A stretch of DNA of 64,000 nucleotides from Bacteroidota bacterium (lineage in GTDB: Bacteria > Bacteroidota > Ignavibacteria > Tepidaquicellales > Tepidaquicellaceae). A program made the position numbers and the translations under genes. Shown one piece after another: positions 1-64,000 of this stretch (within the stretch, counting starts at the first letter, position 1; each line of letters opens with the position of its first letter). The stretch covers positions 372,001-436,000 of the forward strand of contig JAFDZP010000005.1 in assembly GCA_018266835.1 (NCBI GenBank), read 5' to 3'. Below the pieces are notes generated by a model. It had not been told where the DNA came from and did no database searches. It was given only the letters and a program-made list of their open reading frames with translations.

Positions 1-75
1 AGCGAAGGAATTTTTTACTGTAGCCAGTGCTACTATTGCTGCTATTATTGGTATGATAAATATTATTTTTCTCAT
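1..75 (-). CDS. Start of an exported protein (partial)
   Basis: Only the first 25 codons are inside the window. They read as a classical signal peptide: MRK, a long Ile/Val/Ala stretch, then a region ending NSFA. The ATG at 75-73 overlaps the TGA stop of the large upstream gene (ATGA), and an AGGAG ribosome binding site lies 7 bases before it inside that gene's last codons, so the two are translationally coupled. The mature protein is outside the window. By analogy with its neighbour it may also be a T9SS client, but that is inference. Confidence 0.7.
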   Translation of the reverse strand, partial: MRKIIFIIPIIAAIVALATVKNSFA

Positions 76-3000
76 CTTAAAACTCCTATTTTAGAATATT
101 TAGTGTATTCGACGCCGCTGATAGTAGCTTTTACTATGTAGTAGTATGCGCCGTTGGCAACATCTTTGCTCTTATCATTTTTTAAGTTCCATGTAGTCTC
201 ATAATAATTTCCGTTGCGTATGAAGTCAGATTTACTGAAAGTCTTTACAAGCTCGCCGCCAAGATCGAAGACAGTAATTTTTATGTCATCAATAACTGCA
301 GGAAGTTCAGCTCTGAATAAAGTTGTTTCAGTTCTTACAGGATTTGGATAGTTAAACACTGCACCTAAATCCGTAACTGTTGTAACTGTCCCTTCAACTC
401 CGTCGAATCTAGAGTTGCCTAAATCTTTTCCGAGTGACTGCCATTGGATTTCTGTTCCGCTGCCTGTACCCGGGAGTTCAAATGATTTAATTGTTTTATC
501 GAATGAAGGCACTACCATATCCATTACTCCGTTGCCGTCTATATCCCCTATCGCAGATGAAGAAACTATCCACGATTTATATTGTGAGAATAACATCGTT
601 GAGTTTGCATCCATGTTGCCTGTTTTATCGAGTACGTAAACTGCTCCGTTCATTGCTCCGTATGTGACTTCCTGATATCCGTCATTATTTACATCGGCAA
701 CTACCGGTGATGAATTAATTTCAGAGACTGATTTGAATTCCCAGTTCAATGAAAGTGCTTCGTTAGCGTTTACATTAAATATTCTTCCGTCTGTGCTTGC
801 AATAATTATTTCTCTTGTTCCGTCTGCATTTAAGTCAGCAATTACCGGTGAAGAAATGAATCCGTCTGCAAGTTTTGACTGAGCGTAAACAGTTCCGTTC
901 GTATTCAAGATGTAAAGCGAACCGCTTGCGCTTGCTGCTACAATTTTATAAGATGTTGTGTTTAATTTTGAAATTATCGGTGAAGAGTAAATCATTCCGT
1001 CAAGCTTTACAGGGAAACCTGCTAACTGTGTTCCGTTTGTTTTTACTACGTTCACTGTGCTGTCTGATGTTCCGATTACAATTTCTTTTTTACCGTCGCC
1101 GTCAATATCACCGACTGCAGGTGAAGGAACAATTAAAAGATTTCCGAATGCATCAACTGTATTCTGTAATTTTACAGGGAAGCCTGATTTTATAAATCCG
1201 TCCATTCCGTAAACATAAAGCTTTCCGTTACCTGCAAACACAACTATTTCTTTATTACCGTCACCGTATAAATCAGTTATTATAGGTGATGATTTTATCG
1301 GAGTGTTTAAGAGTACCGGGAATCCGCTTAATGCTGTTCCGTTTTGATTTACTGCGTAAAGCTTTCCGTTATCTGTTCCGAATACTATTACTTTCGTTCC
1401 GTCTGATTTTTTATCTACTGCTGCTGTTGAACGGATAATTCCGCCTGTGTTTATCGGGAAGCCGCTAATTTGTGTTCCGTCTGATTTGAATGCATAGAAG
1501 TTATTATCTAATCCTCCGATAAGAACTTCAGCTTTGTTATCACCATCAAGATCAACTAATTTCGGTGATGCAAAGAATTTAGATACTGTATCCTGCAATG
1601 TAATTCTTGCAAGTCCCTGATTCATCGGTTCAATTCTGTTTTGTGAAGTCACTGCAAATAAAGGATTATCAGTAACAACATTTCTTCCTCTCCATACTTT
1701 GCTTGTATCAGGTGTTGTGTACCAGTTTGCATTTGTTGATTTACCTGATAAGATGTAATTATCAAAGTTTGGATATGCAAACCATATTGCTGTGTTCGGT
1801 CCTTCAAGCGGCCATTTGTAATCGAACGGAAGCTTGTATGATAAATCTAAATAGTATCCGTAAAGCGGCAATCCTGAGATTGCGCTGTTATCAACGTTCT
1901 GTGTATTGCCTGCGTTTCCGACAAGTGATGCAATGTGAATTTCGTTTCCGATTTCTGTTAAGATAAACGGATCTGAAATAGATGCATTGAATGCGCTGAG
2001 TGAGTTTGATGTATTGTTTACTGTGATACTCAATGTTGCAGTATAGCCTTTTACATTACCCGGCTGGTTTTCACTTGTGTTTGTATTGAAGAAGCCTGAT
2101 TTCGGTGGTAATGCCTGCTTTGTTGAAGGGAACACTGTTACTGTTCCTGAATTATTAAATGCTCTGTTTGTAAAACCAAGTCCGCTCTGAACAACTCCAT
2201 TAGAATCTTTAACTGTTAATGTTGCAGTCCATGAACCTGTTATATTAAGTTTGTGCTTGAATGCATGGTCGAATGATGAACCTCTTGCAAGCGCTTCGTA
2301 ATTAAGTGTAATTGTTTTAATTTTTAAGTTTGCATCTGCAAGCACGTTTGCATTTACTGATGTTACAAAGTCGTTTACATCCCAGTCATTCCAGCTTGAG
2401 TTTTTCAAGTCTTCGTATGCAAGAATATATTTCTCTAATATTCCGTTAGGGTTTGCATTTACTACGTTTGTTACTGCTGTGTTCTGTGTTATGATTGTAT
2501 CGTTACCGACTTTACCGTGGCATGTTGTTGTAACCGGTATGTTTGTATTATTAGGAATGTAGCTGCCATCATGATACAACGAATCTGTTCTTAATTTTAC
2601 TTTTACTTTTATAGAGTCACCGTGGTTGAACTGATAATCTTTCCATCTAATAATATCATCATTTCCTGAATGAACTCTTTCACCTTCACCTAAATCACCA
2701 TGATTGGAAGAAAGATTCGATGACTCATAATGAAGTCCGTCAGGAATCTTTACTTCTGTTTTTGTATTTGTCATTGTAGAACCTGAACGATTTGTACATG
2801 ATGTTGTAATAGAAACTGTATCGCGTGAGTGTAATGTAGTCTGCGGAATGTTTGTATTAACTGTCATAGCTGCTGCAAGTACGCTTGTAGCATAGCACAT
2901 CCAGTTATCATTCCAGTTTGCAAACGCTGCTACAACAGGCTGCGTAGCCGTAATTTTTAAGTAAGGTTTTCTTCCGCCTGATTTCATTGCATCAAACTTT

Positions 3001-4307
3001 GCCTGGCCGACTTTAAAATCAATGTATCTTCCTGCTGCAATGTTTATCGTTGTATCTATAAATGTTCCTGTTGCTGCATCCTGAACTCTTACTGTTGTTC
3101 CCGGATAATAAGCAGATAGAAATACGTGCGAGAATAAACCGCCATCACTTATTTGTGAGAACTTTTTATTTGAGAATGGATCAACGCAATTGCTTTCAAG
3201 TCCGGGAGGTCCTAAATAAATTACGAAATTTTTTCCTGCGCCGTCTCCGTTCTCTGATGAAGTGTAGGAATACATATCTGCCGTTCCTGAACCTGTTCCT
3301 GTTTCAAGCCAGTTAGCTTCAAACAAAGAAACTTTACCGTGATTTGTATATGCTCTGAATAAATTATATTTTTTTCCTGCAGGCGCAACCCAGTCTGCAT
3401 TCTTTAATGTGTTTAAATTATAAACTCCGAGTGATGTCCATGTTGAACCGTTTAAGTAATCAAGATTAAGCGTTACGTTATCATTAAAACTAACCATTCT
3501 TAGTTCCTGCTCGCCTGTGTTATCCGCAGGGATTGCAAAATAAAATAAGCTGTCAACGGATGAACCTTTAATACCAGGAACAAATCCGCCGCCGTCTCTT
3601 GCATTGCCCCATAAAGAACCATACTGCATCGTAACGGGCTTTGATGACATTATTAAATAAGTTCTACCCGGAACAAGTATATCTCTTCCCGAAGTCTTAA
3701 TATTAATTAAATCTTCTTTTGTATTTAAATTTGTTGAAACTACCTGTACGGGACTTGCTGTGTTCACTGTTGTAACACCTGTTGTAGTTTTTGCCACTGT
3801 AGTTATATCATATACCTGTACTAATGTTGAATCTTCGTATGCAAAAACATTTATATCTCTGTTTGTATAACCTGTAGGAGGAGAGTAAACATAAAATAAT
3901 CTGCCGCGCATTGTTCCGCTATCTGATGGAACAAAGTCATGCTGCCAGTCAGAATTTGTTGACATGGATACAAGAGCAGGTTTATTTGTATTTACAAAAA
4001 AATAATCGCCGTCAGCTTTTCCGCCTGCGTCGTCATTAATCGCTCCGTCTTTAATATATCCGACATATGACTGTCCTTTATTTAAAATGCCTGACCAGGA
4101 GTCATCTATATCTCCGTCTGTGCCGTCATCAATTAATTCTACAACTGTTGAATCTGTTATTGCCGTAATGATAATACATACGTTACGTCCGTTGTTATCA
4201 TTGTTGGAAGGAACGTATAACTGGAATTTCGTTCCCGCCGCTCCTGCATAAGCGATGGAAGGAATTACAATAGCTAACGCCCAAGCTAGTAAAAGTAGTT
4301 TTCTCAT
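72..4307 (-). CDS. T9SS-sorted surface protein with IgGFc-like, LruC-like and FG-GAP repeats
   Basis: This is a 1411-residue exported protein. Residues 1-21 form a signal peptide ending AYA. Residues about 25-480 resemble the IgGFc-binding-protein N-terminal module found in Bacteroidota surface proteins. About 490-620 look like a DUF11-type beta domain. About 640-880 carry LruC-like features (AYEDL, a DWDVNDF acidic motif). From about 950 to 1310 there are at least six FG-GAP/VCBS-type units with calcium-loop motifs such as DLDGDNKAEV and DIDGDGKKEI. The last 75 residues contain YPNP and end in a type A C-terminal sorting domain. It is probably anchored or released at the cell surface by the type IX system. 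Ligand and exact role are unknown. Confidence 0.85.
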   Translation of the reverse strand: MRKLLLLAWALAIVIPSIAYAGAAGTKFQLYVPSNNDNNGRNVCIIITAITDSTVVELIDDGTDGDIDDSWSGILNKGQSYVGYIKDGAINDDAGGKADGDYFFVNTNKPALVSMSTNSDWQHDFVPSDSGTMRGRLFYVYSPPTGYTNRDINVFAYEDSTLVQVYDITTVAKTTTGVTTVNTASPVQVVSTNLNTKEDLINIKTSGRDILVPGRTYLIMSSKPVTMQYGSLWGNARDGGGFVPGIKGSSVDSLFYFAIPADNTGEQELRMVSFNDNVTLNLDYLNGSTWTSLGVYNLNTLKNADWVAPAGKKYNLFRAYTNHGKVSLFEANWLETGTGSGTADMYSYTSSENGDGAGKNFVIYLGPPGLESNCVDPFSNKKFSQISDGGLFSHVFLSAYYPGTTVRVQDAATGTFIDTTINIAAGRYIDFKVGQAKFDAMKSGGRKPYLKITATQPVVAAFANWNDNWMCYATSVLAAAMTVNTNIPQTTLHSRDTVSITTSCTNRSGSTMTNTKTEVKIPDGLHYESSNLSSNHGDLGEGERVHSGNDDIIRWKDYQFNHGDSIKVKVKLRTDSLYHDGSYIPNNTNIPVTTTCHGKVGNDTIITQNTAVTNVVNANPNGILEKYILAYEDLKNSSWNDWDVNDFVTSVNANVLADANLKIKTITLNYEALARGSSFDHAFKHKLNITGSWTATLTVKDSNGVVQSGLGFTNRAFNNSGTVTVFPSTKQALPPKSGFFNTNTSENQPGNVKGYTATLSITVNNTSNSLSAFNASISDPFILTEIGNEIHIASLVGNAGNTQNVDNSAISGLPLYGYYLDLSYKLPFDYKWPLEGPNTAIWFAYPNFDNYILSGKSTNANWYTTPDTSKVWRGRNVVTDNPLFAVTSQNRIEPMNQGLARITLQDTVSKFFASPKLVDLDGDNKAEVLIGGLDNNFYAFKSDGTQISGFPINTGGIIRSTAAVDKKSDGTKVIVFGTDNGKLYAVNQNGTALSGFPVLLNTPIKSSPIITDLYGDGNKEIVVFAGNGKLYVYGMDGFIKSGFPVKLQNTVDAFGNLLIVPSPAVGDIDGDGKKEIVIGTSDSTVNVVKTNGTQLAGFPVKLDGMIYSSPIISKLNTTSYKIVAASASGSLYILNTNGTVYAQSKLADGFISSPVIADLNADGTREIIIASTDGRIFNVNANEALSLNWEFKSVSEINSSPVVADVNNDGYQEVTYGAMNGAVYVLDKTGNMDANSTMLFSQYKSWIVSSSAIGDIDGNGVMDMVVPSFDKTIKSFELPGTGSGTEIQWQSLGKDLGNSRFDGVEGTVTTVTDLGAVFNYPNPVRTETTLFRAELPAVIDDIKITVFDLGGELVKTFSKSDFIRNGNYYETTWNLKNDKSKDVANGAYYYIVKATISGVEYTKYSKIGVLR

Positions 4308-4557
4308 TTAAGTGGTTAAATTTACGTTTGAATTTATTCGTATATAATCGCCCTTTACTCAATTCCTGTGCCATTAATTTTTCTATATACAATTTGAATA
4401 AATACATATTATAACAAATTATCTCAATATTGTTGAAAAATGTGAATATAGTAATGAAACATGCGATTTTAATCAGAAAGGAGTATTAATACTTCGTAAC
4501 GAAAGGATAAAAAAGGTGAGGAAAAAAATAGATAATTATAATTTATACAAAAATAAA

Positions 4558-4583
4558 AATGCCCCGCATTTCTGCGAGGCATT
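4558..4583 (-). terminator. Rho-independent terminator
   Basis: An 11-bp near-perfect stem (AATGCCCCGCA with TGCGAGGCATT, one mismatch) is followed on the minus strand by a T-rich run. It lies just downstream of the 37-residue membrane protein gene. Near-identical hairpins occur at 4838 and 5538. Confidence 0.75.
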
Positions 4584-4607
4584 ATAAAATTCTAACTCAG
4601 GTAATTT

Positions 4608-4721
4608 TTATTTACCGAGCTTCTTTTTTTTACGTAGACTGTTTTGTATAATTGAAAATACAATAAAACCTGTTGCGAAAAGAATAAACGCATACCAAAA
4701 CCAATTTGCTTCTGAAAACAT
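4608..4721 (-). CDS. Small single-span membrane protein (37 aa)
   Basis: A short reading frame starts MFSEANWFWYAFILFA. It has one transmembrane helix at about residues 8-26, followed by a basic tail (RKKKKLGK), so the N terminus is predicted outside. It has its own terminator at 4558-4583. A second frame of the same design follows at 4892-5017, which argues that both are real although too short for most gene finders. The Shine-Dalgarno is weak, as is usual in this group. Function unknown. Confidence 0.6.
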   Translation of the reverse strand: MFSEANWFWYAFILFATGFIVFSIIQNSLRKKKKLGK

Positions 4722-4837
4722 ATTATTCTTATTTTAGTTTTCCCCGTATAAGTACTTACTAAGCTAAAGGTTTACTTTGTTAATATCAACACTCATATAG
4801 CAACTGATTATCACAGAGGTAGATATTTAAACAAAAA

Positions 4838-4859
4838 TGCCCCGCTTGTGGACGAGGCA
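4838..4859 (-). terminator. Rho-independent terminator
   Basis: The stem TGCCCCG/CGAGGCA with a GC core is followed on the minus strand by TTTTTGT. It lies 30 bases downstream of the 41-residue membrane protein gene and belongs to the same hairpin family as 4558 and 5538. Confidence 0.65.
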
Positions 4860-4891
4860 AAGTGTTAAAAAAGTAATTCTGGGATTGTTCT

Positions 4892-5017
4892 CTAGTTATT
4901 CTTAAAATGAGCGGAAGTCACTTTCTTTCTTTCCTTCTTCATTTTTGATTGAATAAAACTATAAATTACTACTCCAATTAATAATATTACGAACCAAAAG
5001 GCTATACTTGTGAACAT
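4892..5017 (-). CDS. Small single-span membrane protein (41 aa)
   Basis: The frame starts MFTSIAFWFVILLIG, giving one transmembrane helix at residues 4-22, followed by a strongly basic segment (KMKKERKK) predicted to be cytoplasmic. Organisation matches the 37-residue neighbour: short N terminus, helix, Lys/Arg tail, own terminator. The two are probably paralogous or functionally similar. Function unknown; small membrane-complex subunits and stress peptides have this layout. Confidence 0.6.
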   Translation of the reverse strand: MFTSIAFWFVILLIGVVIYSFIQSKMKKERKKVTSAHFKNN

Positions 5018-5150
5018 AGGTTTATTTACTTATTTCCGTTTAATATAAAAGGAAGGACATCTCGTATCAACCTCAACATACAATTGTATCAGTTCGTTCA
5101 AATAGTGCAAATAAAAATGCCCATAATAAGAGACATCTTTACAATACTTT

Positions 5151-5522
5151 TTGATACCGCCCCCTCAGTCCCCCTCCTTATAAAGGAGGGGGAAGCCTGT
5201 GTGTTAAATTCATTTGTATAGAAATTCAGATTTTGCTATGTGAGCCCCCTCCTCCCGCCTTTGGCGGGACTTGATAACTTATAGTTTTCAAGGAGTGCTT
5301 GTCCCAGGTTGTGGGTGGTTAAATAGAAATGAACTTTTTGATACTGCCCCCTCAGTCCCCCTCCTTACAAAGGCGGGGGAAGCCTGTGTGTTAAATTCAT
5401 TTGTATAGAAATTCAGATTTTGCTATGTGAGCCCCCTCCTTTTCAAGGAGGGGGTTGGGGGTGGTTGACCATTTTTATTCGTTAAACCCCCTCCCTACCC
5501 TCTCCTTCGCGGGAGAGGGAAA
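5151..5522. repeat. Palindromic-repeat cluster with a ~100-bp direct duplication
   Basis: The gap between 5018 and 5600 has no credible gene. It holds several copies of the GGAGGGG palindrome family at about 5159-5195, 5243-5320, 5345-5381, 5431-5466 and 5484-5521. The stretch 5153-5253 is repeated almost exactly at 5339-5440, including the non-palindromic spacer beginning AGCCTGTGTGTTAAATTCAT, so a whole unit has been duplicated. Confidence 0.8.
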
Positions 5523-5537
5523 ACAATTGGAAACAAA

Positions 5538-5567
5538 AATGCCCCGCATCATTGCGAGGCATTTTTT
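5538..5567. terminator. Bidirectional terminator hairpin
   Basis: The 11-bp stem AATGCCCCGCA/TGCGAGGCATT has A-runs on the left and T-runs on the right, so it can act on both strands. It sits just downstream of the BNR-repeat T9SS protein gene on the minus strand. Confidence 0.75.
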
Positions 5568-5600
5568 ACTTCATACTTTATACTTGCTACTTTATACTAT

Positions 5601-7820
5601 CTACTTCACCAGCACCATCTTCTTCGTTTCAATAAAATTATCTGTCTGCATCTTGCAATAATAAACTCCGCTTGGAAAGTTTTCTGCGTTCCAGTCAACC
5701 GTATATGTGCCGGGATTCATACCTTCATTTGCAAGTACATATACTTCCCTGCCGGCTCCGTCAAACACACTTATTCTTACAGCTGTTCGTGAAGCAATAT
5801 CAAATTTTATTTTTGTTGTCGGGTTAAAAGGATTCGGGAAATTCTGTGACATAGCAAAATGCTCAGGCACCGTTGTTGAAATATTCTGAATTCCTATAGG
5901 AACAGTCACCGTAGCTCTCAGCTTATAAAATCCTAACGGCTGCTGCAGGAACAAAGTTTTTCTGTTATAAAAATACACGGCAAAGTTACCTACTCCCGCC
6001 AGCTCGGGCAGAAGTGTAAAATGCACACCTCTGTCATATGAAACATTTCCCCAGTTGCCTATTCCCCCGCCCCAGTTTGCATAACACAAAACATTTGGGT
6101 CGTCCTTTGCAATATCCATTCCCCATACATATTCATCAAGATTTATATGTCCCCATGTTGCGCCAAGATTTGTTGAACGCATTACTCCGCCGTCTTCCCC
6201 TTCATATCTTCCAGCATACAAAGTTGTGCTCAAAGATGAAGTCGCTATTACAGGAAGCTCGGGATGATCGCCTCCGTTTGAATCCACTACATTCCATGTT
6301 TGTCCGTAATCACTTGATCTTACAATTGTAGCATACTCAGGCGGGTTCCAGTTTCTGCCTCCGACTAAAATTATATTAGGATTGCTTTCAAGAACTCTTA
6401 CATAACAGACATTTGAAAATTTGTAATTGCCAACCGGAGTCCATGATATTCCGAAGTTTGTTGTGCGGAAAATATTTGTATCCTGCAAACCGTAATAAAC
6501 CGTATCGGGATGATTATAATCCTGACCGAACGGAGTTCCGTCGGAGGATCTATTGCCCGAGATGCTTACATTCCATGTATTGCCATAGTCTGTCGAACGG
6601 TAAACCCAGGCTTCAACATCACTGCTGCTATCTATAGCAACCATAAAGATATTTGTATCTTTAGATGATACGCAGAAAGAATTTGAAATTGTTCCTCTCG
6701 GAATAGGATTTCCTATTGCAGTCCATGTTTCTCCTGCATCAAGTGAGCGGTATATTCTATTGGAGTTTGTTACAAAAATTTCTTTTTTATTCCATGTGCT
6801 TTGATAAAAAACATTTCCTGATGAGGTATAAAAAGTAAGTGGAATTTTTAATTGCCACGATAAGCTTTGCGATGTGCCGGAAGGCATTAACCAGTTAATG
6901 CCCCCGTTAACAGTACGCAAAATCATGTTTGAGTTTTTGCTGATTGCCCATCCCTGAAGATTATTATAAAAATAAATTATGGATAGATCAACCCATGCAG
7001 GATTATTAAGATAAGTGAATGTCGCTCCTCCGTCAGTAGATTTTCGGATGAAGCCGCCTGTTCCCGTTGAGAAAAATTCATTGTTAGCTGTAACAGCTAT
7101 ACCTGTTATATCCGGCTTAGTTGTTACTTTATAGTCTATCACACTCCAGCTTGAACCGAAGTTTATTGATTTTATCACATAACCGTCATTGCAGGAAGCA
7201 TAAATTGTATCACCAACAAAATCGGCAGCCAGAATATTTTTGTTAATCGGAATAGCAGATGCTATCCAGCTCGTTCCGCCGTTCGTTGTTGTAAGCAAAG
7301 TTTTGTTATTGCCGCAAACAATTCCTTTATTTGAATTAAGAAATTTTAGAGAGTTAAAATCATTTGTAACGGGAGTTGTCTGCGCCGTCCAGTTCACTCC
7401 ACCATTTGTCGTTTTATAAATTTTACCTGCAGTGCATGCAGCCCAGCCTGTTGATGCATCGATGAAAAAAAGTGATTTAATGTTTTCGGCAGCGACTGTT
7501 GATGATGTAAAAGCAATTCCGAGATTTGTGCTTTTCAGCAGTGTGCCGTTATTGCCTCCGACCCAAACGTTTAAACCGTTTGCTGCTACGGAATTGTAAT
7601 TCGTTGCGCCAACGGAACGGTTTGTAAACGATAATCCTCCATCTCCTGAGCGGAAGACAGCTCCGTTATCTCCGACAACAAAAAGCATTGAACCGCTGTA
7701 GCTAAGTCCGTTGAAGCCGTCTGCTTTAACAATTGAGGTGGAAAAAACTGTTATGATAAAAAAACTAAGGGTAAAAAAAATAACTGTGAGGGATGAAATA
7801 GTTTGTTTAACTGTTTTCAT
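5601..7820 (-). CDS. T9SS-sorted BNR/Ycf48-type beta-propeller protein
   Basis: This is a 739-residue exported protein. An N-terminal hydrophobic segment (residues 12-33) serves as signal peptide. The body consists of repeated BNR/sialidase-type blades, with many copies of the pattern S-x-D-x-G-x-x-W (for example RTVNGGINW, RSTDYGNTWNV), as in Ycf48-like propellers. Residues about 650-739 contain the NFPNPFNPTTKI linker and a type A T9SS sorting domain ending KKMVLVK. It is likely a secreted or surface-attached propeller; substrate unknown. A sialidase activity should not be assumed because BNR repeats alone do not show it. Confidence 0.85.
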   Translation of the reverse strand: MKTVKQTISSLTVIFFTLSFFIITVFSTSIVKADGFNGLSYSGSMLFVVGDNGAVFRSGDGGLSFTNRSVGATNYNSVAANGLNVWVGGNNGTLLKSTNLGIAFTSSTVAAENIKSLFFIDASTGWAACTAGKIYKTTNGGVNWTAQTTPVTNDFNSLKFLNSNKGIVCGNNKTLLTTTNGGTSWIASAIPINKNILAADFVGDTIYASCNDGYVIKSINFGSSWSVIDYKVTTKPDITGIAVTANNEFFSTGTGGFIRKSTDGGATFTYLNNPAWVDLSIIYFYNNLQGWAISKNSNMILRTVNGGINWLMPSGTSQSLSWQLKIPLTFYTSSGNVFYQSTWNKKEIFVTNSNRIYRSLDAGETWTAIGNPIPRGTISNSFCVSSKDTNIFMVAIDSSSDVEAWVYRSTDYGNTWNVSISGNRSSDGTPFGQDYNHPDTVYYGLQDTNIFRTTNFGISWTPVGNYKFSNVCYVRVLESNPNIILVGGRNWNPPEYATIVRSSDYGQTWNVVDSNGGDHPELPVIATSSLSTTLYAGRYEGEDGGVMRSTNLGATWGHINLDEYVWGMDIAKDDPNVLCYANWGGGIGNWGNVSYDRGVHFTLLPELAGVGNFAVYFYNRKTLFLQQPLGFYKLRATVTVPIGIQNISTTVPEHFAMSQNFPNPFNPTTKIKFDIASRTAVRISVFDGAGREVYVLANEGMNPGTYTVDWNAENFPSGVYYCKMQTDNFIETKKMVLVK

Positions 7821-7980
7821 GGCGGTAATATTTTTAAGAGAATAAAATTTCCCAGCCCGATAGGAATAAGAAGAACGAATTGGTTTTATGCTAATGTAGT
7901 TTTAGAAAGAAGCAAGTTCAATTCAAAAGATATGGGAATTTAAAAATATCAATTTTGAGAAAATAATTGTTAATGTGAGG

Positions 7981-8160
7981 CGAGAAATAATACGAATGAT
8001 ACCGCCCCCTCAGTCCCCCTCCTTGTAAAGGAGGTGTTAGGGGTGGTTTAAAGATTGTAGCCATACTCTTAGCTCGTTAAACCCCCTCTAACTCCCCCTT
8101 GGTAAGGGGGAGAACAGTTACAGTATTAAACAAAAATGCCCCGCTTTATTAATTAATAAT
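7981..8160. repeat. Intergenic palindromic repeats
   Basis: The gap 7821-8288 contains two GGAGGGG-family palindromes (about 8001-8047 and 8079-8114). A half copy of the ATGCCCCGC terminator hairpin lies at 8134, followed by AT-rich heptamer-like sequence. No gene is seen here. Confidence 0.7.
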
Positions 8161-8207
8161 GAATAAAGAATAATTAATAATCATATATTTTTTATAAAAA
8201 CAAAAAA

Positions 8208-8231
8208 GCCCTGAAGAACTATCTCCAAGGC
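8208..8231 (-). terminator. Rho-independent terminator of the response regulator gene
   Basis: On the minus strand GCCTTGGAG and CTTCAGGGC form a 9-bp stem with two G-T pairs, followed by TTTTTT. It lies about 60 bases past the stop of the sigma-54 regulator. Confidence 0.7.
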
Positions 8232-8288
8232 TTTAAAATTATTCATTACTCATTATTAATTATTAATTGAGCGGAGCAAAGCGAAGCG

Positions 8289-9677
8289 TTACGCTCCTGC
8301 CATTACCTCATCCACATCAATTCCCAGCTTGGCGATTTTCTGTCTTAGGCTCACCGGATGGAAATTTATGCTTCTTGCAGTTGCGGCAACGTTGCCTTTA
8401 TTAAGCTTTAAATGCTTTATTATAAACTTTATCTCAAAGTCCTTAATTAGTTTATTTTTATTCTCGTTATAGTCATTTGTAGAAAGAATTTCCTTGTCCT
8501 CCATCTTACCCATTATGCTGCGCGGAAGAAGGTCTGCCGTTATTGTTCCTGAGTCGCAAAGTATCGTGGCGCGCTCTGCTACGTTCTTCAGTTCACGGAT
8601 ATTTCCGGGCCATTGATAGTTAATAAGCAATGACTTCACTTCATTTTCAATTTTCTTTACAACTTTATCATTATTTTTTGCAAACTCAGATACAAATTTA
8701 TTAAAATAGAACAATATATCTTCCGTCCTGTCCTTCAGGTCAGGTAAATGGAATTCAAACACGTTCAATCTATAAAACAAGTCCTCTCTGAACTTGCCTT
8801 CCTCAATCATCTTCTTCAGATTCTGGTTAGTTGCCGCCAGAATTCTTACGTTGGTAGAGATAATTCTTGTATCACCTACGCGGCTGAACTGCCTTTCCTG
8901 TAACACTCTTAGCAGCTTCACCTGAAGCATTGTATCAATCTCTCCAATTTCGTCTAAGAAGATTGTTCCATTATCTGCAATCTCAAAATATCCCTTGTGG
9001 TCCTTGATTGCTCCCGTAAACGAACCTTTCACGTGACCGAACAATTCGCTTTCCAAAAGCTGCTCGGGAATAGCTGCACAGTTCACAACAACAAACTGTG
9101 AATCTGCTCTGTTTGAGTTCTTATAAATATACTTTGCAAGGACTTCCTTACCAGTTCCGTTTGAACCGGTGATTAATATAGTGGAGTCTGACTTAGCGAC
9201 CTTAATCGCTTCCTTCAGGATATTTTTTATTTCGGGACTTTCAGTTAAATATGTAAACTCGGGATTTTCAACTCGCTCCAATTGCTGCTTCAGCAAAATA
9301 TTCTCTTTCATTAAAGCCATGCGCTCTACTCCGCGCTTGACGGATAGAAGGAGCTCCTCTTTATCAACGGGTTTTGTAAGATAATCGAATGCGCCGAGCT
9401 TAATGGATTCAACCGCTGCTCTTATAGATATAAATGCAGTGATTAATATAACAACTGAGTCAGGAGCAAACTTTATAATTTCTTTTGTAAGCTCAATACC
9501 GTTCATGCCGGGCATATTAAAGTCCGTCAGCACGATATCAAACTTAACTCTTTTAATTACATCCAATGCAGATTCACCATCGTTTGCAGTTGAGACTGAA
9601 TGCCCTGCCTGCTCGAGAACGCTTTTTATAATCGTTACTGAGATAATTTCATCATCAACAACAAGAATTTTTGCCAT
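8289..9677 (-). CDS. NtrC-family sigma-54-dependent response regulator
   Basis: The 462-residue protein has the usual three-domain order. The receiver domain (1-120) has the acidic pair DD at 8-9, the phospho-acceptor Asp52 in VLTDFNMPG, and the conserved Lys in LTKPVD. The central AAA+ domain has Walker A GSNGTGKE, the sigma-54 contact loop GSFTGA (a common variant of GAFTGA) and Walker B IFLDEIGE. The C-terminal Fis-type helix-turn-helix includes NKGNVAATARSINFHP. It should activate RNA polymerase-sigma-54 after phosphorylation by a histidine kinase that is not encoded nearby. It stands alone, with a terminator downstream. Confidence 0.95.
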   Translation of the reverse strand: MAKILVVDDEIISVTIIKSVLEQAGHSVSTANDGESALDVIKRVKFDIVLTDFNMPGMNGIELTKEIIKFAPDSVVILITAFISIRAAVESIKLGAFDYLTKPVDKEELLLSVKRGVERMALMKENILLKQQLERVENPEFTYLTESPEIKNILKEAIKVAKSDSTILITGSNGTGKEVLAKYIYKNSNRADSQFVVVNCAAIPEQLLESELFGHVKGSFTGAIKDHKGYFEIADNGTIFLDEIGEIDTMLQVKLLRVLQERQFSRVGDTRIISTNVRILAATNQNLKKMIEEGKFREDLFYRLNVFEFHLPDLKDRTEDILFYFNKFVSEFAKNNDKVVKKIENEVKSLLINYQWPGNIRELKNVAERATILCDSGTITADLLPRSIMGKMEDKEILSTNDYNENKNKLIKDFEIKFIIKHLKLNKGNVAATARSINFHPVSLRQKIAKLGIDVDEVMAGA

Positions 9678-10035
9678 AAGTAGTTTTAATTGTCAGTTAC
9701 CGGTTAACAGATGCCGGCCGGAATTTAGTTGAATATACTTCCCCCTCCTTCAAAAAGGAGGGAGCCTTATATTTTCAAAAATAAGCAATGAAACTATGTT
9801 TAACAATTCAATTTTCCTGTTTTGCAGAAAATAAATAGTTTACACACTTAGGCAAAAAATACAAATTTCGCAGATAAATGCATTCGGCAGTAAAAATGAT
9901 AGTTTAACTACTACAAACATCTAATAGTTAAATCATATTTTTATTTACTTATTGATAGAATAGCTTAATAATTAAAGAAGTGCAGATAATGAGGTTTTTT
10001 TTAATTAATTTTAAGAAACAGGGATGAATAGAATT
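9678..10035. other. Gene-free interval
   Basis: This interval between two minus-strand genes holds one GGAGGGG palindrome (9741-9763) and otherwise AT-rich sequence. The promoter of the response regulator is expected in its left part, but no convincing box was found. Confidence 0.5.
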
Positions 10036-10548
10036 TTATTGGATTCGATTCATAAACTCATTCACTTGTTTTCTGTTCTTTAATTCTATAATTCTTTTCT
10101 CAGCGGAGAGTTCGTTCAATAATTTTCTGATTGGCGGAGCAGTGGTCTGTTTATATTTCAGAACCCAGCTCAAAAATTTCAAATCAATTTTTTCAGGACA
10201 TCCTTGAGTAATATCAGTTCTTATTTCACCGGAAAATCTTCTTTTAAATATTCCGTAAAGACATGTGAGAGTATTAAAGTTAAGAAAAATAATTGTGTCA
10301 GCTCGCTCAGCGCGGTAAGTTATTGTGCGGCGGTAGTTGCCGTCAATAATCCATTCATCTTCAGCAATAATTTTGTTTACTTTTTCAGTCATTACATTCC
10401 TGTCAATTTCTTTCCAACCAGGCAGCCAGAAAATTTTATCAAGATGATAAAGCGGAAGCTTCAGCTTATCTGCGAGCACACGAGAAAGAGTTGACTTCCC
10501 CGCTCCCGCATTTCCGATTATCATTACACGCCTCATGATTCGTTTCAT
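10036..10548 (-). CDS. P-loop kinase-like protein (FlaR/topology-modulation type)
   Basis: The 170-residue protein has a Walker A motif GNAGAGKST near the N terminus. A short adenylate-kinase-like core follows, with LPLYHLDKIFWLPGW and the EWIIDGNYRRT signature, typical of the family annotated as DNA topology modulation protein FlaR or shikimate/adenylate-kinase-like ATPase. Two in-frame Met codons near the start (MKRIM, then MRRVMIIG) leave the exact start open. It is a cytoplasmic NTPase of unknown substrate, encoded as a single gene. Confidence 0.8.
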   Translation of the reverse strand: MKRIMRRVMIIGNAGAGKSTLSRVLADKLKLPLYHLDKIFWLPGWKEIDRNVMTEKVNKIIAEDEWIIDGNYRRTITYRAERADTIIFLNFNTLTCLYGIFKRRFSGEIRTDITQGCPEKIDLKFLSWVLKYKQTTAPPIRKLLNELSAEKRIIELKNRKQVNEFMNRIQ

Positions 10549-10912
10549 TGTGGTTTTAAAAATGAATGGGTTACTCTCGTTGTGATGTTGTAAATCCCGC
10601 TTTAGCGGTGACTCCAGCTTCGCAACGGAATGTACAAAATATTTTTTGTTAACGAGAATTTCAGTGGGAAAGTTTAGGGAGGAAGATTTTTATTAGGTTA
10701 GAATAACAAATTTATTAATTATGGTATGAATCTACCAACAAAAATTAACAAAAAGTAGTGAAATTGTTTCGAAAATTAGATGATTTCTATTTTTTTTGAA
10801 AACAATTGTAAAAAACTTACCAGCAATTTGTGTTTTTTTTCTCTGCACTTGAAATGGATTCTGCATAACTTAAAACTATTTAAAATTTCAAATAAAATCG
10901 GTAAAAATCCTC
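10549..10912. other. Divergent intergenic region
   Basis: This AT-rich stretch separates a minus-strand and a plus-strand gene and must carry promoters for both. A short GC-rich palindrome (CCCGCTTTAGCGG, about 10597) lies near the minus-strand gene. Nothing else was recognised. Confidence 0.4.
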
Positions 10913-12049
10913 ATGAAACAATTAATTTTGACAATTATTTTTTTTATTACGATTACCTCTATATTATGCGGTCAAGTTACTGACGAAGATGGAAGAGTTA
11001 TTTTAAATGAACGGATTAACAAAGATTCCTTACAATACTTAGCTATACACAATTTTAGAGAAAAACATTGCAACGGAATTATAGATTACTCTTATGCTAA
11101 ATTTCTAGATACTGCAGATTTTTCAAGGTGCTTTTTTGCTGATTCTTTGAAATTAAGAAGAGTATGTTTTTCAAAAGGCTGCGATTTTGAATGGACCGAG
11201 TTTCACGGAGTTGCAGATTTTTGGTATACTATTTTCGATAAAACTACTTTTTTTGGAAAATGTATATTTTCTGGTACAGCTGATTTTAGATTTGCGAAGT
11301 TCAACGAAGAAGTATTTTTTGATAATGCAACTTTACCGGACACTTTAAATTTTAGTCACATAAATCACATTCAAAATGAAATTGACTTAACAGTAGCAAA
11401 AACTAAACCTAATTCCGTTTGTTATATTAATCTATTTAACTCTGACATAAGCAAAATAAAAATAGATTATAATAAGTTCAAACTATGTTTTGATGAGATT
11501 AATAAAGACAGCACCCAGGATAAATTGACAGAAGATCAAATATCCAGTGTTTATAGTTCTTTATTAGAAAAATTTAAAAGATCTGGAATGACCGAAAGTT
11601 ATAAAAAGCTAGACCTTGAATTCAAAGCGTGGAAATCATGTTGCGGAAACAGCATTTTTGAGAGATTTATTAACTGTTCAGCATACCTAATTCAAAAATA
11701 CTGGTGGAATTTCGGATATGAAAAATGGAGAATTTTTATTTGGGTAGCGGCATTTCTTCTAATATTCACAATCGTTACTTATGTTAAATTTGATTACTTA
11801 ATGGGTAATATCTATACTATAAAGTTTATACACAATTTCCAGGAAAAATACGAAAATTTAATTACTGCACGAAAAACCTTCTACAGAATTACTTGCTCTT
11901 TCATTTATAGTTCTGTTCTTTTTTTTGGATTAAAAATAGAGTACGATGAAATAAAATTCATCAGCTTATGGACTTTTTACATTTTCTTAATTTATACAAC
12001 GGGGCTAATATGTATTGCATATTTATTTAACTTTGTAATAAGTAAATAA
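10913..12049 (+). CDS. Pentapeptide-repeat membrane protein
   Basis: This is a 378-residue protein. It opens with a hydrophobic export signal (residues 3-19). Residues about 50-165 form a pentapeptide-repeat solenoid with A(D/N)F-type units such as DTADFSRCFF and GTADFRFAKF. A helical segment rich in Lys and Glu follows. The C-terminal third has at least three transmembrane helices (about 277-297, 325-340 and 350-375). The likely topology is a periplasmic solenoid tied to an inner-membrane domain. It is the only plus-strand gene of the pentapeptide block and lacks the CxxC and CWP features of the four lipoproteins beside it. Function unknown. Confidence 0.75.
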   Translation: MKQLILTIIFFITITSILCGQVTDEDGRVILNERINKDSLQYLAIHNFREKHCNGIIDYSYAKFLDTADFSRCFFADSLKLRRVCFSKGCDFEWTEFHGVADFWYTIFDKTTFFGKCIFSGTADFRFAKFNEEVFFDNATLPDTLNFSHINHIQNEIDLTVAKTKPNSVCYINLFNSDISKIKIDYNKFKLCFDEINKDSTQDKLTEDQISSVYSSLLEKFKRSGMTESYKKLDLEFKAWKSCCGNSIFERFINCSAYLIQKYWWNFGYEKWRIFIWVAAFLLIFTIVTYVKFDYLMGNIYTIKFIHNFQEKYENLITARKTFYRITCSFIYSSVLFFGLKIEYDEIKFISLWTFYIFLIYTTGLICIAYLFNFVISK

Positions 12050-12127
12050 ACTCCACCCTTTTTGCATTTCTATTAAATTTCCCTATAAGTAATTTTGTAT
12101 TGTAGAGAGAAAAAACAAGGAGGGATT

Positions 12128-12262
12128 ATGAAAACGTTAAACGTTTACTCCCGACACGAAGCAGAAGAACAGGGCAAATACAAAGTATATTTCTACCTCT
12201 TCGTAATTGCCGCTATTCTTGCGTTAATAGTTGTAACAGAATTCGGAACAAAACTTTATTAA
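12128..12262 (+). CDS. Small single-span membrane protein (44 aa)
   Basis: The start is set by a strong AGGAGGG ribosome binding site 4 bases before ATG at 12128. The product begins MKTLNVYSRHEAEEQGKY and has one transmembrane helix at about residues 20-38, ending FGTKLY. A good terminator follows directly. Strong translation signals and a dedicated terminator make it a credible gene despite its length. The soluble N terminus should be cytoplasmic. Function unknown. Confidence 0.75.
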   Translation: MKTLNVYSRHEAEEQGKYKVYFYLFVIAAILALIVVTEFGTKLY

Positions 12263-12281
12263 ATTCACTTCTAAAAAAAGC

Positions 12282-12312
12282 AGCCCTCCTGCCTAAGGCA
12301 AGAGGGCTTTTT
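12282..12312 (+). terminator. Rho-independent terminator
   Basis: AGCCCTC and GAGGGCT form a stem with an inner GCC/GGC extension, followed by a T-run. It lies 20 bases past the 44-residue membrane protein gene. Confidence 0.8.
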
Positions 12313-12367
12313 AATTTCTATCTGTTTTTTGCTGACTGCTATTTTCTTACAGGTAATTTCAAACTAC

Positions 12368-12403
12368 TAATTGTTAATTGTTAATTGTTAATTGTTAATT
12401 GTT
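12368..12403. repeat. Heptamer tandem repeat abutting a stop codon
   Basis: Four to five tandem copies of TTGTTAA (7-bp period) run right up to the stop codon of the minus-strand pentapeptide lipoprotein gene at 12404. Confidence 0.85.
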
Positions 12404-13753
12404 TCAAGGCCAGCAAGACGGAGGATTTCCATATCGGATATTTCTGAACACCGCACCTGTTCTTACTGTTTCGCACATGTCAGCGCCATCTAAAGCAACA
12501 TTATCCCAGAGCGAATTACTTAAATTTGCTCCTCTGAATTGAGCCATTGGAAGTTCGGAATTAATAATTTTTGCGCCGGTGAGATCACAATTTTCAAAAA
12601 AACTAATCTGATGATGTATATCCGTAAATTCAGCATATCGCATGCGGTTGCCGTTGAATTCACATCTTAAAATTGCTGTTGAATTGTTAAGCTTAAGACT
12701 ATCCATAACCGAACCTCTGAAATCTACTTTAATGAGCTGTACATTAGAAAATACCGTCCCGTTCATTTTTGTATTCTTACATGTTACATTATTTATCTCT
12801 GTGCTGTAAAATGTTGCATTGCTGAAATCAGAGTTATCCCATTTGCCGTAAAAACCTCCTGTGGAACTAAACGAAGTATATCTGAAAGCGCATGATAAAA
12901 AATTCAAATTAACGCTGCTTGCATTTGTTAATATTGCATTGCTAAAATCTGCAAATAAAAATGTGCTTTCGTTCAATATAGTTTTATCAAAACTTGCGTT
13001 TTTTAAAGAAGTGCTGCTTATATTTGAAGCATCCCACTGCACATTATCAAAACGCGCATTGTCAAAATTTACATGGTCAAAAGTTGAATTTGATAAAAAC
13101 GCTCGCGTTAAATCCGCACCCTGCAAGTCTTTGAATAAAATCGTTACTCCTCTTAAATTACAGCTTGTACATTTTCTTGTAGTCAGCAATTGATTCAACT
13201 GGTCGGGGTCATATCCTCCCTGCGGAGGAGCGCCTGCTCCCGATGTAATCGCAGCAGAGTCCGGCTGAATAAATACCGGCTGGGAGTAACCGTATGCTCC
13301 GTCACTGCTTATAGTAGATGTAAGATAAAGTTTATAATTCCCTGCAGGAATACTCACTCGCGAAGTATCTCCGGGAGCGTTAAGCTGGTAAATAACTGCA
13401 CCTGCTTCGTTAACCAGCCTTGCTTTGAACATTGCGCCGGCATCAAGTTTTATTCTGTGAGTTGCCGTCTCCGTGTATCTGTAAGGAATCACATCCTCAC
13501 CTATTGCGCCCGTATCTTCACGTACGCTATCGGGCGGTGCGTTGAGATTCTCAAGGTCAACATATACTACTGCGCCGGGCGTTGCATAAGCTACTGCGTT
13601 TGAATTGAACTGGCTTTCTGTCAACGCTTTATACTTGCCTGTATTGATTGACGTTGAATTTACTATTGAATCACTGCATCCGGAAATCGCTGCAGTAATT
13701 ATTAAGAATGAAAGTAAAGAACAATACTTGAAAAGTTTTCTTTTAAAAATCAT
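12404..13753 (-). CDS. Pentapeptide-repeat lipoprotein, paralogue 1
   Basis: The 449-residue protein has a lipoprotein signal peptide with lipobox AISGC (Cys26). Residues about 58-165 form an N-terminal domain shared by four neighbouring genes: VVYVDLENLN, then a DTGxIGEDVIPY block, a SIPAGNYKLYLTS strand pair and VFIQPD. A CxxC (Cys195, Cys198) marks the start of the pentapeptide-repeat solenoid (about 200-420; units such as LQGADLTRAFL). The end carries another conserved Cys in ADMCE and a terminal CWP. Probably anchored to the outer or inner membrane and facing the periplasm or surface. The four Cys may form disulfides. Function unknown. Confidence 0.8.
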   Translation of the reverse strand: MIFKRKLFKYCSLLSFLIITAAISGCSDSIVNSTSINTGKYKALTESQFNSNAVAYATPGAVVYVDLENLNAPPDSVREDTGAIGEDVIPYRYTETATHRIKLDAGAMFKARLVNEAGAVIYQLNAPGDTSRVSIPAGNYKLYLTSTISSDGAYGYSQPVFIQPDSAAITSGAGAPPQGGYDPDQLNQLLTTRKCTSCNLRGVTILFKDLQGADLTRAFLSNSTFDHVNFDNARFDNVQWDASNISSTSLKNASFDKTILNESTFLFADFSNAILTNASSVNLNFLSCAFRYTSFSSTGGFYGKWDNSDFSNATFYSTEINNVTCKNTKMNGTVFSNVQLIKVDFRGSVMDSLKLNNSTAILRCEFNGNRMRYAEFTDIHHQISFFENCDLTGAKIINSELPMAQFRGANLSNSLWDNVALDGADMCETVRTGAVFRNIRYGNPPSCWP

Positions 13754-13808
13754 ACTGGGGTATTAATAAAATTTTTAAATTAGACTAGTTATATTTTGAT
13801 AAATAAAA

Positions 13809-14399
13809 TTAATAATGGTTTTTATTAAACATCTCAAACTGCTCAGCTGTTAAGATGTTTTGCATCTTTGCATAGAAAGCGTCATCAAGTTTTATTCTTC
13901 CTTCGTACAATTCTGTTTTATCTTTTGCTTTTGCAGATAGCTTGTTCTGTTTTGTTGTTGTGCTTACTATTAAATTATAAACTGATTTCGTCTGCTTCTT
14001 TGAAAGTCCCAAAGCATCTTTCATTTTTGCTGAGCGCCATTTTGCGCCTTCTTTTATACTCTTTTTTGTCTGAGGTTTATCAAATTTTGCATACTGGTCT
14101 GCAGTGAAAATAGTTTTTACTCCAGCAACAAAGTCAGAGTGAATCTGGTCTTTCGCAGCTTCCATATCCAAACGTGATTTGCCTGATGTCCATAATGCAT
14201 TTTCTTTTTTGATAGTGGTAACAAATAAATCGTAAAGTGATTTGTACTGTGTATCGTTAAGGCCGAACTGCGCCTTCATTGATTCTGCTTTGGCAGTGGC
14301 AGTCCCGACAATTTTATCATCGCCGTCCTGCGCAAATCCTTTTACACAAGCTAACATTAATAAAAGTACAACAACTGAATAAAGTTTTAGTGTTTTCAT
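13809..14399 (-). CDS. Spy/CpxP-like periplasmic protein with duplicated module
   Basis: This is a 196-residue protein with a signal peptide (residues 1-23, ending GFAQ). Two helical modules follow. Each has the pattern L-x-x-x-Q-x-K-S-(L/V)-Y at its front (LNDTQYKSLYDL; LSKKQTKSVYNL) and a (F/L)TA(D/E)Q motif at its end (FTADQYAKF; LTAEQFEMF), which resembles the LTxxQ repeats of Spy and CpxP. Three single-module relatives are encoded at 20794, 21476 and 27579. A periplasmic chaperone or stress role is plausible but inferred. Confidence 0.7.
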   Translation of the reverse strand: MKTLKLYSVVVLLLMLACVKGFAQDGDDKIVGTATAKAESMKAQFGLNDTQYKSLYDLFVTTIKKENALWTSGKSRLDMEAAKDQIHSDFVAGVKTIFTADQYAKFDKPQTKKSIKEGAKWRSAKMKDALGLSKKQTKSVYNLIVSTTTKQNKLSAKAKDKTELYEGRIKLDDAFYAKMQNILTAEQFEMFNKNHY

Positions 14400-14595
14400 T
14401 TCTCTTTTTAAGTTTATAAATAAAAATTGTTTTGATTTCGGAAATTATAGTTAGTTTGTAATATTAATAAAAAGAACTACAAATTAATTTACTAAAAAAA
14501 ATGACGTTGTTTTTATTGCAGGAGGACTTTGTTAAAAAAGTAATATTGTCCGTAATAGATCATCTTACCAACAACCATACGTTAATTAAACGGTA

Positions 14596-14862
14596 TGTAG
14601 GGGCGTATTGAATACGCCCCAAATATCACTAGCCGTTTTTGTTCTCATGGCGAACAATCATAACTTTAGAATTTTTTATGCAAATATGAATAACTCCGTT
14701 TAAAAATGTTCAAAAGTTAACCACCCCTAAATCCCCTCCTTGAAAAGGAGGGGATTTTCACTTCTGCCGTTGTTGGTCTCCTGACCAACAAGCATAACAT
14801 TAGAAATTTGAATGAAACCTTCCGCCTCGGCGGACTTTAAGCCCTAAATCCCTTCTCCCGTG
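14596..14862. repeat. Mixed palindromic repeats in a gene-free interval
   Basis: The interval 14400-14910 has no gene. It holds a GGGGCGTATT/AATACGCCCC hairpin (14600-14620; a second copy is at 23211), a GGAGGGG palindrome (14718-14754), a TTGTTGGTCTCCTGACCAACAA hairpin (about 14769-14791) and a CCGCCTCGGCGG hairpin (about 14822). Confidence 0.8.
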
Positions 14863-14875
14863 AATTAAATAAAAA

Positions 14876-14910
14876 AATTATTCATTATTCATTACTAATT
14901 ATTAATTACA
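14876..14910. repeat. Heptamer repeat abutting a stop codon
   Basis: ATTATTC/ATTAATT-type 7-bp units run up to the stop codon at 14911 of the second pentapeptide lipoprotein. Confidence 0.7.
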
Positions 14911-16065
14911 TTAAGGCCAGCATTGAGTTGTTGAATTATAAATAATACCAACAGTGGTAATGCCTGTTTTTTGGGACTCGCAAAAATATGCTCCTATTAT
15001 ATTTGCGTAAGCCATATTTACCTGAGTTAAAGCTGACCTGCCAAAATCAGTATCAGTTAAATTACAACGATCGAAATTTGATGATTGTATCTGAGCATTA
15101 ATAAAAGCTGTTTTTGTAAAGTTAGTGTATGAGAATCCAGAGCCGTATATTTTTACTTCATCGAAATCGGAATTTATCACTGTGGCATTTAGCATATTTG
15201 AATATAAAATATTGGTCCGGGCAAAATGCACTCTGTTAATAGAAACTCCTTTCATTTGAACCTTACTAAACTCGCATCCTACCATATACGCTGAGTCAAA
15301 TACTGCATATTGAAGCGATGAGCCTTCTCCCCATTTAGTGCCGGGCAGCCAGCTGTTAATTAAATTTGCGCTATCAAGATTTGTATTTTCCATTCTGCAT
15401 GAATCGACATAGGCATTCCTTAAGTTAGCATTTCGCAAATTTACTCCCGTGAATGAAGAGCGTGATAGAGTCACATCAGTAAAGTTCATACCGCTCAAAT
15501 CTGTATTCTTGAAATTACATTCAATGCACTCTTTTGCTTTAAGATGCGTAACAATATTACTGCCGGATACACTTGGTTTGATAAAAATAATATTGCTTGA
15601 TAAATCTGAGGAAGAGTAAGAATCAAATGAAATCAGATGAAGTTTATAATTTCCTGCAGGGACTGAGAGCTGGGCAAATCCCCCGGGAAAAACCTGAGCG
15701 AGAGTATCACCTGTAGCGTCACTGACAAATTTTATTTTAAAAGTAGAAAAAGGCGCGACTCTGAATTCCTGATTTATATCCTTCGTGTATGTATAAGGAA
15801 TCACATCTTCCCCTACAGGACCCGTATCGCCCGAAACTGAGGGTGAGTTTAAATCTTCCAGGTCAACAACAATTAATTCATCAGGTGATGCTTTTAGGAC
15901 TGAACTCAAAGAAAATTCTCTTTCAACTTTTGTCTGATTTTCTGTTACCGTTCCGGTTGAGTTCGTTAAAGTATCGCTGCATCCCGATAGAACTGTGAAG
16001 CTTACTGTTACTAAGAACAGAAAGAAAGCTTCAATTGATTTTAAATTTTTTTTGCTTTTTTTCAT
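14911..16065 (-). CDS. Pentapeptide-repeat lipoprotein, paralogue 2
   Basis: The 384-residue protein has the lipobox VLSGC (Cys29) after a Lys-rich start. It shares the family blocks: VVDLEDLNSP, DTGPVGEDVIPYTYT, SVPAGNYKLHL and a KECIECN CxxC. The following pentapeptide solenoid includes units such as LSGMNFTDVTL and NLRNANLRNA. It ends with FCES and TQCWP. The solenoid is shorter than in paralogues 1 and 3, which suggests gain or loss of coils. Same predicted location and unknown function as its relatives. Confidence 0.8.
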   Translation of the reverse strand: MKKSKKNLKSIEAFFLFLVTVSFTVLSGCSDTLTNSTGTVTENQTKVEREFSLSSVLKASPDELIVVDLEDLNSPSVSGDTGPVGEDVIPYTYTKDINQEFRVAPFSTFKIKFVSDATGDTLAQVFPGGFAQLSVPAGNYKLHLISFDSYSSSDLSSNIIFIKPSVSGSNIVTHLKAKECIECNFKNTDLSGMNFTDVTLSRSSFTGVNLRNANLRNAYVDSCRMENTNLDSANLINSWLPGTKWGEGSSLQYAVFDSAYMVGCEFSKVQMKGVSINRVHFARTNILYSNMLNATVINSDFDEVKIYGSGFSYTNFTKTAFINAQIQSSNFDRCNLTDTDFGRSALTQVNMAYANIIGAYFCESQKTGITTVGIIYNSTTQCWP

Positions 16066-16089
16066 TTGGCAAATTTTATTTCTGTTTTA

Positions 16090-16720
16090 ATACCTTTGTT
16101 GTTCGGCTGACCAACCATTAGAATATGAATTACACCGTTTAAAAATGTTTAAAAGTTAACCACCCCCTTCCCCCCTCCCCCGTGTCAAGCACGGGCAAGC
16201 TTACCGCAGGAAGGGGAAGAACTACTACTAATTATTTATTAGGGCTTTTAACTTAATCATTAATCTTTTCACATGAAAATCTTTAAAAGATAACCACCTC
16301 CTTCCCCCTCCTTATAAAGGAGGGGGAAAAGCTGTTACTAATATAATCACACATTCACGAATTTGTTGGTCACCAAGGCGAACTGCTCAATCAGCTTAGG
16401 CGAATTAAGAATTTCTCACTGTATTGCTGTTGGTCAGGAGACCAACAGCGGCGAAGAAATTGCTTACTGCTAATTACTAATTGTTAATTGCGAATATGAA
16501 TTACTCCGTTTAGAAATCTTTAAAAGTTAACCACCCCTAAATCCCCTCCCCCGCGTCAAGCACGGGGCAAGCTTACTGCAGGAGGGGACTTTCACTCTAA
16601 AAAAATTTTCGTGAATTATAATTTTCCGCCGTTGTTGGTCTCCAGACCAACAACCATAACGCTAGAAATCTGAATGAGACCTCCCCCTCCCCCCTCCTTC
16701 GCAGGAGGGGGAAACAAAAG
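16090..16720. repeat. Dense palindromic-repeat cluster
   Basis: The 810-bp gap between paralogues 2 and 3 carries no gene. It has GGAGGGG palindromes at 16157-16218, 16290-16327, 16528-16588 and 16680-16714, two with an inserted CGTGTCAAGCACGGG-type arm. GTTGGTC/GACCAAC hairpins lie at about 16431-16452 and 16630-16655. Several copies share the flank AATATGAATTACTCCGTTTA. Confidence 0.8.
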
Positions 16721-16761
16721 CTTCTGATTCCACGCTTAATTACAAATTGCTAATTACTAAT

Positions 16762-16874
16762 TGTAACTCATAATTCATAACTCATAATTCATAACTCATA
16801 ATTCATAATTCATAACTCATATCTCATAACTCATAATTCATAACTCATAATTCATAACTCATAATTCATAATTG
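16762..16874. repeat. Long heptamer tandem array (AACTCAT/AATTCAT)
   Basis: About 15 tandem 7-bp units alternate between AACTCAT and AATTCAT. The array ends directly before the stop codon of paralogue 3 at 16877. It is too short-period and has no spacers, so it is not a CRISPR. Confidence 0.9.
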
Positions 16875-16876
16875 CA

Positions 16877-18229
16877 TTACGGCCAGCAGTCGGTATCAAC
16901 ATTATAATGTATATTTGTCGCAGACATTCCCGTTCTATCCTGATGACACATGTTGACAGCATTAATATCTACATTATTCCAGACTGTATTTATAAGAATT
17001 GCTGCGCGCAGAGTACCGCCATTAAAACCTGAATTAGTTATTGCTGAACCCGACATAATGCAGTCATCGAACACACTTGCGTCTCCCCTGAAATTTGTGA
17101 ACAAAGCGTTTCTGAATGTACTGCCGCGTAAAGTACTGCTCTGGAAGTACGTATTGTTTATAAATTTTGTGCTGTCCAGATTCGAGTTTCCAAAGAATAC
17201 TTCATAGGCGTGAATATTGGAAAAAGTTGCGCCGTTAAGTTTAACATGCTCACCCGTTAAATCTCTGATTTCAAGATTTGAAAAAGTTGTATAGCTAAGA
17301 TCGCATCCATCCATGTTTCCGCTGCCTGAGCCGCTGTCAAAAGTCACGCGGCTGAGATTTGCAGCATCGAAAATTGTACGGTCCCAGTTTAATCTTTGAA
17401 AAACCGCTCCCATAAAATCACCACCGCCAAAGGAAGTTAAATTCAAAATAGTGAAAGTAAATTTTGCTCCTTTAAAGGAACAATTATTTGCGCCGGAGCG
17501 GTCCCAGTCAGTATGCGTAAATATTGCGCTATCAAGATTCACATGGTCCATAAAAGAATGTTCTAAATCGGAATAAGATAAATCAGCCCCTGCAAGATTT
17601 TTATCATGAAGCTGTACTTCACGCAGATTGCAGCTGATACATTTGTTTGTCGTGAGAAGTGTGTTAAGGTCATCCTTATTATATCCGCTCTGCGGCGGAA
17701 CTCCGCCTGAAGCAATTGCATCTAAGTCCGGCTGAATAAAGACGGGCTGTGTTGCCATGGAAGTAGAACCATAGTTTACCAATGATGTAAGATACAATTT
17801 ATAATTTCCTGCAGGGATTGAAACACGCGCAGTATCTCCCGGATTATTTAGCTGGAACATAAGAAGACCTGATGCTGCAATCATTCTTACTTTGAAATTT
17901 GCTTCAGCGCCGAGCTTAAATCTGTGCACTGCCGAGTCAGAATAATAATACGATATAACATCTTCCCCTATGGGACCCGTATCATCTCCGAGAAGTGAAG
18001 CTGGAGTATTAAGATGTTCGAGGTCATCATACACAACTGCTCCAGGAATAGCTTTTAAATTTGAATTTGCGTTGAACTCTGCTTCTGTATGCGCCTGGTA
18101 TTTGCTTGCAGTTGTAACGGTAGGATTTGTAAATGAATCACTGCATCCGGAAAAATTATAGACCAATGCAGACATGATAAATACAAATCCAAACTGTAAT
18201 AATGTTATTATAAATTTATTTTTTTTCAT
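16877..18229 (-). CDS. Pentapeptide-repeat lipoprotein, paralogue 3
   Basis: The 450-residue protein has the lipobox NFSGC (Cys29). The shared domain is clear: VVYDDLEHLN, DTGPIGEDVISYYY, SIPAGNYKLYLTSL and VFIQPD. The CxxC (NKCISCNLR) begins the solenoid, whose units include LAGADLSYSDL and FGGGDFMGAVF. It closes with NMCH and TDCWP. It is most similar in length and layout to paralogue 1, with the insert PPQSGYNKDDLNTLL before the CxxC also shared, so 1 and 3 are probably the closest pair. Confidence 0.8.
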   Translation of the reverse strand: MKKNKFIITLLQFGFVFIMSALVYNFSGCSDSFTNPTVTTASKYQAHTEAEFNANSNLKAIPGAVVYDDLEHLNTPASLLGDDTGPIGEDVISYYYSDSAVHRFKLGAEANFKVRMIAASGLLMFQLNNPGDTARVSIPAGNYKLYLTSLVNYGSTSMATQPVFIQPDLDAIASGGVPPQSGYNKDDLNTLLTTNKCISCNLREVQLHDKNLAGADLSYSDLEHSFMDHVNLDSAIFTHTDWDRSGANNCSFKGAKFTFTILNLTSFGGGDFMGAVFQRLNWDRTIFDAANLSRVTFDSGSGSGNMDGCDLSYTTFSNLEIRDLTGEHVKLNGATFSNIHAYEVFFGNSNLDSTKFINNTYFQSSTLRGSTFRNALFTNFRGDASVFDDCIMSGSAITNSGFNGGTLRAAILINTVWNNVDINAVNMCHQDRTGMSATNIHYNVDTDCWP

Positions 18230-18261
18230 AAAAAATTTTAGTACAATTTTAAAAAACTATT

Positions 18262-18298
18262 TAGCTGTTAATTGTTAATTGTTAATTGCTAATTGCTA
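18262..18298. repeat. Heptamer repeat running into a stop codon
   Basis: Tandem TTAATTG/CTAATTG units of 7 bp continue into the TAG stop of paralogue 4, so the stop codon itself lies within the repeat pattern (TTGCTAA). Confidence 0.8.
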
Positions 18299-19483
18299 AA
18301 ATGGCCAGCACAATGTTCCTGCATTAGTTGTACACTGGTTAAATACACATTGCCGTGAATTGCTTTCGCAAAAATTTGCATCTCTTACATCTACCTCTTT
18401 AAACTGTGTTTTTGAGAAAAGACAGCCTTTTATTATCGATGAAGATAGTATTGAAGAAGTTATAGTGCTTGAATCAAATATTGTACGGTCAAAAACTGAA
18501 TTCTGGGCTTTTAATTGTACGATAGTACTACCGCTTAAATTACATCTTAAAAATAATGCTCCGGGAATATTAATTTGGACAAAATTAGTTCTTGTGAATA
18601 ATGTACTTTCAAAATTACAGTCTGTTCCTTCTCCTGACAGAGTTGAATTACTGAATGATGCATTGAGAAATTTTGTTGAGGACAGCTTTACATCATTCAT
18701 GTTTGTCTGATCAAATCTTGTATTTGAAATTAAAGTTGAATCTAATTTTATGCCTTTCAAACTTGCATAGCTGAATAAGGAGTTAGCAATACGTCCGCCT
18801 GTGATTTTCGCTCCGGCCAAAATTGTTTTATAGCAGGAGGAGCTATCGATTTCAAATGCTGGTGTGCGGGGAAAAATTTTTCCGGCAAGGTTGGCATTAT
18901 CAAGATTACATAAACGGCATTTGTTGGTGCTTAGCAGCCTGTCGAGGTCATCAAAACTGTAATATGTGCCGCTGCTTACATTGTGAGGAGTTTTCCAGTT
19001 TGCCTGAATGAAAACAACTTTGCTTTCGGGTTCGTCAGCAGAATAATTTAAGAGTGAAGTTAAATGCATTTTATAATTCCCGGCAGGAATAGAGACGGTG
19101 GCAGTTGAGCCGGGATTTAAATTCAGAATAACTTCTCCGTTTAAATCGTTTACTAATTTCATACTGAAGTAAGATGAATCATCAATGGTAAATCTGTGCT
19201 CGGCAGTTTCTGTGTAAGAGTAAGGAATTATATCTTCGCCGATTGGTCCCGTATCGCCTGTTACGGGAGGAGAGTTTAAGTCTTCAAGGCTGACAACAAC
19301 AACAGAGCCAGCATCGGCTTTCAGCTGAGGATTTGCAACGAATTCTTCTTCAGTCCTTGCCTGATTTTTTACTGGACCTGTGCCTGTTAATGAATCACTG
19401 CATCCGGTAAAAGAGATTGATAGGCAAATTGAAAAAATAAAAATGAAAATTAAAAATTTAGAAGTGACAAATATTTTTTTCAT
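18296..19483 (-). CDS. Pentapeptide-repeat lipoprotein, paralogue 4
   Basis: The 395-residue protein has the lipobox SFTGC (Cys28). The shared N-terminal domain (VVVVSLEDLNSPP, DTGPIGEDIIPYSYT, SIPAGNYKMHLTSLL) is followed by NKCRLCN and a pentapeptide solenoid with weaker consensus and many Ser/Thr positions. It ends NFCES and LCWPF, one residue beyond the CWP tail of the others. It is the most upstream of the four on the minus strand. The shared gaps full of repeats make a single transcript possible but unproven. Confidence 0.8.
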   Translation of the reverse strand: MKKIFVTSKFLIFIFIFSICLSISFTGCSDSLTGTGPVKNQARTEEEFVANPQLKADAGSVVVVSLEDLNSPPVTGDTGPIGEDIIPYSYTETAEHRFTIDDSSYFSMKLVNDLNGEVILNLNPGSTATVSIPAGNYKMHLTSLLNYSADEPESKVVFIQANWKTPHNVSSGTYYSFDDLDRLLSTNKCRLCNLDNANLAGKIFPRTPAFEIDSSSCYKTILAGAKITGGRIANSLFSYASLKGIKLDSTLISNTRFDQTNMNDVKLSSTKFLNASFSNSTLSGEGTDCNFESTLFTRTNFVQINIPGALFLRCNLSGSTIVQLKAQNSVFDRTIFDSSTITSSILSSSIIKGCLFSKTQFKEVDVRDANFCESNSRQCVFNQCTTNAGTLCWPF

Positions 19484-19721
19484 TTGGGATATATTATTTT
19501 AACATCCACAATATAAAATCACAAAAGATACCTTGCATACATAAAATTTTAAAAAATACTTATTTTTTTAATAAAGAATAGCAGGATTTACTGTATTATT
19601 AACTGATTTTTAGCAATTTATAGATTGGTGTAATACTTGAAGAAAAATACAAAGAAATACGGATAAAACGGGTTTAGCCGTCTTATTTTAAAGGAATGAT
19701 ATTATTATCAAGAGAATTGAT

Positions 19722-20225
19722 TTATACAGCGGCAATTGCAGATGTATAACGCGGAAGTCCTGTAGCTGTGCTCTCATGTACAATAGGAGCGTAGAGGAAC
19801 CAAAGTACGAAATCCATCAACAGGTCGCGCTCAGTGGTTTCGCTTTCGATGTGAAGATAAGGTTTGAATTTTTGCGTCTTCAATCCATAAGATAGAATTT
19901 CTTTTCCGTTCTCAGTCACGACATATTGAGCGAGCGGAAAATTTCGCAGAACGAGTCTGTACCTCTTGAAGTTGTGCAGCATTTCCCATCTGCTTGCAAG
20001 CCAGCTATCCTGAGTGATTTTCAGAACGGTGTTGCCTGCATCATCAAGGACTTCAAGGAACAGCTTCAGAAATCCCCTGCATTTTATTTTGAAATTCTTT
20101 CCGTCTATCCGCGCTTCAGCTTCCTTGCGGTGATTTGTTACATTCAGACTTCCCCGCTCAACTCCGTTAATTGAAAAGCTATAGCTGCCGTAAGAAGTTT
20201 TGTTCCAGTTTTTTTGTTGTGTCAT
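19722..20225 (-). CDS. Hypothetical cytoplasmic protein
   Basis: This is a 167-residue protein without signal peptide. It appears to be beta-rich with alternating polar and hydrophobic strands (YGSYSFSINGVERGSLNVT, IDGKNFKIKCRGF) and one hydrophobic stretch near residue 140 (DFVLWFLYAPIV). I do not recognise the family; the strand pattern recalls LURP-one/scramblase-like beta barrels, but this is only an impression. An AT-rich interval of 238 bases separates it from the lipoprotein cluster. Confidence 0.6.
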   Translation of the reverse strand: MTQQKNWNKTSYGSYSFSINGVERGSLNVTNHRKEAEARIDGKNFKIKCRGFLKLFLEVLDDAGNTVLKITQDSWLASRWEMLHNFKRYRLVLRNFPLAQYVVTENGKEILSYGLKTQKFKPYLHIESETTERDLLMDFVLWFLYAPIVHESTATGLPRYTSAIAAV

Positions 20226-20396
20226 TTTTGCTTTTTTAGTTTTGGAATTATTTAATAATTTTAACGTAAAAATACATCACAAAGTTTTCCGGTTTATACA
20301 ATTCTGTATTAAATTATTGTAACTTTTTTTGGGAAGTCATCTGCTCCGCACATCATTTGCAATGCATCTTAGCACAAATTTTACGTATACAGCAAT

Positions 20397-20576
20397 ATGA
20401 ATAAATACTGCGACCGCTGCCACAAGTACAAAAATTTCAACCTTATGAGATCTAACAGACTGCGCGATAAAATCCTGCGCTTGCTGGGCTTCAATATCTA
20501 CGAGTGCGAGTACTGTTACACGCTTTATTATTTTTTCCTCAGTACAAACATTCATTTCAAAGTAAAAAATCACTAA
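20397..20576 (+). CDS. Small zinc-ribbon-like protein (59 aa)
   Basis: The frame starts MNKYCDRCHKYKN and has a second cysteine pair, CEYCYTLYYFF. It gives CxxC(H)...CxxC spaced by 28 residues, the layout of a small zinc ribbon. A 78-codon frame lies on the opposite strand (20337-20573) with one hydrophobic segment. I prefer the plus-strand frame because paired CxxC motifs are unlikely by chance, but no clear Shine-Dalgarno supports either. Function unknown. Confidence 0.45.
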   Translation: MNKYCDRCHKYKNFNLMRSNRLRDKILRLLGFNIYECEYCYTLYYFFLSTNIHFKVKNH

Positions 20577-20593
20577 AGGAATTCAAGCGTACG

Positions 20594-20721
20594 GGGGGGC
20601 GCCCTGTGCCGCTTTCGCGGCACACACCGTAAAATATTTCAGAAATACTTTCTGAAATATTTTACGGCGTATGCGAATTTCTTCCGCCTGCGGCGAAAGA
20701 AATTCGCATAGGGCGCCCCCC
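20594..20721. repeat. Three-armed cruciform element (128 bp)
   Basis: A 12-bp perfect outer stem (20594-20605 with 20710-20721) encloses three hairpins: 7 bp (20606-20612/20617-20623), 19 bp perfect (20627-20645/20649-20667) and 19 bp with one mismatch (20670-20688/20692-20710). Almost every base is paired. The fold is a cloverleaf-like multi-arm junction at DNA or RNA level. No other full copy is in the window. Confidence 0.85.
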
Positions 20722-20741
20722 AAAAACCCCCGCAAACAAAA

Positions 20742-20775
20742 AACCCGTTCTCTCCTCTACCGGAAAAAACGGGTT
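20742..20775 (-). terminator. Rho-independent terminator
   Basis: AACCCGTT and AACGGGTT form an 8-bp stem, followed on the minus strand by a T-run. It is the terminator of the Spy-like gene at 20794. Confidence 0.75.
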
Positions 20776-20793
20776 CGCAAAAAAACTTTTACT

Positions 20794-21243
20794 CTATTTA
20801 CTCTTTAGCTTCTTTCGCCTGCTCATATATTTTTCAAACTGTTCTGCAGTCACAACGTCCTTCAGCTGAGCGTCCATGCCCTCGTCAATCTTATCAAGCC
20901 TCTCCTCAAGCTCGGTGTTATCGATTATCTTTTCCGCGCCCGCATCCCAGAGCTTCTCTTTTTTCTTAAGCGCAGCTAATACAATCTTATGCACTTCTTT
21001 GTACTGGTCATCCGAGAGCTTCAGCTCCCACTTAAGTCCGTCCGCTTCCATCCATGCGCTCTCCTCTATGCTCAAAGGGACAGTGTTGTTCACGTTATCA
21101 TCCAATCCCGAAGGCGGCTGCGGCGGAAGCTCAGGCATTACGTACTTAACCGAGTCCGACTGCCCGTAACCCCTCCCCGCGCACATCACAAAAAGAACAA
21201 TTAAAATATACAATACCCATTTGCCGATATTACTTTTTCTCAT
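20794..21243 (-). CDS. Spy/CpxP-like periplasmic protein
   Basis: The 149-residue protein has a signal peptide (about residues 1-27, ending GYGQ) and a Pro-rich linker. One helical module carries the front motif LSDDQYKEVHKI and the end motif VTAEQFEKYMSRR. It is a single-module relative of the gene at 13809 and lies next to another relative at 21476. The mature protein is highly charged and predicted to be all-helical. A role in envelope protein folding is inferred from the Spy resemblance only. Confidence 0.7.
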   Translation of the reverse strand: MRKSNIGKWVLYILIVLFVMCAGRGYGQSDSVKYVMPELPPQPPSGLDDNVNNTVPLSIEESAWMEADGLKWELKLSDDQYKEVHKIVLAALKKKEKLWDAGAEKIIDNTELEERLDKIDEGMDAQLKDVVTAEQFEKYMSRRKKLKSK

Positions 21244-21380
21244 TAGCTTATTACAATTACTTTACTGTTTACTTTTTTCTGCTCCCAAAATACAAATTTT
21301 ACCTGCAATAAATTACCCCTGAAAAAGTACACCTGAAAAGTATTACCCGCGCAAACTCAAACCAAAATTTCACCAAACAA

Positions 21381-21426
21381 AAAGCCCGTCCTCTCTTTTA
21401 ACCATGAAAAAGATAAAACGGGCTTT
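21381..21426 (-). terminator. Rho-independent terminator
   Basis: AAAGCCCGT and ACGGGCTTT pair around a 28-base loop, followed by a T-run on the minus strand. It serves the Spy-like gene at 21476. Confidence 0.7.
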
Positions 21427-21475
21427 AACTTAATTTAATTTATTATTTCTACACATGGACTCTTACACTCGTCTA

Positions 21476-21955
21476 TCAGTCATGGTCCTTCGGTTTTTCC
21501 ATCGGACCCCTGTGATTATCATGGTCTCCCGGCTTCTTCATCATATCCTTCATCTGCTTCTTATACAGTTTGTACTGGTCAGCCGTCAATATTCCCTTCA
21601 TCTGGTCATCTGCATCTTCATGGATTCTCATCATCTCGCTTCTCATCGTTTCCCTGTCAGTGCCTTCATTACGGAGCTTCATAGATGCCGTTATCTCCGT
21701 AACCAATACATTGTAAACCGATTTATACTGGTCATCCGTCAGAAGCAAGTCAAGCTTCATCTTATCGGCGCGCATCGTAGCTCTTTCCTGCGGAGTTTTG
21801 TTAATATCGTCAATCATCCCATCATGCGGCTCGCCTATCCTTCCCATAGGAGGCGGGTCTCTTTTATCGTCCGACTGTGCAAATCCCCTGCCGCTCACCG
21901 CTCCCATTATCATCAGCAGCATTACTACACTTAAAAATATTTTGTTTGTCTTCAT
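21476..21955 (-). CDS. Spy/CpxP-like periplasmic protein
   Basis: The 159-residue protein has a signal peptide (residues 1-26, ending GFAQ). The mature helical module has LTDDQYKSVYNVL at the front and a MKGILTADQYKLYKKQMK end motif. The C terminus is rich in Asp, His and Met (GDHDNHRGPMEKPKDHD), which could bind metal. A 159-codon frame on the opposite strand is a shadow of this gene. It is independent of the 20794 gene because a terminator separates them. Confidence 0.7.
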   Translation of the reverse strand: MKTNKIFLSVVMLLMIMGAVSGRGFAQSDDKRDPPPMGRIGEPHDGMIDDINKTPQERATMRADKMKLDLLLTDDQYKSVYNVLVTEITASMKLRNEGTDRETMRSEMMRIHEDADDQMKGILTADQYKLYKKQMKDMMKKPGDHDNHRGPMEKPKDHD

Positions 21956-21981
21956 GTTACATTTAAATTTTTTTTTTGAAT

Positions 21982-22536
21982 GCCCCCTCCTTATTAAGGA
22001 GGGGGTTGGGGGTGGTTAACAATTTAACTTTTTAATTTCAACTAAGTTCCAACTTAAATTTCAGATTTCAGATTTCAGATTTAAGATTTTTTGTACTCAA
22101 TACTCAATACTCAATACTCAATACTAAGTACTAAGTACTAAGTACTAAGTACTAAGTACTAAGTACTAAGTACTAAGTACTAAGTACTAAGTACTAAGTA
22201 CTAAGTACTTCATTTTAGACAGCGTGGAATGGGAATAGTTTAATAAATATTTACATCCAAAATTGACGCAAGATGTTCCCCTCCTTACCAAGGAGGGGTT
22301 AGGGGTGGTTTAAAATCTGCTAGGTTCCCCCCTCCTGCGGTAAGCTTGCCCCGCACTTGACACGGGGGAGAGCTTGTCCCGACAAAGTCGGGAGGTTAGT
22401 GGCTGAAAGTCCGCCATGGCGGATTTAATGTCTGCTAGGTTACCCCCTCCTGCGAAAGCCTGTCCCGCACTCGAGCGGGAGGGTGGTTAACAACTTATCC
22501 CCCTCCTTATTAAGGAGGGGGTAGGGGGTGGTTAAC
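21982..22536. repeat. Repeat-filled interval upstream of the DUF559 gene
   Basis: This interval has no gene. It holds GGAGGGG palindromes at 21982-22018, 22277-22311, 22327-22405 (with CGGTAAGCTTGCC and GTCCCGACAAAGTCGGGA arms), 22443-22488 and 22499-22536. The last ends in GTGGTTAAC pointing at the nuclease gene. A heptamer array lies in the middle. Confidence 0.85.
22059..22209. repeat. Heptamer tandem arrays (CAGATTT, TACTCAA, TACTAAG)
   Basis: Three successive 7-bp repeats are present: CAGATTT three times, TACTCAA about four times, then TACTAAG about twelve times. The change of unit sequence without a change of period shows that the 7-bp length, not the sequence, is conserved. Confidence 0.9.
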
Positions 22537-22565
22537 AATAAAATTATTTTTAGTATTTTAAAAAT

Positions 22566-22925
22566 ATGTCCAACATCAATCTCCATAAATATAAAAAACG
22601 TAGGCAGGAACTCAGGAACAATTCTACTAAAGCCGAACAATTGTTATGGAATCAACTCAAAGGCAGCAGATTTCAGAATTTAAAATTCAGAAGACAGCAA
22701 GGTATAGGAAGATACATTGTTGATTTTTATTGTCCTGATTGCAAGCTTGCAATAGAAATTGACGGTGATTCACATTTTGATGACGATTCACAGGAATATG
22801 ATAAAATCAGAACCGATTATTTAAACACTGAAGGAATAAAAGTTATCAGATTTACCAATACCGATATTTATAAAAATATTATTGGAGTTCTGGAAAATCT
22901 GAAAAACGTAATTAATAAAATTTAG
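22566..22925 (+). CDS. DUF559 (Vsr-like) endonuclease, copy 1
   Basis: The 119-residue protein belongs to the DUF559 family of PD-(D/E)xK-fold nucleases related to very-short-patch-repair (Vsr) endonucleases. The N-terminal helix motif NLHKYKKRRQELRNNSTKAE is typical. The catalytic core reads GRYIVDFYC, then AIEIDGDSH (Asp, Glu, Asp, His), followed by the KVIRFTN strand. It is bracketed by two GGAGGGG palindromes in inverted orientation, with their GTGGTT ends facing the gene (22499-22536 and 22927-22963). A similar gene at 31786 is also tied to this repeat. The restriction enzyme downstream offers an alternative, repair-type context. Confidence 0.85.
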   Translation: MSNINLHKYKKRRQELRNNSTKAEQLLWNQLKGSRFQNLKFRRQQGIGRYIVDFYCPDCKLAIEIDGDSHFDDDSQEYDKIRTDYLNTEGIKVIRFTNTDIYKNIIGVLENLKNVINKI

Positions 22926-22926
22926 A

Positions 22927-23327
22927 TAACCACCCCCTCCCCCCTCCTTAATAAGGAGGGGGCTCAAATGGCAATGTATATATAAAAACCCGATGTAAAA
23001 ATATAGAATTTGAAATTCAAAACTCAAATCACATTTCCATCCAATTATAAGTATAAAAAATTTGACACTAATAAGTTTTGCTATATTCCCCCTCCTGCAG
23101 TAAGCTTGCCCCCTGCTTGACACGGGGGAGAGCTTGTCCCGACAAAGTCGGGAGGGCTAGGGGCTGAAAGTTCGCCACGGCGAAATCCAATCATCCACAT
23201 CACAAATTCCATATGTAGGGGCGTATTGCATACGCCCGATATATCCCCTGCGGCTGAAAGTCCGCCGTAGCGGAGTGGTTAACAAATTATCCCCCTCCTT
23301 ATTAAGGAGGGGGCAGGGGGTGGTTAA
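22927..23327. repeat. Repeat-filled interval between DUF559 and restriction enzyme genes
   Basis: Palindromes of the GGAGGGG family are at 22927-22963 (inverted relative to the left flank of the nuclease gene), 23088-23165 (with TAAGCTTGCC and GTCCCGACAAAGTCGGGA arms) and 23290-23327. A GGGGCGTATTGCATACGCCC hairpin lies at about 23216-23237. No gene is seen in 22926-23385. Confidence 0.85.
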
Positions 23328-23385
23328 CAACTCATTTCTTTACACTCTATTTTTCCTTAACTTTGTGTAAATGTAACCCCTTTTA

Positions 23386-26300
23386 ATGACCGTTTCCCAA
23401 TATCTCGATAAACTCAATTCACGTTTCAAAGCAGGAAATTCTACTGAACATACTTTCAGAGGTGACCTTCAGACTCTCCTCGAAAATCTTGTGCCGGGCA
23501 TTGTTGCTACTAACGAGCCTACTCGCATTGCTTGCGGAGCGCCTGACTACATCATCACAAGAAAAAATATTCCCGTTGGCTACATAGAAGCAAAAGATAT
23601 AGATGCCGACCTCAAAAATAAAAATTATAATGAACAGTTCGAGCGGTATAAATCCTCCCTCGAAAATCTCGTATTCACAAACTATATAGATTTCCATTTT
23701 TTTAAATCAGGTAAGTTTGTTACGTCAGTTTCTATTGGTGAAATTGACGGTAAGAAAGTCACTCCCCTGCCTGATAAATTTTCCGAGTTCGAAAATCTTA
23801 TAAAAGATTTTTGCTCTTACACAGGGCAGACAATAAAATCCGCGCAGAAACTTTCTGAAATGATGGCGGGCAAAGCGCGTATGCTTGCAAACGTTATAGA
23901 TAACGCCCTTACATCCGATGAAAAAACTGCCGAGAACAGCACACTGCTCGAGCAGATGAATGCCTTCAAAGATATTCTTATCCACGATATTAAGCCGAAA
24001 GAATTTTCCGATATATATGCGCAGACTGTTGCCTACGGAATGTTTGCAGCGCGGCTTCATGACCCTTCTATTGATAGCTTTTCACGAATGGAAGCTGCAG
24101 AGCTTATCCCGAAATCAAATCCTTTCCTGCGAAAGCTTTTCGGCTACATTGCAGGTCCCGATATTGACGAGCGTATAAAATGGATTGTAGATGCGCTTGC
24201 AGATATCTTCCGCGCTACTGATGTAAAGGCTTTATTAAAAAATTTCGGAAGCGCTACTCAGCAGAACGACCCTATCATACATTTTTATGAAACGTTCCTT
24301 GCGGAGTATGACCCTAAGCTCCGCAAAGCGCGCGGCGTATGGTACACTCCCGAGCCTGTTGTAAATTTTATTGTCCGCGCAGTTGATGATATTTTAAAAA
24401 CGGAGTTCAATCTCCCCGAAGGACTTGCAGACAGAAGCAAAATAAAAATAAAAGTAAACGAGCAGGATAAAAAAGTTGAGCGTGAGTTTCATAAAGTGCA
24501 GATACTCGACCCCGCCACAGGCACAGGCACTTTCCTTGCCGAAGTAATAAAGCAGGTCTATAAAAAGTTTGAAGGTCAGCAGGGAGTATGGAGCAATTAT
24601 GTAGAGGAGCATCTTATCCCGCGTCTTAACGGCTTCGAGCTTCTCATGGCAAGTTATGCAATGGCTCACTTAAAGCTTGATTTACTTTTAACTGAAACAG
24701 GATATAAACCGAAAGAAAGTAAAACACAGCAGAGACTAAGAGTTTATCTTACAAATTCACTTGAAGAGCATCACCCCGATACAGGAACACTGTTTGCAAA
24801 CTGGCTTAGCACAGAGGCAAATGAGGCAAACCATATTAAGCGCGATACTCCCGTAATGGTTGTAATGGGAAACCCTCCGTATAGTGGCGAAAGTTCTAAC
24901 AAGGGTAAATGGATTATGGATTTAATGGAAGATTATAAAAAAGAACCGGGCGGTAAAGAAAAATTGAAAGAAAAAAATCCTAAATGGATTAATGATGACT
25001 ATGTTAAATTTGTAAGATATGCGCAGTATTTTATTGAAAAGAACGGAGAAGGAGTTTTAGCTTTTATTAATCCTCATGGGTATTTAGATAACCCTACTTT
25101 TAGGGGAATGCGTTGGAATTTATTAAAAACATTCGATAAGATTTATACATTGGATTTACATGGGAATAGTAATAAAAAAGAATCAAGTCCTGACGGCTCA
25201 ATCGATGAAAATGTTTTTGATATTCAACAAGGTGTAAGCATAAATTTATTTATAAAGACAGGTGCAAAAAAAATAAATGAATTAGCTAAAGTTTTCCACT
25301 ATGATTTATATGGAAAAAGAGATTTAAAATATAATTTTTTAAATACTCATTCCATAAAAAATGTAACTTATAAAAAATTAGAAAATGTATCTCCTAATTA
25401 TTTTTTTGTAGAAAAAGATGTTGATGTACAAAATATTTATAATAAAGGGTTTATGATGACTGAATTGTTTTCAATTAATTCTGTTGGAATTGTAACCTCT
25501 AATGATGCAATTTTAATTAATTCAAACAAAAAAGAATTAATAAATAATGTCATTAAAAATTATGAAATAGAAATTGATACAAATTTAATAAAAAAAATTT
25601 CATATCGTCCTCTTGATACAAAATATATTTACTATGATGTAAAGTTAATTGAGAGAGCTAGAGAAAAAGTAATGAAAAATTTATTGTCAGGGAATAATAT
25701 AGGATTAATTACAGCTCGTAGTAACAAATCTGAAACATGTGACCATTTTTTTATATCCAAAGATGTTATGGAAACAAAGTGCGGAGAGAGGACTACACAA
25801 TCTGCAATTTTTCCACTTTACACTTACCCAAATTCCAACTTTGACAATTCTCTTTTCGATAAACAGGAACGCACGCCAAACTTAAATCCTGAAATTGTAA
25901 AACAGATTGCAGAAAAGCTCGGATTAAAATTTACAAATGAAAAAGAGAATAAGAAAAATACATTTGCCCCCATTGACATATTAGATTACATTTATGCAGT
26001 GCTCCACAGCCCAAGCTACAGAGAAAAATACAAAGAATTTTTAAAAATAGATTTTCCGCGAGTGCCTTACCCGAAAGATGAAAAGACATTTTGGGAATTA
26101 GTAAGCCTCGGCAGCGAGCTGCGGGAAATCCATCTGCTTGAAAGCAAAGTCGTAAATAAATTTATAACAACTTTCCCCATAGACGGAAACAACGAAGTAG
26201 GGAAAATAAAGTATGAGCCAACAGATTCGTACACAATCCCTGCTTCCCAACGTCCCCGTTGGGAAGCCAAAAAGTCTAAGAACATTCCCAACGAGGATCC

Positions 26301-26628
26301 CGCATCAAGTGCGGGACAGGCAATTAGGAATGAGGATACAATAGAACCCCCTCCTTTTTCTAAGGAGGGGGCAGGGGGTGGTCCTGCGAAAGGAATGGAG
26401 AAAACCACAGGCAAAGTCTGGATAAACGAAACTCAGTACTTCGCGCAAGTCCCGCAGACAGCATGGGAGTTTTTCATAGGCGGCTATCAGCCCGCTCAAA
26501 AATGGCTGAAGGATAGAAAAGAAAGAACATTAAACTTCGATGACATACAGCATTATCAGAAAATAATAGTCGCGCTTAGCGAGACGGATAGGATTATGAA
26601 AGAAATAGATAAAGTGAAAGTGGAGTAA
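23386..26628 (+). CDS. Single-chain restriction-modification enzyme (type IIG/ISP-like N6-adenine)
   Basis: The 1080-residue protein combines three functions. A PD-(D/E)xK nuclease at residues about 45-75 shows GAPDYII...YIEAKD. A helical linker follows, with WYTPEPVV before the methylase. The N6-adenine methyltransferase has SAM motif ILDPATGTGTFL (about 373-384) and catalytic MGNPPYSG (about 500). The C-terminal half contains the target-recognition region and the WEFFIGGYQPAQKWLKDRK motif. No helicase is present, so it is shorter than classical type ISP enzymes. Residues about 954-1003 are low-complexity linker created by palindromic repeats inserted in frame. The region 24.9-25.9 kb is visibly more AT-rich, suggesting an exchanged recognition domain. 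Confidence 0.85.
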   Translation: MTVSQYLDKLNSRFKAGNSTEHTFRGDLQTLLENLVPGIVATNEPTRIACGAPDYIITRKNIPVGYIEAKDIDADLKNKNYNEQFERYKSSLENLVFTNYIDFHFFKSGKFVTSVSIGEIDGKKVTPLPDKFSEFENLIKDFCSYTGQTIKSAQKLSEMMAGKARMLANVIDNALTSDEKTAENSTLLEQMNAFKDILIHDIKPKEFSDIYAQTVAYGMFAARLHDPSIDSFSRMEAAELIPKSNPFLRKLFGYIAGPDIDERIKWIVDALADIFRATDVKALLKNFGSATQQNDPIIHFYETFLAEYDPKLRKARGVWYTPEPVVNFIVRAVDDILKTEFNLPEGLADRSKIKIKVNEQDKKVEREFHKVQILDPATGTGTFLAEVIKQVYKKFEGQQGVWSNYVEEHLIPRLNGFELLMASYAMAHLKLDLLLTETGYKPKESKTQQRLRVYLTNSLEEHHPDTGTLFANWLSTEANEANHIKRDTPVMVVMGNPPYSGESSNKGKWIMDLMEDYKKEPGGKEKLKEKNPKWINDDYVKFVRYAQYFIEKNGEGVLAFINPHGYLDNPTFRGMRWNLLKTFDKIYTLDLHGNSNKKESSPDGSIDENVFDIQQGVSINLFIKTGAKKINELAKVFHYDLYGKRDLKYNFLNTHSIKNVTYKKLENVSPNYFFVEKDVDVQNIYNKGFMMTELFSINSVGIVTSNDAILINSNKKELINNVIKNYEIEIDTNLIKKISYRPLDTKYIYYDVKLIERAREKVMKNLLSGNNIGLITARSNKSETCDHFFISKDVMETKCGERTTQSAIFPLYTYPNSNFDNSLFDKQERTPNLNPEIVKQIAEKLGLKFTNEKENKKNTFAPIDILDYIYAVLHSPSYREKYKEFLKIDFPRVPYPKDEKTFWELVSLGSELREIHLLESKVVNKFITTFPIDGNNEVGKIKYEPTDSYTIPASQRPRWEAKKSKNIPNEDPASSAGQAIRNEDTIEPPPFSKEGAGGGPAKGMEKTTGKVWINETQYFAQVPQTAWEFFIGGYQPAQKWLKDRKERTLNFDDIQHYQKIIVALSETDRIMKEIDKVKVE
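26346..26382. repeat. GGAGGGG palindrome inside a coding sequence
   Basis: A full family copy including the GGGGGTGGT end is read in frame within the restriction enzyme, giving EPPPFSKEGAGGGP. Two further palindromes precede it in the same gene (CTTCCCAACG/CGTTGGGAAG at about 26244-26269 and CCCGCATCAAGTGCGGG at about 26300). Confidence 0.85.
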
Positions 26629-26803
26629 GTTTTTCCACCGTTGTTGCCTGTCCAGCATTCTTGTCCAACTTTAGCGGGAAGCGGGAGTCTTCTGACCAAC
26701 AACCACAACGATAGAAATTTAAACGAAACCTTCCGCCTCGGCGGACTTTCACATCAAGTGCGGGACAGGCTTTCGCAGGAGGGGGAAACCAAAAACTTCC
26801 CCC

Positions 26804-26828
26804 GTTCCGATTGAAAATCGGAACTTTT
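26804..26828 (+). terminator. Terminator of the restriction enzyme gene
   Basis: GTTCCGATT and AATCGGAAC form a perfect 9-bp stem with a 3-base loop, followed by TTTT. It lies 175 bases after the stop codon, beyond a damaged GTTGGTC-type hairpin and another repeat remnant. Confidence 0.65.
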
Positions 26829-26848
26829 AAACATAAGGATTGCCGGCC

Positions 26849-27017
26849 TTATAAATTTTCCGTTAAGAAAATCACGAGAACAGTCGTCGCGAGAAAAGCT
26901 GTTTGAGTCCGCCGAAGGCGGACGAGTTCTTTTCGAGCAGACTTTCGAAGTGATTTTTAGGGAAATTTATAGGAGCCTTGATTTTTTTGGTTCTTTTTGG
27001 ATCAAGCCAAAAAGAAC
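26849..27017. repeat. Structured intergenic element with hairpins
   Basis: An imperfect outer pair (about 26849-26873 with 26949-26972) encloses a GTCCGCC/GGCGGAC hairpin (about 26909-26925). It is followed by an 11-bp perfect hairpin GTTCTTTTTGG/CCAAAAAGAAC (26990-27000/27007-27017). Similar TTTTTGGTTCTTTTTG sequences are, to my knowledge, common between genes in Bacteroidota-related genomes. The gap 26629-27578 has no credible gene; frames at 26.95-27.4 kb are low-complexity Lys/Asn/Gln translations of this DNA. Confidence 0.6.
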
Positions 27018-27162
27018 AAACACATCAAGCAAAAAAACAATCTTCATCAAGACAAAAGTACACATAAAGCGAAGCTTTATGAAAAAAAGCACCAAGCCAA
27101 AAAGAACAATAAACACCAAACCAAAAAAAACAAACCAATCCAAGCGTATGATATAAAATTGT

Positions 27163-27178
27163 CGGGGCATCCGCCCCG
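27163..27178. repeat. CGGGGC/GCCCCG hairpin repeat
   Basis: The sequence ATTGTCGGGGC, a short loop and GCCCC(G) followed by TCAAAAT-type sequence is present. A second copy is at about 61886-61912, inside the phage-like region, so this small hairpin is dispersed. Confidence 0.6.
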
Positions 27179-27380
27179 TCAAAATCAAAACAAACCCAAA
27201 ATTCCAACGCAAACCCATCCTGACCCAAAACTCACAAAAAATCCCGTTTTCCATCCAATTATTTGCAGTAAAAACAGCAAGATAAATTCAACTTTACATA
27301 ATCTGGAAATAAATAAAAGATTTAACAATTATTTATATTCACTTTCCAAATTTTCGCGTAACTTTTGTAAAATAAAAAAA

Positions 27381-27405
27381 GCCCGATTCCATTAAAAAAT
27401 CAGGC
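27381..27405. terminator. Bidirectional terminator-like hairpin
   Basis: GCCCGATT pairs with AATCAGGC (one mismatch), with seven A on the left and TTTT on the right. No gene lies directly upstream on either strand, so it may end transcripts from the repeat region. Confidence 0.5.
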
Positions 27406-27493
27406 TTTTGTATCAAATTTTGCAATTCCGGACTGTTTTACGCTTTTATCTGTGAAATCATAGCCATCATAAAAATCTGTGTTAAAAAAAAAC

Positions 27494-27522
27494 GCCCGCT
27501 CGGCTCTGGCGTTCCGGCGGGC
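27494..27522 (-). terminator. Terminator of the 27579 gene
   Basis: GCCCGC/GCGGGC form a GC-rich stem, followed on the minus strand by a run of T. It lies about 60 bases after the stop of the Spy-like gene. Confidence 0.7.
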
Positions 27523-27578
27523 ATCCCCTAAGAGAAAACTACGTTTCTCTCTTTGTCTCAAAACTTGCGATTTTGGAG

Positions 27579-28007
27579 TTATTTTACGGGTTTTTCTTTC
27601 GATTTCATCTTGTTTTTGCCTTTTCCGTCCTTCTTGTGGTCTTTATGCTTCTCCTTCATTTCCTTTTTAAGACCTTCCCATTTCGTCCATTGGTCAGCGC
27701 TTAAAATGCTTTTTAATTGCGATTCATGGTCCTCTCTCATCTTCTTCATTTCTGTCTTTCTGGACTCTTTATCGAGACTTTTCAGACTTGCTCTCTGGTT
27801 AATGTGTGTCAAAGCAAGGTCATAAACCGATTTGTACTGAGCATCGGATAGGCTCAATTTCTCCTGAAGCTTTTTAGCCATTTTTTCGGCTTTTTGCTCA
27901 GGTGTTTTCTTCGTCTTCGTCTGGTCGCTGGTTTGGGCATACGAGTTCATCGCAAATAATCCAAAGATCAGCATCACTACGAGGGTTAAGTTTAGTTTTT
28001 TTAGCAT
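27579..28007 (-). CDS. Spy/CpxP-like periplasmic protein with basic tail
   Basis: The 142-residue protein has a signal peptide (residues 1-24, ending SYAQ). The helical module shows LSDAQYKSVYDLAL at the front and LKSILSADQWTKWEGLKKE at the end, as in the genes at 13809, 20794 and 21476. The C-terminal 30 residues are almost all Lys, His, Asp and Gly. It is the fourth member of this family in the window, 5.6 kb from the nearest relative. Confidence 0.7.
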   Translation of the reverse strand: MLKKLNLTLVVMLIFGLFAMNSYAQTSDQTKTKKTPEQKAEKMAKKLQEKLSLSDAQYKSVYDLALTHINQRASLKSLDKESRKTEMKKMREDHESQLKSILSADQWTKWEGLKKEMKEKHKDHKKDGKGKNKMKSKEKPVK

Positions 28008-28116
28008 TTGTATAGTTAAGTTTAAATTCTACGGTAAGACAACATAACTAAGCTAAAGGTTTAATGGTGTTTAAAAGATTTTTTGAGAGACTTAAAAAAG
28101 GGTAAAAATGAGGGAT

Positions 28117-30957
28117 TTAAAGGGCTTTTAATGAATATATTCTGCCGCTGACGTTCTTCATCTTATGAATCTGCGCCATGGCGTGTTTATAGAACTCCAA
28201 TTTTTTGGCATCCCGCTCTTCATCACCGATAATAATGAACTCAATTGAGTCATCTTTAAACACGGCGATTTCAATAACTCCCCGGCTCACTCCGTTTTTA
28301 TGCGGGAAATGAAACTCAGCATCAATTACGATTTGCCCGGCGGTTCGCTTAAGTTCATAAAGCATGTCATCGAATTTCACGATTGCCTGCTTCATCTCAT
28401 CAGCTTCGTTTTCGATCTCCGGGAGAATGTTAATACCGCTGGCTAATCTTCGCACATATCTTCGGAAGCTTGTTTCAAATTCGGAGGGTTCACTAGAGTC
28501 AAACTCATCGTCTTCATTTGATGAGTAATTTTTGAGTGCTGAAATTCCCGCTTCGGACTTCTTCTGCTCCTTTTTAATCTTAATCTCTTTATCATATATA
28601 TAATTCTCTATAGCTTCAATATCATTCTTCTCAGCGAGCTTAATAAAAAACTGTGAAGGTCTCGATGCAGTAAAATACAAATACTGCTTTGCGCGTGTTG
28701 CGGCAACATAAAACAATCTTCGCTCTTCATCGTACTCTGAACTTTTCGTGACGCAGAGGGATAAATCCGTTTTCCAGTTATTGAACACATACTTATATCC
28801 GTTCTTCTCACCAAAGACCTTCTTGTTTCTCAATCCCAGTACTTCATCAAATATTATGCTGTCGCTTTCTCCTTTAGTTGAAGGAAATATTTTCTGATTG
28901 CAGTTCGCAAGAATCACCACAGGAAACTCAAGCCCTTTTGATTTATGTATCGTCATAACTGATACTGCATCATCGGTGTTTATAAGCTCGATATCATATT
29001 CAAGTCTCGCCGAATCTTCAATAGTTTTCACAAGCTCATTCAATGATAAAAAATCAGATGACATCAGCTGTGAAATTATCGTTATCAGTCTGTTGCCGAT
29101 TTCATCTTTCAGATTATATTTTTTCAGAACTGCTTCTGCCTGCAGAAGAACACTGTCTTTTGATTTCAATTCATCTATAAATTGTAATATCTCAGCAGGG
29201 ATTTTTTCACAGGTAAATCTGTCTTCCTTCGTTTCTCCTCTGATAATTTTTGTAATTTCACTGTGTGAATAATTCTCAGCTTCCAGTATCGGTATCCATG
29301 CGCTTATTTCATTTTTCCAGAGTAACAATTTCAGCCAGGCAAGGATTAGTATTCCATGCTGAGTCGAAAATATCTCCAGCCCGCCTTCGTAATTCATAGG
29401 TATATTATTCTTCAACGCTTCTCTTTGCAGTTCAAGTCCGAAACTTTTATCTCTCGATAAAATACAAATGTCTTTAAAATCAATCTTACGTTTTGAATTA
29501 ATCTTTCCCTTCTCATCAAACTCAACTATAAAATATTTCGAATTATCAACAAGCTCTTTTATCTTATTAAGAATAATTCTTCTCTCACTTTTTCTATCCT
29601 CACCTGTATAAAATTTTATTTCAGTCTTTCCTTCAAACTCTTTGGCATTCTCCAATGGAGATGGGAATAAATTCGTTACAAACTCCATATCAATATCTTC
29701 ATCTTTTTTTCCTTCGGTAAAAAGCGTATGATAACTCACATCAAGTATTTCCCTCGAGCTTCTGTAATTAACATCAAGCATAATTCTTTCAATCTTATCC
29801 CCCGCATAATTTATTCTCTGAGTATCTTCATTCAGCTCTTCTATATATTTTGCAAGACGCTGTTCAAACTCAATTATGTTTTCTATCTCTGCATTTCTGA
29901 ATCCGTAAATCCCCTGTTTCCAGTCCCCGACTCCGCATAAGTTTGCGCTGCCGTTTTTATTTTCCTTTGCAAGCAGCATCATAAGCTTGAACTGAATTTC
30001 ATCTGTATCCTGAAATTCATCTATCATTATATAATCATATCTGTTTGCCGCTCTTACATTCGCGTCGTTTTTCAATAGCAGATAAGCAAACATCACCATA
30101 AAATCAAAGTTCAGTAAATTTCTTTTCAGTAAATATTCTATGTACGAATAATAAATTTCATTGGTAAATTTTATCAATACCTCCTGCGATTCATCTTCAA
30201 ATATTTTTTCTTTCATTTTGCTGTTTGCTCTTTTTCCTTCCAGAACTTCTTCATCTGCCGGCAAATCTATATATGCGTTTGAGCTTATCTTCGCTAAAAT
30301 ATTTTTATACAGTTCATTCTGCTTCTCACCTCTTACTCCCATGCAGGGTTCATTTACTTTATCAAAGAGCTTGCCGAACTCTTCATAGTTCCCTTTTAAT
30401 CTCTGATTATCTTTTTCTGCAAAACCGTTTTTAGCAGGGAAAATTCCTTTGCTCGATAGCTTCTTTATTGCTTTAAATATCACAAGCGGATTTCCGCCCA
30501 CACTCTTTATAATATCTTCGTACTTTTTTCCTGCGCGTTTTACAAACTGATTATAAAATTTTACAAACAGCTTTTCTTCATAATAATTTTCTTCTATCAG
30601 TCTGAAGTTAGCTGAGATATTTTCTCTCGTTCCCAGGAACGATGCCGCATTTCTGCCGTACATCTTTAATAATTTACTGCAGAATGAGTGGAACGTCATT
30701 ATCGGAGCTTCGATAAAATCTCTGAAACCGATTTTAGAAATCAGTCCTGAGTTCTCCGCTTCATTCAACACTCTCTTCTTCATTTCATTCGCCGCCTTTA
30801 CGGTAAAAGTAACGAGCAAAATATTCTCCGGCTTCAATCCCTTTTCAAGAATTTTCAGATAACGTTTCACAAGCGTGTACGTCTTCCCCGTCCCCGCTCC
30901 CGCATCGATTAAATAAATTCCCTCAGTGTTATTTATTATTTTATCCTGGTTGTTCAA
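28117..30957 (-). CDS. AddA-like UvrD/Rep superfamily 1 helicase
   Basis: The 946-residue protein has all SF1A helicase motifs: Walker A AGAGTGKT (19-26), motif Ia LLVTFTVKAANEM, Walker B MIDEFQDTDEIQ, motif III GVGDWKQGIYGFR, motif V VSVMTIHKSKGLEFP and motif VI RRLFYVAATRAK. It is shorter than typical AddA (about 1200). The C-terminal region resembles the RecB-family nuclease fold (RGVIEIAVF, then FIIIGDEE), but the expected Asp and DYK catalytic residues are absent, so nuclease activity is probably lost. It is the last gene of the operon that begins with the AddB-like nuclease at 36516. Predicted role: double-strand-break end processing. Confidence 0.85.
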   Translation of the reverse strand: MNNQDKIINNTEGIYLIDAGAGTGKTYTLVKRYLKILEKGLKPENILLVTFTVKAANEMKKRVLNEAENSGLISKIGFRDFIEAPIMTFHSFCSKLLKMYGRNAASFLGTRENISANFRLIEENYYEEKLFVKFYNQFVKRAGKKYEDIIKSVGGNPLVIFKAIKKLSSKGIFPAKNGFAEKDNQRLKGNYEEFGKLFDKVNEPCMGVRGEKQNELYKNILAKISSNAYIDLPADEEVLEGKRANSKMKEKIFEDESQEVLIKFTNEIYYSYIEYLLKRNLLNFDFMVMFAYLLLKNDANVRAANRYDYIMIDEFQDTDEIQFKLMMLLAKENKNGSANLCGVGDWKQGIYGFRNAEIENIIEFEQRLAKYIEELNEDTQRINYAGDKIERIMLDVNYRSSREILDVSYHTLFTEGKKDEDIDMEFVTNLFPSPLENAKEFEGKTEIKFYTGEDRKSERRIILNKIKELVDNSKYFIVEFDEKGKINSKRKIDFKDICILSRDKSFGLELQREALKNNIPMNYEGGLEIFSTQHGILILAWLKLLLWKNEISAWIPILEAENYSHSEITKIIRGETKEDRFTCEKIPAEILQFIDELKSKDSVLLQAEAVLKKYNLKDEIGNRLITIISQLMSSDFLSLNELVKTIEDSARLEYDIELINTDDAVSVMTIHKSKGLEFPVVILANCNQKIFPSTKGESDSIIFDEVLGLRNKKVFGEKNGYKYVFNNWKTDLSLCVTKSSEYDEERRLFYVAATRAKQYLYFTASRPSQFFIKLAEKNDIEAIENYIYDKEIKIKKEQKKSEAGISALKNYSSNEDDEFDSSEPSEFETSFRRYVRRLASGINILPEIENEADEMKQAIVKFDDMLYELKRTAGQIVIDAEFHFPHKNGVSRGVIEIAVFKDDSIEFIIIGDEERDAKKLEFYKHAMAQIHKMKNVSGRIYSLKAL

Positions 30958-30959
30958 TT

Positions 30960-31349
30960 TTATTTAACTAACGTATTATGGAACGCTCTTATTTTCCACT
31001 CACCGTTTTCCGGAATCAGAATAGCAGTTATTACTGAATTATGCGTTCCGGCAAGAGGTCCCTGCGGCACACTCAATTCAGCTTTAATGTGTGCAAGTAT
31101 AGTTTGCTCATTCAAAAACTCAGCATCGGAAACTTCATAAATTATTTTGCTGTCCTTATAGAATGAACTAAATATCGCATCATGTCCCTCCGCAACTTTT
31201 TCTTTTGTTCCTTTTGAAAGAAACATTCCGCGGATATTTATAAAATCGGATTGTGTAGTGAACGGTTGAGAAAAATTTTCTCCGCTCCCCTCATTCCATG
31301 CAGCTTCAAGCTGCTTTGCAATTGTTTCGGCTATTTGTGTTGGGTTCAT
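30960..31349 (-). CDS. SnoaL/NTF2-like protein (DUF4440 type)
   Basis: The protein is about 129 residues from Met at 31349. A longer frame from a GTG at 31379 would begin inside a palindromic repeat, so I prefer the internal ATG. It starts NPTQIAETIAKQLEAAWNEG and contains the NTF2-like pattern (W..GD.E.F...F, DFIN(I)RG, GHDAIFSSFY, ending WKIRAFHNT), as in SgcJ/EcaC or DUF4440 proteins. It is a cytoplasmic small cone-fold protein of unknown ligand. Its stop is 2 bases from the helicase start, so they are co-transcribed. Confidence 0.7.
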   Translation of the reverse strand: MNPTQIAETIAKQLEAAWNEGSGENFSQPFTTQSDFINIRGMFLSKGTKEKVAEGHDAIFSSFYKDSKIIYEVSDAEFLNEQTILAHIKAELSVPQGPLAGTHNSVITAILIPENGEWKIRAFHNTLVK

Positions 31350-31373
31350 ATAATTATGTTTAATTTTCTTTTT

Positions 31374-31809
31374 GACCACCCCCTACCCCCTCCTTAGAAA
31401 AAGGAGGGGGCTCGAAGGGCATATTAAAAATCTTTCGATTTATTTTTTACATTCATAATGATAAATGGTACTTATACTAAAGCAATTTCTTCTAAACAAT
31501 GTTCACCTATTCACTAAAGCTAAACATAAAATCTCCCCACTCAAGCCCCCTCCTTTTCCAAGGAGGGGGTAGGGGGTGGTTCTCTAAAATTTTTTTATAG
31601 GTTAAATCACATAATAATTTAATCAAAGCAATAAATCTCCCCACTCAGGCCCCCTCCTTTTTCTAAGGAGGGGGTAGGGGGTGGTCCACTATAAAATTTA
31701 TTATAAATTAAAGCACACTTATTATATTTTTATAATACAGTCTTAGCAAAGCAATTAATCTCCCCTCTCAAGCCCCCTCCTTTTTCTAAGGAGGGGGTAG
31801 GGGGTGGTC
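31374..31809. repeat. Array of four GGAGGGG palindromes next to DUF559 copy 2
   Basis: Copies lie at 31374-31411 (inverted), 31546-31581, 31649-31685 and 31772-31809 (three direct). The three direct copies share flanks (ATCTCCCCACTCA before, TCTAAAATTT or similar after), giving a semi-tandem period of about 100-125 bp. The last copy overlaps the 3' end of the nuclease gene and contains its stop codon. There is otherwise no gene in this gap. Confidence 0.9.
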
Positions 31810-32160
31810 TTCAATAAACTTTTGTATCTCCTCCAATACTCCATTTATATTTTTATAAACATCTGTATTCGTAAATCTCAACACGGTAATTCTTTGAGTA
31901 TTAAAATATTCAGTTCTAATTTTATCATACTCAATTGCATCCTCTGTAAAATGTGAATCTCCATCTACTTCAATTACCAATCTTAATTTTGTACAATAAA
32001 AATCTACGACGTACCTTCCTATACCATGCTGCCTTCTGAATTTTAAGTCAAGATAATTTCCATTCTTTAACTTTGACCACAACATTATCTCTGCTTTTGT
32101 AGAATCATTTCTTAACTCCTGTCTCTTATCTTTATATTTATGAAGATTAAAGTATTTCAC
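31786..32160 (-). CDS. DUF559 (Vsr-like) endonuclease, copy 2
   Basis: The 124-residue protein closely resembles the one at 22566: NLHKYKDKRQELRNDSTKAE at the N terminus, GRYVVDFYC and VIEVDGDSH in the core, and VLRFTN near the end. The last residues, DHPLPPP, and the TAG stop are encoded by the palindromic repeat that follows. It lies between the acetyltransferase (6 bases upstream) and the NTF2-like gene (more than 400 bases downstream), so it and its repeats look like an insertion into an existing operon. Confidence 0.85.
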   Translation of the reverse strand: MKYFNLHKYKDKRQELRNDSTKAEIMLWSKLKNGNYLDLKFRRQHGIGRYVVDFYCTKLRLVIEVDGDSHFTEDAIEYDKIRTEYFNTQRITVLRFTNTDVYKNINGVLEEIQKFIEDHPLPPP

Positions 32161-32166
32161 TTCAAT

Positions 32167-32679
32167 TCATTTTCTTTCCAGCATCATTAACAACTGATGT
32201 TTATACTCATCACCATCTTTAAAATAATTTTTATGAAATCCGTACTCTGTAAATCCTAGGCGTTCATATGTTTTTACAGCTGAAATATTATCTGATACCA
32301 CTCCAAGTGTGATCTGCTGAACTGTTTCGTCTTCAAATATTTTTTCAATCATAAAATTCATAAGCTCATAAGAAATATTTTTTCCTCTGTACTCAGGCTT
32401 TGTATATACCTGAACAAGCAATGCTTTATGCCTCGTTTTTACTCCCGTCTCTCTTTTATAACCGCAGATAGCAATTAAATTCTCACCTTCAAACGCACCG
32501 AAGATTTTATTATTTGCATCACCGTTTCTTATCGCTGCTTCAAAATATAATTCAGGAATATTAACCTGCTCTTCGTAAGTCGCTCCGAAATTTTCACTCG
32601 CATTCTGAAGACACTCGAGCCTTATCACTCTATATTTTTTACTTTCGGACGGATTTAATTCACGGTATTCTATACTCAT
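32167..32679 (-). CDS. GNAT-family N-acetyltransferase
   Basis: The 170-residue protein has the GNAT fold signature. An N-terminal substrate half is followed by the acetyl-CoA loop VQVYTKPEYRGKNISYELM (a Q/R-x-x-G-x-G/A variant) and the C-terminal NISAVKTYERLGFTEYG motif. Its start overlaps the peptidase stop by 4 bases (ATGA), so translation is coupled. Substrate unknown. Confidence 0.85.
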   Translation of the reverse strand: MSIEYRELNPSESKKYRVIRLECLQNASENFGATYEEQVNIPELYFEAAIRNGDANNKIFGAFEGENLIAICGYKRETGVKTRHKALLVQVYTKPEYRGKNISYELMNFMIEKIFEDETVQQITLGVVSDNISAVKTYERLGFTEYGFHKNYFKDGDEYKHQLLMMLERK

Positions 32680-33848
32680 TTATTATTAATAATTTTTATG
32701 GCTTCATTTAATATTACATCTTCATTACCTGAAAGCCGTTTAAAATCAAATTCAACTTCAGGAATAAATTTTTCCCGCAGAGTTCCGTTTACATGAAAAA
32801 GTTTTTCCACGGGAAATGAAAATCTTATTTTGCTGTCCGGCATTTCGAATGAATAAATCGCTCCGCAAAGTCCCGCCAGCTTTGTTCCTATGATGACTCC
32901 GCTTTTTATTGCATCAAATCCGATTGTAATGCCCTCTCCCACGCTTCCCGTCCATCTGCCTGCGAGGACATAAGTTGGTTTGGAATAACACTTTCCTTTT
33001 CTCGGAGAAACTATTTCCATCCAGCTCCTTTTTATACCGGTCGCAATTTCTTCTGCAGTCAATTCGTGCTTCTGATAAAATTTATCTTCACTTACAAACC
33101 AGCCGAGTATGGCACGAGCAACCGTTGTATTACCGCCGCTGGGAGTATCACGTAAATCAATGATGACTGACTTAGTATTTCTCATCAATTCCATCGCCTC
33201 ATCAAAATATTTTATCACATCATTATCAAAGAGACAGTTGTTTATTTTTATATAACCTACTCCATCGTTAATATTATATTCAACCATTTCTTTTTTATCT
33301 TCAGTTTTATATTCATCAAATAAAAAACTTCTCACTTCACCGTTTAACTTCAATATTAACTTTCGTTTGCTTCCTCTTCTGCCTGCAAGTACTTTATTGA
33401 GAGCGTAATTTTTTGCATCGTCATCAATAACTTTTAACGATTTACCTATATAATTTTTTATTGTTTCCTCAATCGGAACATCATTCACAACAATAATTTC
33501 CATTCCTGTTTTCAAATCAGGATTTGAATTCCAAACTTCTCTTTTAATATCAACAAGTATTGGCTTATCATCTATAAATTCCCCCATGAAATCAGTTCCT
33601 GAAGGCACAAGTCTTGGTGAGTTACCTGTATTTGTATTCAGCGATGCGTGATTATCATAAATTTCATCAAACACATTTTCAAGAATTGAAATAAACTCTT
33701 CTCTTGATTTTACTTTCTCAATCAGCGGTGAATATATCTCTTTAACTTTGTTCCAGTTTGTCTGCTTTTTATCAAAGTAACAGTAATCGTCATTGATAGT
33801 CTGCCAGAAGTAATTAAAATCCTCTATATAATTTATATCGCTGCTCAA
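32676..33848 (-). CDS. Cytoplasmic S41-family peptidase
   Basis: The 390-residue protein has a tail-specific-protease-like layout. A helical N-terminal region is followed by a PDZ-like segment (GMEIIVVNDVPIEETI). The S41 core contains GYIKINNC, VIIDLRDTPSGGNT and the predicted nucleophile region GRWTGSVGEG (Ser within T-G-S-V-G-E). No signal peptide is present, unlike most S41 proteases, so a cytoplasmic role is expected. It lies 10 bases downstream of the AddB-like gene and overlaps the acetyltransferase. Confidence 0.8.
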   Translation of the reverse strand: MSSDINYIEDFNYFWQTINDDYCYFDKKQTNWNKVKEIYSPLIEKVKSREEFISILENVFDEIYDNHASLNTNTGNSPRLVPSGTDFMGEFIDDKPILVDIKREVWNSNPDLKTGMEIIVVNDVPIEETIKNYIGKSLKVIDDDAKNYALNKVLAGRRGSKRKLILKLNGEVRSFLFDEYKTEDKKEMVEYNINDGVGYIKINNCLFDNDVIKYFDEAMELMRNTKSVIIDLRDTPSGGNTTVARAILGWFVSEDKFYQKHELTAEEIATGIKRSWMEIVSPRKGKCYSKPTYVLAGRWTGSVGEGITIGFDAIKSGVIIGTKLAGLCGAIYSFEMPDSKIRFSFPVEKLFHVNGTLREKFIPEVEFDFKRLSGNEDVILNEAIKIINNK

Positions 33849-33858
33849 ATATTTTAGT

Positions 33859-36516
33859 TTAATTCCAGAGTAAATTTCCTCTGCACATATTCAGGTAATC
33901 GCAGTCTTTGCAGACCTGATTGCTTTCAAATACCGGAAGCGCTGGAAAATTATTCTTCCTGTATGAATTCAGTTCACTCAGTTTTTTTTCTACAAACGAT
34001 ACAAACTTCTTCACATCGTCTTTGAATATCAATCCCTCATTGCATCTTACATTTGAAAATATCTCCGCGGCTTTTTTAAGTTCATCTATGTAAGTCCGCT
34101 CTTCACGCTTGCGAAAAGTTTTATAGTTATGTCCTTCAATAGCAAGCGAGCGCATTATTTCCCTACACAACACTTTTGAGACAGACTCTTTATCAAAGAA
34201 ATCAATCTGCTCTAAATCAACTTCGTCGAAAATTCCTTTGTACTGCGCAAAGTTAAGGACTTCAAAATATTTTTTGCAGTCTTTAACTGCATTTTCTTTC
34301 ACGTACTCATAACAATTTTCCGTCTGAAGATACTGAGCAAAAGTTAAATCTATATAGGTAAACTGTGTTAAAGTTACTTCGCCTCTTAATCTTTCATCAA
34401 GCAGATTTTTTCTGTTAGCAAGGACGTAATTATATATAAACTTTAATCTCTCCTGGTCAGGATTTTCATTCTTAAGCGCGGCAAGATATGAGATCGCCTG
34501 AAAATCAAAATCTTCTTCTTCGTTTGCAAAAATATAATCTATGTTTGTAAGCAGCGGCAAATCTTTTTTATTGAAGCGCGAGCTTCCGCTTTTGTAATCA
34601 ACCAGTGTTTTTGTATCGCGCAAGTCAGCTCTGCCTTTTAAAATGAAATCTTTAGGTAAATCCTTTTCAGTGTTATCGTAAACTTTTTTCTTTTTGAAAT
34701 ATTCCATCAGCTCGTTATCAGTTCTCACATCCTGCTCTAAAGGAGTTTTTTGCACGGGATTCATATCCAGAAAACTCATAATATTATCCAAGGCAATTTT
34801 GAAATTGGTCCTTTCTATTTCAGCTTCTGATTTTGTGATTACGTTGGAATATCTCTTCAATATATAATCCATGATCTTCGCATAATTCTCTTTGCAAAAC
34901 TCAGGATGGTGAAAATAAAACTCAGCGAAGTAATGGATGAGGTTACCTTTTAAAAAATACGGAGCATCTTTCTGCGGTGTTAGAGTATCATAAAAATATT
35001 TTGCGGGACATAGTACAAATCTTTTCAGCGGAGTCGGCGCAATGCTCTTAATCTCTTCTATATCTGCATTCAACGATAATACATTATTCTTAATTTCTTC
35101 TGACTTTGATTCTCCATAGATAAAGACAGGATTAAAAATCTTATCTTTAAAATCTGTTATCGTTCTGTTTTCAATGATGGAAAAATAAGGAGCGGGTAAC
35201 ACCTCTTTATTATCTTTTACTTCCTGAGCGAAATACAATCGTTCGCTTCCCTGCTGAAGCAGTATTTCAAATTTTTCTAAATTAATTTTATCTTCACGCG
35301 CTTTATCAATGTATTGTTTTTCATTGGTGGAAATACTCCACGTTTCATCAAGTCCGAGATAAATTATTATGTCGCGATTTATAAACGCCGAGTTCTTCGC
35401 ATCGGCAAACAGCACTCCCTTTCTTTTTTCAGACTGCCCGATATCAAAATTTTCAAGTATATATTTCAGTTCAATTAATTTATCTTCCGAAATATTTTCA
35501 TCAGCAAATCCGATTTTATTCAGCAGAATTTTAAACTGATTCAACTCATCACATCCGAATTTCTTTATTAAATCATCAGTTAATTTTCCAAAAGTATATT
35601 TCGAAATTTCGCTCATCATTTTATAAAGAGCTTTCAGCTTTGAATCAGCATTTGAATTTATTACTACTTCAAGATTGTAATCTTCTATTCTTGTATCGAT
35701 ATCAAATCCGAAAAGCTCTCCCGCTTCTTTCAAATCTTTTGCGCTGAGCAGATCGAACTGAAAAGAATTTTCTATAAGCCCCAGCATAAACCTTACAATA
35801 AGATTTTCATTGTAAGTATTTTTTATAAGAACATCTATACCTTCTTCTTTTAACCTTGTCTGAAGAAGAATATTGTAATCCGAGTTCGGCTCAAGCACAA
35901 TTGCAGCGTTGTTCATATTTTCTCTTGTTAAAAGCTGCATCACGTTATCGATAAGAGTTTTCGTATTACCAAAAAGATACGCTCTATCTATGTTATATTT
36001 TTCATCGGTGAATATATTAATCTCATCATAAAAAACATTTTTTGGCAGGACCTGCAAGTCAAGTTCATTAAACAACTCTTTCCCTATTACCGCTATTTTT
36101 TTACCGGTAAAAAAACTTTCATTGAAGCTTTGCATAACAAACTCGAGCATCGGATATTTTTCAAAGAAAGGCAGCAGTTCTTTAACTTCATCTGTTAAAT
36201 GAATTTCAGTTAGCTCAAGCAAGCCTGACTGGTTCCACACGTTCAGAATATTTTCCGTAAGCGCGTGAACAAGCCTGAACGGCTTTCCTGTTTCTTTTGA
36301 AACTATATTTACAAATTCAAATTTGGAATAAATTTTTGCGAAGTGTATATCGGAGTATTTTTGCGCAAGCTGACGCGGAGTAACTGCAAAAACTCCGAAG
36401 CGCGGAGTATCGATTAAGTGGTTTAATCCTCTTGCAAGCGCAGCATCTGTAGTGAGCACACAGTCGTACTGCTTTGCGGAGTTATAAATTTCCTGTATTG
36501 ACTTTACCCTGTTCAT
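33859..36516 (-). CDS. AddB-like PD-(D/E)xK exonuclease with Fe-S cysteines
   Basis: The 885-residue protein has an N-terminal region resembling an inactive helicase, with no Walker A motif visible. The C-terminal RecB-type nuclease is intact: FILKGRADLRD, LVDYKSGS and the QAISYLAAL helix. Cysteines in VLCPAKYFYDTL and VCKDCDYLNMC (C-x2-C-x5-C) match the four ligands of the AddB 4Fe-4S cluster. It should supply the nuclease activity that the helicase partner at 28117 appears to have lost. It is the first gene of the minus-strand operon. Confidence 0.8.
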   Translation of the reverse strand: MNRVKSIQEIYNSAKQYDCVLTTDAALARGLNHLIDTPRFGVFAVTPRQLAQKYSDIHFAKIYSKFEFVNIVSKETGKPFRLVHALTENILNVWNQSGLLELTEIHLTDEVKELLPFFEKYPMLEFVMQSFNESFFTGKKIAVIGKELFNELDLQVLPKNVFYDEINIFTDEKYNIDRAYLFGNTKTLIDNVMQLLTRENMNNAAIVLEPNSDYNILLQTRLKEEGIDVLIKNTYNENLIVRFMLGLIENSFQFDLLSAKDLKEAGELFGFDIDTRIEDYNLEVVINSNADSKLKALYKMMSEISKYTFGKLTDDLIKKFGCDELNQFKILLNKIGFADENISEDKLIELKYILENFDIGQSEKRKGVLFADAKNSAFINRDIIIYLGLDETWSISTNEKQYIDKAREDKINLEKFEILLQQGSERLYFAQEVKDNKEVLPAPYFSIIENRTITDFKDKIFNPVFIYGESKSEEIKNNVLSLNADIEEIKSIAPTPLKRFVLCPAKYFYDTLTPQKDAPYFLKGNLIHYFAEFYFHHPEFCKENYAKIMDYILKRYSNVITKSEAEIERTNFKIALDNIMSFLDMNPVQKTPLEQDVRTDNELMEYFKKKKVYDNTEKDLPKDFILKGRADLRDTKTLVDYKSGSSRFNKKDLPLLTNIDYIFANEEEDFDFQAISYLAALKNENPDQERLKFIYNYVLANRKNLLDERLRGEVTLTQFTYIDLTFAQYLQTENCYEYVKENAVKDCKKYFEVLNFAQYKGIFDEVDLEQIDFFDKESVSKVLCREIMRSLAIEGHNYKTFRKREERTYIDELKKAAEIFSNVRCNEGLIFKDDVKKFVSFVEKKLSELNSYRKNNFPALPVFESNQVCKDCDYLNMCRGNLLWN

Positions 36517-36598
36517 TCTTAGTGTACAATTTAGAATAAAAATAGAGTAAAGTTAGTTCAAAAAATTGTCGTGAGATGGGAATTATTTTAAACTTTAC

Positions 36599-37567
36599 TT
36601 ACTTATAGTTTTGCACAACGCTTCCGTAAATATCGCTTCCGATTCTTCTGAAAGTATAAACATCGACATGATTTCCTGTTGTCTGAGTGGGAGTAACGTT
36701 TCCGCTCCAATATAAACTTAAACCGTCAAGCGGAAGCCATGAAACAGTATAGTTGCCGGTAGTATTTGCAACTGCGAATGTAATTGTCTGTCCGTCGCTC
36801 AATGCTGAGAGCTTAAATGACGTATTTGCCGCTAATGTTTTTGTAAAAATTGTTCCTGAATTTGCAAAGACCGTATCATTTACAACTGTTGAAGGCGGAT
36901 AACTAAGCGAACCGGATATGTTAAGACTGTTTTTAATTGTTACTCCGTCTGCCTGAAAGCCGCCGTGCGAAACAACGGGTGCGTTTATATCAAGCACACC
37001 GTTATTGTTCCATAGTGAAATTTGGTCTGCGCCGGAATAAATTTTAATTTTATTGGAGTCATTATCGATGCTGACTTTCTTAACTCCTTTAGCAATAAAA
37101 TCGAAATGGTCAGCATACAATGTTGCGCCTGTATCTATTTGTAGGGCATTTATTCCTTTTGAATTAAAATTAAGAAGTGAATTAGAATTCAAAGTATCTA
37201 TACTTTGTGCTCTGTCGAATGTATTGGGAGAGTTCAATCCGGAGAATAATGAATTTATGCTGGTTCCGTTAAGCAGGTAATTACCACTGAGCAGATTTAT
37301 ATTTCCGGAAGTTAATGTTATAAATCCCGAGCCCGTTATTCCGGCGTTTAATAAAAGCAGAGAAGACGAGTTTAATACTGCGCCGCTGTTAAATGATGCG
37401 CTTGCGCCGAACACTCCGCCGTTTATAAATCTTACCTGCCTGTCGATTGTAAATTCGTTATCCTGGTCAGTTAAAGTGGTAAGTCCTATTTTTTGTTTTT
37501 GTCTTACCTGTGAAAAACAGTTTGATACTGTAAGCATCAACAGAAAAATTATAATAATTTTTTTCAT
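36599..37567 (-). CDS. Phage tail-fibre-like protein with signal peptide
   Basis: The 322-residue protein begins with a clear signal peptide (KKIIIIFLLMLTVSNCFSQ). A Gly/Ser/Asn-rich beta body follows. The C-terminal module (DGQTITFAVANTTGNYTV..., then YTFRRIGSDIYGSVVQNY) is of the type seen at the ends of many phage fibre and spike proteins. It is the last gene of the phage-like cluster. Its export signal is unusual for a virion protein. It resembles the 49522 gene in having the same combination. Confidence 0.65.
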   Translation of the reverse strand: MKKIIIIFLLMLTVSNCFSQVRQKQKIGLTTLTDQDNEFTIDRQVRFINGGVFGASASFNSGAVLNSSSLLLLNAGITGSGFITLTSGNINLLSGNYLLNGTSINSLFSGLNSPNTFDRAQSIDTLNSNSLLNFNSKGINALQIDTGATLYADHFDFIAKGVKKVSIDNDSNKIKIYSGADQISLWNNNGVLDINAPVVSHGGFQADGVTIKNSLNISGSLSYPPSTVVNDTVFANSGTIFTKTLAANTSFKLSALSDGQTITFAVANTTGNYTVSWLPLDGLSLYWSGNVTPTQTTGNHVDVYTFRRIGSDIYGSVVQNYK

Positions 37568-37595
37568 GGATATATTTTTAATTTTAAAAATTTTA

Positions 37596-38765
37596 TTAAG
37601 ATTCTATTCCTGAAGTAAAATCTTCAATTACTTTCAGTGCAGGAATTACTGTGATATCCGTTGCTCCTGTATAGTTCGCTTCATCGGTAATCTGCGGCTG
37701 TACTCTGAAGGTTGAGCTTATCACATCGGTAAAATTATTGCTGCCGTCTTTATCAATGGTAAGCGTAATTCCATTGGGAGAAATAACAGTACAGTTTTCC
37801 AGCAAGCCGCCTTTCAATGTAAAATTTCTGAAATGATAAATTCTGCAGTTTATGAAACTTACACCTGACCAGATTCTTGCAGAAGTGCTGCCGTTATTTG
37901 TTGTGCCCCCGCCCAGTACAACTGTTGCATTTTCAATCGTTACTTTTTCCGAACAGTTTACATTCTGAAAACTTATCATTACACTTCTATCAGCTGCTAC
38001 AAGGTTCACATAACTTTTCATACATGAAGCTGCGGGAAGCATGTATGTTGCTGAAGTTCCCATACCCTGTATTAAAACCTTGCAGATATTTATTGATGAA
38101 GGACTTGCAAATGATGTTACTGCTCCTTGTATCGTCGGGTAAACTTTTCCCTGTTGAGCTGTTACTCCCGGTGCAACTCTTGCATAATTTACAGACTCGG
38201 CATAGCCCTGATAATGAGCAATCTTATACTCAAGCCTTGCGTTGGTAATTAAATTATTCGGCGCGGAGTCTAAATCAGGGTCAGCATAATCAGTTGAGAT
38301 AGGCTGGCGGATAGTTATAATCTGCTCAAATGTATTTGGTCCCGTAAAATCATTATTAGAAGCAAGACCTGCTTTCGCTGCAAGACCCGTTGTAATGGAT
38401 GAACTGAGATTACTTAAGTCTGCAGCAAGCCCGCTGATTTTTGATTTGGGAATATCATTAGGCAGCCTATCTTTATTTATTGTTCCTGAAATTATTTCTT
38501 CTCCAATCACATTTCCATCGAAGTAATGACGTGTTCCTTCAAGGCCGTTGCCCAGAATATTTTCTATAAGCGTTCCGTCGTTTTTATGAAATGTGTAATC
38601 ACCATTGGGAATATTTTTGGCAACATAGCCGCCGTTACCTATGTGGTAGGCAGTTATTTGCTCAAGCGTATTAATGTTTTTTAAGTAAGGATTGGTAAGT
38701 GTTGTATCGGGGTGATATGTATCGCCCGTTACCTGACCAATCCAGAAAATGTCTCTTGATGGCAT
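37596..38765 (-). CDS. Phage tail fibre/receptor-binding-like protein
   Basis: This is a 389-residue protein without signal peptide. Residues 1-110 resemble a fibre attachment region (IFWIGQVTGDTYHPDT, GTINKDRLPNDIPKSKISGL). A short coiled region follows (LAADLSNLSSSITTGLAAKA). Residues about 210-370 look like a right-handed beta-helix with repeating strands (ICKVLIQG, KVTIENATVVLGGG, GVSFINCRIYHFRNFTLKGG). It lies immediately downstream of the tail hub genes. Role in host binding is inferred. Confidence 0.65.
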   Translation of the reverse strand: MPSRDIFWIGQVTGDTYHPDTTLTNPYLKNINTLEQITAYHIGNGGYVAKNIPNGDYTFHKNDGTLIENILGNGLEGTRHYFDGNVIGEEIISGTINKDRLPNDIPKSKISGLAADLSNLSSSITTGLAAKAGLASNNDFTGPNTFEQIITIRQPISTDYADPDLDSAPNNLITNARLEYKIAHYQGYAESVNYARVAPGVTAQQGKVYPTIQGAVTSFASPSSINICKVLIQGMGTSATYMLPAASCMKSYVNLVAADRSVMISFQNVNCSEKVTIENATVVLGGGTTNNGSTSARIWSGVSFINCRIYHFRNFTLKGGLLENCTVISPNGITLTIDKDGSNNFTDVISSTFRVQPQITDEANYTGATDITVIPALKVIEDFTSGIES

Positions 38766-38773
38766 ATTTTATT

Positions 38774-39292
38774 TTATTGTTTATTGTGATAACTGGAAAA
38801 ATTAAAGTAAGGAATATTTGCGGGGTCGAACAGCGGATAAGCTTTTTCAAGATTTACAGTCTGAAGCTTTAAGATAACTCCTTTATTTCCGTAAGCCCTG
38901 AAATCTGTTTTTATCAAACCCAGCTCGATATTTTCATTGGCAAAAAGCACTTCAAATCTTCTTGCAAGATTATCTTCATTGGGTGTAAGATATATTTTAA
39001 ACGGAGATAATTCACTTTTCGAGCGCTGATAATCTACTACTGTTTTAAATTTAAAAAGTGTATCAAGATTAATGAACTGATTGTAGTATAGCGTGAAGTG
39101 AAGCCTGTAGCCTAAAAAATATTCTTTCATTTGCTTATTCAGGTCTTCCCGCTGAATTACAACCTCTTCGTGGCTTTCAACCATGCCTTCTCCGTTCAAT
39201 TCATTGAAGGTATAATTACCTACAAAATTATTGTATCTGTCATAGACTGTAAGCCTCGGATTCTTCCAGCCGTTTACGTAATTAAATTTCAT
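38774..39292 (-). CDS. Phage tail-associated hypothetical protein
   Basis: The 172-residue protein shares one base with the stop of the preceding tail hub gene (TAATG), so the two are coupled. It seems beta-rich, with the sequence LTVYDRYNNFVGNYTFNELNGEG at the start. No family was recognised. Position between hub and fibre suggests a tail-tip component. Confidence 0.55.
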   Translation of the reverse strand: MKFNYVNGWKNPRLTVYDRYNNFVGNYTFNELNGEGMVESHEEVVIQREDLNKQMKEYFLGYRLHFTLYYNQFINLDTLFKFKTVVDYQRSKSELSPFKIYLTPNEDNLARRFEVLFANENIELGLIKTDFRAYGNKGVILKLQTVNLEKAYPLFDPANIPYFNFSSYHNKQ

Positions 39293-40914
39293 TATTTTAT
39301 TCTCACTCCTGTAATTTTTGTTTTATTTTCCTGAAGATTTTTTTCCATCATAACCGGCTGCAGAAAGACCTGCGGACCGGGCACACCGAACTCTGCAGAG
39401 CGCGTTATTTTATATGTCTCGCAAAAATCGTAATCAATGCCCTCTACTTCTATTTCATATTGTAAATACCCTTCATCTTTTTTATTTCTTTCACTTGTAG
39501 CAATTCTCTGCTGAATGTAATCAGGGTTAGGATTTGTATCATCGTTCTCAAGGTCTTTTAGTTTGGCAGCTGATACTTTATAATCTGCAAGATGTGAACT
39601 GAAAAAAAATAATCTGCTCTGCTCGGGATATTCTTCAGATATAGCCGTAAACGGAATTTGGTACTCCAGTTTATCCGGCTCTTCAAGAGTTGCGCTTGTT
39701 CCGATATTTCCTGAGCTGTTTTCAATTTTATTATAAGCATCGCTCACACGCACAAATTTTATTTTAGTCGGCGCTGCAACAACATTCATGCTGAGAATTC
39801 TTTTGAGTTCAGTGTAGTTTGTGAAAATTCTTTTATGCTTCCACGATACTTTATCAAAGCTGGAGAATGAATAATACGAGAAAAGATTCCGCGCTAAAGT
39901 TTTCAAGAGTTCGTTAATTTTTAATGGTCCAAGCCCCTGGTTATAATGAACAAGAGTAACAGGCGGCGGATTACCCGAACCTATAAGAGGATAGTCACCG
40001 TTCCAGTTATGATAGTAAGTAATGTATTCATCATCTTCATAGACTCTTTCAAATGATTGGGAGAATTTATCGCCGGAATCCGTAACTCCTATTATAGGAC
40101 GCAGCACGCCTTTTTTAAAAACTAAATAACGGCCTATCAGGTTAGCAAGAATTTTTCTTATTCCTACCATTTCAACCGGTTCGGATAATAGCTCCGTATT
40201 ATTATAAAATCTAAGTCTGCAATCGAATTCAATCTGAATGTCAGGATTTAAAATTTTAAACAGCTCTGTTATAAATCCAAGCAGATTTATATCTTTGTCA
40301 TTTTCTCTGGGGGCATATATAGAGCCCGGCTTTAAAGTATAATTTCCCGTTGTTCCTATTTGCGTGTTTACGGCATTGATACTGAATCCGTACTGATGCG
40401 CCCTTATCATAGGGTCATTTGGATTTGAAATATTTTCAATTTGCAGTGTTGTCCTGGGAATTAGTCCTCTGTGGTGGAGGTAATCCAGCAGGCGCGGGTC
40501 GCCGAGGTTTGTATTCTTCAGCTTGCTTATTCCATCTGTAAACCGCAGCACAATCTGTTTTTCTTTCACATCTCTATCTACACTTTCAAGATATCCTTTA
40601 AAAAAATTTTCATTATTTCTTTTAATCAATAAATAAAAAACCTGTTCATAATTAAACGGGAACCTGTTATTGTACAAGTTCAGTACATTCACAAAGTAAT
40701 TGTAATTTGCAGATTCGTCATCGAAGTCATCTATAGTAAGTTCTATACCGGAAGGATAAACTGAAGTATCGTCGTTATCAGGGTCTTCAAATCCCTGGCT
40801 TAGCTCAGAGATATCAAAAATGTTTAAATCTTTAGGTACGCTTCCCATAAAATGAAATTCATACTCTCCCGAAAGCAGACTGTACTGTTTTATTAAGTAT
40901 GATTCCTGGCTCAT
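39292..40914 (-). CDS. Phage tail hub/baseplate-like protein
   Basis: The 540-residue protein follows the tape-measure gene with a 4-base overlap (ATGA). It begins with a strand-rich domain (YEFHFMGSVPKDLNIFDISEL, GIELTIDDFDD), followed by segments reminiscent of tail hub proteins (VLRFTDGISKLKNTNL). The order tape measure, hub, fibre is standard for long-tailed phages. No catalytic motif is seen. Confidence 0.55.
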   Translation of the reverse strand: MSQESYLIKQYSLLSGEYEFHFMGSVPKDLNIFDISELSQGFEDPDNDDTSVYPSGIELTIDDFDDESANYNYFVNVLNLYNNRFPFNYEQVFYLLIKRNNENFFKGYLESVDRDVKEKQIVLRFTDGISKLKNTNLGDPRLLDYLHHRGLIPRTTLQIENISNPNDPMIRAHQYGFSINAVNTQIGTTGNYTLKPGSIYAPRENDKDINLLGFITELFKILNPDIQIEFDCRLRFYNNTELLSEPVEMVGIRKILANLIGRYLVFKKGVLRPIIGVTDSGDKFSQSFERVYEDDEYITYYHNWNGDYPLIGSGNPPPVTLVHYNQGLGPLKINELLKTLARNLFSYYSFSSFDKVSWKHKRIFTNYTELKRILSMNVVAAPTKIKFVRVSDAYNKIENSSGNIGTSATLEEPDKLEYQIPFTAISEEYPEQSRLFFFSSHLADYKVSAAKLKDLENDDTNPNPDYIQQRIATSERNKKDEGYLQYEIEVEGIDYDFCETYKITRSAEFGVPGPQVFLQPVMMEKNLQENKTKITGVRIK

Positions 40915-42437
40915 GAGCGTTCCCTCCCTATTCTATTCTCTGTTCTTTGCAGTGAAAGTTTTAAATCTGTTCCTCTTATTGAAGTAGTTACAATGTACGG
41001 TTCTCTTACGGTATGTATTACAGGCGGCTGAGGTTTTACATTTCCTGCAAGCTGAAGGATTTCACGGTGCGATGTGATTGAGCCCGTTACATTCGGAGTG
41101 AACAGCTCCATTCCGTGCTCACCTACTAAGTAAGTGCTTCCTCCCCATACCATTCCGCCTCCTGCTTTAGGACCAACTGCAGATACTGCAGCTGCTGCAA
41201 CCGGACCTATACCCGGAATAAATGAAAGTCCCGTTTTTAAAAATCCAAACAACCCGCTTGCTGCTTGCGCTGCCTGAATAGCTGCAAGGATAGTTTCTAT
41301 TACTGTAAGCGCTGTGCCGAATCCGTCAATCAGTTGTCCTACAAAAGTATCTGCTCCGATGTGAAGATTGTTCATTATAGTTCTTAGTGAACCGCCGAGC
41401 TTCTGCGCCTCACCGTAAGCCTGCTCGAAAACTTGGTAGGGGTCAGGACCTTTGTTTTGCTTTGCACCTCCTGCAAGATTTTTTTCCCGATGCTCTGTTT
41501 TATATATCTGAATAATAGAAGGTCTTTCTTCATATTCAGTATTGAATGAACCGTAACTTGTTTTTGTATAATTATTAAGATTTGTTGTAGTAGTTTCAAC
41601 GTTTTTATTTCCGGCACCTTGATTATTGGGTAACCTTTGTGATGGACCTTTTGACGGATCCGATGGACCTCTTTTGTTCTCGTCTTTACCTTCATTTTCA
41701 TTAATTTTCTTTTTAAGATTTTCCAGCTCTTCATCTATTTCTTCTATTGTTTTATCTAACTCACGTCCTTTAAGAACTTTTTTTCCTGTATCATAAAGTT
41801 CTATGTAGGGGGCTACTGATTCGGAAAGATAAGATATCATAGACAATATAGTGTCAAAATCGATATCTTCTCCGTCTTGAGCATATTTCTTTACCGGGTG
41901 TTTAGCATTATACTCCTGCCATTCTTTATATTTTCTTTGGAAGTATTCTTTCCATTTAGGATCATTAAAATCAACATTATTTGTGTCCAAACCTTGTTGT
42001 TCGAAGTAAGGAACAGGATTTAAAATTGGTTCCTTTGGAGCTACATTCGTATTATCTCTATTATGAAAATCATCACCCATCTCCCTTATTTCAACATTAC
42101 TTGTGATAGATTTTTTAACTAGAGTAGTAATTATAGCTGCAAATTTTCCTTCCTCACCGCCAAATTCTGCTACTGCAGACATTCCTGTGTCAAACATCCA
42201 ATCTTCTATTAGTTTATTCATTTCAGCAATTGTTTCTTTACGCTTCTTTTCCAGTTCCCTTATTCTTTTTCGCGGATCGTCATCGTTTAATGAAAAGCTT
42301 GAAACGAATTCGTCCGCGCTGTCAGAAGTCTGCTGAATAATATTTTTTACTTTCAAAAATTTATCAGTTAAGGTATCCAAATATTTAAGATTATCCTCAT
42401 TGAAAAATTCATTTAATTTTAAAGTTTTTAGTTCCAT
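40911..42437 (-). CDS. Tape-measure-like tail protein, full copy
   Basis: The 508-residue protein has a long charged and coiled-coil N-terminal half (for example RKRIRELEKKRKETIAEMNK). A hydrophobic stretch is at about 375-430 (AAIQAAQAASGLFGFLKTGLSFIPGIGPVAAAA). The end GGMVWGGSTYLVGEHGMELF followed by TPNVTGSI is the standard C-terminal signature of phage tail tape-measure proteins. It is short for a tape measure, implying a short tail. The segment DPYQVFEQAYGEAQKLGGSL (about 345-365) is repeated in the next gene and in fragments near 45.9 kb. Confidence 0.7.
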   Translation of the reverse strand: MELKTLKLNEFFNEDNLKYLDTLTDKFLKVKNIIQQTSDSADEFVSSFSLNDDDPRKRIRELEKKRKETIAEMNKLIEDWMFDTGMSAVAEFGGEEGKFAAIITTLVKKSITSNVEIREMGDDFHNRDNTNVAPKEPILNPVPYFEQQGLDTNNVDFNDPKWKEYFQRKYKEWQEYNAKHPVKKYAQDGEDIDFDTILSMISYLSESVAPYIELYDTGKKVLKGRELDKTIEEIDEELENLKKKINENEGKDENKRGPSDPSKGPSQRLPNNQGAGNKNVETTTTNLNNYTKTSYGSFNTEYEERPSIIQIYKTEHREKNLAGGAKQNKGPDPYQVFEQAYGEAQKLGGSLRTIMNNLHIGADTFVGQLIDGFGTALTVIETILAAIQAAQAASGLFGFLKTGLSFIPGIGPVAAAAVSAVGPKAGGGMVWGGSTYLVGEHGMELFTPNVTGSITSHREILQLAGNVKPQPPVIHTVREPYIVTTSIRGTDLKLSLQRTENRIGRERS

Positions 42438-42440
42438 AAT

Positions 42441-42845
42441 TTGTTTTTACAAATTTATTTTTATGTTGAAAAATCCAATGCCATAAATTATATTGGAATA
42501 TATTTTAAAGCATCTACTTTGAAAGAGTCAACTTATTTAGTTATTTTAAAATTTATAGCGGTTTTGTTCGCAGCATTAATTTTTGAAGGAAGATTTAAAA
42601 TTTATTTTAATACTTCACCTAAGGAAAGTTTTAAAAGGTTATTTACCGGATATGATAAAGTTAAATTCATAAGACTTTTATTAAGTGTAGTATGTATTTT
42701 GGCGGCATTATTTACCGATGTTTTCCTGATTGAAAAATTTAAAAATGAACACATTTTTATTCCGGCGTTTATGTTTTTCGCTGTAATATTATTAATTATT
42801 AGTTTCAATTTGAAGCAAAAGGAAAAAAGTGATAATCGAAATTGA
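42441..42845 (+). CDS. Small multi-span membrane protein, start uncertain
   Basis: This plus-strand frame sits between two minus-strand tape-measure genes. It contains three hydrophobic segments (LVILKFIAVLFAALIF; LLLSVVCILAALFTDVFLI; IPAFMFFAVILLIISF) and ends KQKEKSDNRN. No in-frame ATG exists before the first helix; the earliest start is TTG at 42441, overlapping the promoter region of the minus-strand gene. It may be a fragment. It behaves as a cargo gene in the tape-measure locus; function unknown. Confidence 0.5.
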   Translation: MFLQIYFYVEKSNAINYIGIYFKASTLKESTYLVILKFIAVLFAALIFEGRFKIYFNTSPKESFKRLFTGYDKVKFIRLLLSVVCILAALFTDVFLIEKFKNEHIFIPAFMFFAVILLIISFNLKQKEKSDNRN

Positions 42846-42898
42846 ATATTTGTAACGAATTATAAATATGTTTAGAAAAAGCTTAAAATATAAAAACT

Positions 42899-44473
42899 TT
42901 AGCATTGAACGAAATTGCGGATGTGAAGATTGCGCATTATAGTATTTAGAGAGCCGCCAAGTTTTCGCGCTTCGCCGTAAGCCTGCTCGAAAACTTTGTA
43001 AGGGTCCTGACCTTTTGCTAACTTAGCTGGATTTCTATTAGTGCCGTATGCATCAGAAACTCTGGCCCCGTCTTTTTCTTCCTCAGGTAGTCCTCCCGCT
43101 CTTTGTCCTCTTGGAGGTCTTTTTCTGTAATGGTCTGAAGGGATTGAATAATTTCTTCCCGGCGTTTCGTAATCGTCAGTTGTCTTTCCGTACAGTTCAT
43201 CGGCGATATTATCTAGACTTTTAACAGTGAAGCCGCTTAGATGCGACTGAAGTTTATTTTTAAAATCTTTCTCGTTGAGTTCGTTAAGCTTCTCCTGAAG
43301 CTCTACTCTTTCTTTTAAAGTTTCAGCATCTTCACCGGTTAGTGAGTTAAGTTTATCCTGAAGAATTCCTACTTCTTTTTTGTAATCAATCTCCTGACCA
43401 AATGCTTCTGCATATTCATTCTTAAAGTCAATAACTTCAGTGAGAAGTTTTGATTTATCAAACTTTGCTCCTTTCAATTCAAAAGCTGTTTTTATCTGGT
43501 TATAGAGATTATTTATAAACTCATCTCTAAAATCTTCATCGGGAGTTGTTTTGGGTTTTGGGGGCTTGCGGACTTTTTGCCGTTTTTGTTGTGTTTTCTT
43601 TTTTTGATTATTTGTTAATATTGAAAGTGCATTTCTCTTAAAATTTTTAAATCCGCCAAAAGCAAAAGGATTATCCTCTAAACCCAGACCGAAATCCCCG
43701 CCCTTAATTGATGATTTATTTTCCTTATATTGAACAACATCATCATCATCTTTGCGCTTTAAATAATCAGGGAGATCAGGAGTATGTGTTGTCCAGAAAT
43801 AATCGGCATTATTTTGTGAAGGAAGAGTAGGGGTATAATTATTTTTTAAGAGTTTTCCTTCCTTAGGTTCATTATACTGATTATAAAGATGATATAAAAA
43901 ATCTCCTGCTTGACTGTTTACATAACTCTGAACAAAGCCCATAACAGCTAAAGGAATCTGACTTCCCGGTACAAATACGGAGGCAATTGCAGGACCAAGT
44001 TTATCACGAACAAAAGATACAAATGTTGCAATTTCCAGTGGTGATGGAAGAATTTCAGGGTAAACTTTTGAGATTGGACCCTGCGGTGAATCCGGATCTC
44101 TTTTACCCACTGCAAGCATCTTTATCATTTCCCAATAGCTTGTTTGGTTACCACTTATCAACAACTCAGTCGGCTTACCAAGCGTACTATTACGAGTCAT
44201 ATAAGCCGTTACAATGTTAAGTGCAAGTTCTCCTAAATCCCAATAAAGATTACTGTTATTTTGAGATCCCTGAATTTCTTTTGTTGTTGGAATATCAATT
44301 CCAAATAAAAGCTTTGGTAATACTATTCTTGGATCAAAGTCTCTTTCAGTAAAACGATTATTGGGAGTGTCGCTGTTTATATCTTTTATAATACTATTCA
44401 GTGTTTTCAAACCGACTGTAGTGTCGGAAACTGTTTTATTAAACTCCTCTATTTCTTTTGAAAATGAATTCAT
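42899..44473 (-). CDS. Tape-measure-like paralogue truncated at the C terminus
   Basis: This is a 524-residue protein. Its last 35 residues (DPYKVFEQAYGEARKLGGSL, then NTIMRNLHI) match the 508-residue tape measure. The match stops exactly where the hydrophobic core begins, and the frame ends eight residues later (RNFVQC). The N-terminal two thirds are unrelated or strongly diverged, with coiled coil at about 370-410 (LNSLTGEDAETLKERVELQE). It is either a cassette donor or a decayed duplicate. A third partial copy lies at 45424-45585. Confidence 0.65.
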   Translation of the reverse strand: MNSFSKEIEEFNKTVSDTTVGLKTLNSIIKDINSDTPNNRFTERDFDPRIVLPKLLFGIDIPTTKEIQGSQNNSNLYWDLGELALNIVTAYMTRNSTLGKPTELLISGNQTSYWEMIKMLAVGKRDPDSPQGPISKVYPEILPSPLEIATFVSFVRDKLGPAIASVFVPGSQIPLAVMGFVQSYVNSQAGDFLYHLYNQYNEPKEGKLLKNNYTPTLPSQNNADYFWTTHTPDLPDYLKRKDDDDVVQYKENKSSIKGGDFGLGLEDNPFAFGGFKNFKRNALSILTNNQKKKTQQKRQKVRKPPKPKTTPDEDFRDEFINNLYNQIKTAFELKGAKFDKSKLLTEVIDFKNEYAEAFGQEIDYKKEVGILQDKLNSLTGEDAETLKERVELQEKLNELNEKDFKNKLQSHLSGFTVKSLDNIADELYGKTTDDYETPGRNYSIPSDHYRKRPPRGQRAGGLPEEEKDGARVSDAYGTNRNPAKLAKGQDPYKVFEQAYGEARKLGGSLNTIMRNLHIRNFVQC

Positions 44474-44541
44474 CGAGTTCTTATTTAAATTTTAGCTTTT
44501 TGAATTTTTGCATAAGTAATCAAGGCTAATCAAATATTGTA

Positions 44542-44570
44542 TTGACTTTATTTCTTAGCCCTAATATATT
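44542..44570 (+). promoter_or_regulatory. Sigma-70-like promoter, leaderless gene
   Basis: TTGACT and TATATT are separated by exactly 17 bases. The next gene's ATG begins 7 bases after the -10 box, so the transcript would start at or very near the initiation codon. A homologous box set lies at 45193-45221. Confidence 0.6.
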
Positions 44571-44576
44571 TATGGT

Positions 44577-44753
44577 ATGTGGACAATTGTTATACTTGGG
44601 GCAGTAATTATAATATTTATTGATTTATTGTTTATTTGGGCGAGTAAACAAAATCCCAAATCCACACGAAAAGGATTATGGGAATCCCTTAAAGAATTAA
44701 ACAAACTTGAAAAAGAAAGAAGTAAGAAAAAATCCCATGAAACTATTAAATAG
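44577..44753 (+). CDS. Small single-span membrane protein (58 aa)
   Basis: The frame starts MWTIVILGAVIIIFIDLLFIW, one strong transmembrane helix, followed by a Lys/Glu-rich cytoplasmic tail (ESLKELNKLEKERSKKK). It follows a consensus promoter with no room for a leader. It is the first gene of cassette unit 1 in the tape-measure locus, on the strand opposite to the tail genes. Possible roles such as superinfection exclusion or immunity are speculation. Confidence 0.6.
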   Translation: MWTIVILGAVIIIFIDLLFIWASKQNPKSTRKGLWESLKELNKLEKERSKKKSHETIK

Positions 44754-44784
44754 TGAAAAAACTTAATCGATACTTGTTAAATTT

Positions 44785-45000
44785 ATGTTTGAACTTATTA
44801 TTGTAATAATAGTAACTATAATTGGTGCTTTCTTAACAGTTTTCGTTAACAAAAAAGAAAAACAGGCTATACGTGAAGATTTAAGGGATAATTTTTTTTA
44901 TCCTAAATCACTTTCACCTGCTCAGGAAAAAGTCCGTCTTGAACAAATTCAAAAGAAAGAAGAGCAGGAAAAGTCAAACGGAAAATCCATATCCTATTAA
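44785..45000 (+). CDS. Small single-span membrane protein (71 aa)
   Basis: The frame starts MFELIIVIIVTIIGAFLTVF. One N-terminal helix is followed by a charged tail (NKKEKQAIREDL; KVRLEQIQKKEEQEKSNGK). It is 31 bases downstream of the 58-residue gene, probably one transcript. Design is the same: helix first, long charged cytoplasmic tail. Function unknown. Confidence 0.6.
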   Translation: MFELIIVIIVTIIGAFLTVFVNKKEKQAIREDLRDNFFYPKSLSPAQEKVRLEQIQKKEEQEKSNGKSISY

Positions 45001-45106
45001 TTATTACTATGCTCCGGACAATATGAAAACCCTGTCTTTGCCTGTTTTACGAATTTATTTTTTATAAACACCTGCTCCTGAAATTTACCTTCCTCGCCTC
45101 TTTTAT

Positions 45107-45176
45107 GTAGTTGTTGGTGAGGAACCCCAACAACGGCGTTAAAAAATATGTTACGCTTCAACCCTCCAACAACTAC
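45107..45176. repeat. Inverted repeat GTAGTTGTTGG/CCAACAACTAC
   Basis: An 11-bp perfect inverted repeat has its arms 48 bases apart. Its left arm runs into a GTTGTTGG...CCAACAAC hairpin related to the GTTGGTC family. It lies at the boundary between cassette units 1 and 2. The flank 45015-45100 is similar to 45926-46010. Confidence 0.6.
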
Positions 45177-45192
45177 TTATTTCATTTAACTA

Positions 45193-45221
45193 TTGACTTT
45201 ATTATTTAGTCCACATATTTT
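45193..45221 (+). promoter_or_regulatory. Sigma-70-like promoter, second copy
   Basis: TTGACT, 17 bases, TATTTT. The surrounding 40 bases (TATTGACTTTATT...TTAG.CC...ATAT.TTTATGG) match the promoter at 44542, showing that the unit start was duplicated. The next gene begins 68 bases downstream. Confidence 0.55.
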
Positions 45222-45288
45222 TATGGTGTAAAGATTATTATACGTTGTATTTTAATAGAATTTAATTCGTAAACTTAAAAAATGGAAA

Positions 45289-45408
45289 ATGGAAATATAT
45301 ATTCTTATGATAATTGCAGGATTAATTGGTATTCTCTATAGAATTAAAAAATGCGGAGGCTGGGAAAATTATAAAGAAAAAGTAAAAAAAAGTATTTGGA
45401 ATATGTAA
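45289..45408 (+). CDS. Small single-span membrane protein (39 aa)
   Basis: The frame starts MEIYILMIIAGLIGILY, one transmembrane helix, then KKCGGWENYKEKVKK. It lies downstream of the second promoter copy and resembles the 58- and 71-residue proteins of unit 1 in layout only. Function unknown. Confidence 0.5.
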   Translation: MEIYILMIIAGLIGILYRIKKCGGWENYKEKVKKSIWNM

Positions 45409-45423
45409 CTTAATTTCTAAAGT

Positions 45424-45585
45424 AATAATACATAGTATTCATTTCTTCCTGCAGTATTCCGATTTCCTTTTTTAAATCAATCTCTTGGCCAAATGACTCT
45501 GCGTATTGATTTTTAAAGTCTATAACTTCTGTGAGTAGCTTTGACTTATCAAACTTTGCTCCTTTTAATTCTAAAGCTTTCTTTG
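45424..45585 (-). pseudogene. Tape-measure-like fragment (third copy)
   Basis: Read on the minus strand, this gives ALELKGAKFDKSKLLTEVID, then FKNQYAESFGQEIDLKKEIG. It is nearly identical to the 524-residue paralogue (ELKGAKFDKSKLLTEVIDFK and onwards). It has no start or end and is flanked by unrelated plus-strand sequence, so it is a remnant of a third copy. Confidence 0.75.
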
Positions 45586-45596
45586 GATAATACTAA

Positions 45597-45707
45597 ATGG
45601 CAAAACATGATACTACACTTCCAACTTGGGAAGATGTTAAGAAATATTCTAAAAAAATAAAGAATTTTATAGAAAACCTTTTCAAAGGATCAAATTTAAG
45701 AAAATAA
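45597..45707 (+). CDS. Short possible protein (36 aa)
   Basis: The frame starts MAKHDTTLPTWEDVKKYSKK and ends FKGSNLRK. It is basic and soluble, and has no recognised family. Just after it, a different plus-strand frame (45762-45854) reads KSFKRGTDYKIQQGKYFRGS and ends RTPGS, without a start, like the 3' end of a lost gene. Either could be debris of cassette exchange. Confidence 0.3.
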   Translation: MAKHDTTLPTWEDVKKYSKKIKNFIENLFKGSNLRK

Positions 45708-45852
45708 CTCTAAAGAAATTGGCTACGCTGACGGGGGACCTGGTATAAATCTTTTAAGAGAGGTACAGATTATAAAATTCAACAAGGAAAATACTTTAGA
45801 GGAAGTACAAAAAATATTTTCACAAATTCTAAAAAGAGAACTCCCGGTTCTT

Positions 45853-45885
45853 AAAAGTATCTGCTCCAATGTTCAGATTGTTCAT
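45853..45885 (-). pseudogene. Second fragment of the third tape-measure copy
   Basis: On the minus strand it reads MNNLNIGADTF, matching MNNLHIGADTF of the full tape-measure gene (about residue 370). This is exactly the segment missing from the truncated paralogue. The match starts precisely at the end of the plus-strand RTPGS fragment. Confidence 0.65.
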
Positions 45886-46032
45886 TTAAGCCGTTGTTGG
45901 TCTTCCTGACCAACAACCACAAGAATATGAAAATCCTACCCTTTCCTAATTGACGAATTTATGTTAGCAAATAACACCTATCACTGAAATTTACCTTTCC
46001 CGCTTTTTTAAAATCCACTATCTAAACAAAAA

Positions 46033-46093
46033 TTGCCGGCGAGAACTCCGCTAACACTTTCAGGCTTTGAAAGCAGCGGCACTGCACCGGCAA
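46033..46093. other. Nested hairpin downstream of the tail chaperone gene
   Basis: An outer TTGCCGG/CCGGCAA stem encloses CCGCT/AGCGG, which encloses CTTTCA/TGAAAG. Nearly all 61 bases can pair. It lies 41 bases beyond the frameshifted chaperone stop, and could end that transcript or be a structured RNA. No T-run follows, so a simple terminator is not certain. The rest of 45708-46133 holds only the fragments listed and a GTTGTTGGTC hairpin at about 45892. Confidence 0.5.
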
Positions 46094-46133
46094 CTAAAAT
46101 TGAAATAATTTCAGATTTTCAAAAAAAATTCAG

Positions 46134-46693
46134 CTATTCATTATTATTGGCCCACCATTGAATAAAATTTTCCTTCTCCCTAATAATTAAATATATACCA
46201 GCCGCGCTTACTTTCATTTTTTTTGCTTCATCATATTTTGTAAAATCTCCGCTGCAAATTTTATAAATGACATCTTCAAAAGTATTTTTTAAGAATCCTG
46301 TATCGTAGTTTCCGGAGTCAGCTCTGAATCTGATGACTGATGGCTCATTATCGATGTATCCGCAGCGCTCCTTAAAGCTCTCAATAAGTCGAGCGCTATA
46401 GGATTTAAGATAAAAAAATCGGCTACAACCTCCTTAAGTTCAGAGTTCTTCAGTTTTGAAAATCCCTTGATATCTTCTTCGACATTGATTGAAAAAATAA
46501 TACTGAGAAATTTTTCAATAAGTTTGTTTTCGCTAAGGGTTTTGATAAGGTCAGCGATAGTTGTTTTACCAAGGTCAGTTAGATTAACGGATTTGATTAA
46601 ATCCATTATTTGATAATCCTGATCTAAAGTAAGTTCTTCTTGCGAGGCTTCAAGTCCGCAGGAGAATTTGTATTTTTTAATATTTTCTTCCAA
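46134..46693 (-). CDS. Tail assembly chaperone with predicted -1 frameshift (G/GT type)
   Basis: The zero-frame product is 134 residues (46289-46693; starts MEENIKKYKFSCGLEAS). Within it the codons GAT TTT TTT ATC contain a run of seven T (46412-46418), a classical slippery heptamer. A -1 shift there opens a frame with no stop for 92 more residues, ending at 46134, including YLKSYSARLIESFKERCG and YDEAKKMKVSAAGIYLII, then WWANNNE. The fused form would be about 186 residues. Position between tail tube and tape measure is where long-tailed phages encode their G and GT chaperones. The frameshift is predicted, not shown. Confidence 0.7.
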
Positions 46694-46877
46694 TTTTTTA
46701 TTAAAATTTTTGAAAAAGTAGTTAAAGAATGTTGTTAAAATTCCATTAGTGGGTTTACATATACATTTTGTTGAAACTTATGTTCTAAGAATATTAACTA
46801 CTTAGAATTTACAATGAATAATTAAATCAACAAAAGCTAATATAAGTTATTACGAAGAAAAATATTTTGAGGCAAAA

Positions 46878-47501
46878 CTAATTTCCTATCGGTAATCCGT
46901 CTATCCAAATCGTTGTAACTGGATCCCAATTATCTTCACCAATTGCTGCTTTAAAATCCTGTTTACTTTCAAAGTTTGCAGGCATTGTCGCACCTGTTAA
47001 TTTAGTTCCAATAAAATTCGCATTTAAGATACTTGCATCAGTAAATGAAACTTGAAATAATATTGCATTTTTAAAAGAACTATTCGACAAATTACTCCAA
47101 TCAAATTTTACATTGGAAAGATTTGAGTTTTCAAAATTACAATTCTCTAAGTTAAGAGATTCAAATACAGAATTTGATAAATCCAGAAAGGAGAAATTAG
47201 AATTTACTATTTCATAGTCACCTGAGACCACCACTAAACCTTGAAATTTATTCAAATAATCACCTTTAATGTTGTAAATTAAGGCATTCATACTGTCAAA
47301 TAATTCTTGCTCAGAAAATAATTTACTGAATCCTTCCAGATTATATAAATTCTCCTGAACTCCTGCATTGTCATTAAACGGATCTGTAACCGCACTTTGT
47401 ATTTTTATTACAGAGGATGAAATGCCCTTTGCATTATTAAGGAAATATACAATATCTCCTACCTGGTATTTGGATTTTTGTGGTCTGCCTGCTAAAGCCA
47501 T
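46878..47501 (-). CDS. Phage-cluster protein: small beta domain fused to pentapeptide repeats
   Basis: This is a 207-residue protein. Residues 1-75 (KYQVGDIVYFLNN, then YNLEGFSKLFSEQELF) are homologous to the whole of the two small proteins at 48046 and 48319. Residues 100-165 form pentapeptide repeats (LENCNFENSNLSNVKF). The C-terminal part (FKAAIGEDNWDPVTTIWIDG) matches the end of the 51871 protein. It is encoded between tail tube and chaperone genes, so a tail-decoration or adsorption role is possible but unproven. Confidence 0.65.
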   Translation of the reverse strand: MALAGRPQKSKYQVGDIVYFLNNAKGISSSVIKIQSAVTDPFNDNAGVQENLYNLEGFSKLFSEQELFDSMNALIYNIKGDYLNKFQGLVVVSGDYEIVNSNFSFLDLSNSVFESLNLENCNFENSNLSNVKFDWSNLSNSSFKNAILFQVSFTDASILNANFIGTKLTGATMPANFESKQDFKAAIGEDNWDPVTTIWIDGLPIGN

Positions 47502-47512
47502 AATCTATGTAT

Positions 47513-48028
47513 TTATCTTTCTATAATTGCGTAAAATTTATTCTGACTTGTTACAGCGCTGCCTGAATCGACAGTCTCTCCTGCAGGAACAAGTGTATCT
47601 GTTGTAACTGTGACATTGCTTTCCATTGGCTGCACGCTCATCTCAAGCACAATATTTTGAGGATTATCCGGTGACTTAAGAGTCATTGTAGGAATAATAT
47701 TCACCTGCGGGAAATAGAATGTTTGTTTTTTCCCGTTAACGACTCCGTTATTATAATAAACCGGATAAACATTATCTCTTAGCACATCAATAAGCTCCAG
47801 TTCGTCTTTTGATGTTTGCGCAAGGGTAACGGTGAGCTTCACTCTTCTCTTTCCGTCAATATCAATTGAATTCCCATCTGCAAAAGTTATTTCTTGCGAG
47901 TCAGTTTTATCTTCAAGAGTACCCGTTATGATATGACCTAACGGATGCCACTGTGCTCCGAAATAAATCTGTAAATCATTTCCGCCAAAAAGACGGATTC
48001 TTTTTGTATTTTTTGCGTAAGTTGCCAT
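47513..48028 (-). CDS. Probable tail tube (major tail) protein
   Basis: This is a 171-residue soluble beta-rich protein (KRIRLFGGNDLQIYFGAQWH, RVKLTVTLAQTSKDEL, IVLEMSVQPMESNVTV). It has the size and position of a tail tube protein: upstream of the chaperone and tape-measure genes. No sheath-sized gene is adjacent, so the tail looks non-contractile. The assignment rests on position and size more than on motifs. Confidence 0.5.
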   Translation of the reverse strand: MATYAKNTKRIRLFGGNDLQIYFGAQWHPLGHIITGTLEDKTDSQEITFADGNSIDIDGKRRVKLTVTLAQTSKDELELIDVLRDNVYPVYYNNGVVNGKKQTFYFPQVNIIPTMTLKSPDNPQNIVLEMSVQPMESNVTVTTDTLVPAGETVDSGSAVTSQNKFYAIIER

Positions 48029-48045
48029 TTATATTTTTTTTAATT

Positions 48046-48300
48046 TTATGATGGTGTTGAAGTGGTTATTGCTGAAGTTAATGAACTTTTTGATGCATAT
48101 ACCTGTGAGCTGGAAAATTTCACTGTATAGCCTTCAAAAAAATATGAATTTACCTGTATACCGTTCGAATCGTTATTTGGATTTGAAACATCCGATACAG
48201 TTTTAATTATTTTTGCTTTAGCCGGTACGTTATTATAAATGAACCAGCCGAATTCTCCGACTTGTAAACTTGTCGGAACAGGTTTGTTTGAGATTGGCAT
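48046..48300 (-). CDS. Small beta-domain protein, paralogue A
   Basis: The 84-residue protein is homologous to its neighbour at 48319 and to the N terminus of the 46878 protein. Shared features are PTSLQVGEFGWFIYNN, KAKIIKTVSDVSNPNNDSNG and YFFEGYTVKF. The pattern suggests an SH3-like small barrel. Three related domains within 1.8 kb point to tandem duplication. Function unknown. Confidence 0.6.
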   Translation of the reverse strand: MPISNKPVPTSLQVGEFGWFIYNNVPAKAKIIKTVSDVSNPNNDSNGIQVNSYFFEGYTVKFSSSQVYASKSSLTSAITTSTPS

Positions 48301-48318
48301 GAATTGTTAGTTTTAATT

Positions 48319-48615
48319 TTATTCTAAAGGATCTGATGGAGTTAGACCCGGGAAATCAATCAATATCCCTACTAAAGTACTTTGGTATGTTAAAAGTAAT
48401 TGATAACTGCTAAACAGATATTCAGATTCGAACGGTCTTGAAAATCCTTCAAGGTGATATATCGTTTTTGTCACCCCTGAAGAGTCTGAATTCGGATTAG
48501 TAACTTCGGTTGATGTACTTACAATTTTTGCTTTCTGAAGAACATTATTGTAAATAAAATAAGCCTCACTGCCTACTTGCAAACTAGTTGGTGCCGGTTT
48601 TCCCGATAGTGGCAT
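48319..48615 (-). CDS. Small beta-domain protein, paralogue B
   Basis: The 98-residue protein begins PLSGKPAPTSLQVGSEAYFI and continues with KAKIVSTSTEVTNPNSDSSG and YHLEGFSRPFESEYLF, closely matching paralogue A and the 46878 N terminus. It lies 18 bases upstream of paralogue A. Function unknown. Confidence 0.6.
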   Translation of the reverse strand: MPLSGKPAPTSLQVGSEAYFIYNNVLQKAKIVSTSTEVTNPNSDSSGVTKTIYHLEGFSRPFESEYLFSSYQLLLTYQSTLVGILIDFPGLTPSDPLE

Positions 48616-48622
48616 TTTCTAA

Positions 48623-48859
48623 TTATTTTGATTTATAAAATTCTTTTATTTCTTCGTCATATGTTTCAAACTTCTTATTCATAGTTTTTTTCATTTCACT
48701 CATAGTTTCACTTATATGTTTATACTCTGCTTTTATTGATTCTATTTCCGTTTTCATTTCAAAAAAACATCCCATTATTCCGCAGGCAAGGATAAGAATT
48801 TTTATAAATTCCCACGTGAAATATTTTGATAAGTTACTTGTATTATTTTCCGGCGGCAT
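48623..48859 (-). CDS. Membrane-anchored coiled-coil protein (haemolysin XhlA-like layout)
   Basis: The 78-residue protein has one transmembrane helix (about residues 18-35, FIKILILACGIMGCFFEM) followed by a coiled coil (EIESIKAEYKHISETMSEMKK). The layout is common among small lysis-associated proteins, though XhlA has the reverse order. It is part of a run of four tiny genes between endolysin/fibre and tail genes. Confidence 0.55.
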   Translation of the reverse strand: MPPENNTSNLSKYFTWEFIKILILACGIMGCFFEMKTEIESIKAEYKHISETMSEMKKTMNKKFETYDEEIKEFYKSK

Positions 48860-48873
48860 CTGTAATTATTGTT

Positions 48874-49032
48874 TTAATTTCTTGAAGCATCGCTTGCTGA
48901 TATTCCTGTTATTAATCCGCCTACTCCAAGACAAATGTAACCCGCGCTTTGCATTACCCTGCCTGTTGAACTAATCAACGATGTACCAAGTGCCATTAGC
49001 AAACCGCCAAATGTTGTTTTCCAATTCTGCAT
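48874..49032 (-). CDS. Small holin-like membrane protein (52 aa)
   Basis: The frame starts MQNWKTTFGGLLMALGTSLI and contains two short hydrophobic segments separated by RVMQSAG, then YICLGVGGLITGISASDA. The Trp-Lys-Thr start with a following Gly-rich helix resembles small holin-like proteins of Bacteroidota phages, from memory. It is too short for routine gene calling but sits tightly between two other small genes. Confidence 0.5.
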   Translation of the reverse strand: MQNWKTTFGGLLMALGTSLISSTGRVMQSAGYICLGVGGLITGISASDASRN

Positions 49033-49065
49033 AAATTATTAGTGAGCTTTGCTCAGTCCCGTCCT

Positions 49066-49200
49066 TCAGCGGGCTCCTTTTGATTTAAATATTGAGATTA
49101 TTGATACGAATATTTTTGCAAGCTTTTCTAAAATTCCCACGCTTTGCTCTATATCATCTATAGTTCCTGATGACTTGGTTTCACTTGTTACCTTACTCAT
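49066..49200 (-). CDS. Small amphipathic protein of the lysis cluster (44 aa)
   Basis: The frame starts MSKVTSETKSSGTIDDIEQS and ends LAKIFVSIISIFKSKGAR, giving an amphipathic helix at the C terminus. Its start overlaps the stop of the 104-residue gene by 8 bases, which supports coupled translation. Function unknown. Confidence 0.45.
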   Translation of the reverse strand: MSKVTSETKSSGTIDDIEQSVGILEKLAKIFVSIISIFKSKGAR

Positions 49201-49507
49201 TTAATTTTTCGCTCCCCTTCAATTTTCTTTCTTCCAGTTCAATATATTTATTCAGTAAATCAATGCACCACTGCAAACCGATGTACTGATTTTTACTTGA
49301 TACTGTTTCCTGAAGCTTTGCAAAATATTCCCTGTCCGATAAGTACATTTTCAATTGCAGACTGTCATTAACGGATTTCCCCGCAAAATTTGTTTGTGAG
49401 TAGACTTCTTTCCCTATGCATGCATCTGTGAAAGCAATAAATGTTAACATTATCGCTATTAACAATGCACCTGCAATTGGAAGTACTGTTATTCTTCTTT
49501 TTATCAT
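49193..49507 (-). CDS. Membrane-anchored lysis-cluster protein (104 aa)
   Basis: An N-terminal transmembrane helix (residues 9-28, LPIAGALLIAIMLTFIAF) is followed by a periplasmic helical domain with charged coiled-coil end (NKYIELEERKLKGSEKL). This is the layout of an inner-membrane spanin, but no partner lipoprotein is recognised. It lies 14 bases downstream of the fibre gene. Confidence 0.5.
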   Translation of the reverse strand: MIKRRITVLPIAGALLIAIMLTFIAFTDACIGKEVYSQTNFAGKSVNDSLQLKMYLSDREYFAKLQETVSSKNQYIGLQWCIDLLNKYIELEERKLKGSEKLNE

Positions 49508-49521
49508 TTCTGATTTTTCAA

Positions 49522-51243
49522 TTAAAATAATTTATATACACCGCTTGCTGTGCAGCTTACAGTGTATGCTGAATTATACGATACTGACTTTGTTCCCGCA
49601 TCATCTATTGTCCCAGCTGTAGAGAGCGTCACCGTATTACCTGTGTTATCAATTCTCTTTATCTTATAATTATAATTTCTCAGTGTAGCATCGTTGGGAA
49701 AAGTCAGCGTTACGTTCCCGCCCGTAGCATCGATTAGTATCTTTCCGGGAAACGATGCCGTCACTGTTGTCGAGCTTGTAATCGTTGTGTCTCTTATACT
49801 AACGTTATTCGTAAATGCAGTTGTATAATAAAGCGAAGCGCTCCCCAGTGAAAATGTATTCAATACCGTCGGCAAATGAGTACCCGCATTTATTGTTGCT
49901 CCTGTGCCGCCGGTTGTATTTACTACAAGAAGATTCCCAGCGCTTGGTGCTGAAAGCTGCGTTCTCCCCGTAAATGTTATCCCGTTGTTAGGACCTGCGG
50001 TAATATCGCTTTGAGAAATTACAGTGGAAGCCGTTAATCTTCCGTCTCTTCTTACTGAGAATACCGAACTAGAGTTCAATTGAAGGTCCATCAGATTATG
50101 GTTCATAGAATTCAACGAAGTCTCGGTAGCATTTAAAAATATTCCGGTTGCTGTTCCTGACTGTACACCCGAGTTGTTTATTGTATAAGAAATATTCAGA
50201 GGCCGAAAATTTGCAGAACCTGTTCCCGCAGCAAACGTTCCGTTTACATCAACAATTTCCGATGTACCGCTTGTAATACTTACATTTGATATCGGTCTTA
50301 AATTTAATCCGATTATAGAACCGGTTCCCAAGTTCCACACTGTTGAAGCGCCGGTATTCCTTGCCTGAACATTATTTGTAAAGATGTTTTGTCCTATAGT
50401 AACTCCTCCGACTTTATCAACTTTAAATACCGATGTGGAATTTACCTGTAAATCCATCACCATTGATGCCGAGTTTGAGGCGCTATCCGTTACATTTAAC
50501 TTTATTCCTGTGGGTGTTCCGGATGTATTCCATGTCTGAGATACATTTATAGAAGAAGTTGATGTGCTTCCTGTCAATGAACCGGGATTAATAATAATAT
50601 TTCCGCTGAAACTGTTCGGCTGATTCAAATACGCAACATTTGTTAATGTACCTGCCGTATTAATATCAGTGCCGTTCAATAAATATTTTACTGTAGCATT
50701 CACGGTATCAAATAACTGTTTTCTTCCTATGAAACTATTCGATTGATTCTGATAAGCAACATTGCTCAATGTCCCTGCTGTATTAATACTTACACCGTTC
50801 AGCAAGTACCTTACCGATGCATTAACAGTATCGAAAGTCTGTTTTCTTCCTATGAAAGAATTTGATTTATTAATGTATGCAAGATTATTTGTATCTAGTC
50901 CTAATGAAGTTAATGTTGACGGATTTAAAATATAAACTGCCTTCGTTCGTATTTTGCCTGAGTCAATACCCATGAACATTGTTTTATTCTCAACAAGAGA
51001 GTAACGTCCGTTTTCTGTATTGCTGACAAGCCGCCACACATTTGTATCTGAAGGAGTCAGCATCAAAACCGCATCGCTTAAAATTCCCCCGGCGCTTATT
51101 CCAAAATAATTTCCGGTATTTGTTATAAGCGAATACTTACCGTCCTCCGTATTTTCTCTTAAGCTCCATTGTGCATCACTCTTGTTTATTAATAACGATT
51201 GACAGAGAATCATTAACACAAGAATTAAAAATATTTTTTTCAT
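49522..51243 (-). CDS. Fibre-like repeat protein with signal peptide
   Basis: The start at 51243 (MKKIFLILVLMILCQSL) gives a proper signal peptide; an upstream extension of 34 residues overlaps the endolysin gene and is unlikely. The 573-residue product has two N-terminal repeats (NTEDGKYSLITN, NTENGRYSLVEN), three copies of NSFIGRK(Q)-FDTVNA-type repeats at about 140-240, and a beta-rich body. The C-terminal module (TFPNDATLRNYNYKIKRIDN) is common in phage fibres. An export signal on a fibre-like protein inside a head-tail cluster is unusual. Confidence 0.65.
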   Translation of the reverse strand: MKKIFLILVLMILCQSLLINKSDAQWSLRENTEDGKYSLITNTGNYFGISAGGILSDAVLMLTPSDTNVWRLVSNTENGRYSLVENKTMFMGIDSGKIRTKAVYILNPSTLTSLGLDTNNLAYINKSNSFIGRKQTFDTVNASVRYLLNGVSINTAGTLSNVAYQNQSNSFIGRKQLFDTVNATVKYLLNGTDINTAGTLTNVAYLNQPNSFSGNIIINPGSLTGSTSTSSINVSQTWNTSGTPTGIKLNVTDSASNSASMVMDLQVNSTSVFKVDKVGGVTIGQNIFTNNVQARNTGASTVWNLGTGSIIGLNLRPISNVSITSGTSEIVDVNGTFAAGTGSANFRPLNISYTINNSGVQSGTATGIFLNATETSLNSMNHNLMDLQLNSSSVFSVRRDGRLTASTVISQSDITAGPNNGITFTGRTQLSAPSAGNLLVVNTTGGTGATINAGTHLPTVLNTFSLGSASLYYTTAFTNNVSIRDTTITSSTTVTASFPGKILIDATGGNVTLTFPNDATLRNYNYKIKRIDNTGNTVTLSTAGTIDDAGTKSVSYNSAYTVSCTASGVYKLF

Positions 51244-51280
51244 GTATAGTTTACCGTTTTTTAAAAATGTTACTTTAAAT

Positions 51281-51850
51281 TTATTCGAACTCCAATATAT
51301 CATAGAAGCTGTTCGCATAGCTTGCAATCGTGCCTGCTTTATCAAGTCCGTTTATAATTCTTCGCGCATTAAAAAAATCACGGCTGTTCTCCTTTATATA
51401 ATCCTGAAGTTTTTTACCTGTGAATAATCCGCGTGACATACCTGTTTCCAGTATCATCCAGGCATACAATTTCATTTGAGCAAGTTCAGGACTTGCAATA
51501 AAATCAATGCCGAGTAATTCACTGAAGAGCATGTAATTTATTTTTCCTGTCAGCTGCACATACCCTCTGCCCTTATATTCATTTGCTTCAGTAAGGTTTT
51601 TAATTCCCAGTTTACCTATGAGATATTTGAAATAATTCCATCCGCCCCGTTCGGCTATCGGCTCATAGCTTTCTGCAGTTTCGTGTTTTATTGTAGCGAG
51701 AATGTATGCAAATTCTGAAAGACGATTTATTAACCTGCTTTTTTCAAAGCAATCAATTAAATAATTCAAGCCGTCCACCTGAGATTGATTCAGTTTTCCG
51801 AATCTTTCCCTGTAACCCTTAAAAAATATTTCACGGTTTATTCTGAACAT
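51281..51850 (-). CDS. GH19 (chitinase-like) endolysin
   Basis: The 189-residue protein matches glycoside hydrolase family 19 muramidase-like endolysins. It has the catalytic Glu region ILATIKHETAESYEPI, the signature KGRGYVQLTGKINY and the closing ARRIINGLDKAGTIASYA. It should cleave peptidoglycan during lysis. No signal peptide is present, so a holin is required; candidates lie about 2 kb downstream. Confidence 0.85.
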   Translation of the reverse strand: MFRINREIFFKGYRERFGKLNQSQVDGLNYLIDCFEKSRLINRLSEFAYILATIKHETAESYEPIAERGGWNYFKYLIGKLGIKNLTEANEYKGRGYVQLTGKINYMLFSELLGIDFIASPELAQMKLYAWMILETGMSRGLFTGKKLQDYIKENSRDFFNARRIINGLDKAGTIASYANSFYDILEFE

Positions 51851-51870
51851 TTTCTTAAAGTTTAAATTTT

Positions 51871-52518
51871 TTACTCATGCGGTTCTTCAGCAGGAACGGG
51901 ACCGGGGTCACGATATCCGTCTAATGCAAGACCGTCAGTCCAGATTGTAGTTTCGCCGTTCCAGTTTCCGACACCGGTTACTGTTTTGAATTCTTCAATG
52001 GTGTCAGCATAATCAGGAAGACTCGCAAAATTCAGATTCGCTCCGCAGAAATTTGCATTTTGAATTTTTGCATTTGTAAAATTGCAATATTCCAGATTTG
52101 CATTTGACAAATCTGCACCTGAAAGATCAAGACCGCTGAAATCTGAACTTGCGAAATCTGAGTCACGCAAATATGCACCTGCAAAATATCCTCTGCTCTG
52201 AATACTTATGCTTTGAGAACTGATTCCTGAAAGTGCAGTTGAGACCGGAACAATTCTCAGGCTATCATGAAACGAACCTATATTGCCAATAAAGCCGGGG
52301 AAACAAAATATGTATGCTATATTTACCGGAGAGGCATTCGAAACAATTACGCTGATATCATCTCCATAATCTGCTATGTAAATTGAATTTCTGTCATCAT
52401 TTTCTTTCAGGAACTTCAACTCAGTTTTTAAGTCTTCAAGCTTTTCAGGAGAGTTGTATTCCTTCAGATTCGAAATTATCTCATAAAGCTTTCCGTATAT
52501 ATCTATAGAAATTGCCAT
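51871..52518 (-). CDS. Phage-cluster pentapeptide-repeat protein
   Basis: The 215-residue protein has an unrecognised N-terminal domain (1-105), pentapeptide repeats at about 108-165 (DLSGADLSNANLEYCNFTNA) and a C-terminal segment (FKTVTGVGNWNGETTIWTDG) homologous to the end of the 46878 protein. Located between capsid and endolysin genes. A virion decoration role is possible; pentapeptide proteins that mimic DNA are an alternative. Not established. Confidence 0.6.
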   Translation of the reverse strand: MAISIDIYGKLYEIISNLKEYNSPEKLEDLKTELKFLKENDDRNSIYIADYGDDISVIVSNASPVNIAYIFCFPGFIGNIGSFHDSLRIVPVSTALSGISSQSISIQSRGYFAGAYLRDSDFASSDFSGLDLSGADLSNANLEYCNFTNAKIQNANFCGANLNFASLPDYADTIEEFKTVTGVGNWNGETTIWTDGLALDGYRDPGPVPAEEPHE

Positions 52519-52547
52519 GCTTATTTTCTTCTATGTGTTTATAATTA

Positions 52548-53354
52548 TTACGGCTTGTAAACTACTTCTGCAAATTTTGTATTTAATAATTTCAAACCTG
52601 CCTGGCATACTAAATCTTTAATGTCTTTTAAATTTTCTTCATCGTAAACTTCCTTCAGCTCTGCCTGTCTTCCCATGATAAATGCCAAACCGGGACCGTA
52701 GAATGCAGTCATATTTACTTTGCTTGTGTTAACTGTAGGCACCAATCCTGAAATGAAAATCTGGAAGCCAAGTAATGAAGGTACTTTGCCGCTTTCAAGA
52801 TAATCTCTGTTGTATGATGTTGCATTCTTTACCGTATCGATTGCAAAAAATTCATCTACTAAGTCTGCGCTTACTACAAGAACTCTGCCTGTCTGAGGAA
52901 TTTTATTTTTATCCATTCTCTTCTTAAGCGCGGTCAGATCTGCCCATGCCATTGATGAACCGGCAAATGCTGTCTTAGTACCTGTTTGAGCTTCCGCAAT
53001 AACTTCGCTGTCAAACTGCTCGCCTAATACTAAAGCTGCCGAATCAAGATATTCTTTTATAAGAACTCCGTTCGATTCCCACTGAGCAGTAATTTCATTT
53101 GCAAGCGGAACTGCATAAGGTCCTAATGCAACATTTATTAACGCAGTATCTGCCTTTGCATTTTTTCGATCTGTTGAAGTTGATGTAGTGCCTGTCTTTT
53201 TTACTTTAGGAATTGCAAGGTCAGGAATATCAACCGAAGTTGCTCCGGGACGGACGAGCGCATCAAATCCCCTATTGCATGAATTATAAATATTTTGCTG
53301 CTCGATTAATCTCTGAACAACACTGTCTGATACTAATGTTTTTGAAAATGCCAT
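52548..53354 (-). CDS. Major capsid protein
   Basis: This is a 268-residue protein. Features are an N-terminal arm (SDSVVQRLIEQQNIYNSCNR), the conserved middle region with SMAWADLTALKKRMDKNKIP and a GRVLVVSADLVDEFFAI strand, and an FQIFISGLVP segment, all as in short HK97-fold capsid proteins of Bacteroidota phages. It follows the protease/scaffold gene, the standard order. Confidence 0.75.
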   Translation of the reverse strand: MAFSKTLVSDSVVQRLIEQQNIYNSCNRGFDALVRPGATSVDIPDLAIPKVKKTGTTSTSTDRKNAKADTALINVALGPYAVPLANEITAQWESNGVLIKEYLDSAALVLGEQFDSEVIAEAQTGTKTAFAGSSMAWADLTALKKRMDKNKIPQTGRVLVVSADLVDEFFAIDTVKNATSYNRDYLESGKVPSLLGFQIFISGLVPTVNTSKVNMTAFYGPGLAFIMGRQAELKEVYDEENLKDIKDLVCQAGLKLLNTKFAEVVYKP

Positions 53355-53394
53355 TTTTTTGATTTAAGTTAATTTTAAAATTTATTTCTTCCCG

Positions 53395-53475
53395 AATTAA
53401 TAATTAATAAAGAATAATTAATAATACTTTCGATTTTAGAATTATTAATTACTAATTATTGATTATTAATTGGCG
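53395..53475. repeat. AT heptamer repeat abutting a stop codon
   Basis: ATTAATA/ATTATTA-type 7-bp units run up to the stop of the protease/scaffold gene. This shows the heptamer pattern is also present inside the phage-like cluster. Confidence 0.65.
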
Positions 53476-54441
53476 TTAGCGAAAGTGCTCTGCTCTCATT
53501 TGTTCAAGCTCAGTTTCTGAAAATTTATTTTTTTCAATAAGCTTCGGATTTCTTAAAATCTGAGCGTAAGTAATTTTTGCACCTCTTTCATTAAAATACT
53601 TTGGGTCTTTTAAACTCAGAGAGCTGTTGTTGATTTTATTTTTTTCAAAGAGAGGATTTGCAGGAAGCATATCCAGATAAGATTTACATGCTTCATAATC
53701 ATTTTCTGCAAACGTCATTAAAAAATCTTTCTGAACAGGAAGAATTTTACCCGATGATACTGCATCATTGATAAGATTCTCTGCCCGCTTCTCAGAAATT
53801 TTTTCAATTTCCTCTTCGTACCTTTTTACTGCGTCGCTCAAAGTCTGAACTTCGCTTTGCAGCGAATTAATTTTCGCTTCGGCAAACTCCGATATTTTTT
53901 CAATATCTGCCTCCGCTTCAAGTCCGAGAGATTCCGCAAATTTTACAATTTGCTCTTTTTGTGTTTCACTCACGTTTTTAATTTTAAGTTTTGAATTTTT
54001 ACTGCTTCTTTTTTTCCTTTCATCGGAAAAATTTAAAAAACAGTCTTCGCTGAAATAGATGACAGCTTCTTTATCTGATGTTTGGAACTGCATTTCAGGA
54101 AGACCTTTAACCTGCGGAAAATTTACAAGGCTGACTGCGCGCAAATATTTTCCGACTCCGTCATAATTTGCAATTTCAATTGAAGGTCTCTTGTACTTTC
54201 CCTCGCTTGTTAATTGTTTTGCTTCATCGGAAACTTTCGAAAATGAAACCCAGAGTTCCTTTCCTTTTGCTATTACACTTTCTATCCAGCCCAAAGCGCT
54301 GCCTTCTCTTTTGTGGTCAAGAGTAAGCGGCGCTTCGTGGAAGGTCGGTGAGTAGTTAACTGCGATTTCTTTTAAATCGCTTTCAGTTATTTCTCCTTGC
54401 GGATATTTGCCCGCTATAAATACTTTGAATAATTTGCTCAT
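53476..54441 (-). CDS. Mu gpI-like head maturation protease/scaffold
   Basis: This is a 321-residue protein. The N-terminal half matches Mu gpI-type proteases (FKVFIAGKYPQGEITESDLK, PLTLDHKREGSALGWIESV, KRPSIEIANYDGVGKYL). The C-terminal half is a coiled-coil scaffold (about 175-240, including INSLQSEVQTLSDAVKRYEE). Combined protease and scaffold in one chain is typical of Mu-like heads. It is the first minus-strand head gene, divergent from the plus-strand portal operon. Confidence 0.75.
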   Translation of the reverse strand: MSKLFKVFIAGKYPQGEITESDLKEIAVNYSPTFHEAPLTLDHKREGSALGWIESVIAKGKELWVSFSKVSDEAKQLTSEGKYKRPSIEIANYDGVGKYLRAVSLVNFPQVKGLPEMQFQTSDKEAVIYFSEDCFLNFSDERKKRSSKNSKLKIKNVSETQKEQIVKFAESLGLEAEADIEKISEFAEAKINSLQSEVQTLSDAVKRYEEEIEKISEKRAENLINDAVSSGKILPVQKDFLMTFAENDYEACKSYLDMLPANPLFEKNKINNSSLSLKDPKYFNERGAKITYAQILRNPKLIEKNKFSETELEQMRAEHFR

Positions 54442-54707
54442 TGATGGTTGGTCGTTTTTCGTTTTCCGTTACTCGTTCCAATTATTCGAATAACGAACAA
54501 CGAATAACGAAGTGTTGCAATTTGCAAATAATATTTTTGGAAAACTAACCAACCGCCCTCATTAGTAGTAATAGGTAATTGTTTTTATTTTCCGCTTGAC
54601 AGAATTGTTTGGAAATTCATGTCAAGTCTTTTCTTAATTAATTCCCCTATTACTGCTAATTGGGATGAGTGCATAATCTTCTTTTTTTTCTTTGAGTATA
54701 TTTGCAC

Positions 54708-55124
54708 ATGCTAAACAACATATATACAGATTTCAAAAATTATTTAGAGTCAGCTTTCCCTGATATTAAAATAGATGAGTACAGAGGAGAGTTTAAAGAA
54801 AAAGCGCCGGTAAACTGGAACCCGAGTTTTCCGTGCTGCCTTATTAAGCTTGAAGAATATTCTCCGGTAGTGCGGGCTTCATCCGGAGAGATTATCAGGC
54901 ATCAGACAAAATTTACTTTATACATTGCTGAAAAAAATTCATTAGGGTATGAATTAATTCAGCAGATTGTGGATAACCTAAACGAAACACATCTCTCACA
55001 TATTGTGAATAACTCCGTTCCCGTAATTATAGATGGAGGATATGATGTGGAAGTTGATTCAGTAAAGTTTTTCACTGCCGTGAATTCCGTAAGGGTTCAC
55101 ACACTTAACATAACAATTTTTTAA
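54708..55124 (+). CDS. Mu gp37-like protein (DUF1834 type)
   Basis: The protein is about 138 residues, starting at ATG 54708; a TTG two codons earlier is possible. It resembles Mu gp37-like head-tail proteins: short, mixed alpha/beta, with LIKLEEYSPVVRASSG and the closing strand VNSVRVHTLNITIF. First gene of the plus-strand operon with portal and gp36-like genes. Confidence 0.6.
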   Translation: MLNNIYTDFKNYLESAFPDIKIDEYRGEFKEKAPVNWNPSFPCCLIKLEEYSPVVRASSGEIIRHQTKFTLYIAEKNSLGYELIQQIVDNLNETHLSHIVNNSVPVIIDGGYDVEVDSVKFFTAVNSVRVHTLNITIF

Positions 55125-55141
55125 AGCATCAATTAAAACTC

Positions 55142-56317
55142 ATGTCTCTATCAAAAGTTCTCAGCCTTCCCGAGTTATCCAGAAGGCGCAAAGAAAATAC
55201 AAAACACATTTCGAAAGATTCCCGGGTAATACCCTCGGCACACATTCAGAACATCTACTCGCTCTACACTTCCGAATTTGCCAATCTCGATATTTCCAAT
55301 CTTAAGTATTACCTGGAGTCTTCCCGGAAAGGTCTCAACTTCTGGAAGTCACTTCTCTTTGAATACGTCAGAAGAATTGACCTCCGCATTGCTGCCGTCT
55401 GCCAGACAAGAAAGTTATCCGTTCTTGGAAGTAAGTATCATATAGAAGGTAAAGACCCTGCATTAAATACCTTCGCAGAAAAATTAGTCGCAGATATTTC
55501 TAATATCGAAAATTTTTTCACTGATATTGTTGAAAGCTGCATTCAGGGCTTAAGCCTTTTTGAAATCAATTATAAATTTGAAGACAATAAAATTTTCATA
55601 GATGATTTAAGAAGAATTCAAAATCATCTCGTCGTTTACGATGATTTAGATGAAGAGTATTACATCCTTGATGCATTAAAAACTTCAGCTATTAATTTGC
55701 GCCTTGCAAGCGGAACTATAACGGATAGAGTTGACGTAAAATCTCTTCCGCTCCTGAATATCCCCGGTGAGAAACTGCTTGAAGTGCATTCCTTCGACGG
55801 CGATAACCCGAACGGATTTCTAAACGGATGCATCGACTCCCTCATACTCGCTTACTTCTTCAAATCTTACTCGGTTAAGGACTGGCAAATATTCATCGAA
55901 AAATTTGCAAGCCCCACAGTGATAGGAAAATACTCCGCTCTCAATCAGCATGATAAAAATTCTCTAATGCTCGCAGTGCAGAATTTAAAAAACAATGCAT
56001 CTGCTGTTATTCCGGGAGAGGCAGATATTCTTTTCAGAGGAGATGAGAACAAAGGCGAGGGCTCTGCTGTGTTCAACAGCAATATTGAATTCTGGAACAA
56101 TGAAATTACCATACGTGTTCTAGGCCAGCACCTGACAACGTCACTCGATAAACAGGGCTCATATGCCGCAGCACAGGTGCATAATGCAGTCCGCCGCGAT
56201 ATCCTTCTCAGCGATTACCATTTAATAGAGCGCACGATGGATGAGCTGATAAAGCGCGTTATCGATTTTAATTTTATCGATGTAAAAGATTATCCGAAAT
56301 TTGTTTTTAGTTTCTAA
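55142..56317 (+). CDS. Portal protein, DUF935/Mu gp29-like
   Basis: This is a 391-residue protein. DUF935 features are visible: RIDLRIAAVCQTRKLSVLG near the N terminus, SCIQGLSLFEINY, KDWQIFIEKFASPTVIGKY and RVLGQHLTTSLDKQGSYAAA with VHNAVRRDILLSD. It is shorter than Mu gp29 (about 510). It forms the dodecameric DNA entry ring in Mu-like heads. It lies 17 bases after the gp37-like gene. Confidence 0.85.
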   Translation: MSLSKVLSLPELSRRRKENTKHISKDSRVIPSAHIQNIYSLYTSEFANLDISNLKYYLESSRKGLNFWKSLLFEYVRRIDLRIAAVCQTRKLSVLGSKYHIEGKDPALNTFAEKLVADISNIENFFTDIVESCIQGLSLFEINYKFEDNKIFIDDLRRIQNHLVVYDDLDEEYYILDALKTSAINLRLASGTITDRVDVKSLPLLNIPGEKLLEVHSFDGDNPNGFLNGCIDSLILAYFFKSYSVKDWQIFIEKFASPTVIGKYSALNQHDKNSLMLAVQNLKNNASAVIPGEADILFRGDENKGEGSAVFNSNIEFWNNEITIRVLGQHLTTSLDKQGSYAAAQVHNAVRRDILLSDYHLIERTMDELIKRVIDFNFIDVKDYPKFVFSF

Positions 56318-56369
56318 AGTTAAAAGTTCATCAGGTTCTTAAAGTATTTTTAAAATTACCATATGTACT

Positions 56370-56446
56370 TTAACCTTACAAACTTTTAAAACTTTATAAA
56401 TCTTTCAAACTTTATAAACCTTAAAAACTTTACAAACTTTTAACCA
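56370..56446. repeat. AT-rich degenerate tandem repeat
   Basis: Repeated ACTTTATAAA/ACTTTAAAAA-like units lie between the portal and gp36-like genes. Function unknown. Confidence 0.5.
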
Positions 56447-56452
56447 ACTACC

Positions 56453-56890
56453 ATGTCCTATACAAATAAAGATTACTTCCTTTCAAAAATAAATTCCGAA
56501 GAGCTCGATAAGCTTACCGGCAGCTCGGACGATAACCTTAGCTCCGCTATCCGCAGCGCCGACTCAATGATAAACAGTTATCTTAAAAATGTTGTTGCCG
56601 CTGTACCCATCGCACCAAACGGAACCGATGACCAGTATCCCGCAGCCATAAAGCAGTGCTCCTATGATCTCGCAATATTTTATCTGCACGATAGAATACA
56701 ATACTCTGAAATCCCACAGTGGGTGAAAGATAAATACAACGCTGCTATAGATTTTCTTACAAAGATTGCCAAAGGCATTATCACACTGGAAATTGAGACT
56801 GAAGATACAACTGCTGAGCACTACCAGGCGCCTGATGACAACATAAAATTTTTTGGAAATGATACTGTGATGAGCAGAGGAAGCTTCTAA
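56453..56890 (+). CDS. Mu gp36-like protein (DUF1320)
   Basis: The 145-residue protein matches DUF1320 head-completion proteins: SYTNKDYFLSKINSEELDKL, AIRSADSMINSYLK, QCSYDLAIFYLHDRI and KYNAAIDFLTKIAKGIITL. It is the last gene of the plus-strand head operon and is followed by a strong terminator. Confidence 0.8.
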   Translation: MSYTNKDYFLSKINSEELDKLTGSSDDNLSSAIRSADSMINSYLKNVVAAVPIAPNGTDDQYPAAIKQCSYDLAIFYLHDRIQYSEIPQWVKDKYNAAIDFLTKIAKGIITLEIETEDTTAEHYQAPDDNIKFFGNDTVMSRGSF

Positions 56891-56916
56891 AAAAAAATTC
56901 TTTTCTTTCCTTTCTT

Positions 56917-56969
56917 AAAGATTTAAGATTTGCACTCTCCCTTCCCACGCAAATCTTAAATCTTTTTTT
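56917..56969. terminator. Strong terminator between converging head and terminase genes
   Basis: A 17-bp perfect stem (56917-56933 with 56949-56965) is followed by a run of eight T on the plus strand. It ends the portal operon and can also act on the terminase transcript coming from the right. Confidence 0.85.
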
Positions 56970-56984
56970 TACCCCTATATTATT

Positions 56985-58463
56985 CTACACATAATTTCTT
57001 CTCGGATTTACCACGTAAGAGTACTGCATATTCTCATCGCTCTCAATGGTATATCTCGTTGCCCACAGGCCGTAGTCGCAGGCATCACTCAAGTGAGTGC
57101 TTTCCCTGTCCGATTTATCTATAATAAATTTCTCGCTCCCCTTCTTCCAGTTCACAAGCTCCCTGTCTTTTATCGAGTGTACGCATGCATCCGATATATA
57201 AAACTGCTTCTTCTCCAGCAATGCGTTTACAAAATTCACACGTTCTCTCACCGGAGGATTCGCGCCCTTAACAAATAAGTACGATTCAAACCCCGCCTTA
57301 TCAAACATCGATTTTATTATAAAGTAGTCCGATGCATCACCCGAGCTGCTTCGCGACTGCCCCGATGCATCACCCGTAATTATCACGCTAAGCCCGCGCC
57401 AGTTTTCATAACGCTGCTGCATCCTCTCGATTATATTTTCGCAAAGCTCACGCGTATTGCTGTTAGGGACTTTATACTCCTGCACTTGGTACCTCGTTTT
57501 TCCCTCTGTGATAATTTCTACAGCGCACATAGGGTTCACGTTAAAGTCAAAGCTGAGGATTATCCTGCTGCGCTTCTCCCCTGAAATTTTATTCGTCAGC
57601 AGGTCACTGCTTATAACGTTCTCCGCGCGGTCAAAGCAGTAGTACACCAGCTCCGAGTCGATATTAACAAACTCCCCCTCGATATATTGCTTCACCATCC
57701 TGCTATCAAACTGCTCATACAAGTTCGAAATAAAATCCGACGGCAGATAAATATTGTTCGATGACTTCGCCTTTGTAACAATAAAGTTTTTAAAGTCCTC
57801 TCGCTTTTCAAACTTCACCGGCTCACCCGTGAAAGGTCTTTCCTTCACAATGCCGCGTTTTATCTTTTCAAATATATCCATAGCATCTATTCTTTCCTGC
57901 TCTCTTTTATTCTTCGCCTCAGTTCTTTTTTCTTTTGACAATACTCCAATCTCCTTTCTTTTATGTGTATTTATTATTTTTGATACATGCGATTCACTCA
58001 GCCCCAGCTCCTCTGCAATACACTTTGTACTGCCCGAGTGTTTTATAACAAGCTCCGCCAAATTTTTTCTTAGCTTCATTTCCCTTTCCCTCTCAATTTT
58101 TCTTTTCATCGCATAAAATTTTTTCTTCATCTCTTTGTTCCCGTGATACCTGAAGTAAGTTCTCAGCCTCTCATAATTTTCTTTCATAAGTTCAGCCAGC
58201 TTAGTCATACTTCCTTCGCACAGCGGTAAAAATTTTTCAATCCTCTCAGTCATTTCTTTTCGCACCGTCTCAAATTTATTTTCGTATTCTATCTTCCGGA
58301 ATCTCTCATAAATATCTTTTCCCTCTTCGCACTTAAAAGTTCGCCTGATAGTTGCCCGTGGGATCTTCGTCAGCCGTGAAAGTTTCCTCTCACTCCCTCC
58401 GCAATGCCCCACCCATTCATCAAGCTTGGCAATATTCTGCCTCCTGATTTCTTTACAGTTCAT
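56985..58463 (-). CDS. Terminase large subunit, nuclease half with three HTH units
   Basis: This is a 492-residue protein. Residues 1-170 contain three helix-turn-helix units about 60 residues apart (near 22-44, 82-105 and 142-166; for example GSTKCIAEELGLSESHVSKI). From about 220 it matches the post-ATPase part of large terminases: NIYLPSDFISNLYEQFDSRM, YIEGEFVNI, then an RNase-H-like nuclease with acidic residues in LSFDFNVNPM, ITGDASGQ and LSDACDYGLW. The ATPase half is a separate gene 3.4 kb away with the same (HTH)3 architecture. It should cut concatemeric DNA during packaging. Confidence 0.85.
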   Translation of the reverse strand: MNCKEIRRQNIAKLDEWVGHCGGSERKLSRLTKIPRATIRRTFKCEEGKDIYERFRKIEYENKFETVRKEMTERIEKFLPLCEGSMTKLAELMKENYERLRTYFRYHGNKEMKKKFYAMKRKIEREREMKLRKNLAELVIKHSGSTKCIAEELGLSESHVSKIINTHKRKEIGVLSKEKRTEAKNKREQERIDAMDIFEKIKRGIVKERPFTGEPVKFEKREDFKNFIVTKAKSSNNIYLPSDFISNLYEQFDSRMVKQYIEGEFVNIDSELVYYCFDRAENVISSDLLTNKISGEKRSRIILSFDFNVNPMCAVEIITEGKTRYQVQEYKVPNSNTRELCENIIERMQQRYENWRGLSVIITGDASGQSRSSSGDASDYFIIKSMFDKAGFESYLFVKGANPPVRERVNFVNALLEKKQFYISDACVHSIKDRELVNWKKGSEKFIIDKSDRESTHLSDACDYGLWATRYTIESDENMQYSYVVNPRRNYV

Positions 58464-58721
58464 ATTTGTTAGATTTATTTTTTAGAATAGTAAACTTAAA
58501 GGGCGTTACCTATGATGGTTTTATTTCGTTGATATTGTTCGTTGTTCATTTATCAGTGATATAAAAAGAATAGTCTTACTGAGAACTAAAAACTAGCAAC
58601 TGACAACTAACAAAGATACAAAGAATGATTTTATTTCAGAAGTGATTGGTACCTATTAGTAGGAATAGGGGAAGAATATTTATTCATTTATAAAACAAAG
58701 AAAAATATGAGATACTAAAAA

Positions 58722-59114
58722 TTAAATATATCGCTTATAAGAATTTAGATTATTCTTTTTAAGCTTATAAATGTTATCCATTGCTTGTCTAGTTTTGAAC
58801 ATGACATAATCTACTAAGCCATTACAATTTTGTAATTGTTTATTTTGATGTGGTATACTATGAAGGCAATAAATTTGACCTTTTTGCGTAGTTTGCCTAC
58901 AATATGATACAGTATATACTACTCTATAACTAATAGACTTAAAAGTGAAATCAAATTTCCAAAAATCGTTAAGTTTAGATGTATATTTTGTACCGTAAGT
59001 TGTGGGATTTTTTGAAATTTGAATTCCATGTTTTAATGCTTCTGCTTGAATGTCTTTTGATTTTGCGATAAAATCTTTATAGAAGCGATCCTGTAGGTTA
59101 AATTTAAATGCCAT
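58722..59114 (-). CDS. RelE/ParE-like toxin candidate
   Basis: The 130-residue protein resembles RelE/HigB-fold toxins: FYKDFIAKSKDIQAEALKHG helix region, then LNDFWKFDFTFKSISYRVVY, which matches the strand pattern of that family. It is 2 bases downstream of the 59117 gene, a typical toxin-antitoxin spacing. Located in the interval between the two terminase halves. Assignment is from fold-like pattern only. Confidence 0.5.
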   Translation of the reverse strand: MAFKFNLQDRFYKDFIAKSKDIQAEALKHGIQISKNPTTYGTKYTSKLNDFWKFDFTFKSISYRVVYTVSYCRQTTQKGQIYCLHSIPHQNKQLQNCNGLVDYVMFKTRQAMDNIYKLKKNNLNSYKRYI

Positions 59115-59116
59115 TA

Positions 59117-59656
59117 CTACGAATGTTTTATAAGTTCTTCAAATGAATCACCGGTTTTTCCTTTATCAATTGAAAATTTTGTATTAAATACTATTTCAGA
59201 AATAAATTCATCACAATCATTTGTATCTTCTTCAAAAGCTTTACTCTCTGAAATTGTTTTTAGGCTTTTAATGAATTCTTCTATTACAACTATTGCTTCA
59301 TCAAAATACATACTAAATTCCAAATCATGCAATTTTTCTTTTTTAAAAATTTTGACAATATCTTTATTAAAATCAATTAATCCTTCGAGAATTTTATGAA
59401 CTTCTTTATACTTTTTTTTAGCTTGTTCAGGAGTATATTCAATTATAACATCAAATAGTTTTTTAAAAACTTCAATTTGGAGTCTTGCTATTAATATACC
59501 CTCTTCATTGATATTTCTTTCTGGGTATACAAATTTTACCGAAGGTTCTTTAAAAAAGCCAATTACTTTATCTTTAAATAATTTAGTAGCACCTGAAGTA
59601 CCTTTAATATAAGAGTAATTATCGAGAGAATTGTCTATTTCAATGCATGTATTCAT
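59117..59656 (-). CDS. Helical protein, possible antitoxin partner
   Basis: This is a 179-residue acidic, mostly helical protein (ARLQIEVFKKLFDVIIEYTP; KIFKKEKLHDLEFSMYFDEA). No family was recognised and no DNA-binding motif is obvious. The 2-base gap to the RelE-like gene and a consensus promoter directly upstream suggest a two-gene transcript. An antitoxin role is inferred from position. Confidence 0.45.
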   Translation of the reverse strand: MNTCIEIDNSLDNYSYIKGTSGATKLFKDKVIGFFKEPSVKFVYPERNINEEGILIARLQIEVFKKLFDVIIEYTPEQAKKKYKEVHKILEGLIDFNKDIVKIFKKEKLHDLEFSMYFDEAIVVIEEFIKSLKTISESKAFEEDTNDCDEFISEIVFNTKFSIDKGKTGDSFEELIKHS

Positions 59657-59668
59657 AATTATAAATGT

Positions 59669-59697
59669 TATATAAGTTTAGACATAAATAAAAACAA
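59669..59697 (-). promoter_or_regulatory. Sigma-70-like promoter of the RelE-like pair
   Basis: On the minus strand, TTGTTT and TATATA are separated by 17 bases, about 13 bases upstream of the 59656 start codon, so the leader is very short. Confidence 0.5.
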
Positions 59698-59958
59698 TAT
59701 CTAGGGTATAGGAATAGGATTTAAACGTTATAAAAATAATTGGGAAAAGCAAATTTAGCAAGCCAGATTAACATTTATTATGTTTTGTAAAATTGCAACA
59801 AAAAAATAGCAAAAAAGTTTGAAAAAGAACTATTGGTGTGGTACTCACCCACCTTATAGTTTAACTCTATCTTCTAAAGTCCAATTTAGCAGTTGTAACA
59901 ACTGCCGCATCTCTCGCTTAGCTTCCAATACCGCCCATTCCCTCAATGTTTTTATCCA

Positions 59959-60026
59959 TTGAATTATTCCTACTCGTTCAATATATTTATGTGTTCATTA
60001 TCCGTGAACATTAATAAATATTGAAC
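59959..60026 (+). promoter_or_regulatory. Promoter and operator of the AbiE-like operon
   Basis: TTGAAT, 17 bases, TATATT form a promoter. A 51-bp imperfect inverted repeat (arms 59976-59997 and 60005-60026, GTTCAATAT.../...ATATTGAAC) covers the -10 box and ends directly before the ATG at 60027. AbiEi-type antitoxins are known to repress by binding inverted repeats at their own promoter, so this is the likely operator. Confidence 0.6.
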
Positions 60027-61046
60027 ATGAATGAAGATATTATAATACCTTATATCACTCAAAAGCTGCAAGAATGGCTCAACACTGATGTTAAATGGAA
60101 AAGAAACCATAACGAAAGAGAGAGAAATGATGGAGAATTAACTTTAAAACTTAATGGTAAAACCGAAAAATTCATAATCGAAGCCAAGGTTGAAGCTAAA
60201 AAACAAACAGTTCCCGTAATTATAGCTTACAAAAAAAAGTATCCTGATTTTATCTTTATGGCCCATACTATATACCCCGAAGTAAGAAAAACTTTAAAGG
60301 ACTGCGATATCAACTATATTGACGGAGCAGGAAATATGTACATAAAAACAAAAAATAATTTTCTTTTTATTGAAGGTCAAAAAACAGAAAATAATAAACA
60401 AAAATACAAAGGAAGACTGTTTGAAAAAACCGGTTTGAAAATACTATTTGCATTCCTGGTAAATGGAAAAATATTAAACTGTACTTACAGACAAATTGCC
60501 GGACTGACAGGTACAGCGCTTGGAACTATAGACTATGTAATAAAAGAGTTAAAAGCCGAAGGCTATGCTCTGGACATCAATAAAAATGAAATGAAGCTTA
60601 ACAAAACAAATGAACTAATGAATAAATGGATTAACGGCTATGACCAGAAATTGCAAAAAAATATCAACATAGGTACTTTCCGTCTTGATAAAGAAAATTG
60701 GAAAGAACTGCCGCTCAATACAAATAGAACTTTATGGGGCGGAGAGCCTGCCGCAGCTATTCTTACAAAATATTTACATCCGGAAGTTTTTACAATTTAT
60801 ACAGATGAAAATTATACTGAGCTGATAAAGAACTACAGGTTAATTCCCGATGAAAACGGTAATGTGATAGTTAATAAAAAATTCTGGCAGAATGAAATTA
60901 TAAATACAGAGGTGCTTAATAATAATCTTCAGAACACTGTGCCTCCCCTGCTTGTTTATGCTGACTTAATAAACACTGCAATTCCCAGAAATATTGAAAC
61001 AGCTAAAATAATTTACGAAAAATACCTTGAAGATAAATTCAACTGA
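60027..61046 (+). CDS. AbiEi-family antitoxin-like protein
   Basis: The protein is about 339 residues, starting at ATG 60027. An N-terminal segment (KTEKFIIEAKVEAKKQTVPV) recalls restriction-like nuclease folds. A winged-helix region is at about 140-195 (YRQIAGLTGTALGTIDYVIK, KELKAEGYAL). The C-terminal part (RTLWGGEPAAAILTKYLHPE) is typical of type IV antitoxins of the AbiEi/COG4861 group. It overlaps the nucleotidyltransferase gene by 20 bases. Confidence 0.7.
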   Translation: MNEDIIIPYITQKLQEWLNTDVKWKRNHNERERNDGELTLKLNGKTEKFIIEAKVEAKKQTVPVIIAYKKKYPDFIFMAHTIYPEVRKTLKDCDINYIDGAGNMYIKTKNNFLFIEGQKTENNKQKYKGRLFEKTGLKILFAFLVNGKILNCTYRQIAGLTGTALGTIDYVIKELKAEGYALDINKNEMKLNKTNELMNKWINGYDQKLQKNINIGTFRLDKENWKELPLNTNRTLWGGEPAAAILTKYLHPEVFTIYTDENYTELIKNYRLIPDENGNVIVNKKFWQNEIINTEVLNNNLQNTVPPLLVYADLINTAIPRNIETAKIIYEKYLEDKFN

Positions 61047-61860
61047 TTTAAGAATAGAAGGAAGTAAAGATATTTTCCTCTCACTCGAAAAGGCGTTCAC
61101 AAAATTTGATATAGATTTTTATCTGATAGGCGCTCTTGCAAGAGATGTAATGTTTCTCTCCAAAGACCATAAACCCATAAGAGCAACACAGGATATAGAT
61201 TTTGCTGTAATGATTCCAGATAACAACGTTTACGAAGCTCTGAAAAAATATCTTGAAGTAAATGAAAACTTTAAACCCGACCAAAGAGAACCCTACAGAA
61301 TGACGGCAGGGAGTGTAATAATAGACCTGCTGCCATTTGGAAAAATTGAAAGCAAAGAACGAACTGTAATTGTTCATGGAAAAGAAATTACAGAATTAAA
61401 CGTACTTGGATTAAGTGAAATATACTACTCCGCATATACAGTAAGCATTGATGACGACTCAGTCTTTAAAGTAGCAACGCTCCCGGGAATATGTATTCTA
61501 AAATTAATATCCTATACGGATAGACCTGATGACAGAGCAAAAGATATTGAAGACATAACTTTTATTTTAGATAATTATCATAATATGAATGTTGATTATA
61601 TTATAGCTGAACATTCTGAACTAATGGAGTATGGCTGGGATGAAAAGCTCTCAGCTAAAGTTCTGGGCAGAGATATAGGACTTATTTTAAAAGATAATAT
61701 AGAATTAAGGGACAAAATAATTTCAATTTTAAAGAATAATATAGTAGAACATAGAACGGGAAAAATCGCTGAGCTTATGACTGTCAAATCTGAAAGAACT
61801 ATTGAAGACAGCATTGAATTATTAAATAAAGTACTTGAAGGAATTAACGAAAGAATTTAA
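61027..61860 (+). CDS. AbiEii-like nucleotidyltransferase (toxin candidate)
   Basis: The 277-residue protein has a nucleotidyltransferase core: YLIGALARDVMF and RATQDIDFAVMI (the D-x-D metal site), then a third acidic strand (GSVIIDLLPFG). It starts at TTG 61027, inside the end of the antitoxin gene, so translation is coupled. This matches the AbiEi/AbiEii type IV toxin-antitoxin arrangement, which can act as abortive-infection defence. The C-terminal helical region differs from classical AbiEii. Confidence 0.75.
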   Translation: MKINSTDLRIEGSKDIFLSLEKAFTKFDIDFYLIGALARDVMFLSKDHKPIRATQDIDFAVMIPDNNVYEALKKYLEVNENFKPDQREPYRMTAGSVIIDLLPFGKIESKERTVIVHGKEITELNVLGLSEIYYSAYTVSIDDDSVFKVATLPGICILKLISYTDRPDDRAKDIEDITFILDNYHNMNVDYIIAEHSELMEYGWDEKLSAKVLGRDIGLILKDNIELRDKIISILKNNIVEHRTGKIAELMTVKSERTIEDSIELLNKVLEGINERI

Positions 61861-61885
61861 TACAAGAATATAATACAAGAATTGT

Positions 61886-61912
61886 ATTGTCGGGGCTATC
61901 GCCCCATTAAAA
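61886..61912. repeat. GGGGC/GCCCC hairpin repeat, second copy
   Basis: Same ATTGTCGGGGC...GCCCC...AAAAT sequence as at 27163. Here it lies exactly between the converging AbiEii-like and terminase ATPase genes. Confidence 0.6.
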
Positions 61913-63091
61913 TTAACAATTTCCCCATAATTCATAAGTAAGCTTGAAGCCCTCAGGAGTTGTCACAACTGCGACAGTGCCGAGGTCAACCTTACGAATC
62001 CGCGATATACATTCACGCCATAAAATTTTCTGTTTTGGGTAAGGGATTTTATCGAATTCATCTATAATTATATCCGATAAATTTTTGCCGGTGAGATTGC
62101 GCGGCTTATCGGCGCTGCGCAGCATTGCAGTATGCTCCCTGCCGTGATAATAAATTGTGTAATTCTGAAATCCGGAGTTCCACTTTGTAGTTATGTTCAG
62201 CGATGCAAAAAATTCATCGAAGAGCGGCAGAAGGATATCGCGCACCATTTCATTCGTCGGTTCAAGTATCATTATATCACACTTTTTATTTTGCGCTGCG
62301 CGGAAATCAATAAGCCGCAGCCACCGTAAAGGAATAGCCATAGTTTTTCCCGACCCATAACCTCCTATCAATCCCGGGTGTTTTACATAATTTGGTGAAA
62401 AATTCGCAAACTCGTTCTGATGCGGAAGAAATTTTGCTTCATCAATTTCATCGTGAATAAATAATTGAGCATTTTTCTCTAATAGTTTTTCAAGTTTCTT
62501 ATTCCTTCTATCAATTGTTTCTTCTTTTTTTAATGAGCGAAGCTCATCTACATTTTTCTGTAAATGAGAATATTCATCGCTTTTTAAAATGCTCCATACA
62601 GTTGAGCGGCAGCAGCCTGCTTCTCTTGCAACTTTGCTCAGATTCCCTTGAGAATCAGGAATTAACTCCTCAATTTTTTCTGCTTTAATTTTCTTTGATT
62701 CCCTGACAATCTTAGGCGCATTTTCCCTCTCATTATTAATTTTTTCTTTGAGATAAAAATATTCTTTCTTATTGATTAATGAACTTACCGTTGATTTATT
62801 CAGGCCCGCTTTATCTGCAATAAATTGAATATTCCCTCTGCTCCCTTTGATTGATTTCTCAATAAGCTCAAGTGATTTTTTTCTTGCTTCTTGCCCCGGC
62901 TTTATGAATGGTTCTTTCTCAAATATATCTTTGAGCGATTTATTCCGCGGGTCGCTCAGTGTTCTTGAAACAGTGTTCGCCGAAAGTCCTGTCTTTCTTG
63001 CAATAACAATATTGCTTCTTCCGCATCCCGGAATTGCTTCTAAAATTTTTTGGTAATTAATTTTTCTTTGTTCTTCATTGGAAGGTTTCAT
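61913..63091 (-). CDS. Terminase large subunit, ATPase half with three HTH units
   Basis: This is a 392-residue protein. Residues 1-175 hold three helix-turn-helix units spaced about 60 residues (near 25-47, 85-107 and 147-170; for example GNIQFIADKAGLNKSTVSSL). The terminase ATPase follows: Walker A GGYGSGKT (243-250), Walker B SDIIIDEFDKI and coupling motif AVVTTPEGF. It stops 11 residues later (ELWGNC), exactly where the nuclease domain would follow in a normal large terminase. That nuclease is the separate gene at 56985. The C-terminal truncation is clean, with no frameshifted remnant seen. Confidence 0.85.
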   Translation of the reverse strand: MKPSNEEQRKINYQKILEAIPGCGRSNIVIARKTGLSANTVSRTLSDPRNKSLKDIFEKEPFIKPGQEARKKSLELIEKSIKGSRGNIQFIADKAGLNKSTVSSLINKKEYFYLKEKINNERENAPKIVRESKKIKAEKIEELIPDSQGNLSKVAREAGCCRSTVWSILKSDEYSHLQKNVDELRSLKKEETIDRRNKKLEKLLEKNAQLFIHDEIDEAKFLPHQNEFANFSPNYVKHPGLIGGYGSGKTMAIPLRWLRLIDFRAAQNKKCDIMILEPTNEMVRDILLPLFDEFFASLNITTKWNSGFQNYTIYYHGREHTAMLRSADKPRNLTGKNLSDIIIDEFDKIPYPKQKILWRECISRIRKVDLGTVAVVTTPEGFKLTYELWGNC

Positions 63092-63116
63092 ATCTAAAAA
63101 TCCTGTATAAATTAAA

Positions 63117-63139
63117 AAAGCGGAAAATATTTCCGCTTT
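63117..63139 (-). terminator. Rho-independent terminator
   Basis: AAAGCGGAAA and TTTCCGCTTT form a perfect 10-bp stem, followed by TTTTTT on the minus strand. It separates the right-hand small genes from the terminase ATPase gene. Confidence 0.75.
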
Positions 63140-63201
63140 AAGAATACAGTAAAATATGAAAAATGATTTTTATTCGGAAGCGAAGCTTCCCTATTAGTAG
63201 G

Positions 63202-63433
63202 GGTAGGTTTCTAATTAATAATTAATAATGAATAATTAATAATTAATAATGAGTAATTCATAGCGGGCTCGATTAGCAATTAACAATTTACAATTAACAA
63301 TTTACAATTAACAATTTACAATTAACAATGAGATTTATAAATATGCGAAGAAGATTAACATGAATATCGAATACTTATGATAATAATTTTTGTGAGAAAA
63401 ATTATTAATTATTCATTATTAATTATTCATTGA
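63202..63433. repeat. Heptamer repeats in a gene-free interval
   Basis: Two blocks of 7-bp units: AATTAATA-like at 63202-63260 and alternating CAATTTA/CAATTAA at about 63277-63330. A further AT block ends close to the stop at 63440. The interval 63092-63439 otherwise holds only the terminator. Confidence 0.75.
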
Positions 63434-63439
63434 GGAAAT

Positions 63440-63658
63440 TTATTTCCGCTCAAGTACTACCATAAAAATTTCATCGGGGACTTTCAGTCCGCTATCGTCT
63501 ATGTGTCTTTTGCCGGGCAGCGCATTCATGTAATGATATGCGTGCTTTACTATGTGAGGAATATCGTTAACGTCAATATTCTGCGTAACAGACGGAACGT
63601 TATTGGAGTACTCGTAGTGAATCGGGTTACCGTTTACGTAATAAAGTATTAGTTTCAA
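63440..63658 (-). CDS. Hypothetical small protein (72 aa)
   Basis: I choose the TTG start at 63658 because an AAGGGGG ribosome binding site lies about 8 bases upstream. A longer frame to 63787 has no such support. The product reads LILYYVNGNPIHYEYSNNVP and ends FMVVLERK. No family was recognised. It may mark the edge of the phage-like cluster. Confidence 0.5.
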   Translation of the reverse strand: MKLILYYVNGNPIHYEYSNNVPSVTQNIDVNDIPHIVKHAYHYMNALPGKRHIDDSGLKVPDEIFMVVLERK

Positions 63659-63731
63659 TTTTTTGTGCCCCCTTAATTTTTTATTACTCTCAAAAATAAA
63701 TAATTCGCAATTAAGAAATAAGGGATAAGGC

Positions 63732-63869
63732 TTAACGGAAGAACAGTAAACCAATAAGTACTGCATTGAGCAGAATAAATATTCCAAGCATAATGAATAT
63801 ATAAAATGCTAATGGCTTTTTCTTTGTGTGCGGCTGCTCGCTGCCGAAAGAGCTGTTTATGTGTACCAT
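63732..63869 (-). CDS. Small single-span membrane protein (45 aa)
   Basis: The frame starts MVHINSSFGSEQPHTKKKPL and continues with one transmembrane helix (AFYIFIMLGIFILLNAVLIG), ending LLFFR. A GGAG lies 11 bases before ATG. Its stop is 73 bases from the start of the 72-residue gene. Function unknown. Confidence 0.5.
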   Translation of the reverse strand: MVHINSSFGSEQPHTKKKPLAFYIFIMLGIFILLNAVLIGLLFFR

Positions 63870-64000
63870 GTTGAGGGCTTCTCCGAATATGTTTCTTTTA
63901 GTTAATATCAATTTGAAAAATTATTTTCTTGTACAGTTATAATTTATAACGAATAGGAGTGAAAAAAATTCCTTGTGTTTCACAATAGAAAGTCAAAATG

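Follow-up and report, generated by a model that had tools for sequence, protein, structure and literature searches.

The large terminase of a Mu-like phage element is encoded here by two intact genes, one carrying the ATPase core and the other the lid subdomain and the nuclease domain, each behind an array of three helix-turn-helix (HTH) units. A DNA-packaging motor is normally one protein. In our judgment the chance is close to even, if a little short of it, that the two genes specify a two-chain large terminase in which core and lid-nuclease join in trans. Both genes are on the minus strand of the window, a 64,000-nucleotide stretch corresponding to bases 372001-436000 of contig C5 in a 4.0-Mb genome (8 contigs, 99% complete). 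We call them HTH3-ASCE and HTH3-lid-nuclease; unless a contig or locus is named, positions are those of the window.

61913-63091, minus strand: HTH3-ASCE gene, three HTH units plus terminase ATPase core, C-terminus TYELWGNC and stop (ORF, family matches, HTH alignment, predicted structure)
62516-63070, minus strand: three-HTH array of the ATPase chain, residues ~8-192 (alignment, predicted helices)
61916-62431, minus strand: ASCE core, residues ~221-392, equal to D6E TerL 13-190 (structure alignment)
56985-58463, minus strand: HTH3-lid-nuclease gene, three HTH units plus the rest of the terminase (ORF, family matches, predicted structure)
57903-58451, minus strand: three-HTH array of the nuclease chain, residues ~5-187 (alignment, predicted structure)
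57663-57800, minus strand: ATPase lid subdomain and linker, carried on the nuclease chain, residues ~222-267 (structure alignment)
57048-57659, minus strand: RNase H-like nuclease domain (alignment of relatives, structure alignment)

The HTH3-ASCE reading frame (392 aa) has no internal stops and ends in the letters AVVTTPEGFKLTYELWGNC followed by the stop codon. Its enzyme part matches Terminase_6N and phrog_2/phrog_38319, and is an ASCE ATPase complete with Walker A (GGYGSGKT), Walker B (IIIDE, in IIIDEFD) and coupling motif (TTPEGF). The predicted structure superposes on residues 13-190 of the D6E terminase (Z 17.3, 163 residues, rmsd 2.4). The HTH3-lid-nuclease frame (492 aa) is likewise intact, matches phrog_10250 and, weakly, Terminase_6C, and encodes an RNase H-like nuclease whose acidic motifs DFN, GDASG and HLSDA occupy columns that are invariant or nearly so across relatives. 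Its model aligns with D6E residues 185-417 (Z ~19, 220 residues, rmsd ~5) and with the P22 nuclease domain (Z 16.6).

A sequence-only reading of this DNA had proposed that a terminase is divided between an ATPase gene and a nuclease gene at these positions. The division is genuine: both frames are present on the same strand and open throughout. It is the place of the break that has to be redrawn. In D6E the ATPase domain consists of ASCE and lid subdomains, residues 213, 216 and 224 being among those of the lid; a linker at 230-241 leads on to the nuclease (PMC5727402). Because one gene covers D6E 13-190 and the other 185-417, lid included, the break falls inside the ATPase domain, at residues 185-190 between core and lid, and the proposal that the second gene begins the nuclease domain at IYLPSDF is refuted; that gene holds lid, linker and nuclease. 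The intact terminase of a sister species is partitioned in the same way: the first gene corresponds to its residues 31-217 and the second to 224-489, and the two stretches do not overlap. No single polypeptide unites core, lid and nuclease, and no remnants of the missing terminase parts were found beside either half in the window. We rejected an intron- or intein-interrupted terminase, since neither region has an Rfam match above noise and the second half begins with a start and an N-terminal domain of its own. It is hard to see what a lid on the nuclease chain would do in the absence of a core.

Three-HTH arrays stand at the N-termini of both halves, as the sequence-only reading had it; they are homologous, and their units can be aligned at a period of about 60 residues. 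Three proteins, the two of the window and a second HTH3-ASCE encoded elsewhere in the genome, contribute three units each; these nine units, of 59-62 residues, align nearly gap-free, and alignments of entire arrays exceed those of shuffled sequence by 14 to 19 SD. Since the best-matching pairs are mostly units that hold equivalent positions, all the arrays probably go back to a single array of three units. In the AlphaFold model of the ATPase protein, three helix triplets precede the enzyme core, with moderate confidence in the array (pLDDT ~50-85); array confidence is lower in the nuclease protein, and the enzyme cores reach 90 or more. The repeated three-helix units thus make up true HTH arrays. 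The arrays of the two chains are only ~25% identical and their recognition helices differ, so a meeting of both arrays on a common packaging site, also proposed earlier, is not indicated. Nor do the arrays have the form of a small terminase subunit, a separate short HTH protein that forms a ring on the packaging site, as they are fused to the enzyme halves.

The idea that the arrays replace the small subunit has itself lost ground. A stand-alone gene elsewhere in the genome (C2:243558-244013, equivalent to L093:1528-1983) encodes a protein that matches a relative named terminase small subunit by PHROGs (E 3e-10, from a single comparison). With such a gene present, the arrays do not have to stand in for that subunit. 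This small-subunit-like gene also has in common with the HTH3 genes an upstream palindrome-like site of 18 bp (consensus CCTATTACTACTAATAGG), found 59-189 bp ahead of each of the three HTH3 genes. In the sister species, two stand-alone small-subunit-like genes are present (L277 and L278), the first of which adjoins the same host gene as L093. The same palindrome occurs near both genes and in the head promoter of that species. The sites in the window are as follows; further sites were seen at, for example, L306:17637 and L324:15508.

63190-63207, minus strand: palindrome-like site, 99 bp upstream of HTH3-ASCE
58652-58669, minus strand: palindrome-like site, 189 bp upstream of HTH3-lid-nuclease
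54558-54663, no strand assigned: two palindrome-like sites (at 54558 and 54646) in the divergent head-gene promoter region

We ruled out the palindrome as an element-specific packaging site. It has 34 sites in 1.2 Mb of the genome, of which 32 are intergenic, and this makes it a host-wide motif; it lies upstream of 2% of genes. Its presence at HTH3, head and small-subunit-like genes suggests that these genes may be under shared control.

An intact one-chain terminase elsewhere in the genome would have undone the case for a split motor. None was found in the 99%-complete assembly with Terminase_6N, Terminase_6C and both proteins as queries. Genome-wide, Terminase_6N has just two matches, the window gene and the second HTH3-ASCE, which is on contig C2; the sole match of Terminase_6C is the window nuclease. 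Against four viral outgroups, the split core is equal to or slightly more similar than the intact core of the sister species, and the nuclease is about equal; this absence of a rate rise argues against free decay of either part. The split lid is less similar to the outgroups (0.45-0.60) than is the sister lid (0.57-0.65), and is 78% identical to the latter. Pairwise dN/dS averages over both lineages and would therefore be compatible with a recent loss of function. The major capsid protein has a pN/pS of 0.08, and with head genes so strongly constrained a working terminase is to be expected.

The two-half terminase with arrays was seen in one genome only. Neither a split nor an array-bearing terminase was found in 80 viral loci picked by the ATPase half, where one apparent case (L181) came down to a single stop codon, or in 79 loci picked by the nuclease half; where a contig end does not cut the reading frame, the ATPase region belongs to one and the same chain. 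A search of 391 genomes of the class and 395 of the phylum, samples that partly overlap, returned nothing besides the window's own genome. A scan of a genome collection returned the sister species alone, with patterns so specific that the result is no evidence of absence. In phage isolates, neither query was covered to 80% at any place and the matches listed were ordinary terminase large subunits, and a scan of viral contigs for the end motif at the DNA level gave no match. In agreement with the earlier suspicion that such a layout had not been described, we found none in the literature searched, which included few subscription papers.

The halves adjoin the head genes of the element, which include the only Mu-type portal gene in the genome, and are 3.4 kb apart, with opposite-strand genes in between.

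52548-56890, no strand assigned: Mu-like head module (major capsid protein, protease, portal, gp36), adjoining the terminase halves (family matches)
58722-59656, minus strand: two very A+T-rich genes lying between the halves, of which the second is RelE/Gp49-like
60021-61860, plus strand: AbiEi/AbiEii-type toxin-antitoxin pair between the halves, on the strand opposite to them

The element takes in about 36599-64000 of the window and L050:1-8724; its counterpart in the sister species is found at L073 and L257. No transposase or integrase was recognised among the element ORFs examined. One contig of the sister species shows the same gene order across the tail, head and replication genes and a part of the host flank, with identities of 94-95% for the capsid protein, 79% for the protease, 82% for an endolysin-like protein and up to ~70% for tail genes; a flanking host gene is 95% identical to its counterpart. 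In element and host genes alike, synonymous sites have reached saturation or come close to it. Together with the collinearity and the low capsid pN/pS, this means that the element has stayed at one locus while the two species diverged. As a phage-like gene cluster that is passed on under constraint at a fixed chromosomal site, and known here from its genes, it resembles a domesticated prophage or gene transfer agent.

The sister species carries its one-chain terminase between a RecE-like gene and a Lin1244-type replication gene. That slot is present without a terminase in the window genome, where the halves lie instead between the replication gene and gp36. This difference bears on a rather unlikely but substantial alternative, in which an HTH-array terminase was broken by rearrangement in a decaying element, and the two frames are open by chance or because the event is too recent for decay. 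The opposite-strand toxin-antitoxin genes that separate the halves fit such an origin, as do the intact sister terminase elsewhere in the same element and the failure of T4 domains, once separated, to translocate DNA. So does the tape-measure locus, a sign of decay in the element: the window genome has displaced pieces and a remaining candidate of 508 aa, versus a single gene of 790 aa in the sister species. The locus (40911-45900) consists of a 524-aa fragment, which stops just past a conserved motif (NLHIRNFVQC and stop), a 51-codon relic that is 78% identical to that fragment, and the current 508-aa gene. Leftovers of a breakage would not readily account for catalytic motifs that are all intact, for core and nuclease rates that are not raised, for the lack of any remnant of the missing parts beside the window halves, or for an end point common to two diverged HTH3-ASCE copies with a constrained core.

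Identity between the window HTH3-ASCE and its second copy (C2:776126-777397) is 45% overall and 69% in the core. The second copy finishes in TYELWGQC, at the same residue, with TGA rather than TAA as the stop codon. A membrane-protein gene starts 34 bp past its end, which leaves no room for a terminase remnant behind it. In a tree, the two HTH3-ASCE cores are sisters (87/69) and the sister-species terminase is next (82/74), with moderate support. Between the copies, core pN/pS is 0.28 with saturated synonymous sites, and the arrays are down to 23% identity. The common end point in two copies so diverged makes a single older break likelier than two independent accidents. Third-position G+C of the enzyme part is raised in the nuclease gene (0.57) and in the C2 copy (0.59), unlike in the window ATPase (0.41), which gives a hint, and only a hint, of a common origin of the first two.

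The surroundings of the second copy raise a further alternative, distinctly improbable in our view: HTH3-ASCE, and perhaps HTH3-lid-nuclease, would be DNA-guided proteins of phage conflict instead of the motor of the element, for example an ATPase decoy that spoils the motors of incoming phages and a nuclease that cuts recognised DNA. The copy has no nuclease partner or head genes nearby. It sits with a TdeIII-type restriction enzyme and a type II methyltransferase in a species-specific insert of about 5 kb (L049:12127-16741, G000:C2); the membrane-protein and lipoprotein genes that flank the site are ~0.2 kb apart in the sister species and ~5 kb apart here. A short prokaryotic Argonaute with a TIR-domain partner (SPARTA-like, L049:7698-10602) is encoded ~1.5 kb from the insert, and the window copy adjoins the AbiE genes. 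Against such repurposing, the window pair sits in a head module with no other terminase, no match to a known defence family was found beyond weak HTH matches, and the nuclease chain keeps a lid that is useless to a stand-alone nuclease. The retained lid likewise disfavors a stand-alone nuclease leftover.

The two-chain motor could have arisen and could operate as follows. The terminase gene would have broken at the ASCE-lid boundary, and each half would carry a three-HTH array derived from one ancestral array. ASCE core and lid-nuclease would associate in trans on DNA and portal, rebuilding one motor that serves the element's own heads. The HTH arrays would make up for the lost covalent linker, holding each chain on DNA and possibly one chain on the other. 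In favor of the two-chain motor are the partition of the sister terminase without overlap, the break exactly between core and lid, and the failure to find another terminase; the unraised rates of core and nuclease and the identity of the lid to its sister counterpart; the second HTH3-ASCE copy with the same end, its sister grouping and its core constraint; and a palindrome found upstream of so few genes yet common to the three HTH3 genes and the head promoter. The inability of separated T4 gp17 domains to translocate (PMC9958956) speaks against it, as do the partnerless second copy, the fragmented tape-measure gene, the somewhat more diverged lid, the strong difference between the arrays of the two chains and the restriction to a single genome. 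The full reading, a working viral-type packaging motor with its ATPase site completed in trans and a three-HTH array on each chain, in the service of a phage-like element that is passed on vertically and is possibly a gene transfer agent, may be true, though on balance we would lean against it.

For viral packaging motors, a central open question is by what means the lid links ATP hydrolysis in the core to the movement of DNA, and a natural split between core and lid would allow core and lid-nuclease to be mixed, swapped and titrated. If the two-chain reading is true, a covalent link from core to lid-nuclease is not required, and DNA recognition is built into both motor chains. Were the pair a remnant, it would still document a terminase-core gene that has an HTH array and travels with restriction-modification genes. 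The Avs3-terminase complex (PDB 8dgc) is among the fold matches of both halves, and one can imagine, as a thought only, that splitting a terminase might evade Avs sensing.

Several known systems share parts of this architecture. In human cytomegalovirus, pUL89 is the large-subunit homologue and pUL56 a different protein, so that, unlike the present case, the pair is not a split of one chain. ATPase, specific DNA recognition and nuclease functions are shared between these two chains (PMC6897398). In related genomes, phage small terminase subunits of the Fis-like HTH type (phrog_24579/phrog_309) are weakly matched by the HTH units of the array profile; these are separate short proteins with a single HTH, whereas here three are fused to a motor. 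In T4 gp17, ATPase and nuclease domains made as separate polypeptides keep their enzyme activities and lose translocation completely (PMC9958956). Those constructs are laboratory-made, cut at the hinge after the lid, and have no HTH arrays. The D6E large terminase (PDB 5oe8, 5oea) has the ASCE, lid and nuclease folds that our two halves recover together (Z 17 and 19), but it is a single chain with a 12-residue lid-nuclease linker, an uninterrupted ASCE-lid domain and no HTH arrays. The intact TerL of the sister species (JAFDZO010000005.1; G001:C42:102217-103686) belongs to the same element, with the same head genes and motifs and with identities of 59% in the core and 62% in the lid-nuclease part; unlike the split pair, it is one chain without an HTH array and lies between RecE-like and replication genes.
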